Positions 1 to 64,000 of a stretch of 64,000 nt of DNA are shown one piece after another. Location of the stretch: contig NC_049994.1 in assembly GCF_000003815.2 (NCBI RefSeq), forward strand, positions 4,692,534 to 4,756,533, given 5' to 3'. The position numbers and the translations under genes are program-made. Below the pieces are notes generated by a model, which was given only the letters and a program-made list of their open reading frames with translations, had not been told where the DNA came from and ran no database searches. The first letter of the stretch is position 1. The number at the start of each line of letters is the position of its first letter. This DNA comes from Branchiostoma floridae (lineage: Eukaryota > Chordata > Leptocardii > Amphioxiformes > Branchiostomatidae).

Positions 1-874
1 GCTTTTGTAGATGATAGTAGGGTATACATCTTTCGCTCAAATCTCGTGATTTAGGTCTGATAACGTTAACGCTGTATCTACACACCATCGCAAAACCATC
101 GTCACCACTACTGTTATACAACTGACATATACGAGTCATGCAAGTACCGGGGGCATGTAAGTAACGTTAACACTTTATCAAAATATAACACGAAGAAAAT
201 TTAACTCAACTACTCTATAATTGAAACACAACGAAGGCCATGCTTTTTTCTTCTTTCAAAAACCTGTGTTCCTGCTCAGTAAATCATACAACTTTCGAGG
301 AACATTGTATGATTGCTGTCAATGATTTTGCTGACTTAAAAGTTATCAGTTGTATTGCAGATGAAACGTTCGTAGGTGTAACGTTATTTGCTCAACCCCA
401 TGCAAAAATCTTCAGAAAGAAGTCAACCACCATATGCCTATGCAATTTTGTTACTCCTTTGTATATGATACATGTGAGATGTCATACTGTTGACCCACAG
501 ATTACATAGCAAAACTAATTGTCTATGGAGACCTCCTGTTTGACCTTGAGAAACGTGTGAGAGTTTCAATCGCACCTGGTTATATTTGCATAGTCTAAAA
601 CATATATTTGTTCCGGAAAAACTGTTAAGAAACTTGACATTGACTTCTGCACAGCAAGGAACCCTTTGAAGAGATATTTCATTTTCACTGGGGGATGTGA
701 CACCTGCGTTACACCAAATACCTGTTATTCAGTGTCCATGGACAGAAATTTGACATGGCAAGAAACGCGTGCAACACCGTATAACATGACCTAACAAATG
801 GCCCACCACAAGCGTTTCATCGAGCGTGAAAAATTTTCCTGTCATGTCACATGTGCCCGCCTACAGGTTAGGGT

Positions 875-1080
875 AACGCTAGTTCACCTTTATCCACAGG
901 GTAACCTATATTCGTTGTATTAAGGGATATCAACTGGACGGACGATGGTTTCAAGTTGTAATACGTTCAAAGTATTGTAGTTTGAAGCACCGACTGTCGA
1001 CGTTTTATCCCTAGACCCTAAATACCATTTCCGAAGGCAACGTATATAGGTTACCCCACTGATAAAGGTGAACTAGCGTT
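875..1080. mobile_element. Foldback MITE family A, copy 1
   Basis: The ends are AACGCTAGTTCACCTTTATC and GGTGAACTAGCGTT, with the paired inner blocks GGGTAACCTATAT and ATATAGGTTACCCC, then a palindromic core GTAATACGTTCAAAGTATTG. The same structure recurs at 24756, 32902, 37491 and 58352. Confidence 0.85.
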
Positions 1081-3573
1081 GATACTTCCATTCGGAACCA
1101 AGTGAAAAATTGGCATGTTTTTTTTTTCAAAATGGCGGCCATGTTACCTTAAGTACAGGTTTCTCTCGGCCAACTGAAGCAAATTTGTTTAGTAGGCTAA
1201 AACCCATATTTCAAACGTGATTGTTTCAGAAATCATAAAATCTATTTTGGTCATGTCAAGCCTACAGTTTTCTTTTCTAAACCTCTCATGAAATATGCCA
1301 CATAACGACCGCTCCATTTTTACAAATAAATATAAACACACCGACATAAATTCATAAATCACAGAGTTAATGTTGTACATAAGAGACCCCCCCTTTACCT
1401 ATTAAAGCGATAAAAACGTCAACCCATTAATACACAAGGACTTTGGCCGTCGACAATGACAACAGAACAGGTAGTTCCAAGACACAAAACACTCTCTAAA
1501 ACTGAATGGGGATTTGGCCCTTGAATTGACCAGTAAAGATGCAATTACGTTGGCATAATGAGGTTTGAACGAGTTAATTCTTTCAAAGTTTGTTCCTAGA
1601 CTATAGGAAACTGTAACTTTTAATGTAATAACGTTAGGATCATGGTAATAAGTAAGCAAAGTTACTAGTATGCAATGTCACGTATACCTTGGAAACAGGC
1701 TTTCTAATTACTATGCATGCCTTCTATGGTAATTGGGAAATGTTTATAGAAATTCAAGTGTATATCTTTGCCTCCTTAGTTTTATATGTCTTAAGGAACC
1801 TATAGGAAACTGTAACTTTTAATGTAACGTTAGGTTCATGATAACAAGTAAGAAAAGTTACTAGAATGCAATGTCACCAATACCTTGGCAACAGTCTTTC
1901 TAATTACTATGCCTGCCTTCTATGGCAATTGGGAAATGTTTATAGAAATCCAAGTGTATATCTTTGCCTCTTTAGTTTTACATGTCTTACGGATTAAATA
2001 GTGACCATTGTCCAACTTCAGTGGGGGGCCTAGGGGGTCAAAAGTTATCGTGCAATTACTGTGTTGCCTACCAGAAACATTTGACTGGCCTGGTCCGCAT
2101 GATGTCGAGTAAATAGTCAATTTCGAGTATCATTGTTCTACAGGAGGAAACAATGTATTTAGGGTTTGAAGTAGTCGGGATATCTAGACGGAATCTGGTA
2201 TGGAACTAGGCTCTATGTAATAGTATATCGTTGTTCAGGGATTCACTACAACAGTCTATCCGTTTAACAAACAAATGGTTGCACTCGAAGACCTTCCTAA
2301 CAAACAAACTGTAGGGAGAACAAATACTATGAGAAACTTTATAATCACTGAAACAACACCTGCATCTTCCAATTACTAGAATAGGTATATATATGTACTG
2401 TTGATTGTCGCCGAATGTGTGTCAGACATGTGATTTTACGCTCATTAGTTCCTAGAGGGGTGACTCAAGTGACAATTGTCACGTATAATAATACCACCCC
2501 TCGGCGTTACACAACTTCACAGTGTAGCTTAGGAATTTCGTGCTATCCTTCAAAGAACACAGACTTCCAACGCTGTCTATCTGTAAGATATCTTGTAAAC
2601 GTTTAAGGGACAGCAGCAAAATAAAGACGGTCTTGTTCGTTAAAGATTAACGCTTCTAGCGGTACAGTCGACTGGGTGGGGTAGTGCTTAGCAACAGACG
2701 ATACAAGCTATCGGTGAAACAACGTCCGATCAAAAACATGGGAAGTGTATGAGATAACTCTTTTGTATCACTTTGTATAATATCTTAGTTGATTGCAGTG
2801 AGTTATGCAGACAGTTTTTCACTTTCCTTGTATGAAATTTCACTTGTATTTGTTCTTATTTTCATGTGAGGTCCATGTACTCAGCGTAAATCCTATAGGG
2901 CCTCTATCTGTTTCCTTTTTGTAAAAGATTCACTTAAAGGTATGGAGACCAAAATTCCCCTACACACGGGAAAAGGATAAGTCTGAGATTCATGGACTGA
3001 ATTTTAGTCAAGAAACAGCGTCAGCAAATTTAGTTAAATTTCATGGGTGACTGGGGACCGGTAGAAACGAATATCCACTTGAATCCACTGGATTGATCAT
3101 ACACAACAAAACAGTATTCATCTTCTACGTATACCTTTAGATGTACAGTTGATATAACGTTAGTTTCTAGAACATTCTACGGCATCTTACAAAGGCATTT
3201 TGTACAATTTAGAATGGACAAAACCCCCACAAGAGGCAGATTAAGGAGGCCTCACTTAACGGGTCTTTCAGCACAGATTGCACCTTCTACACGTTTTTAT
3301 AGTACAAGCTTAAGGACACTACAAGGTATCATGTTACAGATGATACTTCTATTTTAGAAGTAGAACTTTCCAAAGACTGGGTCTAAAGCCACATACACGT
3401 TGTTTGACAATCAAAGACTGTGTGGTCTCTATTGTAAAACGCAGTTACTTATCCTTCTTAATCTTGTTAAGCACGCCTTACTTCCCATCCCCTTTTGTTG
3501 TCGAGACGAGGTCGAAACCTTCTCGGGTGTCACCGAGATTTTCTGAGGAACAAGAAGAGTGAAAGTTACGTAC
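1081..3573. other. No supported exon; probable intron of the left gene
   Basis: Near-duplicate 120-bp stretches at 1590-1740 and 1800-1945 (TAGGAAACTGTAACTTTTAA, GGCAATTGGGAAATGTTTAT) are the only clear structure. Frames at 1189-2606 look like chance. Confidence 0.4.
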
Positions 3574-3642
3574 CCTCTGCATTAACTTGAGTCGGAGTTT
3601 GGTCATCTGATCTGTGAGATTTCTTGTGTCTGTAGCCGCCAT
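3574..3642 (-). CDS. First coding exon of an unidentified coiled-coil-like protein gene running left
   Basis: From ATG at 3642 in a good context (ataATGG) the minus strand encodes 23 codons, MAATDTRNLTDQMTKLRLK then LMQR, ending in phase 0 at a strong donor gtacgt (3568-3573). The heptad-like L/M spacing suggests a coiled coil starts here. I found no convincing second exon between 1 and 3567, so intron 1 probably extends beyond the window. The family is not recognised. Confidence 0.6.
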
Positions 3643-3748
3643 TATGGCCGTCTGTGCCGTACCCGTAACACACCTGTTCTGCCTAGCAGCGTTACCTGTG
3701 CCCAGGTGTTTTGGACCGTAACCTGTGAACGTTTATTTGAAGAGGGCG

Positions 3749-3756
3749 TGACGTCA
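3749..3756. promoter_or_regulatory. CRE palindrome TGACGTCA upstream of the 3642 start codon
   Basis: A full 8-bp CREB/ATF site 107 bp upstream of the ATG at 3642, in a locally CpG-containing stretch (3640-3800). The position suits a proximal promoter of the minus-strand gene. No TATA box is evident. Confidence 0.45.
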
Positions 3757-3860
3757 TCGCTGGGCAGTGCCATCGTGGTCGCTCAGGCAAGGCCCCATAG
3801 CGAATAGGAAACCTGGGCAGTCATCATCATCCTGAATGACTACTAGTTTCGTCAGAAGCA

Positions 3861-3925
3861 TATGTGTGTGTGTGTGTCTGTGTGTGTGTCTTTCCGTTTG
3901 TGTGTGTGTTAGAGTGTGTGAGAGC
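3861..3925. repeat. (TG)n microsatellite
   Basis: TG dinucleotides with a few TC interruptions, in the upstream region of the 3642 start codon. Confidence 0.9.
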
Positions 3926-4262
3926 ATTATAACACAAGAGAGACCGAAATTTTTAGGAGGAATACAATTTCTCTAAAATCACTCAACCAATCAATCAACC
4001 ATCGTTGTAAAACAAAAATGTTTCTCAGTGACTCTCGCAAGTGGCTGCAGCGGGGTCCTACTCTTCATGCAGAGGTTAGGCTCCGGCTCCGGTCGTTTTT
4101 ATCGGGCTTTCTTTTTTGTATTGTTTTTCGAAGTCCGCCTAGGTTTTGACAATACAAAATATAATACAATACAAAATAGAAAGCCCCATAAAAACGGCTA
4201 AAAAAACGTTTAAAAAAAACAGCCCGAGCTTAACCTGAGTGCTTGGAGAGTACAGTAGGTAC

Positions 4263-5802
4263 TAGGGCTGGGTATCGGTACAGTGCACCGGTACAGAACC
4301 GGTTTTTCTTATTGGACCGGTCCAGAAAAACCGGACCTGAAAAAATTAGGTGGACCGGATGTTGGACCGATTAGAAAATTAACAGATTATTCTATCAGGC
4401 ATTCACATGTTTTAACGCTTGCAGGTGGAAGAAAATAACAAGAATGAAGTAGAGTAGAGGTAATAGTTTCTACCAAGTTTTACAATCAATCGTACATGTG
4501 CAGTTAGCGTTGTAGGATTTTAAAACGTCAGTGTAAGTTTAATACTCCACCAAACAGATTTCTTTGTAGTGAAATGGACCATTGGTATGAGTCATACTGA
4601 ATCAGGTTCAGGTCCGGACCTGGACCTGATCCTTTGGACCTGAACCGGACCTGGACCTGAATTTTCTGTACCGGTGTGACAGCGATCTCGCCCCCCCCCC
4701 GGCGATCTCGCCCCCCCGGGGGGCGAGATCACTAGCGTTTTCGCCCCCCTTTAGCGTTTTGGCCCCCCCCCCCCCAAGAGCAGCTGGTTTATAATACTAC
4801 ATATTACAGGTGCGCTACCTGGCACTATACTGCACCTGGGGAGTAACGTATATGGTGTGTTACCTGGTACCTATATGGCACCTTATTACCGTACCGTAAG
4901 TTGTCATACCTCGAAAGTCGATACTATATCGTTCGGTGCAAACATGACATTGAAATGAAAAAGACAATTTTTGCAGCTGAGGTGGCATAAAAACAGTGCT
5001 ATACTGCGAACGTATAAATCAACACCGTCTATGGTACGGAATACGTCAGCTATATGTTTTCAATTTGTCACAGTGTTTTCTTTCTTGTGCTGGAAACATT
5101 TCCAAAGCACTAACAAAAACACACGTGAATAATAGTTTCTCATTATAAACACTAATCTACGCGCAAGTTGATATAGCTGTTGCTAAAGTAAATGCTACAC
5201 AACCACTGGTAAAGTACCAGTCTTAAGAAACACGGGTATGCATCAGTTCCTAAATATGTTGGAGGTGAAGATATCCCTTGGCCAGGTGCATAATACCAAA
5301 ATGTGCGTTATTCTAATTAATACCTTATATTTGCATAATTAATAAAGACATTACATAGTTCTTTTGTGGTCACTTCAAGGTAGAGACTTCATATTGGAGA
5401 TATATAGGTTGCTTGAGGACAGGTGAATACAATGAAATACATCTTATGTCAAGACTAAGGTATATGCAATAATGGGAATACAATGGACCCAACCCTCCTT
5501 GTCTGAAACAAGTTCAACTATCTTATTACGTTAATATTGATACTATGAATGGAGTTATGCATCAAACTCGTGTACTTATATCATTCTGAAACTGTATTTT
5601 GTGATTTATACCAATCAACTTCTAAAATGTCATGTAAACCCGTTTTTTTTTGGGGGGGGGGCGAAATCGCTAAAGGGGGGCGAGGTAGGGGGGCGAGATC
5701 ACTAGCCGGGGAGGGCGAGATCGCTAGTGATTTCGCCCCAGGGGGGGGGGGGGGCGAGATCACGGGGGGGCGAGATCGCTGTCACACCGGTACCCAGTCC
5801 TA
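4263..5802. mobile_element. hAT-like MITE with 8-bp target duplication, split by a nested element
   Basis: The ends are inverted: TAGGGCTGGGTATCGGTAC at the left and GTACCCAGTCCTA at the right. The flanking target duplication GTAGGTAC is perfect (4255-4262 and 5803-5810). 8-bp duplications are typical of hAT elements. The interior (GGACCGG/CCGGACCTG blocks) matches the copy at 29698-30115. The right arm is interrupted at 4676-5785. Confidence 0.85.
4676..5785. mobile_element. 1.1-kb non-autonomous DNA element with C/G-run terminal inverted repeats
   Basis: It begins GTGACAGCGATCTCGCC and ends GGCGAGATCGCTGTCAC. The flanks carry ACCGGT on both sides (4670-4675, 5786-5791), a 6-bp target duplication or a 4-bp CCGG with one more base in each end. 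Subterminal blocks of GGGGGGCGAGATCACTAG alternate on both sides; the 4800-5640 core is A/T-rich and non-coding. Confidence 0.8.
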
Positions 5803-6294
5803 GTAGGTACCTTATAACCGCAGTATCTAAAACGCGGTATTTAGGGATATCAAGTCTACGTACACCACAATACCACAATTTACACTTGGATGCCTCTCAC
5901 ATGAGACTTTCAAACCCAGCCTTCAAGAAGTTTGTCCAACTATTACTTCACTTATAGTCTTAATCGGCGTCATGGCCACGGGGCCGCGAATAAATAGTGT
6001 ATTCTACACCCGATATTCCGTCAATTTTGCTTTAAAAAAATCATCGTGCACTATCCTGTCGACCCCGATTGACAAAAATCGATAACGAAAGATTTGGGAA
6101 TATGTTAGAAAATAGTGTAAAAACATTATTTACAAATTGCTTTCTAGCTTGGTCAGTCACTTCCTTCAAGAATGACAGACTAGTGTGTTACGCTTTGGTA
6201 TGGTTTACCGGATATGAACTACAAACAAAGACGCAGTCAAACAAACAGTACACAATCATGTTGTTAAGTCGTTATGAAAATAACCTTGTTTATT

Positions 6295-7203
6295 ACCTTC
6301 GCCAAGAAGGTTATATTTTGGGTAGCGTGTGTTTGTATGTATGTATGTATGTATGTATGTATGTGTGTAGAACACCGGCATAACTGTAGAACGCCTGGAT
6401 GGATTGTATTGATATTTGGTATGTGTGTAGGTCTTGATGAGACCTGGAAACGATTAGATTTTGGGCCCCCTAGCGGCCTGGAAAGGTACTGCAGCGGAAC
6501 TTCCTGGTTTGATATCTCGAGTTCTGAACATGCTGCGGCTGTGATTTTTTAGTGGTAGACAGCTCTTGATGCCAAGAGTAAGTGGTATAGGTTTGGGCTC
6601 CCTAGCGGCTTGTTTTGGAACTGCAGGGTAGGTTTAGTGACAGACTTTGAAAGGGAATAACTCAAGAAGGGGTTGACGGATTGTTATGATTTTTGGTGTA
6701 TAGATAGTTTTAGTGATGCGTCACATAATTATGTATTAATTATGCAAATTGGTATCTAATTTGCATAATTAATTAGAAAATCATCTATACACGCTAAGTT
6801 CTATTATAGGACCATTGCAACATGTGACATTTTTAACTAAGAAGGAGAAGAATATTGATAGATATATATTATGCAAAATAAAGACATAATTTGCATAATT
6901 AATGAGAAAATGCTATAATGTCATTGTGGTAAATGATGGTAACTTCTTACTTGTAGCATATGGAAGTTATGGACAGGTGAACATCATTGAACATTAATTA
7001 TGCAAATGAGGTCCTCATTTGCATAAATTATCAGAAAATGCGATAAAAGCCTTCTCTCTTAACATAGATGTGTACGTCTGTTGTTTGGTGAAGGAGATGA
7101 TCAAGTAATATCATTTATGCAAATGAGAACCTTATTTGCATAATTAATGAAACACACAATTAACACAGCAGTTGTAAAGGTTAGGATCATTTGGCGAAGG
7201 TAT
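6295..7203. mobile_element. Non-autonomous DNA element with TACCTTCGCCAA termini
   Basis: TACCTTCGCCAAGAAGG at the left is matched by TTTGGCGAAGGTA at the right. The interior holds a (TATG)n microsatellite (6331-6365), TTTTGGGCCCCCTAGCGGC, and a block of inverted TATGCAAATGAG/ATTTGCATAATT motifs (6740-7150). The short terminal inverted repeat makes the exact ends uncertain. Confidence 0.55.
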
Positions 7204-7344
7204 GGGGTCGTGGAACTCTAGTTTCTGATATAATTCATGTGAACTCCTGCCACCAATAGTGACAATTAACCAGCATATATATTGGTACAATAGGATATAC
7301 TAGAGTACCAGCTCAACAAAACCTGAACAATTTCTAACATTGCT

Positions 7345-7397
7345 GTGATCTTGAAAAAGAAACAAAGTAAAACACTTTGTTTCTTTTTCAAGATCAC
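7345..7397. repeat. Perfect 24-bp inverted repeat with 5-nt loop
   Basis: 7345-7368 is the exact reverse complement of 7374-7397, with loop AAAAC. The arm starts GTGATCTTGAAAAAGA. There are no mismatches, which is unusual in this diverged repeat-rich setting. Confidence 0.95.
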
Positions 7398-7423
7398 TTG
7401 CACTAAACATGTAACAACAAATA

Positions 7424-7510
7424 TAACGGTAGTTCACCTTTCTTATCGGGGAAACCTAATATACGTTGCTGTTGAAAACATGGTACATTCAATTTAAAGG
7501 CATTCAAAGT
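7424..7510. mobile_element. Foldback MITE family A, one arm only
   Basis: AACGGTAGTTCACCTTTCTTATC and GAAACCTAATATACGTTGC match the left arm of family A. No right arm is seen. Confidence 0.6.
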
Positions 7511-9164
7511 ACGTCTACTCTAACACTAGAACAAACAGCTTGTAAATCTTCTAAATCAACCTAATTAACAAGTATTTGAACCGTACATTGTATCAATTGC
7601 ATTCCATTTCACATGATCTTCGGCATCCATTGTGAGAAAATAATCTTACAAAAATATCAATAATCATTATATAGACTAAGTGTCCAAGTTCATTCTGCAT
7701 TGGGCTGTTTTCTTACATAAGTGCTGAATATGTAATTAATTTCTGTTGCGTTGTTCACTCGGTGAGTTATTTGGGACTTAAGAAACACACTTATATATAC
7801 TGAGGCACTGCCATTCTTAAGACCTCAGTGAATAAATCTTAAAGTTTATGTTTCCACTCTGTGAGGCCATGTTGATTTGATTCTATGGATAGCATCGTCT
7901 GGGAATCTCAAAACGTATCGAACGTACTGTGAAAAAAGGTTGGCTTAAAATCATTATAAAATTCATGTTGTCAGAAAGCATGTACAAATGACTCAACACA
8001 AAGAAGTTACAGAACAATTAATAATATGGGGCATACAGAACAAATTATCATTATGATAGATTCTTCATTTGAGATTCTTTATTGTCTTTTGTCTGACTTT
8101 TGAATCGACTTTGGCACTCTACGACATCCATGTTCTTTTTTTAAAACTTACTGCGCATATTCGTATTTGCCTCAGTACGACTTATATGGCCCAAAACATT
8201 TTTATATGTTAAACAAAATAAATCTCATCTATGCATAATCGGATGTCATCCCCAAAATCAAATCAACATGCTTATTGTCAATTTCACTGTTAACGTGTTC
8301 CATAGTGTCTTACGCTAGACACTGAACACATTCTACGGCTCATGTCTGTAAAACTTTTATCAATCATATTGCTAAAAGATTCAGGTTTGATATGAAGTTC
8401 ATGCTGGAATAGGAAAGGTAAGTGTTAAAAGCAAATTGAAAGTGCTTGATGGTATTTCTGTAATTGTTTTACAGTGGAAATATTGGAGGGGTGCTATAGA
8501 TAATAATCCCACCCTCAACTGTATTACGTACTTTGATAGCTTTTATAACATTAAAACAGAAATCCTCCCACCTTTGTATGCCAAGTCAGTTGTAGATGTG
8601 TTCTATTATTAAGTATTTTAATGTATGATTTTATCACTGTGACAGGAAAGATGGCACCCTCACAGATTATGCATATTCTTAAATCCACTGATTTTGTGAC
8701 ATGTAGAAGATGTTGTATTAGTAAGATTTTTAGGAAGATAAAATGGCCCTAAAAGAAATCAATATAATCATACTATCACTTGATATGCAACATTGAAAAG
8801 AATGTTAGATTGAATTTTCAGTTGTTTTTTGCAGTAGTTTGAAACCTTTCATGCATTTCGTTTTGAAATTCTCACATTTCAATAACACATGGAGAGATAT
8901 AAGTGATCTTGAAATTCATTCATATCTGCCTTAAGGTTCTTACAAAGAATCCATCTTGTAAGTCAACATTCCTTTCAAAATGTTCTTTCATTTTTACCTT
9001 CACAGAAGTTCAATCATGCTAATCTCTGCTTTTCCCTGTCTCTTTCTTGAAACTGAATGTTTCTTAACGGAAATTGTGTTACAGCAAAACATAAAACAGA
9101 AGTTTAGTGTTCCCTTCTCAATGTAACCATACAGTTCAGTTGAATATACCGAAATCACCTAGTA
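7511..9164. other. A/T-rich intergenic stretch without recognised features
   Basis: No frame, inverted repeat or tandem repeat of note was seen between the left-gene promoter region and the 3' end of the MEIOSIN-like gene. Confidence 0.4.
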
Positions 9165-9385
9165 TGGTAACATTTGTAAGCAAATACATATTATTCATTT
9201 TCACATTGTCTAACAAACGAAGTAATGTTTATTCTCAATCACATTCATTTACATGGTGACCAGCCCCACGGCTCTGTCCTGCCACTTGCTACATAATGTA
9301 ATTGAACAACCCAGGGTGTCTCCTACTTCCCCAGTAATCATGAAGGCAGCTAACTGGTCGGGGTCATTGACCTTTATCTATCTAT
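9165..9385. repeat. Interspersed repeat shared with 16440-16705
   Basis: GGTAACATTTGTAAGCAAAT, CTCTGTCCTGCCACTTGCTA and GTCATTGACCT recur in order at 16440-16705, and part at about 30660-30860. It lies in the 3' UTR region of the MEIOSIN-like gene. Confidence 0.65.
9228..9233 (-). terminator. Candidate poly(A) signal AATAAA of the MEIOSIN-like gene
   Basis: The first AATAAA I found on the minus strand after the TAA at 9609-9611, about 380 nt downstream. It lies inside an interspersed repeat, so other signals could be used. Confidence 0.35.
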
Positions 9386-9608
9386 AAAAAAAGAAGAAAC
9401 CTAGCAAAACAATATGTGTCCCTTCTGTGAAGGTAAACATGACAAAAAGCATAACAGCAACATTTGATATAAAAAGAAATACATAAAGTTGAACCTCTTT
9501 GTAGAGCAAGACAAGGGGTGCATGATACTCTTTACAGTGTTCAGCATTTCAACAAGCACTCATGCACACCCCTTTTTGTAAATGGAATGACCCTTATTCG
9601 GACACCTG

Positions 9609-12600
9609 TTACAGTAGCTTTGTCCTTTTTGTAGGGGAGGCTGAGGATTGTGGCACAGGTGCATCATGGGTATCCTCCACAGCTGGGGCATCTTTTGAAA
9701 AAGAACATTATCATCATGGTTAAAATCAACTGATACAAACTGGCAGTTTTGAAGGTCTAAACTTCTGAACATAATTCAGAGCAGATTATTATTGGACTGA
9801 GCAGAGCGCTTTGGACTAATGCCTTTTAAATTTACATTATCTGATATTTTGTTTTAAACTTCTCTGGTTACTCATCAGATCATCCATGCTTCAATAAAAA
9901 TAAAAATAAGAATCTTGAGATTTGTACCAAAGATCTGGAGATTTTGTGATAAATCTTGAAATGTTTCTACTTGATTTTGAGATTTTTTTACTTCATCTTG
10001 ACGTTTTGATTCAAATCTTGTCATGTTTTAAAAAAAATCTCAAGATATCTTGAAAATTGCTTTCAAAAAGTCACGCCTTGAGATGTCGGGATAAATCTTA
10101 AGATCATTTCACAGAATCTTGAGACTTTCTGAAAGATCTTAAAATTGTTCTGAAAAATCTTAAGATTGTTATGAAAAATATCAATTCATAGAATTGATTT
10201 GGAAAATCTCAAGATATGATATCTTGAAAGATGTCAATATTGTCAAAGGATGTCAATCTTGAGATTTACCACAAAATCTGTATGCATCTTTACATAAGTC
10301 AAGGAAAACATTGGACTGATTACAGAAGTTGAAGTTTAGGATGAAGCAAAATTTAATAGTGAGTACGAATTTTTTTGCAACACTTGCCTTTGATGGCTGT
10401 GAAAAGATGCGCCATGTCAGCTCCAGGCTCGCTGACAGGCACATCAATAATGTCATCCCAGGGCACCTCCGCGGCCTCGCAGTTGTTGAAGTTTGGGTCT
10501 TCGTTCATATGGCAGTACCTGAATTTAGAAAAAAAGGATAACCTATTACCAATATTTAGTATGCTTTGTATTTGCAAAAAAGTATAGGAATTCTTTGATG
10601 ATGCGAGGCACCATGGAAAAAACACCTCGGTCTTACAGATACAACTAGTAATAGATAAAACTGGCAGTAGTCAGACTACAATGTACTGAGCACTACAGTT
10701 AAAATGACAAGTGTAAATTGGCCCTACATGTAAGTGACTCACCACTTGTCAGGTAGCTCCTGCGGGTGAGTTTCAGGTGACAGCTGGCGCCACTTGTCAC
10801 AGGTGTCACACTGCACCCACATGGCCTGGTTCACCAGCTGCAGAACTGAAGCAGATGTAAAGCATAATGTGTAGAGAGAGAGAGAGGGAGAGAGGGGGGA
10901 GAGGGAGGGAGAGAGAGATCATGCAGAGAGAAGGAGACAGAGGGAGAGAGAGAGGGAGAGGTAGATCATGGAGGGAGAAGAGAGAGAGTGTTATTCTATG
11001 GGTCAGCAATTGTTCACTCACACAATACAAATACAAGTACAATGTACTACAGTACTATGATTAATTGCCAATGGGACTATACTGTAAAGTGGGATTGTCC
11101 CTGGTAAGCTCAACTGATAGCTGAGCCACACAGTTGCTCCTGGTTCTAAAAATGGGAGACTCCAGTTCAATCCTAGGTAGGGCATCTCGGTTTGGGCAGC
11201 ACCTATCTTTTAGAAGGAACATGAACTTAGGCCTTCAACAGGTCCTGTGTTTGACGAGACGTCTCAAACACATTTAAGAGGATGGGCTTTGCAACCTCTC
11301 CCTGTAAAAATATACTCTGCAACAGAAAAAGCATGAAAATTTACTGAACCTATTAAAGTATGCCACTGGACGTCTAAGTGACAGGGTGAACAACAACAAC
11401 AATATACTGTGAAGTACAGACCAGTAGGCAACACTATAACCTCAGACAGCATTATGCATTACCAGGACTCTTCCTTTTGTATTTTCTTTTCTTCCCTCCT
11501 GTCGTTCCCGCCACAGGCAGGTCATCTTCTCGCGGACGCAGGCGTGAGGGGATGGGGGACGACTTGTCCTTGGAACCGGGAGTTTTGGCAGTCCTGATGC
11601 CGCCATAGTTCCAACTGGGGTGCTCGTTGCGGATCTTTTCCATTTCCTCAAAGAATTCCTGCCTGTGGATAGAAGACAACAAGTCTGAGGTTTGCTGAGA
11701 TTTATAAGTCAGTGACAGAAATTGGACTCATTTACTCACTCATTCGCTCACTCATTCGCTCACGCATGCACTCACTCACACACTCACTCACACACTAACT
11801 CACTCACTCACACTCACTCACACACTCACTCACACACTAACTCACTCACTCACACACTCACTCACACACTAACTCACTCACTCACTCACTCACTCACACA
11901 CTAACTCACTCACTCACACACTCACTCATTTGCTCACTCATTCGCTCACGCATGCACTCACACACTCACTCACACACTAACTCACTCACTCACTCACTCA
12001 CACACACACACTCACTCACTCACTCACACACTAACTCACTCACTCACTCACACACTCACTCATTCGCTCATGCACTCACTCACTCAACCTCCTTCTATGC
12101 AGCGCTGAATCTGATGTGTCTTACTGAGCAGAGATCTATTAGGATGCAGGTTTGAATCTGCATTGGAGAATGTCACTCACTTGAACTCTCATTCAATGAT
12201 GATGACCCACTGACTCACTTTTTATATTCATTCAATTGAGTGAGTGAGTGCAATCACTCAGCCAACCAACTAATCATCTAAGTTATCAATTTTTAATATA
12301 TGCCAGAAGAAGTACTACATTTTCCTATTTTCTCATGCTGCCATCCCTTTCATGGCTGTTATACAAGTTTGTGTAGGTGATACATAATGGTCTACATTGC
12401 AGCACCACCTACCAAACATATTATGTACTGCAGTGCTTCACTTCTTCTAGGAATTATTGCACAGTGCATTTTTAGGACTCATTGAAATGTGTCAAATGCT
12501 AATTTGCCTGCCTTTACAACTTGATATGGAGCAATGACTATGTTTTACAAAAGATGCACTACTACATTTGTGGCTTGAAAGAAGGTATAACCACAGATGG

Positions 12601-15600
12601 GATGCCAAGGTTCTGGTTGAGAAAATTGTTCATTATACACAGCTGTCAGAAACATCAAAAAACACTTATGTCACTTTGGTCTCATATGAAAAATAATTTA
12701 CTCCGGACATGAAAATGATTCATGTTGATTTGTTCAAAAGGCACTTATATTCTCCCTCTGTTGTTTAGCTGTCATGTAATCAAATAACGATCACTTCAGT
12801 CCGACCTAAATACTCTTGATTTTTTCTTGGAAAACGCCAGCCTCAATTTGTCGTCTGTCTTTATTGCTGTTTACTAAAAGCTTCATATAAGAAATATCTA
12901 TCTGTCATTGCACAGGAATAACTGACACCTTTGATGGACATGCCTTGGCATAGTTTTACTGTTAAAGGTAACACGTTTGTGCCAAGCAGACACCGTAACT
13001 GCATCTATCTTTGCAGGAGATTTAAGTTGTGTTGGGGATAAAATTGAATATTTGTGGTCAAACAAAGTTTGTGGTTAAAACAAGGGAGTAGACAGGTAGA
13101 AGACGTAATGCTTTCAAATGCTTATGTCATCAATGATGGTATGATACAACAGTCTCCGATTACAAAAATTTGTAAAAAATATGCCTTTTGATGTTATTAA
13201 ATATTGAATCTTATAAATAATACTTCAAGTTCTCTATTCCAGTGGCTTTAGAAAATCTGGTAATTCTGTGCCAGTGTTATCATTTAAAGCATGGCAAATG
13301 GTTCAAAACCTGGCACCACAACTTGTGACACAATTCTTTTAAGAAGTATACAGTGAAAAATGCTACTCTCTGACTGAATATTCTCAGGAAATGTTGCGAC
13401 AGGTCACTGCATAAATATCAACACTTACAGTAATCTATTTACCGGACCCTTTCTCCTCTAGAATACTGTATGAGCTACTAAAAAAAGGAATTTGCACTCA
13501 GCAGTTTTTAACAATTTTCTTACACACTGGAGAATGCTTGTATTTTGCACAAACACTATTTCAGCACCAAGGCCAGACATGCAAAGTTGTTGATTCCAAC
13601 TTAACTTCATCCCTTTTGTCATATTAGCTGATTGGCAGAGATTAATTGCACAAAGTCACATTTTGCCATGTCTGTCATATCTAATTTGGAGTGAGTACCG
13701 GTACAAAACCATTTTTTCTTGTTGGACTGGTCTGGAAAAAACAGACCTGATAAAAATCAGTGGAATCAGTTCCGATTACAAAACGAACAGATTATATTGG
13801 CAGGCACGTTTTGGGGCTTACCAGTCCAATTAAATAACAAGCGCATAGTAGAGTTGAGTTTATAGTAATTTTTCCAAATTTCCACAGTCAAAATTGGTCT
13901 CACAACTACTTTCAATCCGCTCCAAAATTTTCATTCCTCATAGACAAGTACATGTCAGAGACAACGATACGGCATGTTTTTCATGGCCACTACCACCCAG
14001 AGTTGAGGATGCAAGTTTCTACCGACAATCAGGTCCAAAATCTCTAGACCTGAACTGTACCTGACAGAACTGAATTCTCTGTACCGTTGCCCACCCCCAC
14101 TTCATAGACATTCTAACTTTCAGAAAACCTACTCACGTAAAGGGCCTTTTCTCTTCCTCCGTCATTTTGCGCCATTTTGAGCCCAGGATGCGACTGATCT
14201 CCCTGTTGTCCATATTTGGATGTTGGTTCTGCACAAGTCGCCTGTACCTGAGAACAACACTATTGTCAACAAATCAAAGACCACAGCAAGTAAATTCTAT
14301 AGATGACATCCTATTCAGACTGCAAAAATAGTGCGACAGAGCGGGGGGGGGGGGTGGAGGTAAACAAGATGAGTACAAAAAAACAGGATATCAACATTTT
14401 CAAAATAGGCACCATGAACGTTGTAACAGAATTAAAGGGACTAAACATGGTATCACAGCCAACAAGGCATTCATTCCTGTATTCAAGACATCTGGTGTAG
14501 TCAAAGTGACACTTAAGTGTCGGGTGGTAGACTGGTATCACTACACTCATGGTTTCTATATTGGTGTATTGAATAAATGTGAAAGAACAAAAATGAATTT
14601 ATTTGGTAAATCATCTGCGTGACTGTGTAAATTACTCATTTACTCAAATCTTCCTGACGGCTTAAATTCTATAATGAACAGATTTTTTTAGCCAAACTTT
14701 TTTTATTCACACGCTTGCATTTGGAGTTCCCAGTGGATGTCATCCATATAATCAAATCAATATGGCCTTATGGTCTCCTGGTAGACTGGCTATGCAAAAT
14801 GTACAGTTCACAAATTGCATTGAAAGTTATCCCTAAATGTATGAGGTCACTGACTTCACGCTGAACCGGATGAAACCGTTCTGTGGTCTCCTGACCTCCT
14901 CAGTCTCCTCCACATCTGATTGGACAATTTCCTTCTCTTCCTCCCAGTCGAGGTCTGTGCCAAAAGGCAGGGATGCACAATGTACTCATAAGAACCAAAT
15001 ATCAGTGTGTAGTAAAGTCCTTTGTACATAACCAAGAGTGATGTTTAACAGTGCAATTTAGTCATCCAGGAAATTGAATTATAGAATGGACAATAACCTC
15101 CAGCCTTTAATAGACTCCCCAAGATACACAAAACAGGATTTTCTCTTCAGATTTACCACCCTTGTATGAATCATAAAGGAGGTTTTAGAACTGAAATACT
15201 ACTTATTACATCTTATTCAATGACATGTAAATCATAGCAAAATGACCAAATTTCGCGTACCATAATAATTATTACCATCTTACATTTTGGTGTAGTACAA
15301 TAATTAGGGGATCATCTGAATTCAGCATTGTGGGGGACCCCATGCAGACCCTCATGAAACAGTTACATTCCCCAATCACACACACACGCCTTTCTGCGAC
15401 CCAGTAATTTGGGTACTCTTTAGAATGATTGGTTGCTCAAGAATGAAAATGCAGCAACTACGACAAACATGTCACTCTTTGAAAGCCTGTCCATTGCCGG
15501 TTACGTTGTTGCTAAGGATGTATTATATTCTTAGAAACGAGAATTTGGACTAAAGCTTAAATCAGCATATTGTTGTATTATGTAACCCTAGGAAGAATGG

Positions 15601-18600
15601 TTCACTGATGACAGAGAATGCAGCAATTAGGACATACATGTTATAAGTAGTCATCATAACTATACTTATTGTCCCTGCTATTGAGTACAGATGATGTAAG
15701 AAACATTTTTGTGGGTGCTGACGGTAACAATTATATAAGTCATATCGGCCTTGGATACTGTAAATGCAGAAACTTTTGTGGTGGTTTAATGTTTGCGGTT
15801 TTTTAACTTAAAACCACCGCAAACATTTTCCCATTGGCAATAAGAGCGACTACAGTGCATGGTGCTACCGCAAACTTAAAACCACCACAAAAAGTCCTTT
15901 TTCCTGCTAACTGGAAATTCAATCCCCGCGAACTTAAATACATTTTACAGTGTATTAGAAGGTCAGCATATCAACTCATTATATTGGTGTCAATGACTTT
16001 TGAATAGCAATTCACAAATAATGCATTGCAGAAATAAAGTGGAACATGTTATCTGGAAATGTAATGTATTAAATGGTACCATCATTTGCATTGCTTGCAG
16101 ATTCTTGTTCATTCAGAGATGCTCCCTGGACCAGGTGCTGTGCTCCATGGTCCTGGGATTGACAACCACTGTCAATCCCTGCAGCACTGGACGGTAGCAG
16201 TCCACTGTGGCATGGGGAGGTCTCCCCTGGGTAAGGGGGAGCCCCGTGGGGACTGTAGTAAGCCCCCAGGGGGTAGGGAGGAGATTTTGTGGGGGAGGAG
16301 GAGGGTGTACTGCTGCAGGAAGAGGCCCTCCGAGCTGTGATCAGTCTCTGGATCTCCTTCTGAAGCCAGTCAATGTAGTCAGCTGCGTTGTTGATCACTC
16401 CAGCCTAAAATTGACAAACAATAATTTACGAAAACAGAAAGGTAACATTTGCAAGCAAATGCATGATGTTTATCCTCACATGGTCTGACTGAGTCTAAGC
16501 CTAACAAACTAGAGCAGCTCTATTTTATATTTGATTCTTACACAAAGTTTTACACATTTCATAGATATGGTGACCAGCCCCTTAAGCTCTGTCCTGCCAC
16601 TTGCTACATGTACATAATGCAATTGAACACCACAAGGTGTCTGCTACTTTACCATTAACCATGGTAACAGCCATGTAGTTCAGGTCATTGACCTAATGTT
16701 AATATTTTCTTTGAATGGAAGAAGAAGGGCAAAACAAGCTTACTAATTTTTACTTGCCAATGGAAACAATTTGACCTTTGAGTACAAAACGTATTTTATC
16801 AATATAAAGGAATGTTTTAAACTCACTCTTAGGTAATACGCAAGTTTATACCTGAAACCTGTTTGGCGCCTATTTATAGAAGCCAGTTCAACCATACAAT
16901 AATCAATGAACTAACAGAGTGCACAAAATAGCATTAAGGTGAACTGCCAGCTTTCTTTTGCTCTTAAAGTTCCCTGACTCGCTAGCTGCAACTTACTTAT
17001 CAGATTCATCCCACAGGGTTGAACAGATTTTACACACTAAGGGCTTCACCAACCCAGGTATAACCAAATGACTAATGCCTTGATGCAGTTGCTATACCAT
17101 TCTTCTGTACTCAAGCTCACTTAACCCTTAACCTAATGCACCATTTGTTATAGCCTGGGGCTGTTTATTCTTGTACCTAAACACTTGCTGTTACTGAGAG
17201 GAAAACGTTAGGCTTGACCCAATGACTTTCTGAGCAGGATACAGTAACTCCTACGCAGTTAGAGTCTTGCCGTGGCCAGTATGCAATATACCTTGAGGAG
17301 ACAGCACTTAACCAGGCTTTTTATGTTTCCACTTTTCTTTGGGAGTAACTCTTATAGGGCCTTCACACTGAAACAGAATTAGCAGGAATCAAGCAGAAGC
17401 CGGAATGAAGTAGTTGCAAAATTTGTGCCACATTCGGGACCATACAGGTAGGAATTCCAAATGGACCTTATATCCCCTTCACACGAGAAGGACTGAGCCA
17501 AAAGGCTGTCAGAATGAAAATTCTTTCCTATTCCTGGGAATTCGTAGTGTATTCTAGAAATTCTCATTGCATTCTTTTGGCCACATTCAGGCAGGATTCG
17601 AAGTGGCTTGCCGTTTTGGTTCTCCATCGAATGAGATATGGTTTAGAAGAATTACCATTCTGACGAATTTCCGGCTGATTCTTGCTCTCGTGTGAAGGGG
17701 TCTTGACCAGCTGTCAGCCAATCAAAAAATCTCCCAAATGTTTTCTTTAGGTGTTCAAGCCAATTCTCTGTTTAGATGGCAGCTGGTTTGATAGATACCA
17801 TGTACAAAGATGGAAACCTCAGCCCAGGTTTTATAGCACAGAGAATCTCCCCAAAGTATATTATAGGCTTTAAGCATGAAAGTTTATCTGTGTTGGTAAA
17901 TGACATTGTGGACAAACTAAACTTTACGTAACCAACACCAAGTTTGATTGGGACTTACCCCAAATTTTCAGCCGAGGGTCATAAATGCCCGATAACCTGT
18001 GTCGCCCCCCGTCTCTGTTCAGCGATGGACGGTGGGCGCGGATGTACACTCCAGAATTTTTTGCAAGAGGAGTGAAGGAGGCTGTGTACATCTGTGCCCA
18101 GCGTCCATCGCTGAACAGAGACGGGGGGCGACACAGGTTATCTGGCATTTACGACCCTCTGCTGCAGTCGTGTGTCCCTGACGTCACGTCCAGAAGCTAC
18201 AAAAGACGGGTCCATTCTATGAACAAGGCTGACGGAGTCGGCTGAAAATTTGGGGTAAGTGACCGTACGTCCTAATCAAACTTGGTGTTGGTTGCATAAA
18301 GTTTAGTTTTTCCACTATATTATAAGCTGCTATTGAGGCCCTGCATAGGACGATGATTGTAGAGAATGTAGTACATGTATATAAATTGTGCGTCTCATGC
18401 ATATGGAACAGGGAGTACACACCTTGGTCTGACGTCCGAGGCACTGATCGGTTGGTAACATCTGCTTCAAGTCCTCCAAGGCACTGCGTATCAGCTGTTT
18501 CCGCATACTGGAATATAAAAGAATCATGACGGTTTCTTGCTGAAAAATGATAGCAAATCATTCAAATTATAAATGTTACATCACTAAGTTCTATCAAAGC

Positions 18601-21600
18601 ACATAGGCCACCTACCATCAAAAAATCATTGCCCAATTCTTTAATTAAGAACATGGCCTGACCACATAACAAATTTAGTTATACAGTATTGCCAAACAAG
18701 ATACAAACTGATGCATATTATTACATACACATTATTCCCAAAACATAACCTTCTTGGCAGATATAATTAATCATACAACTCAGGATAAGGTGTTCTGACA
18801 TACAGAGTCAAATGTGTCAGACAGCATCTGTTGTCTTTCATCCATGAATTATGAAAATTAACTGATGTGAGAGAAAAGTCACTGATGCAAGACAATGGAT
18901 GTTGTCTTAAATGTCTAACACACAGTTAAAGATGGATAATCAAGTTGTTTACAAGTAGAGCACTGATGCAAATACAAGTGTGCTAATGAGCTAAGTCTAA
19001 GTTCTCATTTGCCAGTCAGCAACCCTGACAATTTCCAACTTAAAAAGAAGAACTAAAAAGCTGGCTGTAAAAATGTTAGATGTTTTGTTCAGTTTTGTGT
19101 TGATCAATTTTTCCTATCAAAGCAATTTCTTTGTAACGCTTGACAAATGCTTTTTGCATTGATTAAACATTATATATAAAGGTGTTTAAGATACTCACAA
19201 GTCCTTCCTAAGGGCACTGTGTCTGCGGTACAGCCTTTCTTTCTCAGGAGTGGTGCTGCTTTGGTACTGCAGCAGAGCAGGAGGGAGGGTGTTGTTACTA
19301 TAGAACAGCCTCTCCCTACCAGACAAGGGCGTGGTGTTACCATGGAGATATCTTCCTCTGCCAGAGTGTGGAGGGGTGTTGCCATGGAAAAGCAACTCCA
19401 TGTTAGATTGGGGCGTGGCGTTGCCATAGAAATGTCTCTCCCTGCCAGAAAGGGGTGTGGTGTTGCCGTGGAAATGTTTCTCCCTGCCAGAATGGGGAGG
19501 AGTGTTGCCATGGAAAAGCAGCTCCATGTTGGGCGGGGACGCTACGTTGCCATGGAAATGCCTTTCTCGCCCCGAGTTGGGAGGGGTGTTGGCATGGAAA
19601 AGTAGCTCCATGTCGGATTGGGGCGGGGTGTTGCCATGGAAATGCCTGTGCCTCCCAGGCTGGGGCGGGGTGTTGCTATGGAGTGGCCCTGCCCTGTCTG
19701 ACTGGTTTAGGTAGGTTGGACTTGCCAGGCACAGATGTTCCATTCCAGATTGGGGGGTGATCCCGCATCCGTAGGGAGTCTCTCCACTTGGTCTAGGAGA
19801 AGTGGTTCCCTGAAAACACAACCACATCAATATTCATCAATAACTTCATCAGGTTGGGAAATCCCTGGAAATCAAGATTCTTTATCAGCAACCAAGAAAC
19901 ATGCAATAACATTATCACTACCTTTAGATGAATAGTTTTGACTCAGTCATGTTTGTTTGGTACCACAATCTTGAAAAGTACAGTTAAGTTTACTGGGATT
20001 TAATTCGCGGTGGCGGGAAAAAGGACTTGTCGCTGTGGTTTTAAGTTTGCGGTAGCACCATGTACTGTAGTCTCTTATTGCCATGGAAAAATGTTAGTGG
20101 TGGTTTTAAGTTTGTGCTGAAGTGGCCACTGCAAAAAACGCTAACATTAAACCACCGCGAACGTTTCTGCATTTACAGTAGCTAATTATTCACTTTCATC
20201 TTATTCATTGTATCATGACAATACAGTTATGACCACATTGTTAGCAGCAACTAGACTGTTTGTAATTAGCATATCGAATTTCACCTGCTTGGGACTCCAA
20301 GAATGAAATCATGGTAAACAAAGATTACTGAGTCAGTATGAGCCATTTGTAAAGATTTCCTTGGGATTTCCGTTAGACTCGACTGGGATTTGTATCAAGC
20401 CAGCTGGAAGTAATCTGATACACTGGTATTTGTCCACAAAAATCCCACCTGATAACAACATAGCATGTGAGGGAAATTTTGAGATGGTTCGACATATTGA
20501 CTTTCATATACTAAAACATTGTCATTGATGAGCAACAGCTGTCAGTCATAATGGTCATAGTCATAACAGACATTGCTGCAATCCCCCCCGACAAGGGGGC
20601 TGAAGGATAAAGTAAGTAATCATGATAAAGCCTCAGAAGTGAGCAATAATATAAGCAGCAGTTAAAAACTACTTCTTTTTTTCTGTTTGCTTTTTGGACA
20701 AACGAGGACAATGTGGCACTGCACTGAAGTTTTTGTAACTTCTATTGACAGTGCAACATACAAAGTACAGACAAAAGGTAAAGGAAGTCTTTTACCTCTC
20801 TGACTGAAGTCAGGTACCAATTTTTACACCTGGGTGAAGTGAGGAATGTCGTGTAAAGTGCCTTTCCCAAGTGCATAGCGTCGGGGCACGGTGAGGATCG
20901 AACTCAGGATCTACAGATTCCGAGCCGAATGCTCTACCAGTTACGCAACGCCCGACGCCACAAAATTGTCGGGAAAAACAATGAAGCTACTTCTTCATGC
21001 AGTTGTTGTGTCTTACTGAATCAGATGTTTTACCATGAAAGTATATTGTGGCAGTGTGTTGGCAGTCAGGTTGAATCTGCAAATGGCCTTGAACCCAAAG
21101 GTCCTGGGCTTGAATCCCCTGACATGCAGCGATGATGTGTCCTTTAACTTTGGAATGACAATTAACACAACTTTCATCACTCTATCCAGGTGTAAGAGTT
21201 AATAGATAAGAAATGGGCACCTTACTTCGGTTGGGGATGTAAAAGGCAGTGGAAGGAGAGGGATGGGCTCCACCTCCCAATACTGTACCCTAGACACTGT
21301 GGATGACAAGCTACGGCCACAACAACCAAAAACTATCTTTATGTTTTGACATGAAAGTGTACAAGATAGGTTTGTGGACAATGGCTGTTAACAATAGTGG
21401 GCTTTTGTAGAAAGTAATGGCGGAAATTTTTTGTTAATAGCAAGTGTGGTTTCAGCACCGAGGAGAGGGACAGCAGGAAATGTATTATCAAATGACACGG
21501 TGGCCTTGTGGTTAGGGTTGTTGACTCGGAACCTGGAAGTACTGAATTTGAATTCCTGACAGGTCCAAATGCTGTTCTCTTGGGAAAGGCACTTTACACC

Positions 21601-24600
21601 AGTTTCTTCACTCGACTTGGGTGACAACGAGTATCCAGTTTTGGCTAGGGATGTCCTTCAGATATGACATTAACTTGAGGTCCAGTGTTTGAGGAGAACC
21701 ACACCTCAAACTTGTTTAAGAACCAACTACACTATTGATGAGAGTAGGGGGCCATCCCGGTGTGAGTGTCCAGATATGCAGCTGGTGCTCTTCAGTACAA
21801 ACTGGTGTTACACCATGAGGCAGTTTACCGGGTATGTCGTGCATGCAAAGACATACAAACAAATGTGGTTACCATGGCAATGTTGGATCTGCCCATCCCA
21901 CTGCCCAATGTTGTATCATGTTGCAGAGGTGAATTACAGTCCCCATCTGATCCTAGGTAAAAGAAAAACTGTTACAACATATGATTGGATACCAGCTCAG
22001 ACAAGAACAACAAATAGCCATGCCTTCAAGTACAAGAGTTACAAAGCAAGGATTGATGCTTCAAATATTTGTACTTTCCTAGAACTTGTTGCTGTCAAGT
22101 ACAGTATAAACATCCTCACTATTCTAAACAACATTCAGTCAAATCTGAAAAGGGTTGGTGTGACAGCTTGTTACTATAACCAGCTGCTGCCACACCACAT
22201 GCCTGCAATGCAGGTATGTTATGCTAAAGGGCAGTTATACCAGCTACAGATACAGATACAGCATCATTTGATACATCTAAGAACCAATTTATTAAGTTGA
22301 CATGGTCTATACCTTATTATGAAAATCATCCCCAGGATGAAAAAGAAATCAAAGTCTTGTCTGATGCAGAAATATATTTTGTTTCTAATAGCATCCTGTT
22401 GGGCTAAATTAACCTTTTTTCCAGCTCTTTCAGAATTAGGAAAACTTTCATTGGTTTTCAATGATGCAAAGACCCATGGTAAATTGAATGCAGCAAAGAA
22501 GTTTGTTAAAGACACAACAATGTAGCTGAGAATATCTTATCAATACTAGTGCTGATACTGTAAGAAGAATGCTTTGCCATGATCAAACATCTGAATCTGA
22601 ATCTTCTTAACAAAATCATATCAAAGTTGTTCCATCTACTTAAAGTAGCTTGAAATGTGACAGAGTAAGATCAATAACTTTACCAAACTAAAAGGGGCTT
22701 AGAATTGGCCATTCTCCCTGGCCCATGGCACTTTGAAATGGCTTGAGAAAAATTATGTTGTAAAAGAGAATCTAGTACGTATAGATACGTCCTGTTGTGC
22801 ATTGCACAAGACTAGAAAAGAAATTTGATGATATTTGTCTCTGTAAAAGGACTTTATGCAGTGGATTTAAGTTTGCGGTAACACCATAGACTGCAATCTA
22901 ATACAAATTAGTAGGAAAATGTTTGCGGTGGTTTTTTAAAACTTAAAAGTTTGCAGTGAAGTAGTCAACGTGAAAACCAAAAACATTCATCCACCGCAAA
23001 CATTTCTGCATTTACAGTACCAGCTGGTCTTCTATTGAATAGTGTAATTCTTTTATTGTTCTTGCCAATACATCAAATATTGATTACTTCAGCTGATTCT
23101 ACTGACTAAAAGATAAACAAGGCAACCTACATTGTGCATGTGCCTCCTACAAATAAAGAGCACTTAGCAGTATTTTTTGCTGATTCTTATTTTTTGCCCT
23201 CCTGCATTAGTTCTGGGGTCTCCAGTGGATGTCATCCATAAAATCAAGTCAGTAGAGCCTTTAACTTAAATTTTCACATAATGAATTGATTTATTCATGA
23301 TTGATGATAATCAGATTGATGAATTAATCCTAATCTTAAACCCTGTCCATGTCAAGGACACATGGATCTACTTCTGATATCTCAAGATCAATCATCAGAT
23401 TACAACATTAAAGGAGCTTTGATTTTTGGATTATTGCTACCCCAAGAGACATACTGTTGGTAATAATGATATTGCTGTACTCCAAGCAGCGTTTGATGGA
23501 AAGCTCTTTATGTGCACCTTGTAGTGCCATAACCTAAGGGCACAACCCGCCGTACATAAAATTTGTCCATACGTTTTTGGGGAGGCCATGTCCGTAACCT
23601 ATTTCTGAAAATGTTCAGGCTTAATACAGGGCAGCCATTTCCCTCAACCACATGCTCGAAACACCTTCTCGAATATGTTTACGTCCAAAAAGAAGGGTTC
23701 AGCCTCAACTGAGATGCCAAAACCAGGATTTGAACCCTGGCCAATTTACAAACTAATTTGAACATTTAGGAACACAACCATATGCATGAAGCTGCTACCA
23801 GTTGAGCTAAAATTGGATGTTTTTCACTTTTGATGCTTGATAGAAATTATCTTGTCAAAGAGAATCAATAGATATTTATATTGTACATTGCCAATATTGG
23901 AGGAGACAATGTCTGATCAGGCTTTTAGCTAGGATTTTATTATATTGGTCCAAATTTCTTGGTGAGACGCAGTAAGGAAATAGGGACGACTAAGGTATCC
24001 TGAGGGGCAAAATTACTATCAGAGAGCCAGTGGCATCCCTGGTCAATCAGAATTTCATGCTTGTCAGAGGATCAGTTCCCCAGTGTAAGGGCATTTAGTG
24101 CGTCTAATTTTTTGTTATTTCAAGAATAGCGAGTCCAAATAATGCCTGGACGCATGCATGGCTACAAGCCTGTGTCTGATGCAAATGGCTTAAAAGCTGT
24201 TACATAATAGAAGTCCTGGGGTTATTGTGTTAGGTTATTAATTAAAAGCTAACCAGTGGGTTATTGTGTTAGGTTGCTAACGCTAACCTGTAGCTGAGCT
24301 AGCCGGGCTGGTGCAGGTGTGGCTGCTGGAGGGGTGCAGGGCAACCAAGGGTTGCACAGGGTTGGGCAGGTGCAACAGGTGCTGGGAGAGGAAGCAACAC
24401 AGTCAGGGTTTAAAAGGTGCAGGCACTGAGGTGCTGGTGCAACTTAAAAGTGCAATACAGGTCAAACTCCTTGTCTAAACAATTATTGTTGTGCAATTAT
24501 TTGGACAAGTATCTAGAAAGATTTTTTGCAGAATTTTACTATAACATAATGTTTTAGTTGGTGATACATTCATCCTGACTATTGAAAGAAATGCAATTTC

Positions 24601-26429
24601 TAAAACAAAGACAATAATGCAACAATATTTTTTCTTTCTTACTATCTATGAAATTCATTGAGTGATCTGTTAAATCTTAATTTCAGCCTAGCGGTCACTC
24701 AGTTGTCCTCCAGTTGGAAAGGTAACACAGAAATGAAAATTATATCACTCATTGAAACGCTAGTTCAACTTTACCTGCCGGGTAACCTATATCTGTTTTT
24801 GTCAAAAACAGCCAGTATACAGAGATAGCAAGTTGTAGGGCAGTCAGGCTTTTAAACTGCAATATTTTGACAATATCATTAAATGCAATTTGAAACTACT
24901 GTCCGTCAATTAAATGTTCCTTTTAAAACACCCTATATCAGAAACAGATATATTAGTTAACCCACAGATAAAGATGAACTAGCATTATATAATTTATACA
25001 CAACAGGAATAGGTTTTACAATACAGAATAAAGAAATCATCTCAGATGCTGACCTGGACATTTTGAAGAGACTCCATGAGTTGCTGGTAGGATGGGGCTG
25101 ATGATGTCATCTGACAACTTTTAGCTGCAGAATGTTCTGGAGAAGTAAAGTGATCATCAAAATGCTTTGAATTCATAAATAAAACTGTTTTGAGAATGTT
25201 GCAAACAACTAATGTGGAAAAGCCTGTACCTTTTGGGGAAAAAGCAGCCATTGATAGTTTTGAAGGGTCAGAGGTCACTAAGACAAATTACCCAAATAGC
25301 GTTGCAATATGAAAGTTCAACCCATACTTCATTGGGTGTCATCGAATGGGTCTTTTCACGTCGTAGAATGCGCTAATTTTGTTGTAAAACGTATTTGGGG
25401 AAAGTTGTTCAAGAACGCACAGCAAATGATTTATTGTTTGGTATATGTGTACTATATTCACTTATTATAATAAGCTTGTCAATGTAAAACCTTCCAAACT
25501 AGATGTACTTGTACTTGACCTTTTTTGCACCCTTGCATTGATTTTGGGGTGCCCAGTGAATGGCTTTAAAGTCAAGTAAGCAATATTAGCCCGAGCCAGG
25601 GTTGTAGAACTTCAATCATCAAAGTATTACTTTTCTACGTAATACTAAAAAAATGAAGCAACTCTATTCCATTCCATACCAACATTCAAGGAGCAAATAT
25701 TTGATGCTGCAGTCTAATTTTTGTGGGGTACAATAATTAGGGAATCCTGGTGCTGATATAAGTGTGGGAATAGGGCTGTGTACCTAAATACCCGTACCTG
25801 TAATGTACCTAAAAAATTGTTTAGGTACAGGTCCGGACCTAAACATCTGTGTACCTGTGCCTGTACCTAAACAAATTAAATCACTATTAAACACTACTTT
25901 TTAAGACTGCTGGACACATAAATCCAGAATCAACAATGACAATGGTGATAATCTTGCAGTTGAAACTTAAGAAAACTTGCAAAGAAATTGTTTTGAGATT
26001 CAATATGTAATTGCCCATACAAAGATAACAATTTATCTCTAGAAAAGACAGTTAGCTACATGTTTAACTTACATATACGTGGTTAAACTTTTTTAGGTAC
26101 AGGTGCAGGTCCGGACCTGTACCTAAACCCGTGTACCTGTACCTGTACCTGTACCTGAAAATTTGTTTAGGTACACAGCCCTATGTGGGAATATAGTTCA
26201 GTAGATATCAATTTGATTCAGATTGTCTCATTCAGAATTTTTCATTTTTAACGCTCTAATATTGCTTAGGCTGCTTCAAAATCATACCAAGAAAAAAATT
26301 GTTACCAGGCCCTTCATCTGGTGAGTCGGCCAGCTCAAACAGTTCATCTAGGTCATCATCAAATAGTTCCTCCACCTGCTGTTGGGTCAGGCCCACACGG
26401 TCAACTATCTCATGCAGACCTGTCTCCAT
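9609..26429 (-). CDS. MEIOSIN-like: MEIOSIN-like transcription factor: bHLH + HMG box + CW zinc finger (11 exons, 647 aa)
   Basis: Likely a nuclear regulator of meiotic entry. Exons (minus strand, in order): 26306-26429, 25054-25124, 19199-19809, 18423-18507, 16080-16404, 14855-14954, 14137-14247, 11463-11662, 10743-10845, 10388-10518, 9609-9691. All phases agree and the sum is 1944 nt including TAA. Residues 1-41 are acidic ([13 protein letters not shown]). Residues 108-247 are 14-residue repeats. About 254-318 form a bHLH split by an intron: helix 1 has [10 protein letters not shown], helix 2 has [17 protein letters not shown]; the basic region lacks the usual His/Glu contacts. Residues 427-495 form an HMG box ([32 protein letters not shown]), followed by a basic stretch [10 protein letters not shown]. 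Residues 549-598 form a CW finger with C555, C558, C579, C590 and aromatic W552, W561, W577. Ten introns are GT-AG except the last, GC-AG. bHLH plus HMG is known from MEIOSIN/BHMG1; orthology is inferred. Exon 5's donor (gtacca) is the weakest splice site. Confidence 0.82.
9905..10265. repeat. Degenerate AATCTTGAGATTT repeat
   Basis: More than fifteen variants of AATCTTGAGAT or its partial complement ATCTCAAGAT occur at irregular 20-30 bp spacing. It fills most of the GC-AG intron (9692-10387) of the MEIOSIN-like gene. Confidence 0.7.
10868..10990. repeat. (GA)n-rich tract
   Basis: GAGAGAGA with GGGA interruptions just right of exon 9 of the MEIOSIN-like gene; it makes RERE/LSLP spurious frames. 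Confidence 0.9.
11115..11285 (+). mobile_element. tRNA-derived SINE
   Basis: Pol III-like boxes: AGCTCAACTGATAGCTGAG (A-box region) and CAGTTCAATCCTAGG (B box), followed by GGGCATCTCGGTTTGGGC and a GTGTTTGACGAGACGTCTC tail. It matches the SINEs at 23.5, 32.7 and 47.3 kb. Confidence 0.65.
11733..12095. repeat. (CACT)n microsatellite/minisatellite
   Basis: CACTCACTCACACACTAACT units repeated with higher-order structure. The plus-strand frames ([13 protein letters not shown]) are artefacts. Confidence 0.95.
12156..13689. other. Intron sequence of the MEIOSIN-like gene
   Basis: Non-coding between exons 8 and 7. I see no clear element apart from the flanking CACT tract. Confidence 0.5.
13690..14096. 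mobile_element. Diverged copy of the TAGGGCTGGG hAT-like MITE
   Basis: GAGTACCGGTACAAAACC, GTTGGACTGGTCTGG, a GAACAGATTAT segment and a terminal GAATTCTCTGTACCG align in order with 29698-30115. The ends are eroded and no target duplication is visible. It lies in the intron between the two HMG-box exons' neighbours (exon 7 and exon 8). Confidence 0.65.
14279..14772. mobile_element. MITE family C (GGATGACATCC ends), copy 1
   Basis: It begins ACCACAGCAAGTAAATTC followed by GATGACATCC and ends with GTGGATGTCATCCATATAA. Internal AGTGACACTTAAGTGTCGGG and TGGTATCAC blocks are shared with the copies at 33511, 37841 and 43543. It lies between exons 7 and 6 of the MEIOSIN-like gene. Confidence 0.75.
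15756..15954. mobile_element. Foldback MITE family D, copy 1
   Basis: It starts TACTGTAAATGCAGAAAC and ends CATTTTACAGTGTA. Inside, GGTTTAATGTTTGCGGTT pairs with AAACCACCGCAAACATTTTC-type blocks. Similar copies are at 19979-20180 and 22851-23020. Confidence 0.8.
16440..16705. repeat. Interspersed repeat shared with 9165-9385
   Basis: GGTAACATTTGCAAGCAAAT, GCTCTGTCCTGCCACTTGCT and CAGGTCATTGACCTAAT align with 9165-9385. It lies in the intron just right of exon 5. Confidence 0.65.
17355..17705. mobile_element. MITE family E with CCTTCACAC termini, copy 1
   Basis: AGGGCCTTCACACTGAAAC at the left and CTCGTGTGAAGGGGTC at the right, with an internal CCCCTTCACACGAGAAGG. Internal ATTCGTAGTGTATTCTAGAA is shared with 56150-56175, and 17355-17490 is the reverse complement of 57915-58048. 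Confidence 0.7.
17905..18310. mobile_element. Foldback element whose arms carry a Penelope-type GIY-YIG C-terminal fragment
   Basis: The arms are inverted: CCGATAACCTGTGTCGCCCC against GGGGCGACACAGGTTATCTG and outer CCAACACCAAGTTTGATTGG against CCTAATCAAACTTGGTGTTG. Each arm, read outward, encodes the C-terminal motif [20 protein letters not shown] found at the end of GIY-YIG-bearing retroelements. It lies in the intron between exons 5 and 4 of the MEIOSIN-like gene. Confidence 0.7.
19264..19683 (-). repeat. Coding 42-bp minisatellite, ten 14-residue units, in exon 3
   Basis: Within exon 3 of the MEIOSIN-like gene, residues 108-247 read as ten consecutive units of exactly 14 residues with consensus F-H-G-N-T-P-P-x-S-G-R-E-R-H alternating with a form ending in N/D-M-E-L-L. 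The period of 42 bp keeps the frame open. The same repeat makes long spurious open frames on the plus strand. The tract separates the acidic N-terminus from the bHLH and is probably disordered. Confidence 0.9.
19979..20180. mobile_element. Foldback MITE family D, copy 2
   Basis: GGTTTTAAGTTTGCGGTAGC in the left arm and AACATTAAACCACCGCGAAC then CTGCATTTACAGTA at the right end. It lies in the intron just upstream (right) of exon 3 of the MEIOSIN-like gene. Confidence 0.8.
20680..20962 (-). mobile_element. tRNA-derived SINE with well-preserved tRNA-like head
   Basis: 20878-20958 on the minus strand can form a tRNA-like acceptor stem (GCGTCGG with CCGACGC), has TAACTGGTAGAGCATTCGG as an A box and GAGTTCGATCCTC as a T arm, then the body CTTGGGAAAGGCACTTTACA. 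The tail region 20685-20800 is shared with 61305-61420. It is not a functional tRNA because it continues into a SINE body. Confidence 0.7.
21495..21790 (+). mobile_element. tRNA-derived SINE
   Basis: ACGGTGGCCTTGTGGTTAGG resembles an A box and TTTGAATTCCTGACAGG a B box; the body TTGGGAAAGGCACTTTACAC matches the SINE at 20.8 kb, and the tail GTGTTTGAGGAGAACCACAC matches 36.1 kb. Confidence 0.65.
22851..23020. mobile_element. Foldback MITE family D, copy 3 (eroded left end)
   Basis: TTTAAGTTTGCGGTAACACC at the left and CACCGCAAACATTTCTGCAT then TTACAGTA at the right. The terminal left bases are degraded. Confidence 0.7.
23525..23815 (-). mobile_element. tRNA-derived SINE
   Basis: The minus strand reads AGCTCAACTGGTAGCAGCTT then GGTTCAAATCCTGG, followed by GGGCATCTCAGTTGAGG-type body, as in the SINE at 32.7 kb. 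Confidence 0.6.
24756..24986. mobile_element. Foldback MITE family A, copy 2
   Basis: It starts AACGCTAGTTCAACTTTACC and ends GATGAACTAGCATT. Inner GGGTAACCTATATCTG and AGATATATTAGTTAACCC pair. It lies in intron 2 of the MEIOSIN-like gene, just right of exon 2 in reverse order. Confidence 0.8.
25771..26183. mobile_element. hAT-like MITE, second subfamily, 413 bp, in an intron of the MEIOSIN-like gene
   Basis: The ends are TAGGGCTGTGTACCTAAA and TTTAGGTACACAGCCCTA, with target duplication TGTGGGAA at 25763-25770 and 26184-26191. The subterminal GGTACAGGTCCGGACCT blocks relate it to the TAGGGCTGGG family, but the interior differs. Confidence 0.9.
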
Positions 26430-26487
26430 ACTGATCACAGTTGCTGGGGGGAGAGAATCATTGCATAAACAAGTGACTGAACTGACA

Positions 26488-26870
26488 AAGATGGATGGAT
26501 GGGTGGGTGGGTTTGTGGGTGGTTGGTTGGTTGGTTGGATGGATGGATGGATGGATGGATGGATGGATGGATGGATGGATGGATGGATGGATGGATGGAT
26601 GGATGGATGGGTGGGTTGGTGGGTGGGTGGTTGGTTGGTTGGATGGATGGATGGATGGATGGATGGATGGATGGATGGATGGATGGATGGATGGATGGAT
26701 GGATGGATGGAAGGATGGATGGATGGATGGATGATGGGTGGATGGATGGATGGATGGATGGATGGATGGATGGATGGATGGATGGATGGATGGATGGATA
26801 GATTTGGGTGGGTGGTTGGGTGGGTTTATGGATGGGTGGATGGATGGATTGATGGATGGATGGATAAATG
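26488..26870. repeat. (GGAT)n microsatellite
   Basis: GGATGGATGG with GGTTGGTTGG and GGGTGGGT interruptions, 45 bp right of the first coding exon of the MEIOSIN-like gene. The MDGWMDGW frames are artefacts. Confidence 0.95.
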
Positions 26871-26979
26871 AGGAATGGACAGATGGTTAGATGGCTGGAT
26901 TGCCGGATAGAGAGAATGGCATTGAATGAATTGAATTGAATGAAGTCACAACAAAGGAATATTTACAGATAGATAAATA

Positions 26980-27557
26980 CGAGGGGCGTGCAATTAGTAA
27001 TGGTCCTGACCCATTTCCCATAGCAGGAGATTAATGAAACTTGGCACAGTTATTAGTCTTTCTCTTCATAGGAATCACCCAGAGTTATGCATTTCTCCCA
27101 TTGTTTGATGCAGCTCTGGACACCGATTTTGTAGGACACCCCAGGTTGGTCCTCCAACTGATGCCTCATCAATGGCACAAGAGGGACGACCAGGTCTGGG
27201 AGCTGTTTCCACAGACTTCCAGCCACGTTTGAATTCAGGATGCCAGCGTTTTACAAGGTCATATGATGGGGCATCATCACCATAAGTTTCATTTATTTCA
27301 TCAAAAGTCTTCTTTGGTGTGCGTCCTTTCAAATACAAAAACCGGATCACTGCGCGACACTCAACTGGTTCCATTTCACACCTGGTCCATTTCGCACCTG
27401 ACTAAGTTCAAACACCAGTAAATCAGAAACCACGATTAGTTCAGAGCTGTCTTTTGCAACATAACCCATAGAGATATGAATTATTACACATACAAAATTT
27501 CATTTAGATCAGACAACTGGAAGTGGGTCAGGACCATTACTTATTGCACGCCCCTCG
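26980..27557 (-). mobile_element. Mariner-family element, internally deleted, with TA target duplication
   Basis: Inverted ends CGAGGGGCGTGCAATTAGTA and TACTTATTGCACGCCCCTCG, about 34 bp with few differences, flanked by TA at 26978-26979 and 27558-27559. 578 bp in all. It lies in the intron upstream of the first coding exon of the MEIOSIN-like gene. Confidence 0.9.
27075..27374 (-). pseudogene. Mariner transposase N-terminal fragment
   Basis: 99 codons with the paired HTH pattern of mariner transposases: MEPVECRAVIRFLYLKGRTP, YDLVKRWHPEFKRG and TAPRPGRPS (the linker GRP motif). The catalytic DD34D part is deleted, so the element is non-autonomous. Confidence 0.8.
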
Positions 27558-28352
27558 TACAATGTCAAGCTAGGACAAGAATCAGATTCTACTGGAATTT
27601 GACTTCTTGATGCTGAAAATGTGATAACAGATAACTTTGTATTCAATAGGATTTTAAAACTCATTGGAAATGTGAATTTGTCTATATTAGTTATTACATA
27701 GCTGTATGAATTTGAAAACTTAAGGCTGTATCATTCTATAAAGTTCTGCTCTCCATTTGTTGTATAAACTACATTATAAAGAAAAATGCTGTTCATGTTC
27801 TGTTCTATCTATATTGCTGTATCCACATATAAACAAAGCTCAAAATACTGTTTGCATAGTATTAGACACTTTTGTACATCAAAACATAGAGCTGTGCACT
27901 GGTGATATTCGTGTAGGGACTAGGTGCGTAGATATGGAATATGCAATACATTCTTGACACTTAAGTTTTAAAAATGTTTTTAAAAACCTTTATTTCTTGT
28001 TCAAAATTTTGAGCCAACATAGAATTTTCTACTCAAGCTATGGAAAGAGGCAGTACTGTTTTTAATCAGCTTTTGCTGACATTTTATCTTGTTCCATGTT
28101 GCACAACAAGCAATTTGTGCATCTAAATTGACTTGTAATCATTTCTAAACGCCTAATTAGACTGATGGCATTTAAACCCACGAAGAAGCCATATAACATT
28201 AACAATGGAGCATGCGCGGTTCGTATCCACGCCCATGCTTGCTTCAAGTGCCCCTATGCATCTGAAAAATCGGCAATTTTACGTTTTTTCCTAAAAACCG
28301 CTGCATCAACATGTGGTATATAAGCACACAAAAATGTAGGAATCCTACTTAC

Positions 28353-28545
28353 CTCAATACGACAAGTCGCTGTAAAATTAGAGATGATTTCTGGTTGGGA
28401 AACCCCGGAGCCACGAAGTCTAGACGGACTCCAGACCTGGTGGAGTTGAAGAAAAAAAAGGGTTTCCTATAGATTTGGTGTCGTTCCTTGCAATTGGTCA
28501 AGGCGATGAACTCTTGCAACTTTCCACCAATGAAAATACGTTTTA
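28353..28545 (-). other. Candidate 5' untranslated first exon of the MEIOSIN-like gene
   Basis: Reading the minus strand, the sequence ends in TATTGAG followed by a consensus donor gtaagt (28347-28352). The first coding exon downstream starts after an acceptor at 26444-26445 (ccccag), 14 nt before the ATG at 26429, so an upstream non-coding exon is expected. The left end near 28545 is estimated from the TATA-like site and is not seen directly. Confidence 0.4.
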
Positions 28546-28570
28546 CAAAGGGAACAAGGTTTTGCACGTA

Positions 28571-28580
28571 ACTTTATATA
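28571..28580 (-). promoter_or_regulatory. TATA-like box for the MEIOSIN-like gene
   Basis: The minus strand reads TATATAAAGT here, about 220 bp upstream of the gtaagt donor of the candidate non-coding exon. A start site about 25-35 bp downstream would give a 5' exon of roughly 190 nt. Confidence 0.35.
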
Positions 28581-29697
28581 GGTGATGGTTGCAGTGTGGC
28601 TATTCCATGTAGTTCTCTACTCCCCAAATATTTGCAAGTAAACTTCCGAAAAATGAGAAAACAGATATATATGATGAGTCACCAGCGTTATCAAATGATA
28701 AATTGTATCAATGTTAATTGCTGGATGCATTATTCTGGACATTTTGCTGTTTACTTTGCGTATAGTTTCACCTAATTACGTATGGTGTAGGTTGGCTAGA
28801 TAGAATATCTATATCCCCTGCAGTGATCAACTTGTTCTAGTAGGGCTGAACCAATGGAATCTCCTAGTACACATCAATGTTAACCCTTTATCAAATTTGG
28901 TAAAGTTTGTCCATTATCCTTTTAATCAAAATTGCAACAAGCTACTTCAGTTGGCAAGTGTATTCCACCAGCTTATAGAATTGGATTATGAACAGTTGAA
29001 ATTATATCAAACTAGATATGAGAAAACATAATATATTGAAAATGTATGAACTGTTATCCCAAACCAAATATCCTGGCCGAAAAATGTAAATTTAGCTCAC
29101 ATAGAGAAAAAATAATTATACTGGTTGGAGGCTTTACAACTAAATGTTTACCCACAATTTTGGTTTGAAGTATTCTGCATACTATGTGATTGAACAGTCA
29201 TCTAGAACGTTCCATTGTTGATGTCTGGATGTACGTGAACAAGAATACTGATGTGTTGTTGCCCTGTGTAACACACACCAGTGACTGATGTAGGGAAAAG
29301 GTCATGGATCAGTGGGCATATCGTCTTTCACTTTAATGCTGGCACAGCAAACTATACGTTTCAAAGATAGATCATGGTTTGTGTAGAAATTAATTAAAGG
29401 TTCTACAAAGGGATGAAACACGCCTTGAAAATATCAAATTTTCCTTCCCCAAGGCACTGTGACTCCTTTGTTACGGGAAGGTCACCAGACTATTTTTTCC
29501 CCTCTTGCACGAGCGAATGATGATTATGCTTCTTACTACTTTCTTTCTGTCAGTCTCCTCTTCTGCTGTTCAACTTCATAATTTGTGTTTTGAGCGTACC
29601 AGCAGCATGCGAGGGCCCTCTTAACATGTTGCGTCTCTCGTTCTTTGTCTTGGTGTTTCGTGATCACTGCGTTATATCGGTCCTAGTAAGGTGATCA

Positions 29698-30115
29698 TAG
29701 GGCTGGGTATCGGTACAAAACCGGTTTTTCTTATTGGACCGGTCCAGAAAAGCCGGACCTGAAAAAATTAGGTGAACCGGATGTTGGACCGATTAGAAAA
29801 TTAACATATTATTTTATCAGGCATTCACGTTTTGGCGTTTGCAGTTGGAAGAAAATGACAAGTGTGAAGTAGAGTAGAGTTTGTAGTAATTTCTACCAAG
29901 TTTTACAGTCAATCGTACAGGTGCTGTTAGCGTTGTAGGATTTTAAAACGCCAGTGTAAGTCCAGTACTCCACCAAACAGATTTCTTTGTAGTGAAATGG
30001 ACCATTGGTATGAGTCATGCTGAATCAGGTCCAGGTTCAGGTCCGGACCTGGACCTGATCCTTTGGACCTGAACCGGACCTGGACCTGAATTTTCTGTAC
30101 CGGTACCCAGCCCTA
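29698..30115. mobile_element. hAT-like MITE, 418 bp, perfect 8-bp target duplication
   Basis: The ends are TAGGGCTGGGTATCGGTAC and GTACCGGTACCCAGCCCTA. Target duplication GGTGATCA is at 29690-29697 and 30116-30123. It is closely similar to the outer element at 4263-5802. It makes a GP-rich spurious frame on the minus strand. Confidence 0.9.
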
Positions 30116-30123
30116 GGTGATCA

Positions 30124-31862
30124 TGAATGACTCCTAGTTCTTGGTGCAGGTGCAGGTGCTGGTGGGACTGAGGGTCCCATGACCATTCGGCCCCAGAACC
30201 ATTCGGCCTCTGGCATGACGATTCGGCCCCTGCACTAGGACCTTTATTGTACTTTTTTTTTCCCAACCGAGCTAAGCAACGTTACAGATCACAACAGAAA
30301 CAGAACATACATAGTGTATAAGTATCATGGACCATGTCTAACATAGGAGTTCGCTTTTAATACCAAGGAACAGGGGCTCAAAGTATCCTTCTTTTTGGTC
30401 TAAAAATCACCCCAAATCCCACACTCAGTAATTCTAAAGTTATGTGTGCCAGTGTCAAAGGGTGGTTCAGATTGTAATGTAATTGGTCTTATAACAGGCT
30501 CATTTTTTCATCGAATGAGTTGAAATTTGGCACAAAGGTAAAGGCATATATCATCTTGAGATTGAAATACATCTTAATTCGTTTTTTAAATTTCTATGAG
30601 CAACTTAGTTGATTTCAAGATGACCACATCATATGATCAAAAATAAATACTTTCGTAAATCGTAAATCAATGTAACTATTATTGCATTTGATTTCATGAT
30701 GTATCAAGTGGTAGGGCAGAGCTAGAGGAGCTGGTCACCATGCATATGAATGTATGCGTTTTGAGCAAGAATAAACAGACCAGTAGATTGGTACACTAGA
30801 CCACGTGGGTTAAGGTAAACATTAAGCAACAGATGGCCAGGTAGGGTGTTGCAAAGGGTCAGGAAAAAAGAATGAAACACAATACTGTTATAGATTTTAA
30901 TAAGACAAAGCGTTTGCAAAGGGAGACAACAGCCTCAGGACTCTAGCTTTGTGTGCCCAAATTCTGGCCGCGAATGCCACGCGAGGATTGTCACAGTAGA
31001 GTTCCACCATCATCTTTCGAGATATGAACGGGAGCTTACTACTACTATGTATTTGCTTACAACTTGCAAGCGTAAATATTTGTATTTTCTTCACATACAA
31101 AGAACCATGTTAATGGACCATACTCAAACGTCACAAAAAACAAACAAGCTCTCTTCGTGAAAAAGACATTTACCAGGTGCAGCCTTTCCGTGCGTAGGTG
31201 TATGCACACCATGTGTTAAATGCATCGTTAACCCCCCTTTTCCCACTCGGCTAAGCAGAACGTAGATCAAATGCTTATCGTAATCTGGAAGTGACGCACT
31301 GGCGAAATGCCACGAGGGTGTCTTCTTAGGTTTCACGTCCTGCTAGCCCTTAAAATGTCAACTCGGAAAGGAAGGATTTTTCTGGCATAGACATTGTAAG
31401 CTTATGCCTAGGAAAATTAATATTGTGTTTCCATTTTACTGTTGGTAGCTAGAGATTCTTTTTTTGTTCTTTTTCTTTAGATATCGGTCGAAACGATCCA
31501 ACAAATATTTTTAAGAATTTAAAACGCTTATGTAATCATAACTTAAACATACTCTTCCCTCTCAGAAAAAGAAGTCAAACCCAATAATTATATAAATTTT
31601 GAAGTTAGACCTTAACTTACTATACTGTTAACGATTGTTTATCTGTAATATTTGTCACTTACAATTAGCCCACGGGCAAGAATTTCCTAATAAACCTATC
31701 GCCATATAACTGGGACATACACAAATAAACTTGTTTCTTACCCTATCTCATCATTATTAATATTTTGCAGCTGCAGTCTGCAGAGGATGTCATCGACCTT
31801 TTTTGTCGAATACTACCATCCACAACCCCTGGTGCAGGCTCGCAAATTTCCTGCCACATGTA
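30124..31862. other. Intergenic stretch
   Basis: A partial match to the 9165/16440 repeat lies at about 30660-30860 (GCAGAGCTAGAGGAGCTGGT). Otherwise no supported feature. Confidence 0.35.
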
Positions 31863-32071
31863 TCTGTAATTCACTTTATCTTCACGGTACCAAATTTTCA
31901 CGGTCTGAGAAAATTGAACTTGTTCTCGGAACTAAATGTTCACTGTGGAGGCAAGTGCGCATGAAAAAAGTCTGTGAATTATTCTTTATCGGTAATGATA
32001 AGTTCACGTTACAGTCGTCACCGTGAAAACCGTGAACATAACATTACAGTGAAAAAATCAGGAATTACAGT
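31863..32071. mobile_element. MITE with CTGTAATTC/GAATTACAG ends
   Basis: TCTGTAATTCAC with CTTCACGGTACCAAATTTTC at the left mirrors ACCGTGAAAACCGTGAAC and CAGGAATTACAGTA at the right. Non-coding. Confidence 0.6.
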
Positions 32072-32639
32072 ATGCGTAGGCCGTTTCCTGTGGCTGTGCA
32101 AACGTATGCAATGATTGCCGTCCTCTCCCAATAATACAACATAATGAGTCAATCACCAATAGAAATTCTTCTTGGATAATTTTAGACTTTACCGAATCTC
32201 TGATTGGTAACTCCTTACAACATTGATCCACTGGATGGCATTTCAGCACCAGGCATAGTTCCTGCCGATGTCTTTGCCTCGCTGTTGTTGTTTATGCATT
32301 ACTATGTCTATGTTCTATACATATGAGAGAGACTCCACCATTTACCATTACGACATTAATGGGAAAATTTTAGTTCGCCAACCTTCAAACAGAGATAATG
32401 AATATTTTGCTGTTCAATAGACCAATTTCCTTCTTCTTGTCCTTGTCATCCTGTCGGACGATCAGTTCACTGACAGATGGACTCGGCAATGTGCAACCAG
32501 ACCCGCTGCACTTCTGCACAGTCTGCAACAGGTTTGGCATCTGAAAGCACTTTTTGTGCACGGATTTTGACTCTTATGCCTTCCCATTTCCACATCAAAA
32601 ACAATATAGCTCAATTTTGCACACTCATAATATGTCTCC

Positions 32640-32895
32640 TTGTAGGTTCGGACCTTTTGGTACCTAGTGGCACATAATACAGCAGGTTTCCTTGATGTTT
32701 CAGTAGCAGGTTTTATTGTAGTTTGTAGGCACCTCCTCGAACACGGGACTCCCATTTTACGTCTCTCACGAAAGACGGGTGCAGCCCCAACCGAAATGCC
32801 CTACCCAGGATTGAACCGGGGTCTTCCATTTGAAATCTAATTGAAACCAGGCGGCCAACTGTGAGGCTGCTACCAGTTGAGCTACAGGGACATAT
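32640..32895 (-). mobile_element. tRNA-derived SINE
   Basis: The minus strand has TAGCTCAACTGGTAGCAGCC, then CCCGGTTCAATCCTGGGTAG, then GGGGCTGCACCCGTCTTTCG and a CGTGTTCGAGGAGGTGCC tail. Confidence 0.7.
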
Positions 32896-32901
32896 CCCAT
32901 T

Positions 32902-33119
32902 AACGCATGTTCACCTTTATACGTTGTGTAACCTACATCCGTTGCTTTTTAAAAACAGTGTATTTAGGCACAGGAAATCGACGGGTGATAGTTTAAAACT
33001 GCAATATCCTGAAAATATTGCGATTTGAAGCTTATGTCCATCAACGTGATATCCCCAAATACCCTGTTTTTAAAAGCAACGGATATAGGTTACCAAATGG
33101 ATAAAGGTGAACTAGCGTT
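32902..33119. mobile_element. Foldback MITE family A, copy 3
   Basis: It starts AACGCATGTTCACCTTTATA and ends GGTGAACTAGCGTT. The centre TGCAATATCCTGAAAATATTG is near-palindromic. Confidence 0.85.
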
Positions 33120-33510
33120 ATATGTTATGAAGCACTAATTGATTATTTTAGATGAAAACAGGCAAGACAGAAATCACACATGAATATTGAAGTCAATGCA
33201 AATCTGCGATAAAATGATATTCAGTCAAGTACACTCTTCTAACATCGGAATATGTATGATGAAGTTACATATATTAGCTATAGCACTGTACATCGTGACG
33301 TAAATTGATAGTCTACATCAAAGCAGAGGAAGTATACACCATTACAAAAGAATCTTTTGATCTGGTCTCGTCATATTTCAATAACATGACACGTCTGGGG
33401 GCTTGTTAGCGTATGAGTCACACGTGGCCCGAACACGTGGAGATTTACGTATTACCATAAAATAATTCAACAAAACTATATATTGATTATATCCCTGGAG
33501 TACCTGATTT

Positions 33511-34007
33511 GGCCACAGCAAGTAACTTTTATGGATGACATAATCTAATTTTCGCCTGGTTTCAGAAAACAACAAGACTATTTTCTTCTTCAGGGATGGC
33601 CAAATAGACCAAAATGGGTAGATAGATTGTGTTGCAACTTAATAATTGTATGTAGAATTGACACTACAGAGGTAGCATTGACTGTAGTTTTCAGAAGTGA
33701 ATACTTGCTGGACAGTTGCAAGAGTGGCACAAATATGAAAGCTATGAGTAAAGTCGCCAACATGGTTAGTGGCACTAGTCTACCACACTTTGTGTCATTT
33801 TTACTACACCAGTGTACTTCGAATTCTTAAACACAGGAACGAATGCCTTGCTTTTTGTATGCTTTGATGCCATGTTTTGTCACTTCAATCCTTGTTACAA
33901 CATTTATGGTATCTACTTAGAAATTTTGCCATCTTGTTTTTGTACCGAGCTATCTCATTTTTTTGTCTGTATAGGATGCCATCCATAAATTTTACTTCCT
34001 CTGGCCT
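33511..34007. mobile_element. MITE family C, copy 2
   Basis: The ends are GGCCACAGCAAGTAACTTTT-ATGGATGACA and ATGCCATCCATAAATTTTAC-TTCCTCTGGCC. Shared internal block: CATGGTTAGTGGCACTAGTC. Confidence 0.8.
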
Positions 34008-34382
34008 TAGCAAGCTTATTGCTACAACCTGTGTAAACGATGAAATGATCACATACACACGTACGAAACGTCTGGACTAAATACAGAGACCTAGTTCTTT
34101 CTCCGTATATGGTTTATAAAGCATTTCCACATATTAGCATTCATAAGACATGGATTGAATAGAAAATGACAAATAATTCCACTGTGGGAGCATAAATCTG
34201 GGATTTGAAATTAAAGTCGACTTCTTGCGTTGACTTGGCGACTACTCGGCTGTTCGTTAACGTCATTTCTATGTTTTAGATTCCGAGAGGATTTGAGGTC
34301 TGGAAGTTTAAAATAATTCCCGACAGAGAGTTGAACATGTGGGGACGACAATGTTGAAATGATACACGCTCTTCTACACGAA

Positions 34383-34383
<1 letters not shown>

Positions 34384-34448
<65 letters not shown>

Positions 34449-34455
34449 CACAATC
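34384..34455. repeat. (CA)n microsatellite
   Basis: An almost uninterrupted CA run. Confidence 0.95.
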
Positions 34456-34544
34456 GTACGTGCACATGCATATAAACATTCATAACACAAAACAAACACA
34501 TAAACTAACACTCAAACACATTCACTAACACTGAATCACTCGTT

Positions 34545-34720
34545 CAATAACTCACTCACTCACTCACTCATTCATTCATTCATTCATTCACTCACTCACT
34601 CACCCACTCACTGATTTACTCACTCACTCACCCACTCACTCACTCACTCACTCACTCACTCACTCACTCACTCACTCACTCACTCACTCACTCACTCACT
34701 CACTCACTCACTCACTCAAC
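34545..34720. repeat. (CACT)n microsatellite
   Basis: CACTCACT with CATT interruptions, about 400 bp upstream of the selenoprotein start codon. Confidence 0.95.
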
Positions 34721-35110
34721 ACCAATATGTTTATCTTCTACAAAACAAACAATACTTAAAACCATTTGGGGCTCGAGTCCCTTATAACGACATTATCATC
34801 ACTTCTTATATATGCTAAGAATAAGCATAACCCTATTGATAAACCATAGCAACACCCTGTTATCGGCTACGCTGGAACGCCTACAGTTGGAGTAATCATA
34901 GTGTTTGTTATAGCAAACAAGCGAATGCATTGGTCTCGCCTGTTGTAACCAAGCAATCGCCAACAGGCCCAGTGACGGTAGAGCGCCTCTGGTTTCCAGA
35001 TGAGAGATATTGTCAAGACAGGTACCAGTTTTTCCCCGTTCAGATAAACAGTTGAATTTGTCCAGGAGGTGTTTGGACGTCCGAAAAGGCCGGGGAATCT
35101 AGGACAGAAC

Positions 35111-38100
35111 ATGGAAGACAGCGACGAGGAACCGATTCGAATATACCTGAAAAATTGGTGAGTGGGAAACTGGCTTTAACCAATACTTACTGTGTAATAG
35201 AATCGTATGGTGGTTGTTCAAACAAAACGTTGCGGAACCTAGTGCTAGTGTTGTCCACAATACCTGCGAGTCCAGATGTCACTTCCTAAGCTTACGTCAA
35301 AGCCTGGATTCATAGACATATGTTGTAAATGAAAATATCATTTTACAGCACTCGAGGGACTTATGTAATGCATTTTTGTCAGACTCAAAAGCAAGACAAG
35401 CTACACATGAAACTATAGTGATCTAGGCACTTGCAGATATATTTCAATGAACACTCAACATATCCAAAACAACCTAGTTTGACTTGAAACTAGCGAACAG
35501 TCTAGGACGTATGTTTAGGAGTAACGTTATGTGTATGACTGATGTGAATGTTTGCATGTGCATGTGCATGTATTTATGTAAGTGTATCTGTGTACATTGT
35601 AACCGATCAAAATACAACACTGGGCAGTATAGCTTTTGCTATCGTGACCAAGATATTTCTCATGCGTTTTGATAAACAGAATATGGCGAAACTCAAATGG
35701 CAAAAATCGTACATTTTCCCCATTACCAAGGATTGAGAAGAAATCGAGCCTATATGTTAGACTACGATACTCGTTCCAACATGTCCTCAGCATGTCTTGT
35801 AACCTGTACTTAGCTCGGTTAAGCAAAGATGTACAGATTATTCATTGTAATAACACTGGTAACCATTCACCTAGAATCTTTAACATACATACAAAAAGGC
35901 TTATCTTATCTTTTATTATTGGGTTACTAGACTTGAGTTACAGACTGCTCTCTCGTTGCAGAAAGGGGCTTAATTGCGAGAGATTACAATAGGCAGGGCT
36001 AAATCACAAGGGTCTGGTAATGGCAGCATGTATACAGACAGCCCTAGTGACCTCAATACGACAGTGATTGCCAAAATGATTAAAGTGCAGCAAAGGGAAT
36101 GCATACGTTGAACCACACATACCGAGAATAACCCCTACTCTTTTCGATGAGTCTGGCGGGGTCTTTAACGTGCTTGAGGTTTGGCTCTCCTCAAACACGG
36201 GACCTCAATGTATTTACCACATAACAATTCCTGAAGGCCACTCAAGGTTAAAGGTTACAAGATTGTAACTGTAACAGCATCTCTTCGCCCTAGGTCAGAA
36301 ACATCATGTTTTTATAAAGGTCCTATGCGAGGGACGGCCCTAACTGAAGCTAGGTACTCATTTCCAACTGAGTAAAAGCCGTGGTTTGAATCTGACACAA
36401 CAGATATTATAACATTCGCATCTACGAAATGAAATTGATGAAATAGATTAAAACACTCTTGTAGTGTTCTATCCCACGCAATATAGGTGGTAGTATTTTT
36501 TTCTATTTCCATAGAACCACAAATTAAAAAGGATCTATGTTTATAGTAAACGTCGTTTGGGATAAAATATAGCTTATTCAACAACCCTGGGGTAGGGCGC
36601 CTTTAATCAAGTGAGTGTTTGTTTTCGGTAATCAAACAACGTTTGTTTAATCAAGTGTGTTTAGTCGGGTAACTTTTGCTCAAGGGATCAGTCCCTCACG
36701 CAACAAGTAGGTTAATAACAACACCTACATCCTGTTAGGGTATCGATAAGTCGCTTGCGTTGCAACGTAATGCGAGAGCACATTTACAAGAATTACATGG
36801 AAAAACTGTCTTTCGAACGTTATTCTTGAATTTTCTCTGGTAAATATTGCTAACTTGTGGTTTGTATACATGGGCATTTACTTAATTTACATTGCATTCT
36901 GATATTGTTTGGCGTCATACATAGACATTCAGAATGATCCCTGCAACAAAATGTTTTAGATATATGCATGAAATTACTTTTCAAGGTAAAGAGGAAAACT
37001 GACACGTATTTTCGAATCTCACGCATATTTTTCATCACGCATGGCGACCGAAAAATTTCAATTTTGTTGATTGTCTTTCTCCAGTATGAATATGTACCAT
37101 GTCCTTGTCAATATTGCATCCATTGTTGTTGTTGCTGTGAATGACATGTATACTTTTGTCCCTACAACCAAAGGATGCCGACACAATTCTTTTCTCCAGA
37201 TAAAAACATTACCGTATGTTGCGCTGTTAAGTGTATTAAGTGGCCGACACCAGGCCATAAAACCATAAACGTAATACAGGTTAGGACCAATACATTTATA
37301 AATGGTTTCCGCTCTTTTGTACTAATGCACTCCTCGCATTTGATATTAAGGGGAAATAGAGACAGATGTTATATCTTACAATATTTTCATTTTTTTTTAT
37401 CTCAGTAATGTGGGTAACTGAATCCTAAAATGCCCTAAAGTAGAAAAGGTGACGAACAAGCTTGACTCATAAAACATGTATTATTATTATAACGCGGGGT
37501 AACCTATATCTGTGGGGTAACCCATATCCGTTGCTTCAAAAACAGGGTTTATAGCCATACCAAGTCGACGGACGGTATTTTGAATCTAAGAATCTTTCAA
37601 AATATTGCAGTTCAAAACCGCTTTGATAACCCTTAATACCATGTTTTAGAAACAGATATAGGTTACCCTGTGCATAAAGGTGGACTAACGTTATATGTCA
37701 AGAGTTAAAAGGGATTGATGGTTTGTATATATCTAATTGATTGTCATTTCTGGTCAACTTTGGACTTCAGCGGTTAACTTTAGGTAAATGTTTTTGCACG
37801 CACATGTTTTCAAAGTGTTCTGATGAAAAGTCATTTTCTCTTAAGGCAACAGCAAGTAAGTTCAATGGATGACAACAAAGCCCTCATGAATTTCCTAATT
37901 TCAGAATGAAAAAGGACTTTTTCATCTTTTGGGCATGGTCAACATGACGAGAAATTACCAAGATGAGCAAATGTGTTGTACCCTAATGATTTTACTTGTA
38001 GAAGTGACACTAGCGAGGTAGCCATGCCTGTAACTTTGGTTGTAGAAATGATAAGGTAACATCAATTATGGAAGCCATGACTGTAGTTTCCAACTTGGTA

Positions 38101-41100
38101 ATTGATACCAGTATACCACACTAGTGCAACTTTTACTGCACTAGTTAACTTCTTGAATACAGGAATGCAGTGAAACCATGTTTTGTCGCTTCAATTATTG
38201 ATATAACGTTTATGTTTTCTATTCTACAGAAATAGCCTTCCTGTTTTTTACCCTTCTTGTTTTTCCTCACTCTCTTCAGTCTTCATGATCAGTGGATGTC
38301 ATCCATAAAATTTACTTGCTGTAGCATAAGAATAAACATTCTTAAGAGCTTAAACCGATTTTGTGTCCTCATATTCTCCTCATCCATGTATAATGGCGTT
38401 TTTGTCTAATCAACATAAAAAAATGTTATTTCTGTATGCAATGAGGCCTTTCTATTAACCTCCTCGCTGCATGATCCACGTTGAACAAATTTGAACCGAA
38501 GCTCGAAATCCTTTAATGTCGTGCTAGATGCGACTTGGGCACTTTAAGTAATGTCAAAACAAGATGTATAAATAGGCACTGAGTCACATATCTATTTTTG
38601 TGCGACTCTCATGCCTATTTTTCTGCTCCAAAATGCATTTAGATTTTACCTTTTTATGAAAATTTTAAATTTGTCAAATGCGTTTCTTCCGTACCTCGTT
38701 TTCATTGGCAATCTGTTGAAAGTTTGTCTATCCTTCCTAGTTGAGTGCTCTGGCCTCTTAATGTAGTCATTCATTACCTTACAGAAGGGGGTGAATGACC
38801 TTAACAGGGGTACTTTTATTCTGTTCGTGTCGTCTGTGTTTTAGGTACAAATCAAGATTCTTGTGATGGATATATTTGGATATTGTCACATTGATAGTCG
38901 ACGTCATTTTGTTCCCGAGGAAACATGGTAATTTTGGGCACAGTAGTAGTGTTTTGTAGAATTATAAATCGACACCCCCATCTGAAAGGTAGAGTGGTAT
39001 AGCCATTGAATCAGCCGCCGCTTGTCTAATGGTAGTACTTGGTTGTATAAGCTGGGGCAATTAGGTACTCTTCAAGCAGAGAATAGACTCTAGCTGACTT
39101 GCTACACTGCCTACTTTGGCTGGTGCCTGGTGTTAACATGATCAGCTACCTAGACTTAAATGGAAACAAATATTTAAAAAAAAACGTTATTTCTGATTAA
39201 AAAAGGGTATAAACACCTTCGCCCACACCACAAGCATCATAATTACATCACGCAGGTTTGTGTCCTACGAACTCTTATTTTACCTGTTGTTGGACGATTA
39301 GAGGATAATCGGAAACTACAAAGAAACACGCATAAACCGGTCAGTAGTTTTTTATTCCACTTCTCAGATTGTGTACAATCTGGGGGGGAGTCGGCAACAG
39401 AAATCAAGTTCCTCTACGAGGCCGACTCCCCCAAAGATATACAAACTTAGGATAAAAACAAGCCTGACATTAAATACATACAATAATACATACAATAAAA
39501 ATGAGAGAATAGCAAGGCATAACAGAATAATGGGGGATCAAACTATGTCGCTATGCATAATGAGCATCTGCAGGTGGTTATCCAGGTACATAAGTTATCA
39601 ACAGTAAATGTGTCGCTTAATCGGGATCTATAATATGAATATGAAACCAAGAATTTTTTAACTGACTGTAGAGTGAGGTTAGAAAGGTTTTGAAAGGGTG
39701 AAGGCCCAACTTGTGTAAGTGTGCATTTCCACAGAGATTAGCGTGGTAGGCATAGCCATCAAACCATGATACACAAGAGAACGTTGAAAAAGAGAGTGGT
39801 GACATCAAGTGATCCGTAACATAAAGCTTCTGAGTGCATCACACAAACATCAAAACTTTGATGATAGAACCGTTGCTCCTTTGCTACTAAAGAAGATATT
39901 ACAAAAGCCCAGCTACAGAATGACGTGACAGAAGATAGGTCGAAATTCTCATTACTTTAAGTTATTGATAACGTAAGGCCACACAGCAAACAACTAATAT
40001 GGATGTCATCCTTTGCAGACCGCAAAAATAATAAGATGAGTTGTGTAGGATTGGTTCGTTAAATGTTTTTGCCTTGTCGTAAGGAAGGAGATATCAAATA
40101 TCAGACATCCTTTCATCTTTGAATTGTCTTAATTTTCTTAGTGAAGAACGAAGTTGTGTAGGTTTGGGCCCACTAGTTCGTTAAATATTTCTGCCTTGCC
40201 GTAAGAAAGGAGATATCAAATATCAAACAGCCATTCATGTTGGAATTGTCTTAATGTTTTAGTGGTAGATATGGCTTTTGATATGATAGTTGAAGGAAGA
40301 GGTGGTGTAGGTTTGGGCCCACTAGTTCGTTAAACATTTTTGCCTTGCCGTAAGAAAGGAGATATCAAATATCAAACAGCCTTTCATGTTTGAATTGTCT
40401 TAATTTTAGTGGCAGATGGGCTTTCGATATAGCCGTTGAAGAACGAAGTGGTGTAGATTTTGGCCTTCTAGCTCGTTAAATATTTTGCCTTGCAGTAAGG
40501 AAGGAGATATCAAATATCAAACATCCTTTCATGTTTGAATTGTCTTAATTTTAGTGGCAGATGGGCTTTTAATATAACCGTTGAAGAACGAAGTGGTGTA
40601 GTTTTGGGCCCACTAGTTCGTTAAATGTTTTTGCCTTGCCGTAAGGAAGGAGATATCAAATATCAAACATCCTTTCATGTTTGAATTGTCTTAATTTTAG
40701 TGGCAGATGGGCTTTTAATATAACCGTTGAAGAACGAAGTTGTATAGGTTTGGGCTCACTAGTTCGTTAAATGTTTTTGCCTTGCCGTAAGGAAGGAGAT
40801 ATCAAATATCATACATCCTTTCATGTTTGAATTGTCTTAATTTTCTTAGTGAAGAACGAAGTTGTGTAGGTTTGGGCTCACTAGTTCGTTAAATGTTTTT
40901 GCCTTGCCGTAAGGAAGGAGATATCAAGTATCAGATATCCTTTCATGTTTGAATTGTCTTAATTTTCTTAGTGAAGAACGAAGTTGTGTAGGTTTGGGCC
41001 TACTAGTTCGTTAAATATTTCTGCCTTGCCGTAAGAAAGGAGATATCAAATATAAGATAGCCTTTCATGTTGGAATTGTCTTAATGTTTTAGTGGTAGAT

Positions 41101-44100
41101 ATGGCTTTTGATATAATAGTTGAAGCAAGAAGTGGTGTAGGTTTGGGCCTTCTAGTTCGTTAAGTATTTTTGCCTTGCCGTAAGAAAGGAGATATCAAAT
41201 ATAGACAGCCTTTCATGTTTGAATTGTCTTAATGTTTTAGTGGTAGATATGGCTTTTGATATAATAGTTGAAGCAAGAAGTGGCGTAGGTTTGGGCCTTC
41301 TAGTTCGTTAAATATTTTTTGCCTTGACGTAAGAAAGGAGGTATCACGTATCAGACAGCCTTCCATATTTGAATTGTCTTAATGTTTTAGTGGTAGATAT
41401 GGCTTTTGATATAATAGTTGAAGCAAGAAGTGGTGTAGGTTTGGGCCTTCTAGTTCGTTAAATATTTTTTGCCTTCACGTAAGAAAGGAGATATCACGTA
41501 TCAGACAGCCTTCCATATTTGAATTGTCTTAATTTTGTTGGTGGTAGACGGCTTTTGATATAATAGTTGAAGTAAGAAGTGGTGTAGGTTTCGGCCTTCT
41601 AACTCGTTGAATATTTTGCCTTGAAGTAAGGAAGGAGATATCCATATCACACATCCTTTCACGTTTGAATTGTCTTAATTTTTTAGTGGTAGATATGGCT
41701 TTTGATAAGATAGTTGAAGCAAGAAGTGGTGTAAATTTGGGCCCACAAGTTCGTTAAACATTTTTGCCTTGCCGTAAGGAAGGAGATTTCAAATATCAAA
41801 CATCCTTTCATGTTTGAATTGTCTTAATTTTAGTGGCAGATGGGCTTTTAATATAACCGTTGAAGGAAGAGGTGGTGTAGGTTTGGGCCCACTAGTTCGT
41901 TAAATGTTTTTGCCTTGCCGTAAGGAAGGAGATATCAAATATCATACATCCTTTCATGTTTGAATTGTGCGGTTTGATTGCATATACATTTACATGACGT
42001 CTGTATGCTTACCTTGTGGCAGTCACGATTAACACACACAGAGGTCAGTGAACGGGAAATAGGATATAAAGAAAGTGCAGAGCTTGGGACAACACGGACT
42101 AAGCCTACTCTAATTTTTTTTACCTCCATGACAAATGTATAAGATATTTTAAATAATGACAAATGGCAAGTGCGATGAGAGTGCACCTTAAGCAAAGTGA
42201 GTAGATTTTTTTTTTAATAATTTTTTTTAATTCAAACTTTATTCAATATTTCAGCATAATACACAATAGCTCATACATATACATCATTGGAGCACAATAA
42301 AAAAAACATTAACATGTGGTATAACAGGACTGGGTGGGAGAGAGAGAGGGATAACAAGCGTTGATCATTGGTCTGTGATTGACTTAACAGGTATATCTAA
42401 GGGATATCTATCATTGGCATATTGGCAATTTTAGCTTTAAAGTATTTCAAGTTTGGTTTCAAATCTTTCAAAAAACAGGTGTAAATTACATATTTGGCAA
42501 TAAGGATACAATGTAAAAGCTTGTTGTCTCTATATGTTTCAGATATTTCATATATAATCAAGTTCTCATCTATGTTCAGATCTTGCTGTGTTTTGATTTT
42601 AGTAGTGAGTAGATACTGATGAAATAATTTTCGTCAACAGGGGAGTAGGTACAAGGATTATATTACCACTTCTGAACCAATACCACTTTGCACCGGTGTG
42701 TCGAAATAAAATAAAGGGCAGCGAACCCGATAGAAGGTGACTTGATACTTCCTTTGTCAAGCTGTAGTCAGTCGTTCTGTTGCACCGGGTGAATGGTTGT
42801 AGTATGGTTTGATTAATAATAAAATGTTCATTTGCAAGTTCATGACCGGAGGCTAATTGCAAGTACATGGTAGAAACATAGGGAACATACAATAACATGT
42901 AGCAATGGAAATAGTGATAGATATTATTATAAAAAGTGACTACTCTAACACTAGTGTTGGCTATTTATAAATAGGTTGGGTTTGACTTTTTTTGGAAGCA
43001 GAGGAAGCCCCTCTTTTTCTACAATTTGTGGATTCTGTGATTTTAAGAAGAAAGTGGTGTCTGTTCGTCTGTGAATGTGGGGAAGTTGGGGCATCTCATT
43101 GTGACTTCTCTAAACAGACTGATTCGTTACGGTTTAATGAACACTTGGAAATAAAATGTATTTCGTCTTACAATGCTTTAGATGCACAGTATTTACCAAT
43201 TCTTGATTTGTTAATGAGTTGCTTTTTTTCTATTGCGCCATTTCTGTAAAAAAAACTATGCCCACTTTCCATCCATCAAATGTCACGAAGGGATTTGATG
43301 ATAAGGGGCATTTTTCACCACGCTCCAGCAACTGGGAATTAGATATAGGAATTATCAACACTTTTGAAACGTAATTAACAATATCAATTTGCACCGATAT
43401 GTCGAAATGTGAGGAAGGACGTTGAAACCGCGCTAGAAGCCTACCTGATCAGGTTGGACAGTCGACCCAATGACGTTCTATTCTTGGTCGGCCAGTTGCG
43501 TGGATTCTGAGTTAATGAGTTTCCTTGACTTAGTACTGTACTGTAAGGTCACAGCACGTAAATTTTATTGATGACATCCTATGCAGAATGCAAATAGATA
43601 GCGCGAAAAAAAAAACAAGATTGGTAAAAAAACAAGATGGCAAATTCTTTTAAATAGACACCATAAACAAGTAACAAGATTTGAAGTGACAAAATCGTGG
43701 CATCACAACTAACAAGGCATTCCTGTATTGAAGAAGTGAACTAGTGTGGTAAAAGTGACACTAGTGTGGTACACTGGTATCACTTGCCAAGTTGGCAACT
43801 ACATTCATGGCTTCCATATTGGTGGCACTCTTACAACTATCCAAGTTTCACTTCTGCAACTCTAGTCATGGCTACCTCCCTAGTGTCACTTCTACAAGTA
43901 TAGATGTTAGTCTACAACACAATACGTTTCCCCATTTTGGTCTATCTAACAATCCCCCGAGAGGTTTTTTTTTTCTTAAATCATGCGAAAATTAATGAGC
44001 GCGCTGATGTCATCCATAAAGTTTACTTGCTGTGGCATAATAAAAAAATGGATACACGTACGATATGATTGATATCTCCGCTTCTAAACTAATATCAATT

Positions 44101-45360
44101 TGCACCGATGTGTTGAAATAAAAGACAAGACATCGAAACCACCAGTAGACTATATCTGATTAGTTTCTTTGTAGAGTTGCGGCAACGAGGTTAAAATACT
44201 TGATATTTGAATACTATAGGCAGGTCGGCACAAGTAGAAGTGGCCTCTGCCGGCTAAACTCCTTCCCAAGCTTATGATACTATGATTTTATGCCACAGCA
44301 AGATCTGCTTGGAGAGCAACACTGAGTCAAAGGTACCAGTCAAAGGTGGCAGGAAATGATATTGGCCCAGTCCAAAGTCCCACTATTTGTTACAGGACAA
44401 GGAATTGGACTAGAGTAAGGTTGTCTGTGTGTTGTTGTTGTTTTCAATGAGATCAAGTAAAGCAAGAGAATTACTCAAAACTTTAGATATCTCATGAAGG
44501 TTTTTGATCTCCGAACTCTTGGTACCAAATGTACTATTCGCCTAAGAGGAGAGCTCATAAAAATTCGATGTCAAGAAATTCTATTTTGTGTGAGTCCGGA
44601 AATCAAGTCATTGACTTAACGCAGCCAAACGAACCTGATACAGATGTAGTCTCTGTCGTTAAATACCAAAACGTTGCGTGAGATCATCACCATGGTTACG
44701 GCAAACACAAGCTCTCGGTATGGTGCCTTTTAAGATCTGTTGATCCCCGTATGTCAAGGGACATGTTGCCAGTGGGTACGCTCTCTAATGACGTTTGATT
44801 GACGTACACCTGGCGCGTTGGGAAGAGTCCAAAAATAATCTCAGACCACCTGACGACAAGGAAATCAAGAATTTCCTTTGTGAATCTCGCCGCACTCGCG
44901 GCACCAGTGTGGCACTGCGGTGTTCAAAAGATACTCAGCGAATTTCAGAGATAAAGAACGAATCTTCTTACGTTTTGTGTATTTTGTTGTGTTCTAAGTC
45001 ATCCATGTACATATTACGCACTATCTAAATTGTTTTAAAAAATCGGAGAAAATAACGCCGCAGTGCCGCACCGGTGCCCTAAGTGCAGTGAGATACCATC
45101 TTCATCGTTCTTTGATAGCCGATTGATGTATTGCTGCACAATAGAACAGCTTGATCATCCTGCTCAAACTCTTTGACAGAGCGTATTTGGTTTCTAACAT
45201 CATGAAACGTTTTGTAGTTGCATCTTGGAAATTCTGTTTTCCCCCAAGGGCACCGAAGCAAGTTACTTTCACAAATGTATTTGTTTGATATTGCATCACT
45301 CGCGTAGCAACAGTCATAGTCTTTAGATTCCGTTCCTTAAGAATCTAGTTATATCTTTGT

Positions 45361-45408
<48 letters not shown>

Positions 45409-45460
45409 TGTGTTTGTGTGTTTGTGTGTATGAGTGTGTGTGTGTCTCTCTCTCTCTGTG

Positions 45461-45499
<39 letters not shown>

Positions 45500-48435
45500 T
45501 GTGTGTGTGTTTCTGAACAACATATCTGGCATGTTGATAGAGGTTGGACAAAGACTCAGACATAACTAGCTTTTGGGCCCTCTGTTGGATTTCTACGGCA
45601 CTGCAGTGGAGCATCCGGTTTTGCTGTCTCATTGAAAATATAGCCTTGACATTTGACCTTCTTTTTGTTTAATTCAATCATAGCACTACCAAATGTGTTG
45701 GTATTGTAAGATTTAGATTTAGATTCAGAACAGAAACGATCAAAAACAAACTGAGGTAGTAAAATGCACATTGTAAGGAAATAAAAATAAATATTAGCCA
45801 ACAATATTCCTATATAGTGATGTTCAAATCTTAAGAAAATAAAGCTTTCTTGCAATGGCACCGTATTTTATACCATGATTATCTTTGTCACGCTACCTTA
45901 AAAAGAAGTTACATCTCGCATCAAGGGAATATGTCTTAATCGCTATCTCACGCTGCGCATCACGCACCCAGTAGCCATCTTCACTGGTAAATTAATTAGT
46001 TCTTTAGTATCTTAGCAACTGACGACTTACATCGTCTGTTTGTGGGAGCCTCCGGTGACAACTATCAATCATTAGAGCATCGTGCTTCATCTAAATTGAG
46101 TATGATTGCTTTACATCTCTATCTATTATTGTTGTCGGGCTTATGGATTCATGTAGGTTTCATCTTATAGAAGAAACCTTTTGGTGTCTTTTTACAAAAC
46201 CAGATCCGATACTTTTCAAAGCATCTTGTATCAGTTGAGATGGAGCCAATTCGATAAGGCAAACATGCTGCACTGCGTCAGTGAATGATTTTTTTTTTAA
46301 TTCATGACCACATAACAGAAACAAGGACAATTGAAGTGAAGGATTGTGCTCCCTGAATAATACGTTGCGTGCTTGCATAGAAAGAAAGGTGCGAATTCAT
46401 TTTTTTTAAGTCTCTATATCATAAAAGACAGTGTATGTGGCAATATCTAATGCTTGAGACCGTATTTAGCTAAGTCAGAATTGCCCCGAATAATGTGAAG
46501 GAATGGCCCACAGCCTATGTCACATATTCAGACCGGAAGTGTGACGTCAGCAATGGGCCAAAGGTGCTTGGAAGTCGATATCGGCCCCGGTCTCGGTTGA
46601 GGGAAGGTTGATGGGCTCTGATGTAGATGGCCCCTTTCACTCCCCCGAGAAAGTTATCCTGTTCGGAATCCAGTATCTTCACCTTGCCGAAATCCACAGA
46701 ATGTCCCGGTGATACAGATGAGGGTCGATACCGACTTCCCAGCACCTTTGACCCATTGCTCACGTCACACTTCCGGTCTGGATGATGTGTGATATAGGTC
46801 ATTTTAACTTGATAAGGATCAGAGGACCGATCGAAAGCTTGTTGGTAAGCACTTTATTTTGTGCACGGATATAAAGTTTAAAATTGCAACATAATGATGA
46901 ACTTACATTAGAGTGGTTTCATTTAATTCGTGTAATGTATTATGTGCCTGGATGTATAAATTTCATCAAGATTGCAAATGAAGTCTCCTCATGTGAATTC
47001 AATTGCAAAGGCAATCCAGTTCAGGTTTGTCAGACTTTATTTTGTGTTCGAATTTTAAAAAAAAAAATTCTATTTCTTTCAGCGAGAAATGAGGGTCGTT
47101 TTCTCGCTACTGGGACTTGGCGAGGCAGGTCAATGCAAAATACCCACAAGAAGAAGTCAACAAACGGAAAGGAAAACCAGGTATGACACGGCTCATTGTT
47201 ATGTTTTATTCGTTATTCGTTCGTTTAGTAGCCTGGTATCCAGCCGCATTATAGCTCCAAAGTCTCTTCGGAGAGGATAGAAGAGACTCGGGAGATATAA
47301 TACAGATGGATACCAAGCAATTCGTTTGGACCATTGTCGTGCCTAGTTGCACATAGTCTTCTTGCTGTTTCAGTAGCAGGGTATTATTCTACAGAGAGTG
47401 TTGCTAGATATTCCCCTTTAACGTGCCTGAGGTACCTCCTAAAACACGGAATCTTAATTATACGTCCCTTCCGAAAGACGGGTGCAGCCCCAACCGGTAT
47501 GCCTATCCGCGACTCAATTATTGGCCCCTATAACCTTATCGAAACCAGGAGTATAGAAATTACATTTGAAAATGATAAATCAAATACATTCTAAAAAGGA
47601 CATGTTTGTATTTCATTCCTCTGCTATAGGCCTGGTGGAAGTGTATCTAAACGGAGAGATGGTGTACTGTAAGGCAGCTTCTGGCAGTTACCCCTCATCG
47701 GGCGAGGTAGGTAGCAACCTAGGTTACAACGTTTTCGGACTTTATAGAATTTATCATCCTCCTACGCATGGACACCCAACGGCGAAACCTTCTATCTGGA
47801 AGTACTCTGCTTTCTCAACTGCATCCTTAGTTCCTGACCGCCCTGCTTATGAATATTAATGAGCTTACCCTTATACACGTATATGCGAGACCCCTTTTGA
47901 AAACTGAAAGGCTTATTTTCTGATTAGCTGACAGTTGGTTGGGGGGGGGGCGTTCACAGGAACTAAGAGTGACGGTTGAGAAAGCAGGGTACATCCAGAC
48001 AGGCGGTTTCGCCTTTGGATGTCCCTGCGTAGGAGGATGACACTTAATACACCTGTTTATTCTAAAAGATTTACAAATCTCAAGGTTAATTTTGAAACCT
48101 TCTAATCTGAAAGTTTTAATCTTAGTTGGAATATATTATTGTGTTCTTTTTAGATTGTTGACGCGATCCTCGATATCTCCGAGGCCAAAAGTAGTTCCTC
48201 GCTAGCGGAGAAACGCCACAGCGTCAAAACAACCCCCGACATCAGCTGAGTCAGACCCAAGTTCCCCAAGGATCCCAGTAGCGACAATAAATGTTTCCCG
48301 GATGTGCCTGATATCCCGGATGTTCAAGACGACTCGCCTGTTTGCATCGTAGACGTGGGAGACAAGGACGACGGGAAGATGTTTCGAATGGAACCCCCTC
48401 GTACTGGCATATCCCGTCTGTGTTCCATACTGTAG
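35111..48435 (+). CDS. Rdx-family selenoprotein (SelW/MIEN1/SelH-like) with CxxU motif; second in-frame UGA and CaaX-like end
   Basis: A thioredoxin-fold redox protein. Exons: 35111-35157, 47083-47180, 47630-47706, 48154-48249 (to the second UGA) or to TAG at 48433-48435. Phases 2, 1 and 0 all join. Exon 1 gives MEDSDEEPIRIYLKN (first beta strand). The exon 1/2 junction creates TGC, then GAG AAA TGA GGG: C16-E17-K18-U19-G20, the CxxU site. Exon 2 continues RYWDLARQVNAKYP (helix). Exon 3 gives LVEVYLNGEMVYCK, like the paired strands with an N-G turn in MIEN1 and SelW, then SYPSSGEIVDAIL. UGA codon 106 is at 48247-48249; the 61 codons after it are open and end in CSIL, comparable to the CaaX box that ends MIEN1. 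A SECIS lies about 820 nt further on. Stopping at codon 106 gives 105 aa; decoding it gives 167 aa. The start has a good context (aacATGG). Which Rdx subfamily it belongs to is not settled. Confidence 0.85.
36005..36225 (-). mobile_element. SINE tail region
   Basis: The minus strand reads GAGGTCCCGTGTTTGAGGAG, CACGTTAAAGACCCCGCC and AAAAGAGTAGGGGTTATTC, matching the 3' part of the SINE at 21.5-21.8 kb. A related degenerate tRNA-like head may lie at 36300-36420. Confidence 0.5.
37491..37692. mobile_element. Foldback MITE family A, copy 4
   Basis: It starts AACGCGGGGTAACCTATATC and ends GGTGGACTAACGTT. A second GGGTAACCCATATCCG follows the first, a small internal duplication. It lies in intron 1 of the selenoprotein gene. 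Confidence 0.8.
37841..38329. mobile_element. MITE family C, copy 3
   Basis: The ends are TTAAGGCAACAGCAAGTAAG and TTTACTTGCTGTAGCATAA, with GATGTCATCCATAAA just inside. It lies in intron 1 of the selenoprotein gene. Confidence 0.8.
38330..40009. other. Intron 1 of the selenoprotein gene, mostly unique sequence
   Basis: A poly-G-flanked inverted pair occurs at 39380-39430 (GGGGGAGTCGGC and GCCGACTCCCCC). No exon candidate. Confidence 0.4.
40010..41975. repeat. Tandem array of about 14 units of 120-150 bp
   Basis: Each unit holds TAGTTCGTTAAATG/ATT, TTGCCTTGCCGTAAGGAAG, GAGATATCAAATATCA, CCTTTCATGTTTGAATTGTC and GGTGTAGGTTTGGGCC. Copies of the TTCGTTAAA landmark lie near 40055, 40168, 40326, 40472, 40617, 40763, 40886, 41008, 41155, 41304, 41454, 41602, 41750 and 41896. 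Two length classes (about 122 and 146 bp) differ by an insert with GCAGATGGGCTTTTAATATA. It sits in intron 1 of the selenoprotein gene. Confidence 0.9.
42000..43542. other. Intron 1 of the selenoprotein gene, unassigned
   Basis: A/T-rich; the frames at 42599 (-) and 42992 (+) lack splice support. Nothing else recognised. Confidence 0.35.
43543..44040. mobile_element. MITE family C, copy 4
   Basis: The left end holds GTCACAGCACGTAAATTTTA-TTGATGACATCC; the right end GATGTCATCCATAAAG-TTTACTTGCTGTGGCATAA. Solo ends of this family occur near 23220-23265, 25530-25590, 39985-40040, 54815-54860 and 62425-62455. Confidence 0.8.
44885..45092. mobile_element. Foldback element
   Basis: CTCGCGGCACCAGTGTGGCA at the left mirrors GTGCCGCACCGGTGCCCTAA at the right, followed by matching GCGGTGTT and AACGCCGC. 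The frame at 44795-45028 partly covers it. Confidence 0.55.
45358..45515. repeat. (GT)n microsatellite
   Basis: GT run broken by GTTT, TCTCTC and TACG; both strands give spurious frames. Confidence 0.95.
46505..46800. mobile_element. Second foldback element with Penelope-type fragment
   Basis: AGACCGGAAGTGTGACGTCA and its mirror TGCTCACGTCACACTTCCGG frame a palindrome. The minus strand reads GAIYIRAHQPSLNRDRGRYR, the same motif as at 17.9-18.2 kb. It lies in intron 1 of the selenoprotein gene, 280 bp before exon 2. Confidence 0.7.
47225..47545 (-). mobile_element. tRNA-derived SINE in intron 2 of the selenoprotein gene
   Basis: TGCTGTTTCAGTAGCAGGGT, ACGTGCCTGAGGTACCTCC and CGAAAGACGGGTGCAGCCCC are shared with the SINEs at 32.7 and 61.0-61.3 kb. 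Confidence 0.6.
47753..48042. mobile_element. Foldback MITE inside the last intron of the selenoprotein gene
   Basis: The left arm, starting ATCATCCTCCTACGCA, and the right arm, ending TGCGTAGGAGGATGAC, are long imperfect inverted repeats of about 90 bp containing GCTTTCTCAACnG and TTAGTTCCTG. The element fills most of the 447-bp intron 47707-48153. Confidence 0.75.
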
Positions 48436-48718
48436 AGTGTTAAACGGAAGAAGAGCTACTTTACAAGCGATTCCATTGTTTTTCCTGGCCTGAAATACAA
48501 CTTGAATCCCTTTGAAATCCTTTTTCCGCAACAAATTCCCCTCAGTGCAGTCTCCGTATTTCATGTTAGACTGATCCTAACTGTCAGTCAAATAAGCCGT
48601 TCAACCAATGATAGCTTGTCAATTATCGTTTTGATCAATGGTGGCATGTCCGCCTAAATATTTGCATATACATGTTTTGGCGGAGGTGGGCGTGGCAATG
48701 GGATCGGTCTATCACAAT

Positions 48719-48933
48719 AAGCTCTTTCACACTTGTGCAGCGACAGGAATTGTGGGTAATGTGTCAAAGGTGAACGCCCCTGGGACATACACAAAGGATC
48801 TCAGGACATTGTTATGCACATCGAAACAATGGTCGACACGAGTACTGTTTACAAATCAGGGGCCTTCACCTTTGACATATTACCCACAACTCCCGTCGCC
48901 GCACATGCGTATTCGGAAGTGTGAAAGAGCTTT
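48719..48933. mobile_element. Foldback MITE in the selenoprotein 3' UTR
   Basis: AAGCTCTTTCACACTT at the left is matched by AAGTGTGAAAGAGCTT at the right. The arms continue inward (GTGGGTAATGTGTCAAAGGT against ACCTTTGACATATTACCCAC). It sits between the TAG at 48435 and the SECIS element and lengthens that spacing. Confidence 0.8.
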
Positions 48934-49256
48934 TAATACCTTACTAATATGCTTCATTGTAATGCAAAACGATTTTCCGCTTAGAATTTTACAAAATTCA
49001 CCACATATTTCTCTGCAAACTATTTGTAAAGATAATGAAATTCCACACTCTCAACAGTTTATAACAGATGCACACATTGTGAAATTTTGTACTTTTCAAC
49101 TTATATGAGTAGAAGGAACAGAAAATGTCATGAAAAAACTGTGTTCCACTTTGTATTTTGGACAACATTCAAAGTACGCTCAGATTCTAGCTATTTTTGG
49201 TACATGTAGTTTGTAACATAGATATGCAGTATGTGTGGTATGAAACCCGGACGTTA

Positions 49257-49337
49257 GAGTGAAGCGGTATTAATGAAGGCCTGCGCCGAAACGATGATGC
49301 TTCGGGGCGTAGACCTGATCCTCTTACCGTTATACTC
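49257..49337 (+). promoter_or_regulatory. SECIS element (type II) in the selenoprotein 3' UTR
   Basis: An RNA signal that directs UGA to be read as selenocysteine. Helix I: 49257-49269 pairs with 49325-49337 (one A·A mismatch, G·U pairs). The internal loop is followed by the core ATGA at 49273-49276 opposite TGAT at 49316-49319, giving tandem G·A pairs. Helix II: 49277-49287 pairs with 49306-49316 with one mismatch. Unpaired AAA is at 49289-49291, 12 nt after ATGA, the spacing expected of SECIS. A short apical stem, CGA 49292-49294 with TCG 49302-49304, makes it type II. It lies on the same strand as the UGA-containing gene. Confidence 0.85.
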
Positions 49338-49488
49338 AATAGATGTTGTTTTCTACAATATATAATATCTTGGATGTATAAATTATTTACCTTGAAGTTT
49401 GTATTTATGTTTTGTATCTCTTTATGTATAAACAACATCTACGTCTTGCTACACTTCGTGTCCCACAATTTCTTTCATAGTTCTGCTT

Positions 49489-50012
49489 ATGGATTGTCGT
49501 CTTGTATTTCAGATCTACTTTGAAAAATGTCGGAAAGCTTTGATAACAATTGGTAAAGGTAATGTCAAACCAGTATCCAAATTTTTCATCTACAACTGCT
49601 GGAGATGACACCGCTCCCAAACGTACCAAAATACATCGAACAATATTATTACTGGATCATGGAAAGATTAAAAAGAGGCTGATACATAGTTTTGTGCATA
49701 TTTTCTGGAAGCTTTGTGCACTTTTCAATTATTCTTTTTTTTTTCAGAAATATTTTTATCCAAACATTCTACAGTACTCCGACCACAACTGCAATTATCG
49801 AAAATTGGCAGTTTTGTAAGTTGCGGTGTGGTGTGGTGAAAAATGCAACACAGGTAATTTCCATTATGACCTTGCAGACAATATTAATTTGCCGTCCACA
49901 ATTCTGCACAGAAAGAAAGACTTTGCAGCTTGAAATGGTTAGTATCCTGAGACATTTCAAGCAAAAGAATATTATAATGGCGTGCATGGGTGGTAAAAAG
50001 CGAGCCGAATAA
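49489..50012 (+). CDS. Possible small two-exon reading frame, unidentified
   Basis: ATG at 49489 opens MDCRLVFQIYFEKCRKAL and ends in phase 1 at 49552 before gtaaag. The frame resumes after an acceptor at 49910-49911 and runs to TAA at 50010-50012, ending ACMGGKKRAE. The phases match, but the product would be only about 57 aa and has no recognised homologue. Alternatively an acceptor at 49511-49512 makes the first part an internal exon. It could be chance. Confidence 0.2.
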
Positions 50013-50075
50013 CTTCTCCAAGTTAATGTTAACATTTAAATGTTTTCCAGCACACTGTTGTTGTGGCGTGATAGT

Positions 50076-50116
50076 CACGTGATCATTCACGTGACAGTCA
50101 CGTGATAAGTCACGTG
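50076..50116. promoter_or_regulatory. Four CACGTG E-boxes spaced one helical turn apart
   Basis: CACGTG begins at 50076, 50088, 50099 and 50111, spacings of 12, 11 and 12 bp, each preceded by T (TCACGTG) and three followed by A. TCACGTGA is the site of USF, MITF/TFE and related bHLH-ZIP factors. More single CACGTG sites follow at 50396, 50429, 50963 and 51450. The gene served is not clear. Confidence 0.55.
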
Positions 50117-50472
50117 GCAAAGTGCTGCTCGAAAAGGTGTCGACCCTTGTCTACCCTTGTCGACCCTGGCCACAAATTATGCGCGCCGATTTCAACACCA
50201 CCAGACCACACATATTTCAACGTTACACCAATTTTCAACCTCCTTGGTTACACTTATAACGTTAAATTTCAAACATCATAACATTATTATTGTAGCCACA
50301 ACGTGACAACCTATTTTGAGTTGTTTGTAGAGGGTGAGGTTATTGAATTCGTCTTAACTACGCTCCTAGCTATAGAGAAACTAGGCCGCACGCGGCACGT
50401 GTTTCATTCCTACCTTCGATAATAAGTACACGTGCTCGAGCTCTGTTTGCCTTCCACACTGAATACCATCTC

Positions 50473-50480
50473 TGACGTCA
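50473..50480. promoter_or_regulatory. CRE palindrome TGACGTCA
   Basis: A full CREB/ATF site followed by an ATG-rich, CpG-containing stretch (ATGGCGGG at 50489). It lies in the same promoter-like region as the E-box cluster. Confidence 0.3.
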
Positions 50481-51227
50481 TGAATAATATGGCGGGTTCT
50501 ATTCAAGGCATGGTATAATAGGCCACACCCATTTTATTTATTGTTTTTCGGATTCCCCATTATTTTTTCCGATTTGAAACCAAAAAAAAACAAACATTTC
50601 AAATTGATGGCCACACCTGGTGTTGACAACATTTCACTCCCACCTTTCTCAAATTAACTATGGGCCTCAAATTCCAGTAGCTGTACGTGCCTTTTTTTGG
50701 ACAGTACATTTATCCTTTTTCTTTAAACTTTGAATTTTGCTACGTATACCAGGCATCCCCTAAATGTTGAAATGTTGTTATTTCTCAATCTGTTGTGAAA
50801 CTTGAGTAAGCCCCTCGATCTCTCCTACCCCCGAATTTTTGGAAAGGTTTTTTTTAAATCTTTTTTTCGACCAACCGACAAATATTTTTCTGAAAAAAAA
50901 ATCCGAGAAACAAGAAATAAGATTGTTGTGGCCTAATCTACCATACGCGTCTTTGCGTACCGCACGTGCCTGGTAAAAGAGACGTCGCCACTTAAAACGT
51001 ACGGTAAATGTCAATTTGCTGACCGGTCTATGGTAGCAGTACACAATTATGTATTTTTCCGCGACCCCCGGAGACTTAAACGGAAGTAGTGAGGCCGAAA
51101 TCTGGAAGCGTCTGTAAACACTGCAACGTGAAAGACATGACAGCGGGCATGAACTTTGCTATATGGTAGTATAACACCGATTATCATAATACCGCCTCTA
51201 ATCATAATACCGCCAAATAAATCAGCG

Positions 51228-52390
51228 ATGAATTCAAGGAGATCTACTGGTGCATCTGCAGTTATTTCCTAGGTTTGCACACTTCAGACATCCAAGTTTT
51301 CAACAAAGTTTGAAAAAGGCTTCGATAACGTTAACGATGCATTCGAAGACAACACGGCCAAAAGTTTTCAGTTCCTTTTCGGGGCAGGCAAGCTCGTCGT
51401 GGGAAGGACATACTGTCACGTTCATCACCAGATTTGTAGATAACAATCACACGTGCTCACGGCACAAGATGAGCATGATTCAACAACAATCTTAAATTTC
51501 TGTTGGCGGCCTATAATAGCCCGGATCTACGGCTGAATGGGCAAACTTGAACGTACGCCGCCATTTTCCCGCCATTTTTATTTCAACTGTAGCAGTAAAG
51601 TTTTACGCCTGAGCGGTTGTGGCGGGGGGGGGGGGGTCGACAAGAAGCAACAGCGTACATAAAGCAACATTTCAATAACTAATGTGTGGTAATATCGTAT
51701 ACAAAAGGTCTTAAAAACAGTGGAGAGAAGCCATCTGCGTATAACGTTAATCAAAGCCTTATTTTTGCTTAATTATAAAACTAGAATTAAGCAAAGCAAA
51801 CAAGTCATTTTTACTTATTGGTATGCACCGACCCAAAACGAAATTAGTTCTATGCTCGTGATCGTGAAGAAAGAACAATACATACGTATCCTTTTTATAA
51901 CGTTTTTATTTATTCTTCAATCCGCTGATACACCGCAAAGTTTCTGTTTTTCCTCTGAAGACTGTAGTCTGTCATAGGATAGCGACACCTTGTGGTCGTA
52001 TATAGAACTACAGCTTCAATCCACTTTTCCATTCAAAATCCCTCATTGCAATATGTAGGCGAGGGTTTGGTCCTGAAAAGTATTATCTGTATTCATTTCT
52101 ATCTGACATAACAGACTTTTCTTATCAGCTATTACGGCAATATCAACATCTGCTTGAAATATCTTTTAAAATCATACAGTATTTCGTGTCTTGCTTACAG
52201 ATATCAAAGGTTTTGTCGATATCTTTTGTCAAATTTTTCCTTATCTTCAAAATTTATCATAGGTGATTGCAGTCCACTTTTACCAAATCTACATAATTTG
52301 GTACCCACATCATGTGAATTTTATGGTCCAGACTTATGGCTACCTGGAAAAAGTTATCATGGTAAGAAACATTGGATGAAGATTGAATAG
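51228..52390 (+). pseudogene. Possible gene or gene relic with an early in-frame TAG, unidentified
   Basis: ATG at 51228 gives MNSRRSTGASAVIS, then TAG at 51270-51272, then 56 open codons with coding-like content (FEKGFDNVNDAFEDN, FGAGKLVVGRTYCHVHHQ) to TAA at 51441. A donor gtagat at 51436 in phase 1 would fit an acceptor at 52261-52262, whose frame reads DCSPLLPNLHNLVPTSCEFY and either splices at gtaaga (52362) or stops at 52390. TAG could be a C-to-T change of CAG. No family is recognised, and the whole may be chance. Confidence 0.25.
51557..51578. promoter_or_regulatory. Overlapping YY1-like and E2F-like promoter motifs
   Basis: GCCGCCATTTT (51557-51567), TTTCCCGCC (51565-51573) and GCCATTTT (51571-51578) overlap. 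Such clusters are typical of CpG promoters. On the minus strand the same bases form AAATGGCGGG/AAATGGCGGC. Confidence 0.3.
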
Positions 52391-52531
52391 GAAGATTTTG
52401 CCAAGATTGTGGTAAGATTTGTAAAAATTATGTTGGAAAGAAATCTGTTTGTAAGTACTTTACACAGTTTGTCGGTTGGTATAATTAGTGTGAATCATTA
52501 GTCATTGAGGGTTGACCGGAAGCTCGCTCGC

Positions 52532-55500
52532 TCATCTCTGCGCCAGGGCCATCCGGTCTTCGGGACTGCTCTCGTTCTCAGGAACCCTTGCATGATAACC
52601 GATGCAGGTTATCTTTTCACTGCCTGGAAGTAAAACATTGATGGAAATTATCTGTCTCTCATTTTTTTAGGGTAGCGTGTGTAAGGAGTTCCGGTAGAAA
52701 TAGGATGGTATCCAGGCCACTTTCTCTTCCTTGCATGATAGTTTTGCCTAACTATTTGGCTAGTTTTTGGCTAGCTTTGGTTAATCATTTATAAGTGAAT
52801 ATGATGCCCACAAATGCATCTAGGGACATATAGAGAGATCCCTTTTGCAGCATTCTAAATTTACCTTTTACTGAATGGCGTGATTTTATCAGAGAATGGA
52901 ACAGATAAAAAGAAGGGAGAGACAGAAATAGATAAAGAGATTCACAGTCAAATACGATAGAACAAGTCCTAAACTGGATACACACCAATAAGAAGATAAA
53001 CAGACAAAACCATGTCACCCCTATATAACATTGGATAACTGAATTCACAAACAATAACCATGTTTAGATTGCCAAAAAGAATACAATAAAAGAATAGACA
53101 TCCCTGTTCCTTCCAAATTCATTCGTGCAATTTTTCAAAATCTTTAAAAGCGATCGTAAAACCATAAAGAATGTCTCCGCCCATGTGGCGTCACCAAAAA
53201 GAGAGAGTATGACAGACAGAAAGATACAGAGAGAGATATGAAGGGAGTCAGATAGACAAAGAAACAGATAGACTTTTCAAATGCCGTTCAAGCGAACACA
53301 CCTACCGTCCTGGGCGAGGAACTNNNNNNNNNNNNNNNNNNNNNNNNNNNNNNNNNNNNNNNNNNNNNNNNNNNNNNNNNNNNNNNNNNNNNNNNNNNNN
53401 NNNNNNNNNNNNNNNNNNNNNNNATGTGGTATGATGTGAGTAGATGACAGCTCATTGAACAAATATATTTTATCGCAAACAAAGGTATAAGTCCATCCAG
53501 CAATATGGAAATAAATAACCAGAAACCATAAAACCAGTCATCAATTATAACATTAGGAATGTATGGATGTCTTAGGAACAGAAATATGTGAAATAATATG
53601 AAAAATATAGCTTCAATGTCCCATAATTCGAGGAAAATGGTTCTTTGCAGACAGTAATGACTATAACAAGCGTTACTTTTAAGTTATTTCAATGCTCTGT
53701 TTATCATAGAGATTATCACAGAGTATATACAAAACTCACCTGCTACTGCCTGCCAATATGGACTCAGTGGTGCTTCTTCATGCGCGCCCCCTAGCGGAAC
53801 AGGTCGGGATGACCGAACCGTTCGTAAGTTCTGCAGGACAAAAAATGCATGTATATTTGAATATAGGATGGAATCTTTGATATCTTTATTAAAAACGTGT
53901 CAAAAACCGTGTTACTTTTATGTGTGATAATGGTTGCCACAACGATAAAACATTTTCACCATTACATTTAGACAAAAATTATTGTCCTCTTACTAGTGGA
54001 ATAATGTGATAGAGGGGTGCTGTCACATTTTTTCACTATAAATAGACAATCATTTCCCTCTTACTAGTAAAATTTCGACCACACAATAAATTGTGCAAAG
54101 CAGCTGTAAAATGAGCACAAATGTTCCGTAGATTGAAAAAAAAAGTATCAGAAAACAGATAACTAATGCCATATAGAATGCCAAAACGAATCTAAAGTCA
54201 AAGAGTAAGATGTAAAAGGACAGAAAGAAAAAAAATCTATTGTTGGTTGGGGGAGGTACCAGTACAGAAAATTCAGGTCCAGAGGATCATTTCCAGGTCC
54301 GGACATGAACCTGGACCGGATTGTCTGTGGAAACTTGAGAACTGGCAATACTCAAAACAATGGTAATTGGTCAATTTTGCTACAAAGGTATCTGTTTGGT
54401 GAATCATTGGACTCCCACTGCATTTTAAAATCCCATCTCCATGTAATAGGCTAACTGTCTCTGTACCTTTGACTGTAGAAACTTGGTGCAATTGACTATA
54501 AACTCTACTTGACTTCGCTCTTGTTGTCTTCTTGGCCCCTCGGTTAGACTCCAAATGGCTGCCGACATAGTGTGTCCATTTTGTAATTGGGGAAACCTGA
54601 ACGTTCCTCTGTTTTTTTTTTTTCAGGTCTGTTTTTTTCGGATTGGTCCAAGAAGAAAAAAATGTTTTGCACCCGTATGATGTACTGGTCCCTACACCTA
54701 ACTGTTGGTATACCATACTATGTGTGTTTAGTCCTATGTTCAACCTTCCTGGCCACTTTGATTTCATACTGAAGGCAACTTTTTTTGGGGGGCCAAACTT
54801 TTTTTTTTATTCGGAGTTCCTGGAGGATGTCATCCATATAATCAAATCAACATGGCCTTACTATTGAAATAATGTGATAGAAGAGTGCTATCACATTTTT
54901 CACTATTAGACATAATCTTTTTCCTCTTGCAAGTGAAATAATGTGATAGAGGAGTGCTATTACATTTTTCACTATTAGACATAATCTTTTTCCTCTTACA
55001 AGTGAAATAATGTGATAGAGGAGTGCTATCACATTTTTCACTAATAGACATAATCTTTTTCCTCTTACCAGTGAAATAATGTGATAGAGGGGTGCTATCA
55101 CATTATTTCACTAAAAGACATGATATTTTTCCTCTTACCAGTGAAATAATGTGATAGAGGCGTGCTATCACATTTTCTTTTACTAATAGGTACAATCTTG
55201 GGCTAAATAAATGTGATTTATAATCAAGTCTTTTATAATTGCCTACCTGATGAGGAAACGGACGACTGTCTTCAAGAGTGTATCGCGGATACGCCTCCTG
55301 TATTAACTTGTCCCCTCTCTCCCCTAGCCTTAAGGCCATAAGGCGTTGTTTGAGAACTTGTAGATCTCCGAGCCTCCCCCTCTGACCAGGTGCTCCATCG
55401 AGTGCTTCCAGTGCTCTCAGTCGGTCTGATGTAGACCCATCCCCGAAGACCGCCCTGTCCTGTCCTGGTGCCCGTTTCCCCACGGGGTTCAACCACCAAT

Positions 55501-55575
55501 ACTTCATGGCGGACACTTCACCGAGAACCCATGTTGACAGTAGCAACACCAGGAAACTTGCCGCTAAACCTGAGT
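52532..55575 (-). CDS. Putative secreted peptide-hormone precursor (partial; one exon in an assembly gap)
   Basis: Exons on the minus strand: 55247-55575, 53740-53830, a gap exon of which 53306-53323 is visible, and 52532-52586 ending in TGA. Exon phases join (0 between the first two, 2 between the last two), and donors are gtaggc, gtgagt and gtaggt. The first seen exon begins in phase 1, so the initiator methionine lies in an upstream exon, perhaps in the gap at 55742-55841. It encodes a hydrophobic signal-like run (AASFLVLLLSTWVLGEVSA) followed at once by MKYWWLNPV-GKR, an amidation and dibasic cleavage site. A longer hydrophilic part follows (RALEALDGAPGQRGRLGD, LKQRLMALRLGERGDKL). The gap exon would end VPRPG-R across the last junction and the protein ends PEDRMALAQR. 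The layout of signal, short amidated peptide and associated peptide resembles GnRH-type or NPB/W-type precursors, but I recognise no known family. A non-peptide secreted protein is possible. Confidence 0.55.
53324..53423. other. Assembly gap (100 N)
   Basis: The left flank (53306-53323) is the end of an exon of the peptide-precursor gene, so the missing bases include its acceptor and start. Confidence 1.
53995..54080. repeat. Outlying copy of the 69-bp hairpin repeat
   Basis: GGAATAATGTGATAGAGGGG, GCTGTCACATTTTTTCAC and CCTCTTACTAGT match the array at 54862-55185. Confidence 0.75.
54250..54685. mobile_element. Diverged, inverted copy of the TAGGGCTGGG hAT-like MITE
   Basis: GTACCAGTACAGAAAATTC and GGTCCGGACATGAACC at the left, and TCAGGTCTGTTTTTTTCGG and ATTGGTCCAAGAAG near the right, are reverse complements of the two ends of the element at 29698-30115. 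It lies in an intron of the peptide-precursor gene. Confidence 0.6.
54862..55185. repeat. Tandem 69-bp repeat, each unit with an AATGTGATAG/CTATCACATT hairpin
   Basis: GAAATAATGTGATAG starts at 54866, 54934, 55003, 55073 and 55143 (68-70 bp). Each unit has AATGTGATAG, a 7-nt spacer, then CTATCACATT, and ends with ATAATCTTTTTCCTCTTAC. It makes repeated KRKKIMSNSEKC frames on the minus strand. It lies right after exon 55247-55575 of the peptide-precursor gene. Confidence 0.9.
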
Positions 55576-55697
55576 CTAAGAAAAAAAATACACAACGTCA
55601 TCGTGATTTTGTTCATCAACATTGTCCACAAATTTGAGTATTTAGTTTAGCACACATCACGCAACTACTCAAATGCACTCGAACGCCCACACATACT

Positions 55698-55970
55698 AGA
55701 CTCCCTTGTAGTCTTCGGGAAGGGGCTCTTTTTTTGGGGGGNNNNNNNNNNNNNNNNNNNNNNNNNNNNNNNNNNNNNNNNNNNNNNNNNNNNNNNNNNN
55801 NNNNNNNNNNNNNNNNNNNNNNNNNNNNNNNNNNNNNNNNNAATTCCTTTCTTCAACAAATTCCCTTTCCCGGCACAATAGAACATATCCAACGTTGAAA
55901 ATCGCGGACCAACGCCACCGCCCCCCCCCAAAAGAAACCCTTCCCGAAGACTGCAAGGGAATCTACACAC
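55698..55970. repeat. Palindromic element around the second assembly gap
   Basis: CTCCCTTGTAGTCTTCGGGA at the left mirrors TCCCGAAGACTGCAAGGGAA at the right, then T-runs and G-runs (TTTTTTTGGGGGG against CCCCCCCCCCAAAAGAAA) lead inward. The unresolved 100 N lie between. Confidence 0.7.
55742..55841. other. Assembly gap (100 N)
   Basis: Flanked by G and C runs inside a palindrome. The missing first exon of the peptide-precursor gene may be here or further right. Confidence 1.
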
Positions 55971-56417
55971 ATACGTACAAATGATGTGCGCATAATGTAT
56001 ACGTCAACATCGATATCTAAACGGTACTAAGCAAAACCCATCTAAACAATAGTAGCTATGCAAACCCATCCATAGAGTACTAAAGGCCCCTTCATACAAG
56101 AAGCCGAATCAACCAGAACGCCGTCAGAATGAATATTCTTTGTATATTCCTGGATATTCGTAGTGTATTCTAGAAGTTCTCACTTCGTTCCAGATATTTC
56201 TGCCCATTCTTTCGAGGTGCATTTGAGGTGGATGGATACTGAATTCGCGACCGGCATTCAAAGTGCATTCTAACTGCAGTATGATCACATTTTACGGCAT
56301 TCCAAATTTTTCAAAACAGTCTGATCTCATTCAATGGACAAACTAAACAGCAAGCCACTTCAAATCCTTCCAGCATGTGGCCAAATGGAATGTAATGAGA
56401 ATATCTAGAACGCACTT

Positions 56418-57803
56418 CATCATCATCACCATCATCATCGTTCATCCTCGTGTGAGGTGAAGCAGACGAAGTTAGTCCTCCAGAACTGCTTGTCCTTCAT
56501 TGCAGAGAGTAGCCCTTACCCTTCCAGCCCTGTTTCGACCACAATGAGTTTCTTAAGAGTTGTACTTGGGTGGCCAACCCTTCTCTTTGCGTCGGTGGAC
56601 CACAACGAGAGTCTTCCAGCTGGTTCATTGCAACGAGCGACATGACCCGCAAGGCATAGTCGACGCTGCTTCACTTTTGAAGAGACTTTTGGTAGTGATC
56701 CATACAACTGTGTGTTTGTAGTGTGTTTCCACCATGGACAGTTGTAGACTACACGAAGCATCCTCGTATATGTGCCATTGAGTTTATGGAGTTGTGACCT
56801 AGTCATAAGCTAAGATTCAGAACCGTACAAACGAATTGTTTCAATACATGTCTGAAAGAGTTTTGTCTTGGTCTGCTTTCTGATGGGGGATTTCCAAACT
56901 CTGTGTAATGACTGAAGGGCACTCCATGCCAAGGCTATCCTAACATTCATATCATGACCATTATCAGTGAAACCTCCTAAGTATTTGAAGTCGGTGACCT
57001 GCTCAATTGAGGTACCGTCAGATGTTAAAAGCAGACTAGGAGTTGTTGGATTTAAGTGCATAAACTTAGTTTTAGAAGCATTGAGGTATAACCCTATTTT
57101 TTGGCAGGCGGTTTCAACTTTAGTGAGAAGGTTTTGTGCAAGTTCTATTGAATTTTCCAACAAATCAATGTCATCAACAAAATCTAAATCAGGTAGGGTT
57201 TCAGCCGGGTGACGTCGGCTTCGTCTGCGTCGGAGTGTTAGTCCCTCCGATTCAGATATCGAAGACCGCAATGCATAATCGAGACATATAATGAAGAGAA
57301 AGGGTGCCAATGGGTCACCCTGAAGGACGCCGGTATTGATGCTGAATGCATCAGTTTCTCCCTCAGGAGTGATTACCACAGCAGTGGTGTCCTCATACAT
57401 GGCACGTTCAGCACTTACGACATCCGACGGAATCCCGTAAGCTTCCAGTATTTGGAACATTTTGGAGCGATTTATGGAGTCGAATGCTTTGCAGAAGTCA
57501 AAGAATACGAGCAAAGCTTCTTTGGCAAAGTTTTTCAACTCCTCGACAATGCGCCTAAGCGCGAGAATGTGAGAGTTGGTTGATCTTCCTTGGCGGAAGC
57601 AATTTTGGTTTGGACGCAACACTTGGTCAATGACAGGACAAATTCTGTTAAGTAAACAGCGGTTATAAATTGAGGATACGATTTGTGACAAAGAGATACC
57701 TCTGTAGTTGTCTGGTTGCCTTAAGTCCCCTTTCTTAGGGATTGGAATAATACCAGACATGCCCCATTCACCTCTACCGAGAACCAGTGCAGGCGTGGCG
57801 AGC
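56418..57803 (-). mobile_element. 5'-truncated non-LTR retrotransposon (RTE/LINE type) with 7-bp target duplication
   Basis: Flanked by CGCACTT at 56411-56417 and 57804-57810. Its 3' tail on the minus strand is a GATGATGATGGTGATGATG-type simple repeat, common in RTE-like LINEs. Only the reverse-transcriptase and C-terminal part remain; the endonuclease region is missing, as in normal 5' truncation. Confidence 0.8.
56516..57790 (-). pseudogene. Reverse transcriptase fragment with one internal stop
   Basis: Motifs in order: GIIPIPKKGDLRQPDNYRGI, CFRQGRSTNSHILALR, FFDFCKAFDSINR (motif A), GVLQGDPLAPFLF (motif B), LDFVDDIDLL (motif C, with FVDD where YADD or FADD is usual), LNASKTKFMHLN and FKYLGGF. 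A TAG at 56810-56812 interrupts YGSES/LMTRSQL where related elements have Trp, so TGG to TAG is likely. The frame then continues with TRMLRVVYN to 56516. Copy is dead. Confidence 0.85.
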
Positions 57804-58351
57804 CGCACTTACACCATTGGAGCCTAAAGTCAAGCATGACGAAGCTTGGCCCCAGGACAATCCACTACAAATACCCAAAAATAGACAAAGAAAAGTTATT
57901 TTGTCAGCATTTCGGCTCATTCCTTCACGTGTGAAGGGGATGTAAGGACCATTTGAAATTCCCACTCGAATGTGGCACGAATTTTGCAAATTCTTTATTT
58001 CTGCTTGATTCCTGCTATACTTCAGTTTCAGTGTGAAGACCCTATAAGCAAAACGCTAAGGGGACACGTGCACATGCGTATATTAGATATTATTGTCGAG
58101 CAGTTACTTCCTGTTTTCGTTATTTGCCTCTAAATTGGAAATTTGCAAAACATCCGGATTATATCGTCTGACATATCACGCGTCGTCCTTGTATTTCCGT
58201 TTATCCCCATTAGGATATAGATTAGGTTAACTACAACCTTGTACCATTGATAGGCTGACTATTGAGTTACCCAGTCGTTTTATATTAGCTAGACCAGTCG
58301 TGACTAGGCCTCTAGACGTTTTGTTGAATTGTCCGGTTGCGAATTTGAGGC

Positions 58352-58569
58352 AACGCTAGTCCTTTATCCACAGGGTAACCTATATCCGTTGTTTCTTCAA
58401 ACAGGGTATTTACATGCATATCGACGGAAGGGGTTTTCAAACTGTAATATTTTCAAAAATATTGCTGTTATTTTCAAAACATTGCACTGACCGTTGTCTT
58501 GATATTTCGAAAATACAGGGGAAAAGAACGGATATAGGTTACCCCGCGGATAAAAGTGAACTATCGTAA
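58352..58569. mobile_element. Foldback MITE family A, copy 5
   Basis: It starts AACGCTAGTCCTTTATCCAC and ends AAAGTGAACTATCGTAA, with a central TTTTCAAAAATATTGC palindrome. Confidence 0.8.
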
Positions 58570-58689
58570 CTATAGCAAAGACAACACTGGTCTTCATGTA
58601 GGTCCTCAAGGGTGATATGCAGCACTGGTGAGGGGTTAGTTTGTAATAAACATTCAATAAGTTCGAGGCCTTACCCAGAAATAAGGTAC

Positions 58690-58870
58690 GCAAGTCAAAT
58701 ATCGGCTAGGTACCCATTTTCACACAAGTGAACTCGGAGAATTCGTGTCAAGTGCATTTACCAAGGGCAAAACGTCAGAGCATATCGAGGGACTCGATTC
58801 AAGGACCTCTGGGCTTTGATTCAAACACAAAGCTGTTACGCGACGCGAAGCCACTAGTTCATGTTTAGCA
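58690..58870 (-). mobile_element. tRNA-derived SINE
   Basis: The minus strand has GCGTAACAGCTTTGTG, then TTGAATCGAGTCCCTCGA and TTGGTAAATGCACTTGACAC, the same plan as at 20.8 kb. Confidence 0.55.
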
Positions 58871-59773
58871 CGCCCAATGGTACCCAGCTGCAGAACCCCA
58901 ACCAACACACTTCCACTTATCATAACGTGTTCTGAACAATGGTTGTAATAACCATAACACAAAACACTTTAATGAGTTGTTACTCTGTGACCGGAGGGTA
59001 ACCTCCGTCGACAGAGTATTGTTGTTGGTGGATTAGACGAGTGGTACCGGTCGCACCTGTATCACTATGTTCCGTTTTCTGCATTAGTATGTAGTCTGGC
59101 ATGTCCTCTGCACGCAACTGGTTCTTGGACTGGTACTTGGATATTTATCTCTTCTTGCTTGCACTCTTATCTATTAAGATTTACAGAAATGTTCTCAGAG
59201 GATCCGGCTTGTTTCGGTGTCAGTTATCCACTGTGAAGCTGTGTTTTTCCCATTTGGTATTGTTATTTTGTGACGCTGATTTTGCTGTTGATACCCATAG
59301 GGTTGTGTTTGTCAGATTTGGCAGTAATAGGTTAAAACGTTAGCGTTCAAGTACGATTTTGGTATAAGTCGATGTGATGTGTTCTGTATTAGATATAAAC
59401 ACCATGTCACACACCACAGAAAACAACACAACAGACATAAACCATAATTACGTCACAGAGTATGTTACCTACGGTCACTTGTTCTGTTTGAGCTTTCTAA
59501 ATTTTATATAAAATGCCTCCAAGCACCATGCATAAGCACCGGTTTCATACAACAAAACGTAATATCTGTATGTGTACACGCAAAGATAGTCAGATAGCGA
59601 AAAATCGGATGTCTAAAACATCAATGCGTAAGATGGGGGCGTTCAAGGTAACACCTTGCAGTGCGAGGGCGAGCGTTTATGGATAAAGTGAACCAATGAC
59701 GTACCACAAAACAGATTGCCGCAAGTCAGAATTGAAGTTCTATTTGTGCACAGGTTGTCAGATTTTCTTTCAG

Positions 59774-59908
59774 GGCCTATTCTACATGACCTACCTATCA
59801 CAGATGGTAGATGCAATCAAACTTAGACATTTTTACACTTTGATGTCAGAGCATAAGGGTGCTCTCGTGAAGAAGTCAATTTTGATGGCAAAGAGGGTTT
59901 TTTTCTGA
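59774..59908 (+). CDS. Possible terminal exon, unidentified
   Basis: After a good acceptor (ttctttcag, 59765-59773) the frame reads GLFYMTYLSQMVDAIKLRH and continues through EHKGALVKKSILMAKRVFF to TGA at 59906-59908, 44 residues with protein-like composition. No upstream partner exon was found. It may be a fragment of a gene or repeat. Confidence 0.25.
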   Translation, partial: GLFYMTYLSQMVDAIKLRHFYTLMSEHKGALVKKSILMAKRVFF

Positions 59909-60249
59909 AGTACTTGTCCAATATGATTAGACCACGGATGAAAGGAGGAAGATAAATGGTATAGGGCATACGTCACATGGCTTTGTGGCATATGTTTGAT
60001 AGATGATTGATTCATCATTTTACCGAGTTCACTTGTGGAAAATCATAGAGAACACACAACAAAGAGATTGTCTGTGAGCAGCATATCATGAAACAAGTCA
60101 TGTAAAATTGTACACCATGGGAAGTGGGGAACTTTAGTTACAAATACATCAGTTTCTCTTTGATTTATGTTTTACACAACAAGTTACTTCTCTTTTGTAT
60201 ATATGATTTGGATGGTTCACCATTTTGTTGATGTGTTGTAATGTTATTT

Positions 60250-60322
60250 GTGAATTTAAAAAAAAATAAAAAAAAAATTTTAAAAAATAATAAAAAAAAT
60301 GAAAAAAAATAAAAAAAATTGT
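60250..60322. repeat. A-rich low-complexity tract
   Basis: AAAAAAATAAAAAAAAAT-type sequence, possibly an old retroposon tail. Confidence 0.85.
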
Positions 60323-60419
60323 ACTGCCTGTATACGTAGTAATCATGGCAGTTGTTGATCACGGGTCTCAGTGGCAAGTGTGCAGATGTTGACACACTGG
60401 CAACACCAAATCCGTAGGT

Positions 60420-60575
60420 GTTTTTTGGCACCTTTAGACAGATTAGCCGTGAGGCTCGGTGGGCGTCACTCCACCGTCATGGGGGCAGGGGCATGGCGAG
60501 TTTAGAACTCAGGACCTTCTGATTCTGACTCCAATGCTCTAGCCGTTGCGCCACACAGACACCCCTGTGTTGATT
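60420..60575 (-). mobile_element. tRNA-derived SINE or tRNA relic
   Basis: The minus strand reads GTGGCGCAACGGCTAGAGCA (A-box-like) and CCTGAGTTCTAAACTCG (B-box-like), with a GC-rich body. Confidence 0.5.
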
Positions 60576-60789
60576 ACTTACGACGTCAAAGGATGGCTTT
60601 TTAACATTGCGTGAATGCTTTCGACACAAATTACCATACCTACCGTGTACATTCTGAAATAATGTTGTGTATTCTTCTTAACATTTTGTTTTTGTTTCGG
60701 AATTCTGGCCTCTCTTGTCTGCATTTGGGAACTTGTAAAACCATGTTGAGCAGCCCAAGTAATATTTTGTTAACTTAAGTTTTCAAAGG

Positions 60790-61300
60790 ATTGAATTCTT
60801 GTTACTAGTGGGTACTACAAGATCCTTGTAGTGCCCAGTAGCACATGGGGCAGAAAGTTTCTGAATTCTGGCCTTTCTTGTCTGCATTCGGGAAATTGTA
60901 TAACCATGTTGAGCAGCTCCAAAATATCTTTTGACTAAAGTTTTCAAAGGATTTGATTCTTGTTACTACTGGGTACTACAATATTCTTGTAGTACCCAGT
61001 AGTACAAGGATCAAGTTTCCTGGCTGTTTCCGTAGCAGGGTACAGTTTTACAGGGAGGGGTTGCAATCCCTTCAGTGTCTCCTTCAACGTGCTCGCGACA
61101 AGCAGATCCTTACAGTACCCAGTAGTACATGCAGCAGAAAATTTCCTTGCTGTTTCAGTTGCGGGGTACATTTTATACAGGGAGGGGTTTCTATCCTTTA
61201 AGATTCCCCTTCAACGTGCTCGCGACAAGCACCTTCTCGAACTCAGGACCATCATTCTAACACGGTTGCACTGCCCTGGCCGAGATGCCTAACTAAGATT
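60790..61300 (-). mobile_element. Two tandem partial SINE copies with hairpin junctions
   Basis: TTGCTGTTTCAGTTGCGGGG and CTGGCTGTTTCCGTAGCAGG occur about 135 bp apart, each followed by a CAACGTGCTCGCGACAAGCA block. A hairpin of GTACCCAGTAGTAC sequence precedes each. Confidence 0.55.
60964..61004. repeat. Perfect 18-bp hairpin with 5-nt loop
   Basis: The arm TACTACTGGGTACTACAA (60964-60981), loop TATTC, and the exact complement at 60987-61004. An imperfect version is at 60805-60850. Confidence 0.9.
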
Positions 61301-61304
61301 TTTT

Positions 61305-61565
61305 TTCTATTTGCTTTTGGACAGATGGGCACAATGTGGTACTGCACTCAATTGTTGAAACTTATATTAACAGTGTCACACACGGAGTACAGATATAAGG
61401 TAAAAAGTTACCATTTTCACACCTGGGTGAAGTAAGGAAGGTCGTGTAAAGTGCCTTTCCCAAGGGCACAACAAGGGCAAACTAGGATTGAACCGGGGTC
61501 TAAAATTACCAACGAATTAGAAACAGGAGCTCAACTGCTCGACTGCTAACGGTTTATCTAGAGGG
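61305..61565 (-). mobile_element. tRNA-derived SINE, sister of the copy at 20.7-20.96 kb
   Basis: AGTGCCTTTCCCAAGGGC and ATTTGCTTTTGGACAGATGG match 20680-20870 in the same order; the head has AGGATTGAACCGGGG (B box on the minus strand). Confidence 0.65.
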
Positions 61566-61569
61566 ACAT

Positions 61570-63288
61570 CCCTGGTTTAAGAGAATAGTAATGAGATATC
61601 ATGACGCTAAGCAGAGGTGGCGTACCGCAGTTCAGTTGAGACAGTGGATAATATAACCCATATCCAAAAACATGATGATCTGAATGGTTCATCAATATAT
61701 GTATAGAATCCAAAAGGATCATAGAATTACTGTGTAAAGTGATGTACTCCTTCGAGCGGTAAAATATGCATCAGCTATTCTTTCTGGGTGAGAATAGCTT
61801 GCTTAAGCTGGATGTAAAACTTCGTCTTATCCATTGAGACCCTGAAGTTTTCCGGTTGTAGAAACCTGGCAAGGTGTCATGATGTCAGCCCGCCTGCGGC
61901 AATCTAAGAATCCGCTCGTTTCTTAAGGATGTAAACGAGATCTGTTGAGCCACATGTGTTCAATAAGTAGACTTCCATCTCCGGGAGTTAGTGGAAAGTT
62001 TTGGCACAAAAGATCACGTAAGATCACTCCCTTTACTGATTTTGGAGGCTGTGTATGGTGGTTTATGCCCTTCGCCAAAATTGGTGAGGCCACGTAGACT
62101 TAAATTTATAGTTTATGATTTTACATCCTCTGGAAAAAAACAAAAATAATGCGCGAAGGCGTAAAAAAGAATCCAGGAAAAAATACTGCTAAACCACAAG
62201 ACTAGACATCCAGTTCATTCTTTCCCAGTCTTGGTTCGTCTTATGTTCACTTCGAGTAAGACTGTAAGACACAATCGTCACCATTTCAATCATGTTTATA
62301 TTGCCATTCTTGTTTAAAGTGATGAAATGGCCATGTACCATAGAGAGCAGATCCTCTGGTAAGGATAAGATTTTGTTTGACCAGGGGTGCTTTTAAGTGA
62401 CATATGAACAGGCGAAAATGAATGCTCGCGCGGATGTCATCCAAACATTAAGTAAGTGTGACCTAACAAACGTTATCACCACGAGTAAGACGGTTGCGGT
62501 GTTTATATAAGCACGTGTTAGACTAGAAATGGTCGTTTTTGTGACGTTTTATATATTCATACCTTTCTTATGAAACATAAAAAGATTGTTGATTGTCATT
62601 TGTAGCCCACATTGCTTGTAAAATATTGTATACATCTAAAAATGACTGTAACAAACGTTACCATTGTTCGATGCTCTTTACGTTATCTATCTGATCTCGT
62701 GTAAAAAAGCTGTCCCCTTTTTTAACGACCCTAGTTACGCACTCTTATACCATAATGATTTAACCAAAACTGTCAATCATTTCGAAGACAAAGGGTATCA
62801 AGAATGTACTACTGTAACAAACGTTACCGGTAACAAACATTACATGACTGTCCGTAACCTATTAGTCGAAAAAAACAGAGATAAGTTGAATTTTTGTCGT
62901 TAGTTTGGCTATCGTTGATAGAGAAATTTTCTAAACAGTCAAACAGGTTTTATTTTTTCGAACCTAAAATCAATATTTGGTACATTTCAATGAGAACGTG
63001 CCAAATGGGATAGTTCTGTGAACTCGTGCAATCAAATAATGAAATAATCTGTTATCAACCAGATCTTATATGATGTTGTTTCTCGGTGCGTTGCTCCTGA
63101 TCATGATATGATCTAACACCTACCACAGTTATGTTACACCTTAGCTTCAGAAAAGTTGTTCCAATACATACATGTAGGTCGTCAAATTATGAGCAGTTTA
63201 AGGCGTTAGCATGAAAGTTCATCTGTGATGGCAAATGACATTATGAAATTATGAAAGAAAACTTTATCTTCAAATAAATAGGGACGTC
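61570..63288. other. Intergenic stretch
   Basis: A solo end of MITE family C lies at about 62425-62455 (GATGTCATCC). Otherwise only the weak frame at 62664 was noted. Confidence 0.35.
62664..62903 (+). other. Open frame of uncertain meaning
   Basis: 79 codons with mixed hydrophilic composition near the end (MTVRNLLVEKNRDKLNF), flanked by repeated ACAAACGTTAC motifs. There are no clear splice partners. It is recorded as a weak coding candidate only. Confidence 0.12.
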
Positions 63289-63556
63289 CTGTGTGTAGAT
63301 GGTGTTCAGCACCAAGGACAGGTATGTTTGCATGTGTGTAGATGGTGTTCAGCACCAAGGACAGTTGTGTTTGCTTGTGTGTAGATGGTGTTCAGCACCA
63401 AGGACAGTTGTGTTTGCTTGTGTGTAGATGGTGTTCAGCACCAAGGACAGTTGTGTTTGCTTGTGTGTAGATGGTGTTCAGCACCAAGGACTGGTACGTT
63501 TGCTTGTGTGTAGATGGTGTTCAGCACCAAGGACAGGTACGTTTGCTTGTGTGTCA
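63289..63556. repeat. 43-bp tandem repeat, six copies
   Basis: GGTGTTCAGCACCAAGGACA begins at 63301, 63344, 63387, 63430, 63473 and 63516, exactly 43 bp apart. GGTGTTCAGCACC is a short imperfect palindrome. Copies differ at only a few sites. Confidence 0.95.
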
Positions 63557-64000
63557 GAAATCTTGAAATAGAATTAATATCTATGCATACGTAAAGTGTT
63601 TCGCATTCCGCCTTTCCATTACTTTTTCCTGACTTATATGTTTTGAATTTGTCCATAAATGTTTAAGTTTCGACGCAAATATCTGTATCTGTATCAATAT
63701 AGCCGGTATAACTGCCTTTCTTCGTAACACACCAGCTTCACAGGCATGCGGCGCGGCAACATTTGGTTGTATTACACTAAACGACCGGTCATACCTAAAT
63801 TTTGTACATCTATCTGCAAGAGTCCTTAAAAGTATTCAGTGAAGAATCTCCCACTGTGTTTGATGATAAAAAATTCCACTCTACGACAGTTCTGGGGAAA
63901 TGCGAGTTTTTGAACACATCAATCCTAGGTTGGTAACTCTGGTTCTTGCAGGCATGATTATTTCTTGTTCTTTTTGAGCTGGAATTAGATACTTATCAGT

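Follow-up and report, generated by a model that had tools for sequence, protein, structure and literature searches.

Human MIEN1, also called Rdx12 or C17orf37, is a cell-migration protein studied in cancer. It terminates in a CaaX box, CVIL, which is described as geranylgeranylated in the relevant parts of two papers (PMC3527542, PMC6738349). Rdx12 is supposed to derive from SelW2 before the amphibian split, according to the passage of PMC3316567 that deals with its origin. In amphioxus, the sections of Jiang et al. 2012 (PMC3473315) on this family mention a "SelW containing 2 Sec residues", count two SelW genes in B. floridae and present multi-Sec selenoproteins as rare. The words MIEN1, Rdx and C17orf37 are absent from the main text of that paper. 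Sea squirt SelW1 is reported with two SECIS elements and one Sec in the part of PMC2874816 devoted to it, and nothing on a second UGA was found in the portions of the sea squirt (PMC2874816) and flatworm (PMC3828610) accounts that cover these proteins.

Here, we describe a gene located in the window, that is, the whole stretch of 64,000 nucleotides that was analysed. Judging from its sequence, it is most likely a fast-evolving selenoprotein gene of the MIEN1/SelW2 type, with two in-frame UGAs.

Gene structure, SECIS and Rdx domain

The sequence-only reading had proposed four exons bounded by GT and AG, and all four were found in place with a compatible frame (Table 1). The donors are GTGAGT after 35157, GTATGA after 47180 and GTAGGT after 47706, and the acceptor AGs immediately precede 47083, 47630 and 48154. 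Once spliced, the frame reads MEDSDEEPIRIYLKN-C-E-K-UGA-G..., with UGA1 at codon 19 (47090). An in-frame stop lies 5' of the ATG of exon 1, with no ATG in between. Candidate first exons were defined as + strand segments 5' of exon 2, starting with ATG, spanning at least 9 codons and ending in TG directly before a GTR donor. When 17 such candidates were scored against six Rdx strand-1 peptides, the given exon 1 came out on top (score 11, next 8); the alternative exons 1 located 5' of exon 2 were rejected, none having outscored it. The stem 3' of UGA1 folded at -17.6 kcal/mol, a value equalled by 14 of 200 mononucleotide shuffles.

Table 1. Positions of the gene's features in the window, and of its paralogue
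Feature	Position	Strand	Description
Exon 1, coding part	35111..35157	+	ATG to phase-2 donor within the Cys codon of CxxU
Exon 2, 98 nt	47083..47180	+	Remainder of Cys codon, E, K, UGA1, domain start; ends in phase 1
UGA1 (codon 19)	47090..47092	+	Predicted Sec of CxxU
Exon 3, 77 nt	47630..47706	+	Middle of Rdx domain; ends in phase 0
Exon 4, coding part	48154..48435	+	End of Rdx domain, UGA2, 61-codon tail, TAG
UGA2 (codon 106)	48247..48249	+	Second in-frame UGA
61-codon tail	48250..48435	+	Ends in SRLCSIL, then TAG at 48433; CaaX prenylation motif, X = Leu
Foldback inverted repeat, 54-nt arms	48729..48910	.	Between TAG and SECIS, presumed 3' UTR
SECIS element (RF00031)	49264..49330	+	Rfam match
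Paralogue, one UGA	Contig C164 of the same genome, 60604 to about 74409		

A SECIS had been placed at 49200-49400, and it passed a covariance-type check, the match to Rfam RF00031 reaching 38.0 bits (cut-off 35), with E 4.9e-4 over the window. When the + strand of the window was scanned for the SECIS pattern, 49264-49330 was the sole match. The element gave a fold z of -2.55, with 2 of 200 shuffles as stable. The core (ATGA/TGAT, then 12 nt ahead of AAA) is as proposed in the sequence-only reading; the small apical stem that would place the element in type II is weak. Possible poly(A) signals occur 3' of the SECIS, for instance TATAAA at 49377 and ATTAAA at 49667. Another SECIS over the cut-off lies on contig C3, and a search of 3 kb of partly masked sequence for an adjoining gene gave none that could be named.

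The predicted protein, with Cys typed at both UGAs, matched the Pfam Rdx family (PF10262) at 38.4 bits against a cut-off of 22.6 (E 1.5e-9). Replacing UGA1 by X and truncating the protein ahead of UGA2 lowered the match to 32.8 bits (E 8.1e-8). The NCBIfam models TIGR02174 (SelT/SelW/SelH) and NF041051 scored 33.4 and 34.2 bits, below their respective cut-offs of 34.2 and 88. A Pfam match to SPACA9 at residues 88-116 was dismissed (16.3 bits vs a cut-off of 25). Among solved structures (PDB), the best relative was human MIEN1 (2LJK, E 4.9e-12, 49 bits), the second-ranked match showing only E 0.1, and mouse SelW was absent from the 6 PDB matches obtained up to E 10 with the window protein as a query. 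UGA1 aligned with the second Cys of the MIEN1 CEPC motif. Pfam, SECIS and MIEN1 alignment agreed with the earlier proposal of a selenoprotein whose CxxU sits in an Rdx domain and whose gene has a fitting SECIS, and the relationship that it had worded as closest to SelW/MIEN1 could be sharpened to MIEN1. As supported at the sequence level, the SECIS would direct Sec insertion at UGA1, giving a thioredoxin-like domain its CxxU redox motif. Collectively, we regard this as a real-looking lancelet (Branchiostoma-type) gene for a small redox selenoprotein related to MIEN1.

A one-UGA paralogue in the same genome

The paralogue found on contig C164 has intron phases (2/1/0) and exon 2 and 3 lengths (98/77) identical to those of the window gene, and its UGA at CxxU aligns with UGA1. 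Its fourth exon runs directly into its stop, and its CaaX end aligns through the last residue of MIEN1, with 80.7 bits as compared with 49 for the window gene. It has a SECIS-like hairpin (fold z -3.59); among Rfam matches with E values up to 5, no SECIS came up for this paralogue. CxxU, SECIS-like hairpin, CaaX (in the window gene only behind UGA2) and intron phases are common to both genes, but the paralogue bears one UGA only, lacks the tail extension and is much nearer to MIEN1. Six-frame genome searches revealed no extra copy of either gene, noting that such searches lose short exons and that the six-frame Pfam search missed the window gene, so SelW1 could likewise escape. Genome searches with the window protein or the C164 protein did not recover the other one. 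Matches of mouse SelW on C166 (E 0.45) and C5 (E 0.57) were considered for SelW1 and rejected, with no SelW-like frame nearby, so that no SelW1 gene was found.

Window and C164 proteins shared only 29% identity over 77 residues, and in a seven-row tree the window branch was long, at 1.96 changes per column. A possibility was that these values reflected a decaying MIEN1/SelW2 duplicate, in which UGA2 either arose recently by nonsense mutation or is an artefact of this single assembly. We deem this very unlikely, as splice sites, four-exon frame, CxxU, CaaX and over-cut-off SECIS have all been kept. The window gene would instead be a fast-evolving paralogue of the Sec-type MIEN1/SelW2 gene of the same genome. 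In the same tree, the window protein was nearest by path to MIEN1 and the C164 protein, without support within the four animal rows. With a MIEN1-like paralogue sharing its intron phases and no clear grouping in the tree, the separate Rdx subfamily suggested earlier is not established. In contrast to the origin of Rdx12 supposed in PMC3316567, the C164 gene points to a lancelet already possessing a MIEN1-like protein that combines CxxU with CaaX.

UGA2 and the open frame behind it

UGA2 and the CaaX tail do not appear in the sequence-only reading. By eye, the 61-codon tail is acidic and of low complexity. Its codon-position score was coding-like, being equalled in 13 of 2000 shuffles and in 8 of 1643 intron-1 windows, and its GC content was 0.522 vs 0.415 past the TAG. 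In the window, 109 TGA-led open runs are 61 codons long or longer, and it alone has a CaaX at its end.

UGA2 might be a true stop, in which case the product would be an Rdx protein of 105 residues with a single Sec, and the downstream frame and CaaX would be ancestral relics or the product of chance. An open frame of 61 codons is indeed not unusual by itself (258 of 11500 intron-1 starts, 342 of 5000 tail shuffles), and shorter TGA-led frames may also close with a CaaX whose third residue is aliphatic (8 frames of at least 20 codons in the window, the UGA2 tail included). Also in keeping with a stop, the Pfam search gave no match in the tail, the C164 paralogue has no such extension, and no stable stem was found 3' of UGA2 (-4.7 kcal/mol, equalled in 200 of 200 shuffles). 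However, the CaaX is exactly terminal, as in the C164 paralogue and MIEN1, the tail looks coding in both its GC content and its codon-position bias, and a SECIS in the mRNA leaves any in-frame UGA open to recoding. Moreover, Jiang et al. (PMC3473315) note, in the part concerned, that they found virtually no TGA serving as a stop in any selenoprotein gene. On balance, we find termination at UGA2 unlikely.

Alternatively, UGA2 could be spliced out together with a short, optionally used intron inside exon 4, leaving a one-Sec protein that bears the CaaX. Within the coding part of this exon, 12 GT..AG pairs, 39 to 171 nt apart, would drop UGA2 in frame, for example a donor after 48190 (aaa/GTAGTT) with an acceptor before 48353. 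Yet donors and acceptors look weak by eye, with no GTRAGT donor and no clear pyrimidine tract, the exon 4 stretch is open and coding-like throughout, and the fourth exon of the C164 paralogue is uninterrupted up to its stop; such an intron thus seems highly improbable. The reading that we favour, and think probably correct, is that of an Rdx-family selenoprotein, paralogous to MIEN1/SelW2, in which both UGAs would be recoded and which would then carry a prenylatable CSIL tail.

A possible selenium control of protein location, and known relatives

UGA2 stands between the Rdx domain and the 61-residue tail, whose last four residues, CSIL, form a CaaX box of the GGTase-I type. Most simply, the same SECIS would also drive Sec insertion at UGA2, giving a full product with two Sec that could be geranylgeranylated. 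Once modified, this product would be anchored on the inner side of the plasma membrane, like MIEN1, and a stop at UGA2 would release a soluble form of 105 residues. A UGA upstream of introns exposes an mRNA to nonsense-mediated decay, and one in the last exon does not. UGA1 lies 5' of two introns, and the mRNA would therefore be prone to decay under selenium shortage; UGA2 is in the last exon and therefore should not trigger it.

Tentatively, UGA2 may act as a selenium-dependent location switch, with plentiful selenium allowing the two-Sec prenylated membrane form and scarcer selenium leaving the soluble form devoid of CaaX. How a MIEN1-type protein is shared out between membrane and cytosol would then be set by the efficiency of UGA2 recoding. 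With a UGA placed after the redox domain and ahead of a lipid-anchor signal, selenium supply would decide where the protein goes, a type of control for which no description appeared among the literature matches listed.

The gene had been presented as hidden, but the amphioxus 2-Sec SelW was already reported in 2012 (PMC3473315). As portrayed in the relevant sections of that paper, it resembles the window gene in being a lancelet protein, of SelW type, with two Sec, and the count of two genes given there matches the two MIEN1/SelW-type genes found here, one with a single UGA and one with two. The description contains no mention of CaaX, and the correspondence is by description, not by sequence; on that footing, the 2-Sec SelW of Jiang et al. 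2012 is very probably the window gene. What is new here is the CaaX behind UGA2, together with the proposal that UGA2 recoding gates membrane anchoring.

A SelW-like protein with two predicted Sec is likewise described, in the corresponding part of PMC2375036, in Ostreococcus lucimarinus, which is an alga and not a lancelet; that description gives no position for the second Sec. SelW2 of fish and frog, as far as the description in PMC3316567 goes, is similar in being a Sec-containing Rdx12 relative with CxxU, a likeness by description only, and differs in that this description does not mention a second UGA. Taken together, the two lancelet genes bear on the origin of Cys-type MIEN1 from Sec-containing ancestors. 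Human MIEN1 (2LJK) and the window gene share the Rdx thioredoxin-like domain, the Cys-x-x-(Cys or Sec)-Gly position and a C-terminal CaaX with Leu as the last residue, CVIL in MIEN1 and CSIL, behind UGA2, in the window gene. In contrast, MIEN1 has Cys in place of Sec and no UGA ahead of its CaaX, whereas the window gene bears both UGA1 and UGA2 and continues for 61 codons past UGA2.

Exons, redox domain and SECIS of the window gene

The sequence-only reading had proposed a four-exon selenoprotein gene, here the window gene, and its exons, splice sites and phases were all as it described. The spliced frame reads MEDSDEEPIRIYLKNCEK-UGA-GSFSRYWDLARQVNAKYP..., with the UGA (UGA1) at codon 19. With the Pfam Rdx model PF10262 (cut-off 22.6 bits) the protein scored 38.4 bits, in agreement with the proposed CxxU protein of the Rdx family, and 32.8 bits with X at UGA1 and the protein ended before a second in-frame UGA (UGA2). 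Two NCBIfam models matched below their cut-offs (33.4 vs 34.2 and 34.2 vs 88). The nearest solved structure was human MIEN1 (2LJK, E 4.9e-12; second-best E 0.1), UGA1 being aligned opposite the second Cys of its CEPC motif, and mouse SelW was absent from the six matches obtained up to E 10. The suggested closeness to SelW/MIEN1 thus held, with MIEN1 as the best solved relative.

The matching SECIS claimed downstream was likewise recovered, at 49264-49330: it scored 38.0 bits in Rfam, above cut-off, was the sole plus-strand match of our own pattern scan of the window, and had a fold equalled by 2 of 200 shuffles. Together, the Rdx scores, the MIEN1 match and the SECIS statistics place exons, CxxU and SECIS beyond chance. 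In the whole genome (513 Mb, 431 contigs, the window being C16:4692534-4756533), the only other SECIS above the Rfam cut-off, among the 150 candidates scored out of 11176, lies at C3:26143997-26144058 (minus strand, 49 bits), and no gene belonging to it was identifiable within 3 kb.

The window also contains foldback repeats, other open frames and two matches to mir-2060, a lancelet microRNA family.

Features of the window and exons of the C164 paralogue
Feature	Position	Strand or location	Remarks
Foldback inverted repeat, MITE-like	47754-47819 / 47975-48040	intron 3	66-nt arms, 88%
Foldback inverted repeat, MITE-like	48729-48782 / 48857-48910	presumed 3' UTR	54-nt arms, 87%
mir-2060 precursor matches, two	63286-63376 and 63455-63548		97.1 and 98.7 bits
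Open frame, LINE-type reverse transcriptase-like	56810-57808	-	by eye
Open frame built of WMDG-type minisatellite repeat	26299-26871	+	
C164 paralogue exons	60604-60653, 61255-61352, 62123-62199, 74323 onward	C164	complete four-exon gene

A MIEN1-like paralogue on contig C164

In the genome-wide Rdx family search the single match was an exon on C164; the window gene, with its short exons, was not recovered. The exon belongs to a complete Sec-type MIEN1-like gene (C164:60604-74409) coding MNYSRSKMAPKVEVEYCGG-UGA-GYAPRYQELANQIKTAVPEAEVTGVVGRSSSFEIMVDGQLLFSKLESGGFPQENEILEALSNYKEGEKVEQVTNIQFPWCTIL-TAA, with a CxxU and a CaaX prenylation motif, CTIL. Both genes have intron phases 2/1/0, a first intron that splits the Cys codon, and exons 2 and 3 of 98 and 77 nt. 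The C164 protein matched MIEN1 at 80.7 bits, aligned through the final residue, vs 26.4 bits for mouse SelW. About 300 nt 3' of its stop, near C164:74711, lies a SECIS-like hairpin, the one pattern match from the fourth exon to the end of the extracted stretch (fold z -3.59; equally stable in 1 of 200 shuffles); Rfam reported no SECIS there up to E 5. Intron 3 holds, by eye, a long tandem repeat array.

Genome searches with either protein recovered its own exons, neither the other gene nor any further copy of either. The two proteins share 29% identity over 77 residues, and a seven-row tree, with support absent within the animal group, put the window gene on a long branch, by path nearest MIEN1 and C164. 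The C164 paralogue accounts for the window gene, which from its sequence is most probably a lancelet paralogue of the MIEN1/SelW2 type that has diverged and carries two UGAs; the data do not establish the separate Rdx subfamily proposed earlier.

The second UGA and its tail

UGA2 (codon 106, 48247), which the sequence-only reading did not mention, is followed by 61 open codons and a TAG at 48433. This tail ends in SRLCSIL, where CSIL is a CaaX box whose final residue is Leu, as GGTase-I prefers. MIEN1 itself ends in CVIL and is geranylgeranylated, according to the portions consulted of PMC3527542 and PMC6738349. Open length is by itself weak evidence: in intron 1, frames as long began at 258 of 11500 starts, and 342 of 5000 tail shuffles remained open. 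The CaaX is stronger. The window has 2620 TGA trinucleotides, both strands counted; at least 61 open codons follow 109 of them, and among these frames the UGA2 tail alone has a loosely defined CaaX end; a stricter CaaX ends eight window frames of at least 20 codons, the tail included, so that the motif alone is not proof. Codon-position base use in the tail was coding-like: 13 of 2000 shuffles reached its score, as did 8 of 1643 intron windows, the training set consisting of the window gene before UGA2 and the C164 paralogue. GC was 0.522 in the tail vs 0.415 in the 265 bases 3' of TAG.

At the sequence level, exons, CxxU, SECIS, UGA2 and CaaX are demonstrated, and the whole is a genuine-looking selenoprotein gene. 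Most likely, Sec at UGA1 would give the thioredoxin-like fold a CxxU redox site, and recoding of UGA2 via the same SECIS would add another Sec together with a prenylated tail; partial recoding at UGA2 would yield two forms, soluble and membrane-bound. An in-frame UGA before introns is exposed to NMD, one in the last exon is not; UGA1 precedes two introns and UGA2 falls within the last exon, so that only UGA1 should be guarded by NMD. A stem possibly aiding recoding follows UGA1 (equally good in 14 of 200 shuffles) and none was seen on folding 3' of UGA2, where 200 of 200 shuffles did as well; UGA2 may thus be recoded less efficiently. This fits a switch and a plain stop equally. That UGA2 is simply the stop codon, with which the missing stem agrees, we consider unlikely. 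Its place between the redox domain and a predicted membrane anchor is the point deserving a bench test.

Earlier reports

Two SelW genes were counted in B. floridae, one 'containing 2 Sec residues', in the accessible part of Jiang et al. 2012 (PMC3473315). We found two MIEN1/SelW-type genes, with one UGA and two UGAs; judged by gene count, not sequence, their two-Sec gene is very probably the window gene, which was thus probably already listed in 2012. Fish and frog SelW2 is related to Rdx12 (MIEN1) in the section consulted of Mariotti et al. 2012 (PMC3316567). Among the literature matches listed, none concerned prenylated or CaaX selenoproteins, and the portions available of PMC3473315, PMC3316567 and PMC2375036 do not mention a CaaX behind a second Sec. 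The last of these, in its accessible part, likewise reports a SelW-like protein with two predicted Sec, from an alga.
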